DNA of 33,017 bases, taken from the IMG/VR virus record IMGVR_UViG_3300025141_000420, positions 1 to 33,017 of that record. The stretch is one strand, 5' to 3'. Below are positions 1-33,017 of this stretch, in pieces. This DNA is from a virus. Below the pieces are notes generated by a model that did no database searches, was not told where the DNA came from, and was given only the letters and a program-made list of their open reading frames with translations. The number at the start of each line of letters is the position of its first letter. The first letter of the stretch is position 1. The translations under genes and the position numbers were made by a program.

Positions 1-8
1 AAGAATAA

Positions 9-1235
9 ATGGCTGGTGCTTTTGATCCAACAAACCAATACAATACGAATGATAACATCTTAAACGGTGGTGGGACACCTAGTAGTAAAAAGACAGGCTC
101 CACCTCCTCAAAGCCAAGTTCTCAAAATGTCTCTGATTATGAGGTTCAGGGGTGGGAGGGCGCAGTTGAATATTCTACCTTTGAGGAAACTCCCGACCCT
201 TATGCAAACACAGGCGGAGCCACAGTCCCGGAATCAAAACCAATACGAACCAAGAAAGGTTCAACCACCAAATCCTCTCCTAAAAAACAAAGGGTGGATT
301 CCGGGGTTCATCCAGAAAATATTGCACTTAAAAAAGGGGTGGTTGGAAGATCCCTGCCTGAACCTCTCCCAAAATTTGACCAAGCATTACATGAAAGGGT
401 AATTGCTGGAAATAATAACACATTTATAGTTTTGGGGAGAGACAGGCCCTCTAATTTAGCATCAGGCGCAGGCGGCAGAGGGGCTACCCAGGCCGGGGCA
501 ATTGATATTGTGGTGGGAAGAGGCGGCGGATCAAAGGACCCACTAAGTGATGCTGTTCTTGTTCAGCCTAATTTTTTTAGTGATGCGGCAAGAATTCATA
601 TTTCGCAAAAAACAAATATTGATACAAATTTTGCGCTTGCTGCGGGGTGTGTCGGAGCCAAAGAAGATGTTTCTGGAATTGGGATTAAGGCAGACGCAGT
701 AAGGGTCATCGGCAGGACTGGCATCAAACTTGTGACAGGCAAAGGACAAGGTGTTGGCGCTGGTCCCGCTGGTGAAAAAACCGCTCATGGCGGAAATATA
801 GGGATTATCCCTTGTATTGACTTTATTGCAGGAAATGACACTGGAGAAGAGTTTAAGTTTATGCCTAAATTCATGGGCATTGGACCCATGAGGGTTAAAA
901 AATTACAGCCTCTTGTCAAAGGTGATAATTTAGTTTTTGCATTAAACGCGATGATGGATCACATAAATAAATTACAGGCTATTGTGGCAAATTTTTATAA
1001 AACTCAACAACAATTCAATACCTTATTGCAAGCGCATATACATCCAGTCGTCGGCTTTGTAACAACCCCTTCTGCCGAATTGCTCGCTCTTGGAACCCAG
1101 ATATTAGCACCAAATTCTTTTAAGGTGCTTTCCCCCCTCGCCGCTCATCGTTTCGAAAGTGTAAGTATCAAGGCAGAGTTTTTAGAGAATTCAGGGGCGT
1201 TTTGGGTTTGCAGTAATCACGTCAATACAACTTAA
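9..1235 (+). CDS. Putative baseplate spike/hub-associated structural protein
   Basis: Unnamed protein of 408 residues. Residues 1-130 are a Ser/Thr/Lys/Pro-rich, probably disordered leader. From about residue 135 a compact Gly-rich region begins with the segment VLGRDRPSN and a GRGATQAGAIDIVVGRG stretch, followed by short alternating beta-strand sequence. A helical segment near residues 300-340 runs into an AHIHPVVG motif, and the end is beta-rich. It lies upstream of the gp25 and gp6 wedge genes, the place of the spike gene V in P2, so a spike or hub role is a reasonable inference. No lysozyme or PAAR motif is visible. The start is the ATG at 9; only eight bases upstream are in the window, so its ribosome site cannot be judged. 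Similar proteins are, from memory, common in large marine phages. The function is not established. Confidence 0.55.
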   Translation: MAGAFDPTNQYNTNDNILNGGGTPSSKKTGSTSSKPSSQNVSDYEVQGWEGAVEYSTFEETPDPYANTGGATVPESKPIRTKKGSTTKSSPKKQRVDSGVHPENIALKKGVVGRSLPEPLPKFDQALHERVIAGNNNTFIVLGRDRPSNLASGAGGRGATQAGAIDIVVGRGGGSKDPLSDAVLVQPNFFSDAARIHISQKTNIDTNFALAAGCVGAKEDVSGIGIKADAVRVIGRTGIKLVTGKGQGVGAGPAGEKTAHGGNIGIIPCIDFIAGNDTGEEFKFMPKFMGIGPMRVKKLQPLVKGDNLVFALNAMMDHINKLQAIVANFYKTQQQFNTLLQAHIHPVVGFVTTPSAELLALGTQILAPNSFKVLSPLAAHRFESVSIKAEFLENSGAFWVCSNHVNTT

Positions 1236-1247
1236 TGGAGATTTGAA

Positions 1248-4200
1248 ATGGCTGGAGAAAATTTAAGAGAATATCAAATTGACGAGTGTGAAGATGTAGA
1301 AGAAGTTGTTGAGGAAGTTTCATGCCCAAGTTGTGTAGAGGACCCTTCTTTTGTGGAGCCCGATTGGAGATCTTTAAAAACTCGCACTCAGGTTTATGAT
1401 AATTCAATAGACATGAATCTTATTGGAAAAGTCTCTGAGGCATATTTAAATAATAAAACATGCGAATATACAATTGTTGCAAGATCAAAATATGAAGGCA
1501 CTGGCGGTGAAGAAAGTTTGCAAGATAGAATGGACGAAAGTCTTGAGTCTGCTGTTCGCGGATTGTTAAGATATTATAATAAAATAGAAACAGACGGCGA
1601 TGAAGGGACTGTTTCCGCGATCTTGGCCGTTGCTTCTGCGGTAGATTACCACATACAACCTAGAAAGAACCTCAAAATGAAGGTAAAAGTGGTGGTACCT
1701 GCGTTCAATTTTGATCAAATTGAATCGGCCTCCGATGAGGAAGAAGAGAGTGAAGAAGGTGCAGATATTGTCGTTACTTACAATTCAATAGAACTTCGGC
1801 CTTTAATACTATCCGTAGCTAGCGAATTTAGGCTTTATAATTTTTATCAGGCTTTCATGGAAAAGAAAGAGGGGTCCTATGTTGTGTTTTCAGACACAGG
1901 ACATCTTTATGACTTTGATCTCCAACGAACCCTCTTGGGAGATTTTTTAAGACAATTAAATGAATTTTTAAATTCTAAAGGATATGCAAAAGTAAAATCT
2001 TTTCATCTCGGCGGCACGAATAGAACAATACGGAAAAAAATTCCAGAAACCCTTGAATTTGGGTTTACTCAAGAATATAAGTTAAAATATATTAAAATAA
2101 CTGCGGCAGGCTGTCCTGATCAAGAGAAGTTCAATGTTCAAAAAGGACAATTCCCTTTTTCTGAGGCCTGTTTTCAGAATGCTACAACGATGGCATATGT
2201 GGCATCCCTTAGAGAAATGGATATGGACATACGAGCCTCAGACCCACTCCCTTGGGATGAAATTGCGACACAATACACCTATCCCGCCGTTAAAATAAAT
2301 TATGGCGATGGCGTTGATTCGTCCAACGGAACAGAAGAGTTATCCGCCCTTGGATGTCTTGTAGATTCTATAAGGCAGGATAGAAATATATTTAGTGATG
2401 TTGTTTCTCTTTCGGAAGCACTAACCGACACTTGGAACGAACTTCTTTGCATGACAGCGGAGGAGAAAGAGAAATTTAGGGAGGAAGTTGAATCTAATGA
2501 CGATATTTTAATGAAGATCGTAGAGGAAACATCCCTTCGGGAATTTAACCCAGACGAAACACCATGGGGAAACTGGGGGAGTATTGTTGAAAATGCGCCG
2601 GATGTAGATGTTGTTAAATATTATTGGAATGAAATATTTGGAGAAGTTGGAGTCTGCGGTATTCTTTCTTTATTAAAAGAGGCTATAAATTGTTTGGTAA
2701 GTGGCCTATCTTATGAAGAAGCCCTACGAACCGTTATAACTTCAAGAATAAACTCTTTAAACACCAGAGACTTTGGGAGATTAACAACCTTAATACCGGC
2801 CTCCCTACGATCCAGCGTTGAAGAGCAAGTCAAGTCTCAACTAGTTCTTGGCGAAATTGTGACATGGCCATGGGACAACGAAGAGGCTCAATATAGTGAC
2901 TATATGCCCGAATCAGAGGGTTTAGATTATGGTGATCAAAATTCAGTATTAGGTGTTCAAGAATCGATTCAAGATCAAGAAATTTTAGAAACATACAAAA
3001 CTGAATTGTTAAATAGTATTCAAACTATCGAAGATCTTGATCAATTTATTGAATTTTTAGGGCGATTACCTGGAGCAAAACTTTTATTTGATCTAGTAAG
3101 AGAACCAAATTGCGTCATGCCTACTGTAAAAAACCTGCCAATAAAAGGCTGTCCAGATATTAATTTTGAACTCACAGTGCCATTTAGTCGAATTTATGGT
3201 TTTACACAAAGAAGTGCTGCGTGGTGGAATGGAAAAGATCCATTTGAAGTTCTGGGTAGAGTTTCTGATAGATTTGAAGAAGTTTTGGTTAAGGTTTTGG
3301 TCCGAATAATCAATAAAGTGATGAAGACCATTAAAGAGTCACCCTGTGAACTTATTGCAGCCTCCGCTGAATTAGCCAAAGATGGCGAAGGCAGTTTTAG
3401 TTTAAGAGAAGCGCTGTCCAGTCTTTATTGCGGTGAGGAAGCAGATGAAGAGGAAATTGATTCGACCATTGAATCACTACTTTCGTCTATAGCAGACACC
3501 AGTTCTGAGCAACTAACAGACGCTGTTGAGGTGGCAGTAGGCTCTCTCAACGAAACCGAAGCAGTTCAATTGCTGCTGGGTGAGGCAAAACCAGAGGTTT
3601 ATGAATCTATAGTTGACATAATTGGAGATAATTACCCGGAATTAACAAATGTTTTCGCCAATGAATTACAGGTTAGAAAGTTTTTTAGAAATATAGGTTC
3701 ATTCTTTCCTGTGGATATGAAACGAAACATGAGAAACGCCACCCGTTCTCTTCCTGTCTCATATCAACCAGCAACAATTTGCGCGACTAAGGAACAACTT
3801 TTCGATTTATCAAATGCCTACCCGGAACCCCTAACCAAAGACGGAACAACACAAGAACAAGCCGATGCTCAATTTAATGATTATCGGGAAAGTATTAAAC
3901 AAGATCTCTTGGAATTATCAGATATCTTAAATAACGGAATTGAAGGCGCAGTAACTCAAGAACTCTTGGAATTATCAGATATCTTAAATAACGGAATTGA
4001 AGGCGCAGTAACTCAAGAACTCTTGGATTCGATTTCAGATTCTACCGAGGAGTGCTTAACTGAATCAGCCACAATTGATTCAGAGGTTCTGAATGTTGAT
4101 TATACCAATACTTTGCTTAATCAATCCATTGTTGGCTTTTTCAAAACTATTGAAAGAAATTTTGATCGAGATCTTATAGGTAGAAAAGGGTTTTTAAACA

Positions 4201-7145
4201 TGGTTCTATCTGACACAAATGCACTACCATGGCTCCGACACAAAAGAAAATCTAATCGCAGAAGAAAATATGTTGACCACCCTGCTCTTTTCGAGGAAGG
4301 ATTTCTTAATATAGCAGAACCTTTCGGTTTTTATCCCGAAACTGTCGCTTTGTGGTTGCGGGAGCAAATCACAAAAATTATCCCGACTGTCCTTGATCCA
4401 AACCTAGGAACGCTGAATGACCCAGCCCTGCTCTTTGTCTCAGATTCAGAACCTCAAACCACAAGTTGTAGACGAGTAGAAATGGATTCGTCACTTACGA
4501 TTGCTGAAGCGTTCTCCTTGTCAGAGAGCGACTCGCCTCTACAACCAGAAAAAAACCATGATATTAGTTTCTGTTTTAGAGATAATAACAATGGTCAATT
4601 TGAAGATACAAAAGACATTCTTTATGGTTATGGGTTTGACATTGAATATTCACACTATGTTGTTGATACCGCTCTTCTTCCTGTTTTGTCTGATATTGCA
4701 AAAATTAAAATTATTGATTTAAATGTTGAAAGAGCAATTACCAGATGGGGTAGAGAATATGTGACAGAAGACGTTGTGTGTGAAATCGATGTAACCGGGA
4801 GTTTACCTCAAGAAGCATATGGTGTTATCAATTTTAGTGCCGAAAGCGACCTCCCTCCTCAAGCTAATGCCTTTTTACAATTTTTGGAGGAAGCAGTTCT
4901 TGAATATTCGCTTCCCGGCGAAGAAACCAACGTGACAGATAGTTTTAGAGAGCAGTTAATGAATTCTAAAACACCCATGACCCCATCAGATGAGCCCCTT
5001 AATATTTATGATAAGACACTTCAATTTTATTTGGACACTTTCTTAAGAAAAATATCAGATTCCGAAAATTCTGCGTTTAAGTTTGGGTTTAATCTTGAAG
5101 ACGACATTACGTCTGATGATTTGGTTTATTATAAAGACGTTAGGAACGTTCGCGCTCAAGGTCTACATTATGACGAAAATCTAACAGATGAGGATATTTA
5201 TGGCGAAGATTATTCAGCGCAAGGGTTTACATCTAAAAGGTTGTATTTGAAATATTTAGAAAAAAATAAGGTGCTAGGTGTAAGCGCCACTCCGAGAGTC
5301 CACTTCATGAGCCCGGATGATTACGGAGGTAGATTTGTCCGTCCTCCGATTTATATTGAACCAAGAGAAGATGATGGTTGGTTGGGTTTGTCGAAAGTTT
5401 TAGTGCCAGAATTAGATGCTTGCGATCCAAAGTCTCCCGACCTTGTTGATTTTAGTGATATTGCTGCAAAGGTTGAGAAAATTCATAATAATATGAAGGA
5501 AGATTCAAGGACAGACATGAACCCAGACTGTGTTTTGGAAAAGCCATACTTTAGAATTTTTGAAAGAATGCCAGCCGCAGGACTTGAAGGTGCTGTTATG
5601 TCAACCATTCGAGTTCATGTTGCTGAGACCATGCTTAAATCGATAGCGACATTTACAAAATATGATGTTGTTATGGGAGATATTGTAGATGATCTATTTG
5701 TAGATTATATAATTTCTCAAATCGAAAATGACCTCAGAGACCAGGGCCGAAAAATCAGAAACCCAATCAACCTACTAAAAGGAGAGAATTATTTTTATTG
5801 TTTCCTTGAGCAGGCGGTTCAGATATATAGAAGAAGATATTTAGAGGGAGATGTCGAGATTACGTCAGATATAGAGCAAGCAGTTAATAATATTGACTCA
5901 AAATTAGCAGAATATGAAGTTCCGACAAAAAAATCATTTAGAAAGGCCAAATCTGCAGGAGAAACTGATAGGGCAACGTTTAGAAAATATAAACAAGATA
6001 AAATTGTAGAATTTTTAAAGGACACAGAAGAGAACGCCAAAGTCATGATGAGAACGTTGGTTCAAGAACAGGTTTCATATATGGCAAATCAATTCAAAGC
6101 CGTTTTAGACAAATGGCGCGGAGATGGAGAGTTGATTGACAATCTAGAGGATGACCTGTTTGATGTTGTTGAGTTGGGAGGAGTTCCAGCAGATTTAACT
6201 TATAAAGGTGCGGGTGTTGGAACATTTATCTTTGAAAAATATATTAATGTTGAAGCAAAGGCTGAATCAACATTTCCTTCACCCCCTCCGACCGGGGTTA
6301 CAAGTTTAAGCGAATTTGAATCGTGGCTCAGTAGTGTTAATTCTGATTCAACTTTTGATAACTCTCAATTAATTTCTGATTTATTTGGGGAGCTTTCAAC
6401 AATTACTGATACAGAAACCGAGGATATCCTTGGGGTGGATGGAACAATTGGTTTGAGATATGGTCTAAGAATCACTTACATCCGCCCGGATACTGCTATG
6501 CAAACAATAAATCTTGACGGGGAAAAGGCATCCACCCTCGCCGCCGACGAAGAAAGAATCCCTATAGCATCTGTGGAGATTGATATTTTAGATGGAACAA
6601 TTGAAGGTTTAAATGTTAGTAGCGGAGAAGATGGCTATAATCTTGAGTGCTTAAAGCAAAAACTAAAAGAAGAGCCAAAATACATTGCTCTATTTAAATA
6701 TGCAATCCCCCTTCCAAGGCTATTGTCTCTCTGCGTCATTTATAACTCTAAAGCCTTTTTGCCTTCTATTGGTCAAAAGCCGACAGGTACGTTTGTGAAA
6801 AGCACAGGAGACTCTTGGTCTGAAGGAGAGGGCATCCTCAACGCGACCTCAGAGCCACTCAGTCAGGATGAATGGCAGGAAGACGCCTTTGATTCAAGAG
6901 GTTTAAATTGGTACAAATGGGACCAGGAATCCTTTGATAAATCTAAAAGAACGGTTAGAAAAATGTTTGTTTCATTTTGGAATTATCGAGAGCCTTTTGA
7001 CTTTAACTTTGAACTGAATGCTGAGTTGTCTGGTCGATTGCGAGATTTGATGAGTTTTAATTTTGATGGAACAGTTTTAAATTGGTTTTTGCGTAGAAGA
7101 ATAATTGATAGACCATTTAACAAAGATGATGAAGAATGTGAATAA
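1248..7145 (+). CDS. Very large unknown virion structural protein (1,965 residues)
   Basis: I do not recognise a named family. The protein is long and acidic. It has cysteines at 14, 26 and 29 (the last two as CPSC), a Glu-rich loop at about 163-170, a tandem pair of identical 19-residue units at 887-905 and 906-924, and a basic RRK-rich patch at about residues 1003-1010. No signal peptide or transmembrane segment is apparent. GGAG at 1237-1240, seven bases before the ATG, supports the start; the gap to the previous stop is 12 bases. It sits between the candidate spike gene and gp25, so it is probably part of the baseplate or tail tip. It lacks the long heptad or helical character of a tape-measure protein, so I do not call it one. 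Its size and position make it a lineage-specific baseplate component by inference only. Confidence 0.6.
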   Translation: MAGENLREYQIDECEDVEEVVEEVSCPSCVEDPSFVEPDWRSLKTRTQVYDNSIDMNLIGKVSEAYLNNKTCEYTIVARSKYEGTGGEESLQDRMDESLESAVRGLLRYYNKIETDGDEGTVSAILAVASAVDYHIQPRKNLKMKVKVVVPAFNFDQIESASDEEEESEEGADIVVTYNSIELRPLILSVASEFRLYNFYQAFMEKKEGSYVVFSDTGHLYDFDLQRTLLGDFLRQLNEFLNSKGYAKVKSFHLGGTNRTIRKKIPETLEFGFTQEYKLKYIKITAAGCPDQEKFNVQKGQFPFSEACFQNATTMAYVASLREMDMDIRASDPLPWDEIATQYTYPAVKINYGDGVDSSNGTEELSALGCLVDSIRQDRNIFSDVVSLSEALTDTWNELLCMTAEEKEKFREEVESNDDILMKIVEETSLREFNPDETPWGNWGSIVENAPDVDVVKYYWNEIFGEVGVCGILSLLKEAINCLVSGLSYEEALRTVITSRINSLNTRDFGRLTTLIPASLRSSVEEQVKSQLVLGEIVTWPWDNEEAQYSDYMPESEGLDYGDQNSVLGVQESIQDQEILETYKTELLNSIQTIEDLDQFIEFLGRLPGAKLLFDLVREPNCVMPTVKNLPIKGCPDINFELTVPFSRIYGFTQRSAAWWNGKDPFEVLGRVSDRFEEVLVKVLVRIINKVMKTIKESPCELIAASAELAKDGEGSFSLREALSSLYCGEEADEEEIDSTIESLLSSIADTSSEQLTDAVEVAVGSLNETEAVQLLLGEAKPEVYESIVDIIGDNYPELTNVFANELQVRKFFRNIGSFFPVDMKRNMRNATRSLPVSYQPATICATKEQLFDLSNAYPEPLTKDGTTQEQADAQFNDYRESIKQDLLELSDILNNGIEGAVTQELLELSDILNNGIEGAVTQELLDSISDSTEECLTESATIDSEVLNVDYTNTLLNQSIVGFFKTIERNFDRDLIGRKGFLNMVLSDTNALPWLRHKRKSNRRRKYVDHPALFEEGFLNIAEPFGFYPETVALWLREQITKIIPTVLDPNLGTLNDPALLFVSDSEPQTTSCRRVEMDSSLTIAEAFSLSESDSPLQPEKNHDISFCFRDNNNGQFEDTKDILYGYGFDIEYSHYVVDTALLPVLSDIAKIKIIDLNVERAITRWGREYVTEDVVCEIDVTGSLPQEAYGVINFSAESDLPPQANAFLQFLEEAVLEYSLPGEETNVTDSFREQLMNSKTPMTPSDEPLNIYDKTLQFYLDTFLRKISDSENSAFKFGFNLEDDITSDDLVYYKDVRNVRAQGLHYDENLTDEDIYGEDYSAQGFTSKRLYLKYLEKNKVLGVSATPRVHFMSPDDYGGRFVRPPIYIEPREDDGWLGLSKVLVPELDACDPKSPDLVDFSDIAAKVEKIHNNMKEDSRTDMNPDCVLEKPYFRIFERMPAAGLEGAVMSTIRVHVAETMLKSIATFTKYDVVMGDIVDDLFVDYIISQIENDLRDQGRKIRNPINLLKGENYFYCFLEQAVQIYRRRYLEGDVEITSDIEQAVNNIDSKLAEYEVPTKKSFRKAKSAGETDRATFRKYKQDKIVEFLKDTEENAKVMMRTLVQEQVSYMANQFKAVLDKWRGDGELIDNLEDDLFDVVELGGVPADLTYKGAGVGTFIFEKYINVEAKAESTFPSPPPTGVTSLSEFESWLSSVNSDSTFDNSQLISDLFGELSTITDTETEDILGVDGTIGLRYGLRITYIRPDTAMQTINLDGEKASTLAADEERIPIASVEIDILDGTIEGLNVSSGEDGYNLECLKQKLKEEPKYIALFKYAIPLPRLLSLCVIYNSKAFLPSIGQKPTGTFVKSTGDSWSEGEGILNATSEPLSQDEWQEDAFDSRGLNWYKWDQESFDKSKRTVRKMFVSFWNYREPFDFNFELNAELSGRLRDLMSFNFDGTVLNWFLRRRIIDRPFNKDDEECE
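3906..4027 (+). repeat. 57-bp in-frame tandem duplication
   Basis: Two identical 57-base copies lie at 3906-3962 and 3963-4019, followed by the first eight bases of a third at 4020-4027. The period is divisible by three, so the reading frame is kept and the protein gains 19 residues (LLELSDILNN-type unit). The perfect base identity, including third codon positions, indicates a very recent duplication or an assembly artefact. Confidence 0.95.
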
Positions 7146-7157
7146 TCAATTAACACT

Positions 7158-7169
7158 CTATTTATGAAT
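7158..7169 (+). promoter_or_regulatory. AT-rich 12-mer before gp25, possible late-promoter-like box
   Basis: CTATTTATGAAT in the 36-base gap before the gp25 gene. It matches the 12-mer in the gap at 28001 at 11 of 12 bases. It resembles the T4 late element TATAAATA only loosely. If it were a -10 box, transcription would start at or after the GGAGG at 7170-7174, which argues against a simple promoter reading. Confidence 0.2.
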
Positions 7170-7181
7170 GGAGGATAGAAA

Positions 7182-7547
7182 ATGCCAGGACTTAGCCCAT
7201 CCCTTCCTTTAGTGCGCGATAGAATAGACGGCATTAAATTAAATAAGACCATTAAAAAACTGGTCAAACAAAATTTAAAAATGTTAATATTAACATCGCC
7301 GGGAGAAAGAGTGGCAATTCCAGAGTATGGAGTTGGTATAAGACGTTATTTGTTTGATCAATCCACAGATGAAAGATTTAGCGCTCTAAAAACTCGCATA
7401 TATTCTCAGGTAAAAAAATATATGCCAACATTAAATTTGCGGGATGTTAAAATTGGAATAAAAGAACAAGCCTTCAGAGTTTCTATACAATATACTATTA
7501 CTCCATTAAAAACAATTGATTCGCTAAATTTATCTTTAGCGGCATGA
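7182..7547 (+). CDS. Baseplate wedge protein, T4 gp25 / P2 gpW family
   Basis: A small 121-residue protein of the GPW/gp25 family, which in contractile tails joins the baseplate wedge to the tube and sheath and resembles a lysozyme-fold-free wedge core subunit. The family hallmark is clear: TSPGER at residues 38-43 followed by PEYGVGIRRYLF at 47-58, then an amphipathic helix and a short beta-rich end with NLRDVKI. The length is typical of the family (T4 gp25 is 132 residues). A strong GGAGG at 7170-7174 lies seven bases before the ATG. The gene is followed ten bases later by the gp6-like gene, the same W-J order as in P2 and many contractile injection systems, which strengthens the call. It is expected to act at the centre of the baseplate with the gp6 and gp7 proteins. 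Confidence 0.93.
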   Translation: MPGLSPSLPLVRDRIDGIKLNKTIKKLVKQNLKMLILTSPGERVAIPEYGVGIRRYLFDQSTDERFSALKTRIYSQVKKYMPTLNLRDVKIGIKEQAFRVSIQYTITPLKTIDSLNLSLAA

Positions 7548-7557
7548 GGAAGCATAG

Positions 7558-9360
7558 ATGGCCAAAGATAAAAAATACAGGAGAATGATCAATTATACCG
7601 GCCGTGATTTCCAGACAATTAAAAAAGATCTGGAGGAAATGGCTCGAAGATATTATCCTGATACTTATAAAGACTTTAGCGAAGCAAGTTTTGGTTCTTT
7701 AATGGTTGATTCAGTTGCATACATCGGAGATATGTTATCATTCTATTTAGACTATAATGTAAACGAGTCATTTATGGACACGGCGACAGAGTATAATAAT
7801 ATTGTTCGTCACGCTAGGCAATCGGGCTATCAATTCATGGGCAGAACCAGCGCACAAGGCGTTGTTATTTTTTATATTCTTGTCCCCGCTTCATCGACAG
7901 GTCTCGGACCAAACTCCACATACATCCCGACTTTAAAAAGAGGAACCCAAGTCAAATCCGAAGGAGGCTCCAGTTTCATTTTAACTGAAAATGTAGATTT
8001 CAATCACCCCAGAAACGAAGTGGTTGCGGCCCGAACCGACACCGCTACCGGCCTTCCAACCCACTATGCAATTAGAGCAAGAGGGCGGGTTATTTCTGGG
8101 AAGTTGTCTTCTGAAAATGTAGAGGTTGGAGATTACACGCCTTTTTTGAAACTCAAGTTAAAGGGATCAAATATTGCAGAAATAATGTCTGTAGTAGATT
8201 CTCAAGGAAATGAATATCAACAGGTTGACTTTTTATCACAGGATGTCGTCTATAGAGAAGTTGTAAACAAAAATGTTGCAAGCGATAATGTGCAATCTGT
8301 ACTAAAGCCATATGCTGTCCCAAGAAGGTTTATTTTAGAAAGACAAAGGATTTCAGCTTATCTACAATTCGGTTTTGGGTCCGATTCGGAAATTGCTTCT
8401 CCATCTGTGGTGGAACCAAAAAACTTTGTTCTAGATGTCTTTGGGAGAGATTATATCACCGATAAGTCATTTGACCCATCAAAACTTATTAGAACGGATA
8501 AATTTGGAGTTGTTCCATCCAACACAACGTTAACAGTTAGATATAGAACCATCTCCCCTGTTGATACAAACGCATCGGCAGGCTCAGTTACTTCAATTAC
8601 AAATGCTGTATTTCAATTTCCAAACACCAGCGCAACTTCTAGAAGCCAAAGATCGGAAGTTACCACCTCTCTTGAGGTTTTCAATGATGAACCAATAACA
8701 GGAGACGTATCCTTTCCAGGAAAGAGCGAAATAAAAAGATTAGCCAATGACCATTTTGCAGCGCAGAATAGGGCAGTAACAAAGGCTGATTATGAAGCCC
8801 TAGTGTATGCTATGGACCCAAAGTTTGGCACAGTAAAAAGATGCAACATTGTTCGTGATGCCAATTCTTTAAAGAGAAATTTAAATATGTATGTTATTTC
8901 TCAAGACGAAAGCGAAAAACTTGTGGTAGCAAACGATACAATTAAGAAAAATTTAAAGACTTGGTTAAATAAATATAGAATGATCAATGATACACTGGAT
9001 ATTCTTGATGCGTATATTATAAATATAGAGATTGATTTTTCGTTTGTAGCAGTAGCTGATAAAAATAAATATGAAGTTTTGGAGTTGTGTTTGCAAACCT
9101 TGAGAAGCAAATATAATTCACATTTTTACATTGGAGAACCTTTTTATATTTCAGATATATATCGAACCTTAAATAAAGTCGAGGGGGTTGTTGATGTTCT
9201 CAGGGTTAGAGTTAAGCAAAAAAAGGGAACAAATTATTCAACAACAAATTTTGATATTCCAGAAAACACATCAGCGTGTGGAACATATATCAAGGTTCCG
9301 GAAAATGTAATTTTAGAGATTAAATATTTAGCAAATGATATTAGAGGGAGCGTGAAGTGA
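7558..9360 (+). CDS. Baseplate wedge protein, T4 gp6 / baseplate J family
   Basis: This 600-residue protein matches the gp6/J family, which forms the inner ring of the baseplate and clamps neighbouring wedges together. Visible marks are NYTGRDF at residues 12-18, a helical SFGSLMVDSVAYIGDM-type segment typical of gp6 N-termini, and TKADYEAL at 408-415, the 'R-a-V-T-x-x-D-Y-E' motif found in J-like proteins shortly before the C-terminal domains. The C-terminus carries YKSKYN-like and IYRTLNKVEGVVDVLRV sequence, where 'V-x-G-V-x-D-V' is typical of J proteins. T4 gp6 has 660 residues, so the length fits. A GAGG at 7546-7549 overlaps the gp25 stop and serves the ATG at 7558. Adjacent genes encode gp25 upstream and, one gene further downstream, the gp7-like giant protein. 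Confidence 0.93.
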   Translation: MAKDKKYRRMINYTGRDFQTIKKDLEEMARRYYPDTYKDFSEASFGSLMVDSVAYIGDMLSFYLDYNVNESFMDTATEYNNIVRHARQSGYQFMGRTSAQGVVIFYILVPASSTGLGPNSTYIPTLKRGTQVKSEGGSSFILTENVDFNHPRNEVVAARTDTATGLPTHYAIRARGRVISGKLSSENVEVGDYTPFLKLKLKGSNIAEIMSVVDSQGNEYQQVDFLSQDVVYREVVNKNVASDNVQSVLKPYAVPRRFILERQRISAYLQFGFGSDSEIASPSVVEPKNFVLDVFGRDYITDKSFDPSKLIRTDKFGVVPSNTTLTVRYRTISPVDTNASAGSVTSITNAVFQFPNTSATSRSQRSEVTTSLEVFNDEPITGDVSFPGKSEIKRLANDHFAAQNRAVTKADYEALVYAMDPKFGTVKRCNIVRDANSLKRNLNMYVISQDESEKLVVANDTIKKNLKTWLNKYRMINDTLDILDAYIINIEIDFSFVAVADKNKYEVLELCLQTLRSKYNSHFYIGEPFYISDIYRTLNKVEGVVDVLRVRVKQKKGTNYSTTNFDIPENTSACGTYIKVPENVILEIKYLANDIRGSVK

Positions 9361-9361
9361 T

Positions 9362-11173
9362 ATGGCCATTAAAAGGTATTTTGCAACAAAAGACAATACA
9401 ATTACAAACGCTTATGAGCAAAATCTAAAAACCCGTGCCACGGGCTCTAACATGGGCGCAGCAGATATTTTGGAGGTTTTTTCGATCTATGGACAAGCGT
9501 CTAGTACTTCTTCGGAAAAATCTAGGATTTTAATTCAATTTCCTATTACAAATATCTCTACAGACAGAACCGCAGGGACAATACCTGCCTCTGGAAGTGT
9601 TAACTTTTATCTCAAAATGTATAATGCTCCCCATAGTTTTACCGTACCAAAAAGTTATACTTTGGATATCAAACCAGTATCTGGATCATGGCAGGAAGGC
9701 TATGGTCTTGATATGGACAATTATACAGACCTGACTTTTAACAATACTGGGTCAAATTGGACTGTGGCTACTAGTGTATCCGCTGCAGCAACAGCGACAG
9801 TCACGGTTGTTAACGAAGGATGGGTTGAGGCGGACGACACAATTTCTTTAGTTTCCGCTGATGGAACGACAATTGTGTGTACAATGCATGGATCTACCAC
9901 CACTTCTGCTTCTACATCTGGAAATGTTCAAGCAGCGATTGGCGCTAGTACTACTGCTACTGCAACAAATATTGCAACGGCCATAAACTATAATACCCTT
10001 TTTTCAGCTACCTCTTCTGGTGCTGTTGTAACAATCACACAAGTCGCGAATGGGAGGAGTGGAAATACGGATATTACTATTACTGAGGGAGGCGCAACAG
10101 GGTTTAGCAAGACAAACTTCACTGGGGGTGATGGTGACTGGGTGACGGCTGGCGCAGACTACCACTCAGGTTCATTTTTCACTGCAAGTTTCGACAAAGG
10201 AACGGAAGATTTAGAAGTAGATGTTACAGAACTTGTTGAGGAGTGGATCGCTGGTGACGAAATAGACAACAATGGTTTTGGAATCATGTTTGCAAGTTCA
10301 CACGAAAATGCATCGAGATCATATTACACAAAGAAGTTTTTTGGTAGAGGGACAGAGTTTTTCTTTAGAAGACCAACCATAGAGGCGAGATGGGACTCGA
10401 CCAAGAGAGATGATAGAGGAAATTTTTATTATAGTAGTTCATTAGCAGACGGTGCTGATAACCTAAACACATTATATCTTTACAATTACGTCAGGGGTCA
10501 GTTGAAAAATATTCCTGAAATTGGAGCGGCCGCAATATATGTTGATCTATATTCTGGTTCAAGCCCCTCCCCAGAAGACAGCCCTTTGTCTTTAAGCGAT
10601 ATGGGGACCAGAACAGGCCCAGCAACTGGTTCAAATGTTTCGACAGGTATTTACAAATGTAATGTTTGTGTAACCGCCTCATCTCCGCCATTAACTAAAT
10701 TGTATGATGTGTGGCATGGGGGAGATGGCAAAGGAACGTATTTTACGGGCTCAATAACTCCAAAGGGATTAAGTGGTTCCGATATCAATCCAACTTTTTC
10801 TCATGTCACTTCCATGACGAATTTAAAGTCTATATATCGTCGTCATGAAACTGCTCGTTTTAGATTGTTTGCAAGACAAAAAGATTGGTCTCCAACTATT
10901 TACACTAAGGCAACAAAGACAATTAAGAGCGATATAATCTCCAGTGGTTCTTATAGGGTCTACAGAGTGATTGATGAGTATAATGTTGTTCCATATGGAA
11001 CGGGTAGCGAAAAGCACACCGTCATGTCATATGACCTTAGTGGGAGTTATTTTGATTTAGACATGTCAATGCTTGAATCCGATTATGCTTATGCTATCGA
11101 AGTTAGTTATTATAATGGAGCTATTGGCTCCTGGGTTAAGCAACCTGAGATATTTAAATTTAGAGTAGAATAG
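9362..11173 (+). CDS. DNRLRE-like beta-sandwich tail/baseplate protein with inserted module
   Basis: A 603-residue structural protein. Its N-terminal half reads like a DNRLRE-type beta-sandwich: the segment DVTELVEEWIAG at residues 287-298 and the following NNGFGI are typical of that fold, which is common in extracellular and virion surface proteins. The sandwich is interrupted at about residues 139-258 by a Thr/Ala/Ser/Gly-rich domain ending in FTGG (253-256). The text before it (SNWT) and after it (DWVTAGADYHSGS) would join naturally if the insert were removed. The C-terminal half is beta-rich with many Gly-Ser turns, as in tail fibres or wedge decoration proteins. It starts one base after the gp6 stop, with GGGAG at 9346-9350. 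It lies between gp6 and the gp7-like gene, so a baseplate location is likely; the exact role is unknown. Confidence 0.65.
   Translation: MAIKRYFATKDNTITNAYEQNLKTRATGSNMGAADILEVFSIYGQASSTSSEKSRILIQFPITNISTDRTAGTIPASGSVNFYLKMYNAPHSFTVPKSYTLDIKPVSGSWQEGYGLDMDNYTDLTFNNTGSNWTVATSVSAAATATVTVVNEGWVEADDTISLVSADGTTIVCTMHGSTTTSASTSGNVQAAIGASTTATATNIATAINYNTLFSATSSGAVVTITQVANGRSGNTDITITEGGATGFSKTNFTGGDGDWVTAGADYHSGSFFTASFDKGTEDLEVDVTELVEEWIAGDEIDNNGFGIMFASSHENASRSYYTKKFFGRGTEFFFRRPTIEARWDSTKRDDRGNFYYSSSLADGADNLNTLYLYNYVRGQLKNIPEIGAAAIYVDLYSGSSPSPEDSPLSLSDMGTRTGPATGSNVSTGIYKCNVCVTASSPPLTKLYDVWHGGDGKGTYFTGSITPKGLSGSDINPTFSHVTSMTNLKSIYRRHETARFRLFARQKDWSPTIYTKATKTIKSDIISSGSYRVYRVIDEYNVVPYGTGSEKHTVMSYDLSGSYFDLDMSMLESDYAYAIEVSYYNGAIGSWVKQPEIFKFRVE
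9776..10135 (+). other. Inserted FTGG-ending domain, copy 1
   Basis: This is approximately residues 139-258 of the protein starting at 9362. The pattern is a strand-rich opening, a DxISLVSADGT strand-turn, an Ala/Thr-rich middle, then VTITQ, GNTDITIT and FTGG. A hand count of 9781-9960 gives 87 G+C in 180 bases, against 25 in 60 for the flank 9661-9720, so the module is only mildly richer in G+C. The boundaries are approximate and inferred from where the host fold resumes. Confidence 0.6.
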
Positions 11174-11175
11174 AA

Positions 11176-14100
11176 ATGAGCATTAAAGATCTTTTCACAA
11201 AAAGTAATAAAATTCTCCCCGCTGAATCTAGTGAGACTTTAGCTGGTGAGATTGAATCATCAGATCTTATCAAAGAGAAGGCAAAGTCTTTTGATAGATT
11301 TGAGCCTCATGTTGATTATTTAACATCCAGCAATTTTGCGTTTTACGGTTCTGCTGAGAAATATTATAAAGATGCTTTTGAACAAATTTACGATTTTTGG
11401 CCATATGATGGTTCAGATGCTGAACAAACTGAATTCTTAAACAAATCATCAGATCTCGTAAGAGAGATGTACAAGACTAGATATCCCAGGACCAATGGGC
11501 ATATTATATTTTCTGCTGACAGTTGGGGCACGCCGGCCACGAAAGTTGGCAGTTATGGTGCTCCAAATGCTGCAGGTGATTATGAATATATAAAAATCTT
11601 AGGTGGTCCACATACCGCATCAAACGGAATGAAAGGCGTTCCGCTGAGTGAAACATTTGATGGGTCCAACATCTATGACACGGATATTTACGGCACAGCC
11701 GGTGTCCTTTCTGGAAGTAGAAAGGGTTCGCGCCTATCGAATCTTAGATTTAACCCCGCCGATGGTACAACTGTTGAGTTCTGGTTAAAAAAGGGTGCTT
11801 TTAATACAACAAATACTGAAAAAGAAGTTATTTTTGATCTTTGGAACGGCGAAGGTGTATCAGAAGATACTTATGGTCGATTCACTATTGAATTAAGTGG
11901 CACTACTGCGGACGAGAGTCCATTCAGAATAACTTATCGTTCTGGTAGTTACGGTATTTCTAATGTAAAGATTGGAACAAGTATTAATACGGGCTCTGTT
12001 GCCGATGGTACGTGGAATCATTACGCAGTTTCAGTGCATTCTGCGTCTGCTGGGGTTAAAACACAACTTTATGTTAATGGCGATTTAAACCAAGCCACAA
12101 CATATACCGGCAACTCCTACAATATGAATGAAGTAACCGGCTCTCTCATTGGATTTATAGGAGCATTACAAACCACAGTTTCTGGCGCTTCTGGCACTGG
12201 AGTGGGATGGGCTAAACTCTCTGGTTCACTGGATGAATTCAGATATTGGAAGGTTCGCCGTTCCTCAAAAGACATTGGGAGAAATTGGTTTACGCAAGTA
12301 AGGGGCGGAACAAATACTGATATCGCAAATGCATCTCTTGGTGTTTATTATAAATTTAATGAAGGCATTACCGGCACTTCTTCAGTAGACTCAGTTGTTG
12401 TTGATTATTCAGGGAGAATTTCTAACGGAAAGTGGGTTGGTTACACCTCCAATTCAAGAAGTACCGTCTCTGCCATATCGGCATCTTCAGCGGCATCTTC
12501 AGAGTTTAAAGACCCCATCATTTATTCTTTCCACCCCGAAGTAAAAAGCACAAAGAAAGGCTTGATGCAAAGCGGAAGTCTTCATGATATGGGTAATAAC
12601 TCCACGTTATTTTACTCTATTCCTGCCTGGATTACTGAAGAAGACGAAGAATATGGCGATGGAACATTATCAAATTTAACGCAAATGATTGGATCTTATT
12701 TCGATCAGATGCAGTTATTGATCAAATCAATCCCAGGCTTAAAGGACCCTAAATATTTTACTTCTGGTAGTAAGCCTTATCCGTTTGCATCACACTTATT
12801 ACAGCACGCAGGGTTACTGACGCCAGAACTTTTTGTTGATGCAACAATTATTGAAAGAATTGCATCAAGAGACGAAGACAGAAATTATAACGACGATATT
12901 TCTAATGTAAAAAATCTTATTTATCACAATCTTTACAACAATATTATAAACATCTATAAATCAAAGGGAACAGAAAAATCTTTAAGAAATGTTCTTCGGT
13001 GTTTTGGTATTGGCGATGATATTATCAGATTTAATTTATATTCGGATAGAGAAACGTATAAATTGCAAAGAAGGTTTAGAACAACTACAGTAAAGAAAAA
13101 GTACGTTGATTTCTCCGACCCAGACCGTTTTGAGTCAACTGTTTATCAATATGCTGATCCCAATAATTCGAATACAGTATCTTTTATACAAGGTAGTGAC
13201 TCTAATGGATATGAAGATTTTGCGGGGATGACTACTCAGGCTGAAATATTTTTTCCAAAAATATTGCCAAAAAGCAATCCAAGTTATTTTGAATTCCCAT
13301 ATATCACCTCTTCATTGTTTGGTATGCATACAGCAAAAGAAGGAGATTCTACCTCTACTGCTTGGCCAACAAATGATTATAGTAACTTCCAAGTTTTTGC
13401 TGTCCGCCCCTTTACAAACTCAAAAAGCGTATATTTTAAATTAACATCTAGCCAGAGCCCTTATCCTTTACCGGAATTGACTAGTTCCATATTTAACGAA
13501 GTTTATGATAATGAAAAGTGGAATTTAGCAGTCAGAATAAAACCAGCTAGAGTTGGCGATAGATTAAGCGGAAGTCTTAACACCACATATACTGTGGATT
13601 TTTATGGTGTCCAAATGCGAGGGGACACCATTGAAGATGAATTTCATGTATCAGGATCTGCTACTGCTGCTAATGGGAAAAACTTCTTAAGGTCTGCAAA
13701 GAGAATATATTGCGGCGCGAGGCGAACAGACTTTACAGGATCAACCGTTAATCGCTCTGATGTTAGAGCGTCCTCAGTTCGATATTGGTCTAAATATATT
13801 CCAACTGGGGACATAAGGGATCATGCCCGTGATCCACTGAATTCTGGAATTAGTAGACCGTATGAAAGCGCATTTTTACATGAAACAGATTTAGAACATA
13901 CCAGAGTTCCAAATATTGAAACCTTGGTTCTCAATTGGGATTTTACCAATGTTACGGGATCATCAAATGATGCCTCCGAACCCTCTGTCAAGGATTCGAT
14001 ATTTTATGTAGACGACATATCTTCTGGTTCATCTGATTCAACTGGAAGGTACGGTTGGTTTGGGGAGTTGTCTAAAAACCAACACTCTGGAAAAGGTGAT

Positions 14101-17100
14101 TTCTTTTTGCCCGCGAATACAGACGATGACAGTGCAATCAAAATACAATATCTAAATTCTTACAGGCAGCAATTACCTGAGACTGTGGCCAGTTCTGATA
14201 TGGTTAATATTTTATCTCAAGATGATAAGATATTTGCTAGAGATCATGAAATCACTAAAAACTTCTTTTCCATTGAAAAGAGTATGTATCAGACTATTTC
14301 TGATGAAATGATTGCAATGTTTTCTTCTATTGTGGATTTTAATAATCTAATCGGAGAGCCGGTCAATCAATTTAGACAAGAATATAAAGATATGGCAAAA
14401 TTGCGCCAATTATTTTTCGAGAGAGTAGCCAACACACCAGATCTCGACAAATATATTGAATTTTATAAGTGGTTAGACTCCAGCATTAACATTATAATTC
14501 AGCAATTACTTCCTGCATCCGCTATGGTTTCTGAAGATATCAGAGATATGGTTGAAAGCCACGTTCTTGAAAGGAATAAATATAGAGGAAAATTTCCCAC
14601 TATTGAATTTAAAGTAGACGATCCTGAAGCCGGCGTTAAAGGCATTGAAGAGATGGTTTACAATTGGAAGTTTGGACACGCGCCAGTCCCCTCAAGACAA
14701 TCTGATAATGCTAAGTGGTGGAAAACAAGAGCGGAAAGAAATGACTCTCCCTTAAGCGTGGATGCTTCTGTAGATAGTGATAGAAATGCAATCAGAAAAA
14801 TTTCAATTACCCATAGAGAACCAAGCAGCATACAGTTATCAAAAACAGATGGCACATTATACAGCGGCTCTTTACATGCCCTTAGAAGATTTACTAAAAT
14901 ACACAGAACTAAACTTGAGATGAGTCCTGTCCTTCGAGGTGGAACAAACTTCCATCCCAACAAAAACATTAATTATGTTCACAGTGCCGTTCATCCTGGT
15001 GGTCCAATTCAAACATCCCACCCTGCTGTTCCGTCTGGATCTGTTATGATTCCCCTCAACGTTATGGTTGTTGATAGAACAACAGAACAAGACATTAATC
15101 TTAAAGATGTTAATGATGTTAATGACCCAAATAAACTAAAAAGAGTTTCAACAAGGGTTATAGTTGGTAGAGAATATGAGCAGGGCATGGGCTATAAGAA
15201 TGGGTCAGGACATCATTTCTTGCCTTTTAATCTTATCAGTTCATCTGTAAATGAGGGATATAACAGACATGTTATTGAAGGGTTTTCTACTGGAACGTTA
15301 ATAACAAATCTGCATAATGATGTTTACGGTCATGACAAAGAAAAGCCGATGCAAGGCCCCTTTACTGAAACGTGGGTTGGCGGGCATCAGTCTAGACATA
15401 TCGACCTCAATAGAGGTTCAGATGATAATAAAAATAGACCAGAAGCATGGAAACTTTTGATAAAGAATGCCGCTGAATTTCCTCCTACAAGTTCTGGGAC
15501 ATTTGGTATTGTTGGGGCGGATTATCCCCATCCTGAAACCAATGATGATCCCGGTCCATATTACCCTGCCAATTTTTATGAAAAAGCCACCTGGACCAGG
15601 GATGGTTTGACAAAGAGACCTGTCAATATTGCTAACATTCAATATGATACCTCTTCAGTAAAACTTGGTAATTATAGAAAAAAATATGAAGTTTTGGTTC
15701 TCAATGGCCGAAAGGAAAATAATTTATTTTTCCGAAAGAACAGCGGAATTACGCTACCTACACGCATATCAAGCACTGACAACCTCAAAGCAACTACGCA
15801 TGTTAATTCCCTAATAGGCGTTAATCCAGACGCCAACAGCCCAGGCAATTTAGTTGTCGGCCCCTTTGCAGCAACATCAAGAGGTTCGAGATTTGTGGTT
15901 GAAGGAGATGATGTAACTCAATTCACCTTGCCTGAACGGGGTACTTTAACGGCATCAAATACATCTGTTATCTCCTCCCGCTTCTCAGCCCCAGGAGGTT
16001 TTGAAGTTTTATCTCGCGGATATCTTGACGTTGCCTCTGAGGAATATTCTCCGTATAACGCGATGAGTTTTAGAAACTTATCTGTCTTAGGATCATCATC
16101 AGGCGAACCAAACTATTTGAGGATGAATGATCATATTGGTAAAAGAGATGGTTTACATTCTCACTTAAGGCGGCACAGTGGCCGACATGGAGCAGACTCA
16201 GTTTACGGAATTATATCAGCCTCAAATTATGAAACATTACCCGCGTACCACAAAGTCTTTAGAAATAAATTAAATGTGCTTAAATATTCTGATGGGGGCA
16301 GCACAATCATCACGGCCAGTTCTTATGATAACTGGTATGTTCAGCGCACCATTCCAAGATCAGATATGAATTATAGTTGGATCACTGCTTCAGCAGCCGG
16401 TGAAACACAAAGGATGGTCGGCGGTTATGCTCCTGCCGATGGTGTCTATTCTGGTTCTGATGGGTATGGTTCGGCAATTGTATTTACAAGTGCTAGTTTT
16501 GCAGGAAGTTATGTTTTGGGAGGTGAAAGAAAATTTCCAAGAGATAAAAATAATTCGGGTCGTCCACAATTTATGCCAACCGACTTTGTTGGACTAAATT
16601 ACCATGTGAGCGAAACATTTAATACTAGCACAAATACTCTTGGTACAACGGAGATATTAGACACCCCCAATGATGGATTTATAAAAACAGTACCTTCCGA
16701 CGAAACAGCCTCTTTGTTTAATGCATTAATATTAAACAGAGGTAGTGTATATGGGTATCCATCTTGGAGGCAAGTGAGGCATAGTTACCACCCGATCATT
16801 AGAAATGAAAGAAAAAACAATAGACTTTCTTTCGTCCAAGAATACAACCCACCAATTTTGATTCAGAGATCTAATGGTGATACGGAATACATAACTCCCA
16901 GATATGGATCATTAAGTGTTTACGAAAGAATAATGCCCATAGTGAGCAGATATAATCCCTTGCAACAATCAGTTCAAATAAGTTTGGTGCCAGGGGACGA
17001 TGATCGAGCTGCGGTTGTTCTGCCACCACAAATTATAACACTTCAAAGCAGTTATGGGAATGACTTGGTTGCGTTCGACAACGAAGATTTGGACAATATT

Positions 17101-20100
17101 TTAGACACTGAGATTGACAGGTCGAATCTGCCATATGTAAAAATTAAAGATCTTTATGCCAATGGTGGTACAGAAGACCCAACAAGTCCGATTGAAGATG
17201 TTGTTAGCGTATTGTATAATGAAACGTTATACCCATCTGCAGTAAATATGTATACAACAAGAGTCAGGGAAAGGGCAAGTTATAGTAATGGTTTTTGGCG
17301 ATCAAAATTAGATGACCGTATAACACTTGGGACAGGGGATGATATCAAAAACTCTTCAGGTTTTGAAGTAACTGCCTCAAGTTGGCCTCTTGATCCTAAG
17401 TATGATTTTACCACCGCCACCACGGCTTTAGTCAAAGCCAGTACCACCAAGGCTGGAGAACTTCAGAATAACTATACACACATCCATAATTCAACAATTC
17501 TAAATGTTACAGCAAGTGCCCTTTATGCTAGAAAGCACACCTTGGGCGCTTACAACTCGGTGGTACATCCTGCTGGAATTCCTGTCCCCCAAACAGAAAG
17601 CGCCGAGTCGACTGCTAACGCAAGTAATTATTTTGGTGGCCTGATTGACCTTTATAGAGGTGAGGCGGCATGGGACGCGCCATCGACCGCAGGAGTATTA
17701 AAAGAAGTTTTAGCGAACAACAAAGATGCTTCAACTGAATTTGAAACTTATAAATTAGAACCATGGTATGACAGTTATTCTGATTTCAACCAAGAATTAA
17801 GATTAAAAAATAAAGACTATTCTGTAATCCCAGAATTTAGAATTAGTGAGCACATTGAAAGACTTTATAAAACAAACAATATAAATATTGATTTAACAAA
17901 ACTTTTTGAAATTCCGCACGCCGATGTAGATTCGTCAGTACCACAGAATAGTTCGCAAGACGAATTTTATACTATTTTTTCCAATTCTGATTTTATGCGA
18001 CATTTTGATGTAATTCGTGAGGACCATAAAGATATTTTTGATGCAAGTTCTATTTCACTAACATGTAAAGTTTTGAAGAAATTTAACCCTTACAAAGGAT
18101 TTTATCCTGCCCAAAGAACATTGGACTTGGCTACACGCCTGTCTCAATCTTATGGAAAGCATGTCAGGGGCGTGGCTGGCACTCATAATAATCTTTCAAA
18201 CGTTCATTATCGACCATTTGTCACACCGCTTTTTGCGCCGGGTATTATGTTTAATACTATTAAATCAGGGATTGCTGTAGATTATCCTATGATGTTAACT
18301 GGTTCAAAGGTAAGGGCAGTTAATGTCAATAATGCAAGTAGTGATATTGATGGTTATTGGGGTCTTCAATCTCCCGTTTTAACAGTTGGAACAGGCACTC
18401 CGGGTTCTCAAAATTATTATACAAAACTTGAAACAGCCTTAAGAAGTGTTGATGCTACCCTGGCGGGGCTGGCCACTGCTTCAAATTCACCACCAACTGA
18501 AAGATGGGACTACAGAATTCCTTTTGAGGCAATTGTTGAACCTGAAAAATATCTTAAAACAATTCCGCTTTTTGATTATGAATCTGCCCCTAAAGCAAAA
18601 CTCAATGTAACTTCTTCTTGGAGTGGCGAAGGGGATGGTCTTTATAAATTGATGGCTAGCAACTTTTTGGCAGAAGTGCCCGAATTCTTCTTAAAGGAGT
18701 CTTCGTTTACTTCGCTTCAATCATCAGCAATCCCATCTACAGGTATTGAATTTAAAAGTGGTTCAGTTTATGGCGCTCGAATTAAATTAAGAAGAACAAT
18801 GAATCAGGCAAGGGATTGGTCAAGCGATATGGGTACCGCTTCTGTCGCCGGGTTCAATCATCTTAAGTGGACTAAAGATGGATCTTTTGAACTGCCTCAA
18901 GATCCAAAACACCAAGTTGGGTTGAAAGAAACCTTTACAATGTATAGTCGCACAACAGCGTTTGGACCTCCTGTTTTGGGTAGGACCGCTGGTGGTACTG
19001 CAACACTTTGGGAAAAAACAAAGGACGCGACGACTGGTGGTGCGCTTGATTCAATTGATGGTTATAATTGGTCGTTTACTCCCCCTTATTATCATGGAGA
19101 GGCATGGTTTGATATTGTTTTTGAACCCAATAGAGACGCAAAATATACCGTTGAACAGTTTTTTGAAGCATCAAGGACCATAGCGTGGCGTGTCGATGCC
19201 GGCATTGAAGACCCAAGGCCAGAAACAAGATTTTGGACTACTGGAAGCGCCACACCATTAACGGGATCACCCCAGCCCCAATTAGTTCCAAACTATAATT
19301 TAAGTCGATTTTCTTTAGCATCGTTTTATTCTGGCAGGAATATTAATGTTAACGCGATGCAGTTGGACTCCTCTTTTAACATATTTGGTTTAAAGAAAAT
19401 TAATGAATTGGGAGGGAGTAATGAAAAGCGCGCTGATTATTGGATTATTGAACCAAAGTTTGAGACCCCGATGTTAAACTTTGGCCCCGACTCAATCAGG
19501 GGCGTTTCAGAGACTGATGGAACGCTGACAATTCCATTAATTGGATCAGAGTCTGTTCCAAGGGGGATGTGGCATCAATTTGGCCAATTGCCAACAGGAG
19601 AGGAAGGGGTTTATATAGAAATTGATGATATTCCCAACGTTTGGCTGAAAGAACACCCGGCAATTCAATATGATGAAAGATATGGTAAAAAGGATGTTGT
19701 TGAATTGCACAAGGTGTTTCAAGGTGATGCTGTTGCTAGAGTGAATAGATTAAACTTACATGAAAGAATGGAATCTTTGGTAGACAAATTTGGATTCAAC
19801 CCATCTCAGAAATCAAAAAGATTAGGTGAAATTGCTGATTCTAAAGTTATTAAAGAGGCAATTGTTGCTGTGCCTTTTAAGCAGGTGGGCGAGGGAAGAA
19901 AGTTTTTCGCAATAGATCGAAACATGATTGAAGTTGCTCTAGAGAGAGAGACAAGAAGAAAAGCCGACCGCTCCGATGAGCCCGGCGAGTCTGTTTTAAC
20001 AATGGTTGAAACAATGCAAAATTATATATTTCCTCCTAAAATGAATTTTATAGACAATCTTGACTTAGATCCGTTTGTTATGTATATTTTTGAGTTTGAA

Positions 20101-20721
20101 TATAAACTTACGAAACAAGATCTTGCGAATATTTGGCAGAATTTACCACCAGTTACCTATAAATCATTTGAACAAGAAGAAAAAACTATTTCCCATTCTC
20201 TTTCTGCCAATGAATTAATGGGATATGCAAATTTAGGGAAAGAAGGCGTTCCGTTTCAAGAAAACACACAGTGGATGGTTTTTAAAGTAAAACAAAAAGC
20301 AAGAACAAATTATTTTGACAAAGTTAATACAACAAGGTCTGGAACTGAATTAAAGGTGCTAGCTCAAAACCCCAGCGCCACCTTGCAGGATGTTCAAGGA
20401 AATGTAACTCAGAATGTTAAAGTTGGAAATGAATCTGTTTTAAATTACAGTTATAATTGGCCATATGACTTTGTGTCAACCATAGAGATGTGTAAAATAG
20501 GCTGTTCAATCGAATTCTCAGAAACCGAAGAGGCTCAGGTTACTGGAGGAGATGATTTATCGTTAAGCCGCCGCACAGCCAACCAACCTCCCACAGGCAG
20601 GGCAGCAGGAGGATCTTCCCAAACAACACAGAAGGAAGCAACAAATAGGACAGATAACCAATCTCGGAATCTGGGTCAAAGTGGTAGAGGCTCAGGCGGC
20701 AGAGGCGGGGGTAGAAGATGA
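11176..20721 (+). CDS. Giant (3,181-residue) baseplate protein: LamG-like domain plus gpI/gp7-like segment
   Basis: One uninterrupted 9.5-kb gene. After a helical start, residues about 190-400 form a LamG / concanavalin-A-like lectin domain: DGTTVEFWLKK at 196-206, DGTWNHYAVSV at 277-287, SLDEFRYW at 351-358 and YYKFNEG at about 391. Such domains bind sugars or proteins. Residues 596-615 carry SKGTEKSLRNVLRCFG, which resembles the 'KGTxxxlrxaLrxlG' signature of the P2 gpI family, the structural equivalent of the T4 gp7 wedge protein. Its position downstream of gp25 and gp6 agrees with that. The remaining 2,500 residues are mostly beta-rich and unrecognised. The last 58 residues (3124-3181) are disordered, Gly/Arg-rich and end RGGGRR. 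T4 gp7 has 1,032 residues, so this would be an enlarged version. The ATG lies two bases after the previous stop with only a weak ribosome site, suggesting translational coupling. The assignment to gp7 is an inference. Confidence 0.7.
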   Translation: MSIKDLFTKSNKILPAESSETLAGEIESSDLIKEKAKSFDRFEPHVDYLTSSNFAFYGSAEKYYKDAFEQIYDFWPYDGSDAEQTEFLNKSSDLVREMYKTRYPRTNGHIIFSADSWGTPATKVGSYGAPNAAGDYEYIKILGGPHTASNGMKGVPLSETFDGSNIYDTDIYGTAGVLSGSRKGSRLSNLRFNPADGTTVEFWLKKGAFNTTNTEKEVIFDLWNGEGVSEDTYGRFTIELSGTTADESPFRITYRSGSYGISNVKIGTSINTGSVADGTWNHYAVSVHSASAGVKTQLYVNGDLNQATTYTGNSYNMNEVTGSLIGFIGALQTTVSGASGTGVGWAKLSGSLDEFRYWKVRRSSKDIGRNWFTQVRGGTNTDIANASLGVYYKFNEGITGTSSVDSVVVDYSGRISNGKWVGYTSNSRSTVSAISASSAASSEFKDPIIYSFHPEVKSTKKGLMQSGSLHDMGNNSTLFYSIPAWITEEDEEYGDGTLSNLTQMIGSYFDQMQLLIKSIPGLKDPKYFTSGSKPYPFASHLLQHAGLLTPELFVDATIIERIASRDEDRNYNDDISNVKNLIYHNLYNNIINIYKSKGTEKSLRNVLRCFGIGDDIIRFNLYSDRETYKLQRRFRTTTVKKKYVDFSDPDRFESTVYQYADPNNSNTVSFIQGSDSNGYEDFAGMTTQAEIFFPKILPKSNPSYFEFPYITSSLFGMHTAKEGDSTSTAWPTNDYSNFQVFAVRPFTNSKSVYFKLTSSQSPYPLPELTSSIFNEVYDNEKWNLAVRIKPARVGDRLSGSLNTTYTVDFYGVQMRGDTIEDEFHVSGSATAANGKNFLRSAKRIYCGARRTDFTGSTVNRSDVRASSVRYWSKYIPTGDIRDHARDPLNSGISRPYESAFLHETDLEHTRVPNIETLVLNWDFTNVTGSSNDASEPSVKDSIFYVDDISSGSSDSTGRYGWFGELSKNQHSGKGDFFLPANTDDDSAIKIQYLNSYRQQLPETVASSDMVNILSQDDKIFARDHEITKNFFSIEKSMYQTISDEMIAMFSSIVDFNNLIGEPVNQFRQEYKDMAKLRQLFFERVANTPDLDKYIEFYKWLDSSINIIIQQLLPASAMVSEDIRDMVESHVLERNKYRGKFPTIEFKVDDPEAGVKGIEEMVYNWKFGHAPVPSRQSDNAKWWKTRAERNDSPLSVDASVDSDRNAIRKISITHREPSSIQLSKTDGTLYSGSLHALRRFTKIHRTKLEMSPVLRGGTNFHPNKNINYVHSAVHPGGPIQTSHPAVPSGSVMIPLNVMVVDRTTEQDINLKDVNDVNDPNKLKRVSTRVIVGREYEQGMGYKNGSGHHFLPFNLISSSVNEGYNRHVIEGFSTGTLITNLHNDVYGHDKEKPMQGPFTETWVGGHQSRHIDLNRGSDDNKNRPEAWKLLIKNAAEFPPTSSGTFGIVGADYPHPETNDDPGPYYPANFYEKATWTRDGLTKRPVNIANIQYDTSSVKLGNYRKKYEVLVLNGRKENNLFFRKNSGITLPTRISSTDNLKATTHVNSLIGVNPDANSPGNLVVGPFAATSRGSRFVVEGDDVTQFTLPERGTLTASNTSVISSRFSAPGGFEVLSRGYLDVASEEYSPYNAMSFRNLSVLGSSSGEPNYLRMNDHIGKRDGLHSHLRRHSGRHGADSVYGIISASNYETLPAYHKVFRNKLNVLKYSDGGSTIITASSYDNWYVQRTIPRSDMNYSWITASAAGETQRMVGGYAPADGVYSGSDGYGSAIVFTSASFAGSYVLGGERKFPRDKNNSGRPQFMPTDFVGLNYHVSETFNTSTNTLGTTEILDTPNDGFIKTVPSDETASLFNALILNRGSVYGYPSWRQVRHSYHPIIRNERKNNRLSFVQEYNPPILIQRSNGDTEYITPRYGSLSVYERIMPIVSRYNPLQQSVQISLVPGDDDRAAVVLPPQIITLQSSYGNDLVAFDNEDLDNILDTEIDRSNLPYVKIKDLYANGGTEDPTSPIEDVVSVLYNETLYPSAVNMYTTRVRERASYSNGFWRSKLDDRITLGTGDDIKNSSGFEVTASSWPLDPKYDFTTATTALVKASTTKAGELQNNYTHIHNSTILNVTASALYARKHTLGAYNSVVHPAGIPVPQTESAESTANASNYFGGLIDLYRGEAAWDAPSTAGVLKEVLANNKDASTEFETYKLEPWYDSYSDFNQELRLKNKDYSVIPEFRISEHIERLYKTNNINIDLTKLFEIPHADVDSSVPQNSSQDEFYTIFSNSDFMRHFDVIREDHKDIFDASSISLTCKVLKKFNPYKGFYPAQRTLDLATRLSQSYGKHVRGVAGTHNNLSNVHYRPFVTPLFAPGIMFNTIKSGIAVDYPMMLTGSKVRAVNVNNASSDIDGYWGLQSPVLTVGTGTPGSQNYYTKLETALRSVDATLAGLATASNSPPTERWDYRIPFEAIVEPEKYLKTIPLFDYESAPKAKLNVTSSWSGEGDGLYKLMASNFLAEVPEFFLKESSFTSLQSSAIPSTGIEFKSGSVYGARIKLRRTMNQARDWSSDMGTASVAGFNHLKWTKDGSFELPQDPKHQVGLKETFTMYSRTTAFGPPVLGRTAGGTATLWEKTKDATTGGALDSIDGYNWSFTPPYYHGEAWFDIVFEPNRDAKYTVEQFFEASRTIAWRVDAGIEDPRPETRFWTTGSATPLTGSPQPQLVPNYNLSRFSLASFYSGRNINVNAMQLDSSFNIFGLKKINELGGSNEKRADYWIIEPKFETPMLNFGPDSIRGVSETDGTLTIPLIGSESVPRGMWHQFGQLPTGEEGVYIEIDDIPNVWLKEHPAIQYDERYGKKDVVELHKVFQGDAVARVNRLNLHERMESLVDKFGFNPSQKSKRLGEIADSKVIKEAIVAVPFKQVGEGRKFFAIDRNMIEVALERETRRKADRSDEPGESVLTMVETMQNYIFPPKMNFIDNLDLDPFVMYIFEFEYKLTKQDLANIWQNLPPVTYKSFEQEEKTISHSLSANELMGYANLGKEGVPFQENTQWMVFKVKQKARTNYFDKVNTTRSGTELKVLAQNPSATLQDVQGNVTQNVKVGNESVLNYSYNWPYDFVSTIEMCKIGCSIEFSETEEAQVTGGDDLSLSRRTANQPPTGRAAGGSSQTTQKEATNRTDNQSRNLGQSGRGSGGRGGGRR

Positions 20722-21755
20722 AATTTTTTGATAAAAAAGAAGAAGTTCTAGACATTCAATTGACTCGATATGGCAGAAAGCAGATGTCAAAGGGCGGTTT
20801 GAAGCCAAAATACTATGCTTTTTTTGATGACAATATTTTATATGATACTGAATATGCCGGATTTGATGAAGATCAAAATTCTGCCGAACCAAGGATACAA
20901 GAGGAAACAGTTAATTTAAAGACACAAGCCATATTTGAAAGTACAGATTTTAAAAACAAAAATCTTCAAAAAGATCAATCAACCGCAGATAGGCACTATT
21001 CTTTAACATCTAGATTAGGAAATAGTTCACTAAATAGTGATTTTCGTCCATCATGGGAGGTTAGGTTTTTAGCGGGCGAAATGTCTGGCTCAAGCCCATT
21101 TATGACAGGATCACACCAACCCCTGAAGATACCACAACTTAATGTTGATTTAATTTATACAACCACCGTTCACAGTTCAAACGATGAGACAGCTGGGAAT
21201 GAGTTCGAGTATGCTCCAGAAGATTTCCTCCCTGAAGGGGACAAAGACTTGTTAACTTCCACTTTTTTTCCTGATGGTACCTTTTTGGCCGTAGAGCAAG
21301 ATATGGTTCTGCTTGATATATTTGAGGAGAATACTGAATTTGAAGCGGATAATGTCATGGTTGAAGTGTTTGAAGTGGAATTAGTAAATGTGTCAGGATC
21401 AATACAAAACCTAGGAGCGTCGACTTCCATGAGGACAAAAAAAGAAGTATTGAAACCTTTAAAATTCGTAAAAGAAACAAATCCCGTTCAAGATAACCTT
21501 CTGGTCCCTCAAAGCGAATTAAGACAAAATATTGTTGCAGTAGACCCTAGTTATGTTGAATATTATTTTGATTTGCTAACTGACAGTTCTATTCCAAATG
21601 ACATTTTTTGTGCAGGGGTAAAAAATCTTCGAAGCAAAGGTGTGGATATAGATTATGCAATTTGTGATTGCCCAGAGACGCCAGCAAATAAAGAAGGCGT
21701 TAATGTGTATGCTACTGATATGACAGCGGAAGATATAACCGATTGTGAGGATTAA
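20718..21755 (+). CDS. Structural protein with N-terminal LTxxGR motif, copy A
   Basis: An unnamed 345-residue protein, presumed virion. Its start overlaps the stop of the giant gene as ATGA, so the two are probably translationally coupled; a purine-rich GGCGGGGG run lies just upstream. Residues about 11-35 read VLDIQLTRYGRKQMSKGG, then LKPKYYAFFDDNILYD. The same arrangement (hydrophobic-D-x-x-LT-x-x-GR, then G, then F/Y-A-F/L-x-DD) occurs at the start of the protein at 28029, so the two share a domain. The middle is beta-rich (IPQLNVDLIYTTTV) and the C-terminus is acidic with YAICDCPETP and an ECED-like end. No membrane segment, signal or catalytic motif is seen. A neck, tail-terminator or baseplate accessory role is possible but unproven. 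Confidence 0.55.
   Translation: MKFFDKKEEVLDIQLTRYGRKQMSKGGLKPKYYAFFDDNILYDTEYAGFDEDQNSAEPRIQEETVNLKTQAIFESTDFKNKNLQKDQSTADRHYSLTSRLGNSSLNSDFRPSWEVRFLAGEMSGSSPFMTGSHQPLKIPQLNVDLIYTTTVHSSNDETAGNEFEYAPEDFLPEGDKDLLTSTFFPDGTFLAVEQDMVLLDIFEENTEFEADNVMVEVFEVELVNVSGSIQNLGASTSMRTKKEVLKPLKFVKETNPVQDNLLVPQSELRQNIVAVDPSYVEYYFDLLTDSSIPNDIFCAGVKNLRSKGVDIDYAICDCPETPANKEGVNVYATDMTAEDITDCED
21747..21750 (+). promoter_or_regulatory. GAGG ribosome site favouring a TTG start
   Basis: GAGG ends ten bases before the TTG at 21761, while the next in-frame ATG at 21776 has no purine-rich site at a usable distance and is 25 bases from this one. This is why the TTG start is preferred for the downstream gene. Confidence 0.45.
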
Positions 21756-21760
21756 TAAAA

Positions 21761-23989
21761 TTGCCTACTGAAGAAATGCTCAATTATGGAGATATTCCGC
21801 AGGTTAACCAAACTGGTCCGCAGACCTATATAAAATCTGTTGATGTCAAACATGAAAGGATCATGCTGGAAGTTGATAATCCGCATCTAGATGAGCGAAA
21901 AATAATAAAAGCAACAGACCCACTAGGCAACACAGTATATGTCCAAACAGGATTTCCAGATTTCACAAGCCTTGATGAAACAACTATAATCACGGTTGTT
22001 GCTGTAATTGAGGGTGGGGATTGGGAAAAAGATCAAGAGCTTGTAAAATATCTAAGATTTCAAATCCTTCAAAGCAGAGATAGAGAATTATCAAAAAAAA
22101 TATCAAATGGAAAAATGCCGCTTGTAAGCGAACTATATGCAAAAGAAGTTGATTCAAGAGATTATCAAATACATTCTTTACTAAAAGAGGATGGGACAAT
22201 ACAAAAGCAAATAACTGCTACTTTTTATTTGACAGGGCTTAGTCATAAACATGTTGCATATTTTGTCAATTGCTTTATTGATGTTGGTGATTTAATGAAG
22301 GATTATTCCCTGAATTTAACGCAAGCAAGAAGGCTTGTTATGATGGGTCCGATCTTCCCCAAATTAGTTTACAAGAATTATAAATTGGTTAAAACTGCAA
22401 GGGCACATGCTCTGGATGATGGTACCTATTGGGGAGGACAAGTAACGGAAGACCAAGATGGAAATAAAGTAACGGGCGATCAAATAAATGATGTAATGAT
22501 GCTGCGGGAAATTTTAGATTTATTAAAAAGTTGGGTTTATAGAGATATAAAGACCACCCAAGGAAAATATTATAGAGATCTTAACGCACTATATCGCGAG
22601 AGAAAAAAACTGCTTCTTGCAATGAAGTTGCTGTTGAAAAAATGGAAAGTAAGAGACCCGAATACTGTTGCGGGTCAATATTATCATGATTTAAAGAATT
22701 TATATGAGAAGTATTTAGGGTTTATAAAAAACTCAAGGCGCATTAAAGAAGTTAAAGTTAAAGACAGGACAATAAATTCAGATGATCAAAAAAGATCTGT
22801 TCCTTACGAATTCATTTGTGATGATGAAGTAAAGGTGGAGGGCAACTTTGGCGGAACAGACAATTCAGCATCTAAATATATCGCCTCAAAATTATCAACT
22901 GATAAATATTTTTCAGATGCACTGATGACTCTAGGAGCAGCAGAGGGAAATAAATACGGATCTTGTAAATTTATTTTTGCGATTGATTTTATAAACCTTT
23001 TTAAAACTGTTACAAAAAATCCATGTTTATTAAAAATTGACAATGCACTTATATTACAAGAGGTCTTGAATTTTATAGACGTTAAATACATCAAGATTTA
23101 TAGAAGAGAGGCGGAAACCACTTCTTTGGGCGGTGAAGTAATTGGGGGCGGCGACATATTCGTTGTTAGAGGAGAAGGTGACCCCCTATCAGGAAAGAAC
23201 GTTCAAACGGATATACAGGCGATTACAGACAATGGTGAATTTTATGGCGTTGATAAGACAACTAATATTGTGGGTATTATAAAAGAATTGGTAGATGTTA
23301 ATATTTCCAAACCGACTGGGGCCGAGGGACGTGGAAACAGAAGTGGCAGAGATGTGACCAAAGAGGCCACCCCTAAGTATAGAACTTTTTCTGTCAAAGA
23401 CAACCAAACTCAAAGCAAAAAATCTGGCACTTTTGAATATGTGGCTGTTGTTGGAATTGAAGATAAAACAATTGAGTTCATTAGAGCAAGGCTGGAGTCT
23501 TTAAGGTGTGTTTTATTAAAATTAAAAAAGTATCACGCCCTCGCCTCATTGCCCTGCAGTTATGATTCTAGATCAGATAGTTTTACAAACGAATTTCTAA
23601 GAAAACAATATCGGTCTTATACTGAAGCAAACACCCCCTGGTTAATGGCACCTGTGGTTTTTGCAGATGTTTTAAGGTGTTTTGCAATGATCACAGATCA
23701 AAAAGCATATGAACTCGCCGCAGAAATGTATGAAAAGTTAGAGCCCCAAACCTCCAGCCCAGACAAGATTTTAGAAATCATCAAAGAATTTGAAATATTA
23801 GAATCTGAAATAACTAAGCAATTTGATATTCAGGCTGGAGTGGATAATTATTCAAAGAGCAAATCCACCTCAAAGTTGAAAAGTCGAACCATAGAAGTGA
23901 CTCATGTTTTTGGTTCAAAGATAGAATTAGGCGACCCAAGAGGCGTTGGCGTCGGGAATAACGGCTCAAAACAATTAGTTTTGGTATAA
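21761..23989 (+). CDS. Unknown structural protein with a 37-residue internal repeat
   Basis: A 742-residue protein with no family I recognise. The start is TTG at 21761, five bases after the previous stop; an ATG five codons further on is the alternative. The N-terminal part (residues 20-130) is a mixed alpha/beta domain. Residues 258-294 and 295-331 are two diverged copies of a helical unit of 37 residues, sharing W-x-x-R-D at the start, then G-K/Q-Y-Y-R/H-D-L and a following L-Y. The middle contains a beta-rich region with a Gly-rich turn (GGEVIGGGD). The C-terminal 170 residues are strongly helical with two cysteines (LPCSYDS and LRCFAM). It lies among presumed virion genes. It could be a long structural connector, a baseplate component or a scaffold; the sequence does not decide. 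Confidence 0.5.
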   Translation: MPTEEMLNYGDIPQVNQTGPQTYIKSVDVKHERIMLEVDNPHLDERKIIKATDPLGNTVYVQTGFPDFTSLDETTIITVVAVIEGGDWEKDQELVKYLRFQILQSRDRELSKKISNGKMPLVSELYAKEVDSRDYQIHSLLKEDGTIQKQITATFYLTGLSHKHVAYFVNCFIDVGDLMKDYSLNLTQARRLVMMGPIFPKLVYKNYKLVKTARAHALDDGTYWGGQVTEDQDGNKVTGDQINDVMMLREILDLLKSWVYRDIKTTQGKYYRDLNALYRERKKLLLAMKLLLKKWKVRDPNTVAGQYYHDLKNLYEKYLGFIKNSRRIKEVKVKDRTINSDDQKRSVPYEFICDDEVKVEGNFGGTDNSASKYIASKLSTDKYFSDALMTLGAAEGNKYGSCKFIFAIDFINLFKTVTKNPCLLKIDNALILQEVLNFIDVKYIKIYRREAETTSLGGEVIGGGDIFVVRGEGDPLSGKNVQTDIQAITDNGEFYGVDKTTNIVGIIKELVDVNISKPTGAEGRGNRSGRDVTKEATPKYRTFSVKDNQTQSKKSGTFEYVAVVGIEDKTIEFIRARLESLRCVLLKLKKYHALASLPCSYDSRSDSFTNEFLRKQYRSYTEANTPWLMAPVVFADVLRCFAMITDQKAYELAAEMYEKLEPQTSSPDKILEIIKEFEILESEITKQFDIQAGVDNYSKSKSTSKLKSRTIEVTHVFGSKIELGDPRGVGVGNNGSKQLVLV
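22532..22753 (+). repeat. Diverged 37-codon tandem duplication
   Basis: Codons 258-294 and 295-331 of the gene at 21761 encode two copies of one unit. The anchor positions W, RD, G, YY, D-L and L-Y align without gaps. The bases have diverged, so this is an old duplication, unlike the exact 57-base repeat at 3906. Confidence 0.7.
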
Positions 23990-24003
23990 TGGAGGCGATA
24001 TAG

Positions 24004-25554
24004 ATGGCGAATGGCGATACAACATTTTATGACGCACTTGGAAACGAAAGTCTTACTGGAAATTATCAATATGATGAAACCGGGACTCTGGTGTTTGTAT
24101 TGGGAGCAAACGCTTTAGCAACTGTTCCGTGCATGCCCGCGCCGGTAGTTCCATATCCTGATGGCTCGCCCATGCCGCTGGTAGGAGAAAATTGTGATCA
24201 ATGTTCAGGCGGTGCCGTTTTAAATTTAGCAACTCAATCATGCGAATGTCCTGAAGGAATGGAGTGGGATAGTACGTATTTTATGTGCGTTGCACCATCT
24301 GAAGTGGAAGAAGAAGTCGTTGAGGAAGAGGAGGAAGAGGCGGCTGATGAAGTGGACGCTGATGCTTTGAGAGAGTCAGCAGACTCTGTTGAAAGGGGCG
24401 GTATGCCCCCGATGGAACAACCCATATTTGAAACCCCTGCGACCTATACTGATTTTAATTCAAACACTATTGAGTTTGAGGCTGGAGAGTTAGAATTTGA
24501 CCCCGCTCAATATGATGAGCCGTTTCAGGATATTATACAAGATATTCCACCAAGCGGCCCGCCACCCCGCAATTCTATGGAGCGCCTTGAAAATCGAAAT
24601 ATAAAACTAGTCCCACCTCCATCACCACCATCTCCAACTAGCCCAACGCCTTATTATGTTGCTGCAGCTGATGTGTTGGCTGACGGAACAAAGTTCACGA
24701 ATGAAAATTTATTTAAACTTTTTACTAAACCTGAATCAATGACAAACGAAGAGCGTGCTGCCTCTACCTTATTAAATGCAATGGCAGATCTATTGGCAGG
24801 AAAAAATAAAACTGATTCTTTTAAACAAGACAGCATAACAATTGATGACTTCAATCGACCAAACAGAAAGGGTCGCCCTCTTCCTCCTCAATATAAAGAC
24901 TTAATGCCAGAACAGGCAAGTAAGTCTGGGGAAAATTGGACTGGTGGTGAGAGAGATCCATTTAATGACCCAGATACTTCTGCGATGATGTTTTTTAAAT
25001 ATTTAATGATATATAGGGCGGAAGTGATGGAGGCAGACGATATAAAAAATCCTAAATGGCGTGCCTTAACTATGAAGGACTTAAATGCAATCAAAGGCGG
25101 TCAAGGCTCTTTAATAGTTAGGTGGAAAAAATATAACACAGATGATTTTGTTCCTGGGGCAAAGACAGAAACAAACACAAGAGTCTTTGATGAATTTTTC
25201 TTCATCAGAGATAAAACAAAAAAGGTTTCCCGGAAGCGTCTAATTAGTAAAGGGCCAGGGTGCGGAACTACTGCTTTTGGCAATAGGGTTTTACAACAAA
25301 TGAAACTAGCACAAAGAATCGGCGTTCCAGTTACTTCCCTGCTTCCTGATGATGATGATATTCTTGAAATAAGCAAGGGTGCATTAAGGGCAGCGAAGAG
25401 AAGAGGCGATGAAGAGGTTGAAGGTGAAGCGATGGCTTTACTTAACGGCAATGGAAGCGGCAATGGAAACGGCAATGGAAACGGCAATGGAGACGACACC
25501 ATAACTTCGCTCAATGGCCCACCGGGCGGTGGGATGGGGAACTACACGGTATGA
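24004..25554 (+). CDS. Unknown protein: six-cysteine domain, acidic stretch, Pro-rich linker, Gly-Asn tail
   Basis: A 516-residue modular protein. Residues 43-95 hold six cysteines (C43, C64, C67, C80, C82, C95) around a CDQCSGG and CECPEGMEW pattern that looks like a small EGF-like or otherwise disulphide- or metal-stabilised domain. Next comes a run of glutamates (about 100-112). A Pro-rich linker near 200-218 precedes a helical globular part at about 225-470, which includes a basic KKVSRKR patch. The tail has four 4-residue Gly-Asn repeats and ends GGGMGNYTV. GGAGG at 23991-23995 lies eight bases before the ATG. The gene overlaps the next by ATGA. There is no signal peptide. It is presumably a virion or assembly protein because of its neighbours; I assign no function. 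Confidence 0.5.
   Translation: MANGDTTFYDALGNESLTGNYQYDETGTLVFVLGANALATVPCMPAPVVPYPDGSPMPLVGENCDQCSGGAVLNLATQSCECPEGMEWDSTYFMCVAPSEVEEEVVEEEEEEAADEVDADALRESADSVERGGMPPMEQPIFETPATYTDFNSNTIEFEAGELEFDPAQYDEPFQDIIQDIPPSGPPPRNSMERLENRNIKLVPPPSPPSPTSPTPYYVAAADVLADGTKFTNENLFKLFTKPESMTNEERAASTLLNAMADLLAGKNKTDSFKQDSITIDDFNRPNRKGRPLPPQYKDLMPEQASKSGENWTGGERDPFNDPDTSAMMFFKYLMIYRAEVMEADDIKNPKWRALTMKDLNAIKGGQGSLIVRWKKYNTDDFVPGAKTETNTRVFDEFFFIRDKTKKVSRKRLISKGPGCGTTAFGNRVLQQMKLAQRIGVPVTSLLPDDDDILEISKGALRAAKRRGDEEVEGEAMALLNGNGSGNGNGNGNGNGDDTITSLNGPPGGGMGNYTV
25444..25491 (+). repeat. 12-bp minisatellite encoding Gly-Asn repeats
   Basis: Four head-to-tail units of AACGGCAATGGA lie at 25444, 25456, 25468 and 25480; the second has one change (AGCGGCAATGGA). 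They encode a flexible N-G-N-G tail. The repeat is in frame, so copy-number slips would change tail length without a frameshift. Confidence 0.95.
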
Positions 25555-27977
25555 GCGGATATAAAACCATATTTTACATTGATAAGTTTTCATTTGGGGG
25601 AAACACAAGTGATAACTTTAGAAAGGAATTAAATAAACTCTGGCACAACCAAAAACCTAATGGTCTTGGGGTTGACGGGACGATACGATATTCAGGCAAA
25701 AACAGTATTAAGGGCGATGGGTGTAAGATTATTTTTGGCGAACCTCGAACTATCAATAAAAAATATTGGACAGAAGAGGTGCAGTCTGTCAAAATATATG
25801 CTGATGCGGGGGAATTTGAAAACGACACACACTGGAACGCTTATATTTTAGGGGGCTCATATGGAGACCCAGCAAAACCAGAATTAGGCTTCTATTTGTA
25901 TCAGCCCAAAGTTATATTAAATACAAAATATTATGATCATGTACATACATCCACAATTCCTTTAACAAGGCCGGAAAAAAAAGACGTTGCGTCTTCCTTC
26001 GGGTCTGGTGTGATGGAGATTGATCCAGAGTATAATTTTTATGTATTTGAATATGAAGAGAATCCCGTAATTTTAAAGCAAAGTGAATTAAATTTGCCGG
26101 CCCTATATTCTTTAGCCAGTTATAAAATCAATCCATTCACCTCTTTGAAAAGTCAACTGTTGTCTAGTGATAATATGAAGGAGAACATGCTACAGTTTTT
26201 TGAACGTGGTGCTTGCCCAAAAGAATATTTTAAATTATTTGCTAGAGGCCTTCAAGCCACTTCTCCTTCCCCCACTCTTCGCAATGTCTTTTTTACGGGA
26301 GACAATTGGGTAGAACTTGAAAAATATAACGAACTAAGATTTTCTTTTCCTATGTTTTCAGAAATAAAATTTTCAACAGATACTTTTACTCAATTTTCTA
26401 ATTTGATAGCTGAATCCAAAGTTGGATCTGAATTTATGGCTTCTGTTTGTACAAATATTTTTAAAAATAAAGCGGATTTTGTAGAGGTAACTAAAGCCCC
26501 TAGATCTGGAAAAAGTCGTATTCGACAAACTACAAATAGAATATTTGATGTTGACGAATGGTTTGAAAATTATGATAAAAATGGGCCAAGCGGAGATATA
26601 AATAAATTTGTTTTTGCAGGGTTTGAAAACGAAGATATACAAAATGCGAAAGGAAAATTAAGTAAATTTAGCAACAAACTTTATTCTACAATTTTTATGG
26701 GAAAATTGAGAACTTATATAGATTCTAGATTTAGAACATTTCAGGAATTATTTGATGGGGAAAACGCTCAAGCAGAAACCATAATATATAGGGTCGCAAA
26801 ATACAAGGGCAAGCCCAAAGGGGAGCCTCTCCAAAATTTTTGGTTCTTAAATAAATCAGATTTAGATGTCGTTGATTTTATTGATACTCAATTAAAATAT
26901 AATGAAGAATATTCATATGAGATTTATGCTTATAATTTTGTGATAGGGACTGAATATGAGTACAAGAATTTGGCGATAAGCCGAACAGTGACAGAAAATT
27001 GTATTGAAATGGTGAACGTTGAGACAGGCAAAGGGGTTTTGCCTAGAATAAATTCCAATATCAAAACAAACCCAATCACTAAAGGGACAACTCTAATCCC
27101 AATGCCACAGGGCTTTAAATACGTTGCAGAATTTGATATTCGCAGCAGGCCCTCGATGAAAGTGATTGAGACCAAAATATACACAAAAACCATAAGGATT
27201 CTTGATTCTCCCCCACTTCCACCTGAATTTAAAATTATACCATACATTGGTATAAAAAATAAAATTAAACTCTTTTGCGAAGGCAGTATGGGTCACATAC
27301 TTAAAATGCCAATTGCCATTAATAAATCTGATAACAAATTAATTAATGAGATAAGGAACAACAGAGACCTCACCCCTTTTGAGCCAATCCCTTATGGAAC
27401 AGATGACTATCCTGTTTTGTTTGAAATTTATAGGATGACAAAGATGCCTGTAAAATATTCAGATTTTTCAGGTAACTTAAGAGCAACTCTTGATTTGAAG
27501 AAGACTAAGTTAGATCTACCCAGCGTGACAGCGGCCGCTTTTAACGATGATATTTTGACCAATCAAAAATATTATTATACCGCTAGATCTTTTGATGTAC
27601 ATGGTAACCTGTCAAACCCAAGCCCGGTACATGAAATTGAAATGGTAGAAGATAAGGGAGCGTCCTATTTAGTACACAGGGTTATAGATCTTGAACCACC
27701 AAAACTTTATCAAATGTCAAAATCCTTGAGAAGATTTTTCTATCTCATTCCAAATCTTGGCCAAAGTTTAATTAATGAAGAAAAATCAAATCTCGGCGAT
27801 TATTCATCAGCCAAAGACTTAGAAAATAGAATAATTTTAGGGATGAAAGAGGAAACGGTTTGGAATAAAAAATTCAAATTAAGATTAACTTCTCTGAAAA
27901 CAGGTAGAAAAATTGACATTAATTTAGAATTAAAAACAAACCATGAGAGAACAGATGTTGAAAATGACAAATGTTGA
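25551..27977 (+). CDS. FN3-like virion structural protein
   Basis: An 808-residue protein. The ATG overlaps the upstream stop as ATGA, so translation is probably coupled. Residues about 408-490 (IIYRVAKYKG at the start and YSYEIYAYN near the end) and about 615-700 (LFEIYRMTK, then KYYYTARSFDVHGNLSNPSP) have the strand pattern and the Y-x-Y-x-x-x-A-x-D/N motif of fibronectin type III domains. A PPLPPEF linker between them is also typical. The N-terminal 400 residues are mixed alpha/beta and unrecognised. FN3 domains are common on phage tails and capsids, where they help adhesion or stability. A gap of about 51 bases follows, the largest in the window, so a new transcription or translation unit may begin there. 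The family is not identified beyond the FN3-like parts. Confidence 0.55.
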   Translation: MSGYKTIFYIDKFSFGGNTSDNFRKELNKLWHNQKPNGLGVDGTIRYSGKNSIKGDGCKIIFGEPRTINKKYWTEEVQSVKIYADAGEFENDTHWNAYILGGSYGDPAKPELGFYLYQPKVILNTKYYDHVHTSTIPLTRPEKKDVASSFGSGVMEIDPEYNFYVFEYEENPVILKQSELNLPALYSLASYKINPFTSLKSQLLSSDNMKENMLQFFERGACPKEYFKLFARGLQATSPSPTLRNVFFTGDNWVELEKYNELRFSFPMFSEIKFSTDTFTQFSNLIAESKVGSEFMASVCTNIFKNKADFVEVTKAPRSGKSRIRQTTNRIFDVDEWFENYDKNGPSGDINKFVFAGFENEDIQNAKGKLSKFSNKLYSTIFMGKLRTYIDSRFRTFQELFDGENAQAETIIYRVAKYKGKPKGEPLQNFWFLNKSDLDVVDFIDTQLKYNEEYSYEIYAYNFVIGTEYEYKNLAISRTVTENCIEMVNVETGKGVLPRINSNIKTNPITKGTTLIPMPQGFKYVAEFDIRSRPSMKVIETKIYTKTIRILDSPPLPPEFKIIPYIGIKNKIKLFCEGSMGHILKMPIAINKSDNKLINEIRNNRDLTPFEPIPYGTDDYPVLFEIYRMTKMPVKYSDFSGNLRATLDLKKTKLDLPSVTAAAFNDDILTNQKYYYTARSFDVHGNLSNPSPVHEIEMVEDKGASYLVHRVIDLEPPKLYQMSKSLRRFFYLIPNLGQSLINEEKSNLGDYSSAKDLENRIILGMKEETVWNKKFKLRLTSLKTGRKIDINLELKTNHERTDVENDKC

Positions 27978-28000
27978 AAAAGAATAAAAGGTTTTTTAAA

Positions 28001-28012
28001 CTATTTATAAAT
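28001..28012 (+). promoter_or_regulatory. CTATTTATAAAT, possible late-promoter-like box
   Basis: In the largest gap, the 12-mer includes TATAAAT, matching seven of eight bases of the T4 late element when the next base is counted (TATAAATC). It matches the sequence at 7158 at 11 of 12 bases. The AAGGAG ribosome site at 28017-28022 is so close that a transcript starting at the usual distance would lose part of it, so the promoter reading is weak. Confidence 0.28.
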
Positions 28013-28028
28013 CGAAAAGGAGTCGAAT

Positions 28029-28955
28029 ATGGCATTTCTTGATAACTCAGGCGACATCATTTTAGATGCGGTTTTAACAGATACGGGAAGATTCCGTTTA
28101 GCGCGAGGTGATTTTAAAATTACCAAATTTGCACTAGGCGATGATGAGGTTGATTATAATTTATATAATAAAGATCACGCAAGTGGATCTGCGTATTATG
28201 ATTTAGAAATTCTTCAAACGCCGGTTTTAGAGGCTTTTACAAACAATACGTCTTCTTTAAAGTCAAAGTTGGTTACGATAACCAGGAACAACTTATTATA
28301 TCTTCCAGTTATTAAACTGAACGAAGCATCTTCTACTGGCACAAAAAGGCACTCAACCACCGCCGCATTTTTAGTTGCCGTAAATGAGGATACAGAAAAT
28401 TCGATTGCTTACGATTCATCCAATAATAATGCCCCAAGACAAGGCATTATACTTGGTGAGACCATCGGGACAATCAATACATACATTCGATGTGATCAAG
28501 GTCTTGACACAGATGAAATCGCCCCATTTGGAATCGATCCAGATTTAAAAGAAACACAATATATTGTAGAACTCGATGTTAGATTGGGTTCAATTGTAGA
28601 CATACAAACCGGAACAAGGGTTACACCCTCTTTTGTTGACGATGATAATATTGCAAGTTATTTCTTCGATCTTAATACAGACGCAAATTTTGTTTACGAA
28701 AATAACAGCACGAAGACAACCTCAAAAGAGGTGGGGCAAGTAATTAAAGGGCCGAGAGGCACTTATTTAGAGTTTTCAATTGGGGCGTCATTAGACTTAA
28801 ACACTGGCACTTATTTGTTTACTAGACTTGGCGGGTCCTCCACTGAGTCTATTGAGTCGACCACCAGTTATACCATTGATAGTACAGTTAGAGTTACGGG
28901 TGCTCAAACAGGCTATAGAATTGATATTCCCGTTAAGTTTGTAAGGAAGGCATAA
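28029..28955 (+). CDS. Structural protein with N-terminal LTxxGR motif, copy B
   Basis: A 308-residue protein, presumed virion. Residues about 10-42 contain ILDAVLTDTGRFRLARG, then FKITKFALGDDEVDY. This aligns with the start of the protein at 20718 (LD-x-x-LT-x-x-GR, then G, then F/Y-A-F/L-x-DD). The rest is beta-rich, with a C-terminal VTGAQTGYRIDIPVKF strand pair and a basic end. AAGGAG at 28017-28022 lies six bases before the ATG. Its stop is one base from the start of the next gene. In many large phages from the sea a protein with this opening lies in the tail region (recollection, unchecked). It has no enzymatic motif. A role as a tail-completion or neck subunit is only a guess. Confidence 0.55.
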   Translation: MAFLDNSGDIILDAVLTDTGRFRLARGDFKITKFALGDDEVDYNLYNKDHASGSAYYDLEILQTPVLEAFTNNTSSLKSKLVTITRNNLLYLPVIKLNEASSTGTKRHSTTAAFLVAVNEDTENSIAYDSSNNNAPRQGIILGETIGTINTYIRCDQGLDTDEIAPFGIDPDLKETQYIVELDVRLGSIVDIQTGTRVTPSFVDDDNIASYFFDLNTDANFVYENNSTKTTSKEVGQVIKGPRGTYLEFSIGASLDLNTGTYLFTRLGGSSTESIESTTSYTIDSTVRVTGAQTGYRIDIPVKFVRKA

Positions 28956-28956
28956 A

Positions 28957-30543
28957 ATGGCATCAACGTTTAAGGCATTTACTAGTACGGATATTATTAA
29001 CACTAAGACGCTTCTTCATGAAGCAATCCCGTTAACAGGGACAATTGTATCTGGTACTTATTCTGAGAACAATATTAAAAATTATTCTCACGGCATGTTT
29101 CAGAGTGTTTACGATTATCCGTATCTCTCTTCTTCTGCCAATCATATTTTTGATATCACTGTTGGATACGCCAATTCATCAGCCCTCTCAGCATCAGCGG
29201 CCACTCAAAATTCAAAGAAAATTAACATTTATAATCAAATGGCTCAAGTATTAATGGGCAATGATGTTACAGGCAATGTCCAACTGTTTGATGAAGATGG
29301 AGATTTAACTGGCGGAACAAAAATCAAAGAAGCCTACTTTATGAACTTTTCTCGTCTTTTGGTAAAAGATGAAATTAAAAAGGGAACCTTTGAACTTAAA
29401 CTTGGTGTCGGAAATACGGACGCTGTGACGCCAAGTAATCAATGGAGAGGTTCAGGAGTCAACGATTCAAGAATTAAAATTACTGACACAAACGCCGCTA
29501 ATGATTATCGGGTCAATGCTTCTGCGGGAGAATATGGAATTTTATACGCAACTGGAAGCAGCGGATCGGAACTACTTGAAACTGATGACGCGACTGAAAA
29601 ATGTGGTTTGATTTTTTATCAGGCAGGGGTCGTTGTCTTATCAGGCTCCGTCTTCAAAAGAAAAAATCAAGGTGGATTGCTCAGTAATACGACATATGCT
29701 AGTGCTTCAGCAACAGCGGCGTTTACGATGACTGATGGTGATCTTGCCACAAGTGGACAATTTACAGAAGGCGAATATGTTATACTCACCTCTACAGATG
29801 GAACCAAAAGAGTATATGTACTTTGCGATGGTAGCGAAACCATGTCAGTAACTACGGGTGATGTAATAACCGAAAGTACAGATATTGGCGCATCAACCCT
29901 TGGTAGTACGGTCGGAGACTTAGGTACGTGTATTGGTGTGGTTAATAACTTAAACACACACTCTCAAGCCCTTGTTTTAAATGAAATTAAAGCAGCTATA
30001 GTGCATGCTAATGGACACCTTGGGAAAATCACCGCCGGCAGCGATGTTTCGGTAGCCGATGGAAACGTATCAATTACATTCACTCAATCGGATGCTGGCC
30101 CTGGTGGAAACACTGTAACAACTACAAATATAAGCCAATTAACTGCAGCAGATTTTACTGGCGGCAAGAGTGAACCATTGGTGCATGCTTCTGGGTCTTA
30201 TAAAGGTGATGATGCTTTTTATAGTGGATCAATCTCTGGATCTGCTGATGGTTTCAGGGCAAGAATCGTAAATGTTTCTTTTAATAATACTACAGAACTT
30301 AATTCCGCCATCCACTTTTGTAGAATCAATCATAATGATTTTAACTATTCTAGTAACCCAACTTATCTCAGCGACAGCAAGATTAGAGTTAAAAGACAAT
30401 CCACTGACAGTCCGGTGTCTTACATCACTACGATTGGTCTTTATTCTGCAGACAATGAATTGTTGGCAGTTGGAAAATTAAGTGAGCCTCTCAAGAACGA
30501 CCCAACCCAGGATATGACTTTGAGAGTTAGGTTGGATTACTAA
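28957..30543 (+). CDS. Virion structural protein, paralogue of the next gene with an inserted module
   Basis: A 528-residue protein. It is collinear with its neighbour at 30582: IKKGTFELKL at 140-149 pairs with IKKGSVKLKF, GLIFYQAGVVVLSGS at 217-231 pairs with GVVLYNEGFLVLTGS, and the ends from NYSSNPTY at about 463 to the last residue pair throughout. The C-terminus reads ITTIGLYSADNELLAVGKLS and ends in a basic-hydrophobic strand (RVRLDY). Between residues about 247 and 403 there is an extra Ala/Ser/Thr/Gly-rich domain ending FTGG that the neighbour lacks. GGAAGG lies just upstream of the ATG. The protein is beta-rich with no signal peptide. It is probably a tail or neck surface component; the exact role is unknown. 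Confidence 0.6.
   Translation: MASTFKAFTSTDIINTKTLLHEAIPLTGTIVSGTYSENNIKNYSHGMFQSVYDYPYLSSSANHIFDITVGYANSSALSASAATQNSKKINIYNQMAQVLMGNDVTGNVQLFDEDGDLTGGTKIKEAYFMNFSRLLVKDEIKKGTFELKLGVGNTDAVTPSNQWRGSGVNDSRIKITDTNAANDYRVNASAGEYGILYATGSSGSELLETDDATEKCGLIFYQAGVVVLSGSVFKRKNQGGLLSNTTYASASATAAFTMTDGDLATSGQFTEGEYVILTSTDGTKRVYVLCDGSETMSVTTGDVITESTDIGASTLGSTVGDLGTCIGVVNNLNTHSQALVLNEIKAAIVHANGHLGKITAGSDVSVADGNVSITFTQSDAGPGGNTVTTTNISQLTAADFTGGKSEPLVHASGSYKGDDAFYSGSISGSADGFRARIVNVSFNNTTELNSAIHFCRINHNDFNYSSNPTYLSDSKIRVKRQSTDSPVSYITTIGLYSADNELLAVGKLSEPLKNDPTQDMTLRVRLDY
29695..30165 (+). other. Inserted FTGG-ending domain, copy 2
   Basis: Codons 247-403 of the gene at 28957. The pattern shared with the copy at 9776 is a strand ending in ILTSTDGT, a long central part with an Ala-rich helix (NEIKAAIVHANGH), a VSITFTQ strand, GGNTVTTT and DFTGG. 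The paralogue at 30582 is about 160 residues shorter across this interval, so the limits are supported by comparison within the window. Confidence 0.7.
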
Positions 30544-30581
30544 TTCAAGTTTGATCTAATTATATACAAAGGAGCGCTATA

Positions 30582-31787
30582 ATGTCTTTGTATAAGTTTG
30601 GCCCCAATGATATCTTTTACAACAGGGTGAAGACTCACCCTCGTTGTAGTTTTTTTATTTACGGGGCAAAGATTTATTACAACAATCAAGTTTCAGATAG
30701 TGGGTCATTTTCGCCAACTGCAAAAAATGTTCCATCTGGACATTTGAGTCTTTATGAAATAAATGTCGATAAAGAAGTTGGAAAAAATTCATATATTTAC
30801 CCCTTTATCACAAAAGAAGGGGCTGGATATTCCTTAAGCACCGTTTCAACAACCAAGTATAACAATACATTTGCTTACGGAGATAAGGTGACAGGAAGTT
30901 ATCCTTTTTCTGCAAGCATATCTAGGGAATATTATCAACTTGGAGCAAGTCGTAGTCGGTTAGACACCTTACAGAATACACTAAATTATTACACACGCTG
31001 GAGTGATCATTATTCCTACTCCTCATCTCTCGGACTCAAAGCATCCCAGTCCCTTGGTTTGATTAGTGTCCCGTCTATATTTTATGGATCTTCAATTAAA
31101 AAAGGTTCAGTAAAACTTAAGTTTTATATAACTGGTACTTTGGTTGGGGAATTAAATGACACAAAACAAAATGGAGAACTGATTCAGGTTAGTGGATCGG
31201 ATTATGCTCAAACAAATGGGTCAGCATCGGTTGCTGGCGTTGTGCTTTATAATGAAGGATTTCTTGTTCTAACTGGGTCTTGGGCTTTAGAAGCAACTGC
31301 GAGAGACTATATTGCTGATTTAACTGATTTGCAAACGTCATCTTGGCAGTATTTTGGTGTTGGTGCTGATGATGGCATAAACCCTACTAGCGGCAACACT
31401 TTGCATTCTGCTAGTTTTGAGTTAATTTTTGAAGGAACAAATTATGTTCCAACAATTACCATGTTTGCTCACGCGCCGAAAGGGCACTTGAATTATTCAA
31501 ACAACCCGACATATGTCAAATATAGCCAAACAGCAGGGGGTGACTGCCCAATTCAACATCCGTATACTGGAAGCATAGTCTACACCGAGAGAAAGGATAT
31601 TAAAATAGAAAATACAATTTCGAGTTCTTACCCTGACCCAACTGGTTCTTTTAGAAAACAAACGTTCATTAGTAAAGTTGGGATCTATGATGAGGACATG
31701 AATTTGCTTGGAATTGCATCAGTTGCAAAGCCTATTAAAAAACTTGAGGAAAGGGGCTTTACATTCAAGTTAAAATATGATATATAA
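30582..31787 (+). CDS. Virion structural protein, module-free paralogue
   Basis: A 401-residue protein, the shorter partner of the gene before it. Shared blocks are IKKGSVKLKF at 172-181, GVVLYNEGFLVLTGS at 219-233, NYSNNPTY at 304-311, and a C-terminal segment ISKVGIYDEDMNLLGIASVAKPIKK ending KLKYDI. In the first 170 residues the two differ more. AAGGAG at 30568-30573 lies eight bases before the ATG; the 38-base gap before it is one of the larger ones here. It is the last presumed virion gene before the resolvase gene, which begins five bases after its stop. It has no catalytic motif or membrane segment. Tail or neck surface protein is the best general description. Confidence 0.6.
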   Translation: MSLYKFGPNDIFYNRVKTHPRCSFFIYGAKIYYNNQVSDSGSFSPTAKNVPSGHLSLYEINVDKEVGKNSYIYPFITKEGAGYSLSTVSTTKYNNTFAYGDKVTGSYPFSASISREYYQLGASRSRLDTLQNTLNYYTRWSDHYSYSSSLGLKASQSLGLISVPSIFYGSSIKKGSVKLKFYITGTLVGELNDTKQNGELIQVSGSDYAQTNGSASVAGVVLYNEGFLVLTGSWALEATARDYIADLTDLQTSSWQYFGVGADDGINPTSGNTLHSASFELIFEGTNYVPTITMFAHAPKGHLNYSNNPTYVKYSQTAGGDCPIQHPYTGSIVYTERKDIKIENTISSSYPDPTGSFRKQTFISKVGIYDEDMNLLGIASVAKPIKKLEERGFTFKLKYDI

Positions 31788-31792
31788 TACTT

Positions 31793-32335
31793 ATGGAATA
31801 TGAAAATTGTATATGGGGATTAGATATATCAACTAGTATCATTGGGTTGTCAGGAGTCGACTCTAATGGGAATTTGATATTTTATGACCATATAGATCTA
31901 AGAAAGCAAAAGGGCTTCTTTAATAAGATGTCTCAAACTGAATCGATCCTCAAGGAACACTGGGCTTTAGGTCGCTTGAAGAGCGGGAGGATTTTTATTG
32001 AGGAGCCTTTCACCTTCTTTAGGGGGGGTGGTTCATCTGCGAAGACGATGGCTAATTTACAAAAATTTAACGGAACAGTATCGTGGGTTATTTATAGCGA
32101 GACGGGTATAGTTCCAGATTATGTGTCGCCAGCCTTGGCAAGAAAATTATGTGGCATAAAGGTTCCAAGGGGAGAAAAGGCTAAAAAAATTGTTGTTGAT
32201 TATTTGAAGCATCATGAACCAAAATTTAAATTGGAATATACGAGAGCTGGGAATCCGAAAACTTATTATTATGATATGGCTGATGCCATTATTGTAGCCC
32301 GCGCTGGTCAAAAAATAATTCAGAATGAGGCTTGA
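31793..32335 (+). CDS. RuvC-like Holliday junction resolvase (RNase H fold)
   Basis: This 180-residue protein has the layout of RuvC-type nucleases, which cut four-way DNA junctions with two metal ions. The first strand reads WGLDIST with D11, a second acidic pair E70-E71 ends the strand RIFIEEP, and the C-terminal helix carries D161 and D164 in YYYDMADAIIVA. These are the usual D-E-(D)-D positions. A basic segment KVPRGEKAKK near residues 120-130 could contact DNA. The length fits RuvC (about 170 residues). In phages such enzymes remove branches before packaging. There is no clear ribosome site before the ATG at 31793, which lies five bases after the previous stop, so translational coupling is likely. 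It is the first DNA-metabolism gene after the structural block. YqgF-like or poxvirus-type relatives are alternatives within the same fold. Confidence 0.85.
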   Translation: MEYENCIWGLDISTSIIGLSGVDSNGNLIFYDHIDLRKQKGFFNKMSQTESILKEHWALGRLKSGRIFIEEPFTFFRGGGSSAKTMANLQKFNGTVSWVIYSETGIVPDYVSPALARKLCGIKVPRGEKAKKIVVDYLKHHEPKFKLEYTRAGNPKTYYYDMADAIIVARAGQKIIQNEA

Positions 32336-32367
32336 CGATTGATCTGAGGTGTTTAGATTCTTATATC

Positions 32368-32373
32368 GGGAGG
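32368..32373 (+). promoter_or_regulatory. GGGAGG ribosome site of the primase gene
   Basis: A strong site five bases before the ATG at 32379. It decides that start over the in-frame ATG at 32391, which would be 17 bases away. Confidence 0.75.
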
Positions 32374-32378
32374 ATCAA

Positions 32379-33017
32379 ATGTCAGATAAAATGAGTCTCA
32401 TTAAAAATATTCTTGGATACCCTCATAGGGAAGGGGACGAGTTTCTCTTTCTTTGTCCATATTGCAATCACCATAAGAAAAAACTTTCAGTCAATCTTGA
32501 AAGAAATGTTTTTAAGTGTTGGATCTGTGATGCGAAAGGGCACACTAGGCGGATCATTCGTAGATTTGGTTCATTCCTTCAACTAAAAGAGTGGGACAAA
32601 ATAGTTGGCACGCCTGATGTTTTGAAGTTTAACGAGATGTTCTATCCAGAGGAGGAGGAGAGTCGCCGCATACTTCATTTGCCAGAAGGCTTTGAATCAC
32701 TCGTTACATCTTGGCCTGACGAGAGAAATCCCGCGTATCGATATTTAATTTCGCGTGGACTAACTCAAGATGATATCAACAGATGGAGAATCGGATATGT
32801 ACCATATGGCTTCTATGGAGGCCGCATCATTGTTCCTAGTTTTGATGATAATGGCAACCTAAACTATTTTGTTGGCAGATCTTACACAGCCAGCCCCAGA
32901 AAATATATGGCTCCAAGAATTAATAAAGATATTATTTTTAATGAACTGTATGTTGATTGGGATGATGACGTTGTATTAGTAGAAGGCGTATTTGATGCTT
33001 TTAAATCTGTTAACGCT
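32379..33017 (+). CDS. DnaG-type DNA primase, 5' part (runs off the window)
   Basis: The first 213 codons are open to the window end. The N-terminus has a zinc-ribbon: CPYC at residues 26-29 and CWIC at 47-50, 17 residues apart, which binds template DNA in bacterial and phage primases. Next comes the primase core: RYLISRGLTQDDINRW, then GGRIIVPSFDDNGN, GRSY and a PRKYMAP block, which match the DnaG pattern 'grIifPi-d-x-x-G, f-x-GR, p-KY'. The final residues VVLVEGVFDA (E202, G203, D206) are the first motif of the TOPRIM catalytic domain. The rest, including further TOPRIM acids and any helicase part, is outside. It makes RNA primers for lagging-strand synthesis. It is more like DnaG/T7-type primases than T4 gp61. 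Confidence 0.92.
   Translation, partial: MSDKMSLIKNILGYPHREGDEFLFLCPYCNHHKKKLSVNLERNVFKCWICDAKGHTRRIIRRFGSFLQLKEWDKIVGTPDVLKFNEMFYPEEEESRRILHLPEGFESLVTSWPDERNPAYRYLISRGLTQDDINRWRIGYVPYGFYGGRIIVPSFDDNGNLNYFVGRSYTASPRKYMAPRINKDIIFNELYVDWDDDVVLVEGVFDAFKSVNA

Follow-up and report, generated by a model that had tools for sequence, protein, structure and literature searches.

The concept of Ig-like accessory domains on tailed-phage virion proteins is reportedly due to Fraser et al. Decoration of phage particles by shuffled domains is known best for the Ig-like domains, which are discussed as promiscuous accessory domains of virion proteins in PMC9230969. The same work considers the additional domains of tail sheaths, including those of T4 gp18, for which both adhesion and stabilisation have been proposed. 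A more general process, the mosaicism of phage protein domains with recent shuffling of fragments in tail proteins, is described in PMC10684548, whose passages on it list tail fibres, spikes, baseplate proteins and endolysins without using the word 'sheath'. We describe here a tail-operon gene (gene A) which in all likelihood, with a probability of roughly 0.85, gained a discrete domain of about 155 residues (the module) by in-frame insertion into a loop, this domain belonging to a promiscuous family by which uncultured tailed phages decorate their virion proteins. The spread of the module represents the same evolutionary process as that of PMC10684548, and a difference lies in the module family, which has no Pfam or PDB match. 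The process of tail-protein domain shuffling is known from that source, while the domain family is apparently new within the libraries searched, in which we found no literature description of it and searches for sheath inserts returned general papers only. It is a family separate from the Ig-like one, with no name or solved structure.

Genes A and B are ancient paralogues at the end of a structural gene cluster

The window, i.e. the whole stretch of DNA analysed, comprises positions 1-33,017 of the 33-kb virus record IMGVR_UViG_3300025141_000420, and it is partly collinear with a T4-type baseplate operon (Table 1). The protein encoded at 7558 matches baseplate wedge families (PHROG 219, E=1e-22). 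Genes A and B form the end of the structural cluster, and resolvase-like and primase-like genes come next. Positions 1248-7145 encode a 1965-aa protein with a perfect tandem repeat of about 18 residues (LLELSDILNNGIEGAVTQE, twice), and positions 11176-20721 encode a 3181-aa protein which is without the module according to the module profile.

Table 1. Coordinates in the window of genes A and B, of gene 9362 and of their parts
Feature	Position	Strand	Basis or remark
Gene A, 528 aa, tail-operon protein, module carrier	28957..30543	+	ancient paralogue of B
Acceptor loop, left half, residues 232-246, after VLSGSV	29650..29694	+	variable in length and sequence among orthologues
Inserted module, about residues 247-405, ...ASATAAFTMTDGD ... 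DFTGGK	29695..30171	+	compact domain with kin in tail sheaths
Acceptor loop, right half, residues 406-424, up to SISGS	30172..30228	+	orthologue alignment
Conserved C-terminal region of gene A, residues 425-528	30229..30540	+	homologous to the gene B C-terminus
Gene B, 401 aa, module-free paralogue	30582..31787	+	BLASTP, profile-profile comparison
Equivalent loop of gene B, residues 234-275; empty here, filled in orthologue L052	31281..31406	+	
Gene 9362, 603 aa, adjoining the baseplate-wedge gene; holds a second, divergent FTGG-type module	9362..11173	+	
Second module, about residues 131-260 of gene 9362	9752..10141	+	hhalign to module profile; site occupancy

A first-pass annotation of the window had described A and B as collinear paralogues with shared anchor blocks, and its positions were reproduced exactly. 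The IKKG block stands at residue 140 in A and 172 in B, the VLSGS and VLTGS blocks end at 231 and 233, respectively, and the NYS block is found at 463 and 304; the spacing of the last two anchors is 232 residues in A versus 71 in B, a difference of 161, and the FTGG motif ends at 403. The similarity around these anchors is above chance. BLASTP aligned the C-terminal 118 residues of the two proteins with E=2e-5 and the VLSGS/VLTGS block with E=0.002, and profile-profile comparison by hhalign (33 A orthologues versus 68 B sequences) gave a probability of 99 and E=2.2e-18 over A 130-369 and B 172-407, with the IKKG, YQAG/YNEG-VLTGS and NYSsNPTY blocks all matched in register, whereas all ten column-shuffled controls had E-values of at least 0.01. 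The homology spans the C-terminal two thirds, and the two proteins showed no detectable similarity before about residue 130. With the BLASTP match, a profile match that exceeds the shuffles and a first 130 or so residues without detected similarity, the pair is, by sequence comparison, a true but ancient duplication. The order of A followed by B is kept among relatives, with B relatives present in most A-bearing loci, usually directly downstream.

The C-terminal region of gene A has homologues among proteins of Microcystis phage Mel-JY01, Flavobacterium phage immuto and Rhodothermus phage RM378. In Mel-JY01 (L002:22490-31436) this region occurs in five consecutive genes, so that the A/B family forms a longer array there. 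Additional DNA separates the A and B orthologues, adjacent in most relatives, in two loci, L011 (5180-5880) and L045 (2260-4482). The tail-collar fibre N-terminal domain PF12571 scored 13.5 bits in gene A, below the cut-off of 23, and was not listed for any of the 33 A orthologues examined. Weak matches to Pfam 'ig' were obtained for 20 of these 33 orthologues (best E=4e-4), and they fall in the core protein, outside the module.

The extra region of gene A is a compact domain

The 161-residue difference had been read as one discrete module, being close to the roughly 157 residues of the FTGG-ending domain. Modelled alone with 20 relatives, this region is predicted to be compact (pLDDT 88.6, pTM 0.87) and to consist mainly of strands, with one clear helix of 12 residues between them. 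In the model of full-length A, residues 250-400 mostly reach pLDDT 85-96 and are the best-modelled part of a protein whose mean pLDDT is 66.9; most of the remainder, residues 70-130 excepted, is poor, and the core is of too low quality to be overlaid on B. In line with the first reading of the window, the confident stand-alone model argues for a single separable domain rather than for extra residues spread through the fold.

The module matched no Pfam family and nothing significant in PHROG. Comparison with the PDB gave no solved-structure match by sequence or by fold (Foldseek, none at E<=0.001), and the top Foldseek matches listed for it include no Ig protein. Fold matches in BFVD (TMq about 0.6) were solely to unnamed and baseplate-J-like viral proteins. 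Other members of the module family have sub-threshold matches to Ig-type Pfam families, and the gene A module has none.

Members of the module family are found in unrelated tail proteins

Relatives of the module were found in 27 further loci, all uncultured viral contigs, a number that includes duplicates and corresponds to about 21 distinct copies. Most of the host proteins are contractile tail sheaths of the T4 type (PHROG tail sheath, E down to 1e-72), in which the module occupies either of two positions, after about residue 100-180 or after about residue 480-495; the first of these comes after a stretch that aligns with T4 gp18 residues up to 90. The module matches the sheath-borne copies with E-values of 1e-48 or better. 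Against the whole module profile of about 160 residues the gene A copy gives E of about 1e-71, a value obtained with this copy in the training set; BLASTP, which is independent of the seed, gives E=1e-53 and 67% identity to the sheath of locus L085. The nearest kin of the A core and of the module are in different proteins, the core being 60% identical to its own and the module 64-67% identical, over 140-160 residues, to its kin in an unrelated protein.

The hosts other than sheaths include two orthologues of gene 9362 (L119 and L120), giant tail-operon proteins (L116-L118) and small proteins (L089, L097 and L098). Giant tail-operon proteins of relatives, on the contigs of L032 and L048, carry one or two copies; the one of L032 is a 3382-aa protein with two full or partial copies. 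The module tree, in which deep branches are weak, is not sorted by host protein, and the non-sheath copy of L089 is nested among sheath copies. No copy was found in 50,697 isolate phage genomes, and none was confirmed in bacterial or archaeal genomes by a search with one short pattern. As judged from these comparisons, the same domain family demonstrably sits in unrelated tail proteins that also have closely related empty versions.

Like the Ig-like domains, the module is a sporadic accessory domain which occurs in unrelated virion proteins of unrelated phages and is absent in close relatives, and in both cases the hosts include sheaths and tail-tube-type proteins. The module is promiscuous in the same sense, being found in sheaths, gene A, gene-9362 orthologues, giant proteins and tail-tube-like proteins. 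It nevertheless differs from them, as neither its fold nor its family matches place it among Ig-like domains: no Ig family reaches the cut-off, and the model has the helix between strands. Moreover, the module sits inside loops, in frame, and no frameshift was seen. The additional domains of T4 gp18 (PDB 3J2M/9MKB) are similar in that they are inserted after the same early sheath stretch (VVRV..., about residue 90-100), but the module family is not recognised there by sequence, and the module also occurs outside sheaths.

It is plausible that the module is an accessory exposed domain which adds a surface property. Our leading guess, which we hold at a little under even odds, is that it could provide weak adhesion to the host surface or to particles, by analogy with Ig-like phage domains and with what has been proposed for the extra domains of sheaths (PMC9230969). 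The main rival, that the module stabilises (cements) the virion or serves its assembly instead of adhering, seems rather unlikely: while both roles have been proposed for additional sheath domains in that work, the sporadic presence of the module among closely related phages that share one particle plan speaks against an essential structural role. That the module has no selected function appears to us quite unlikely.

Gene A probably gained the module by insertion into a variable loop

Gene A is encoded by 80 viral loci, which yield 73 distinct orthologues, about 45-65% identical. At the place of window residues 240-404, where the window has 164 residues, all 73 have 0-20. The loop varies in length (22-60 residues) and in sequence throughout the A orthologues, and both flanks of the insertion belong to it. 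In a tree calculated without the loop, the window's A was placed among the empty orthologues and not at the root, though this placement is without strong support. The first-pass annotation had left it undecided whether the longer gene gained the module or the shorter one lost it, and had suggested a search for homologues with and without it; with versions lacking the module in 73 of 73 orthologues and with the window's A nested among them, the evidence favours a gain in A.

Gene B had been proposed as the natural empty site. Its loop is indeed empty in the window, and the module profile finds no match in gene B (E=0.86). However, B is so divergent that it makes a poorer empty site than the A orthologues, which serve this purpose directly. 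Furthermore, one B orthologue, that of L052, has 180 residues in the equivalent loop, compared with 26-66 in other B orthologues. Its insert scores 37.0 bits against the gene-9362 module of the window, a value equalled by none of 200 shuffles (best shuffle 35.4), and the composition-adjusted E-value is 2e-4; the insert is thus a probable relative of the module. Being empty is therefore a state and not a property of gene B.

The opposite course of events, with a module already present before A and B diverged and later lost from B and from the other A lineages, is formally possible from the two paralogues alone, and the filled loop of the L052 orthologue would agree with it. We nevertheless regard it as highly unlikely, as the site is empty in all distinct A orthologues and in almost every B orthologue, the window's A falls inside the empty set, and the sporadic presence of the module at other sites favours repeated gain. 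In addition, length and score place the L052 insert much nearer to modules of the gene-9362 type than to the A module, so that it looks like a separate event.

The insertion in A is known from one contig, and a search for another record sharing its junction found none, which is what one would expect had a stretch of another phage's sheath gene been joined into gene A during metagenome assembly. Such a chimera has an even slimmer chance of being correct, however, as it needs two in-frame joins within a loop that is variable anyway, no sheath sequence flanks the module on either side, the third-position composition of the module matches the window, and the module differs by at least 33% from every other copy found. 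Finally, growth of the extra region within the A loop, with a merely compositional resemblance to other FTGG regions, accords with the varying loop length of A orthologues but is refuted by the sheath-borne matches, by the identity to an unrelated protein given above and by the compact predicted fold.

Under the preferred reading, a gain by gene A, the insertion would have taken place in the window's lineage, in frame and into a loop of variable length. The acceptor loops may be surface loops tolerant of insertions, although the A core is modelled poorly, and the segment coding for the module might move between phages, and between genes, through illegitimate or short-homology recombination. 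The best DNA matches of the module are 68-73% identical and no close DNA donor was found, so the transfer into A would not be recent. A recent transfer from a known sheath was rejected on the same ground. A foreign base composition of the module was considered as well and rejected (GC3 0.29 vs 0.32).

Independent present and absent pairs

Sheaths 86-89% identical to that of L085/L209 have 18-32 residues at a place where it has 176; at the DNA level this insert falls within a variable hairpin loop, with no recognisable sequence replaced. In L098 (4299-6026), two adjacent paralogues of 181 and 389 aa are encoded upstream of the tape-measure gene, a location which suggests that they are probably tail-tube proteins. 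The longer one holds the module, and this pair is a cleaner natural empty site than the A/B pair of the window.

Of 69 gene-9362 orthologues, 14 are filled at the site of the second module and 55 are empty, where 'filled' denotes inserts of varied sequence, not all of them demonstrably module homologues. The tree for this site has at least 11 changes between the two states, 6 of them forced by well-supported branches. The copy in the window's own gene 9362 is divergent but related, with an hhalign E-value of 1.2e-6 against the module profile, and the whole protein gives E=1.5e-7 after iteration. There is also a weak match to PHROG 28344, a family of unknown function, for gene 9362 (E=0.0085) and for one module (5e-4), whereas the gene A module alone is not matched.

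The module family is thus documented by pairs with and without the domain, among orthologues, among near-identical sheaths and between adjacent paralogues. As the unmodified protein is available as a control, such pairs permit a direct test of an accessory virion domain, and they also map the tail-protein loops that accept whole foreign domains. Somewhat more tentatively than in the case of adhesion, one may imagine an undescribed, portable family of virion-decorating domains that circulates among uncultured tailed phages and goes in and out of a small number of preferred hairpin loops time and again, so that within one phage family the tail proteins stay constant while the surface domains they display change. 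The preferred loops would then be, with the same reservation, the early and middle sheath loops, that of gene 9362 and the mutually homologous ones of the A/B paralogues.

Two further observations concern inserts that differ in sequence. In L097 (4965-7124), adjacent paralogues are 44% identical in their C-terminal part and differ in their N-terminal parts, one of which contains the module and the other a different stretch ending in FAGG. Four gene-9362 orthologues (L122, L123, L124 and L127) have inserts of about 172 residues at the same site, which end in a GG motif and are of quite different sequence.
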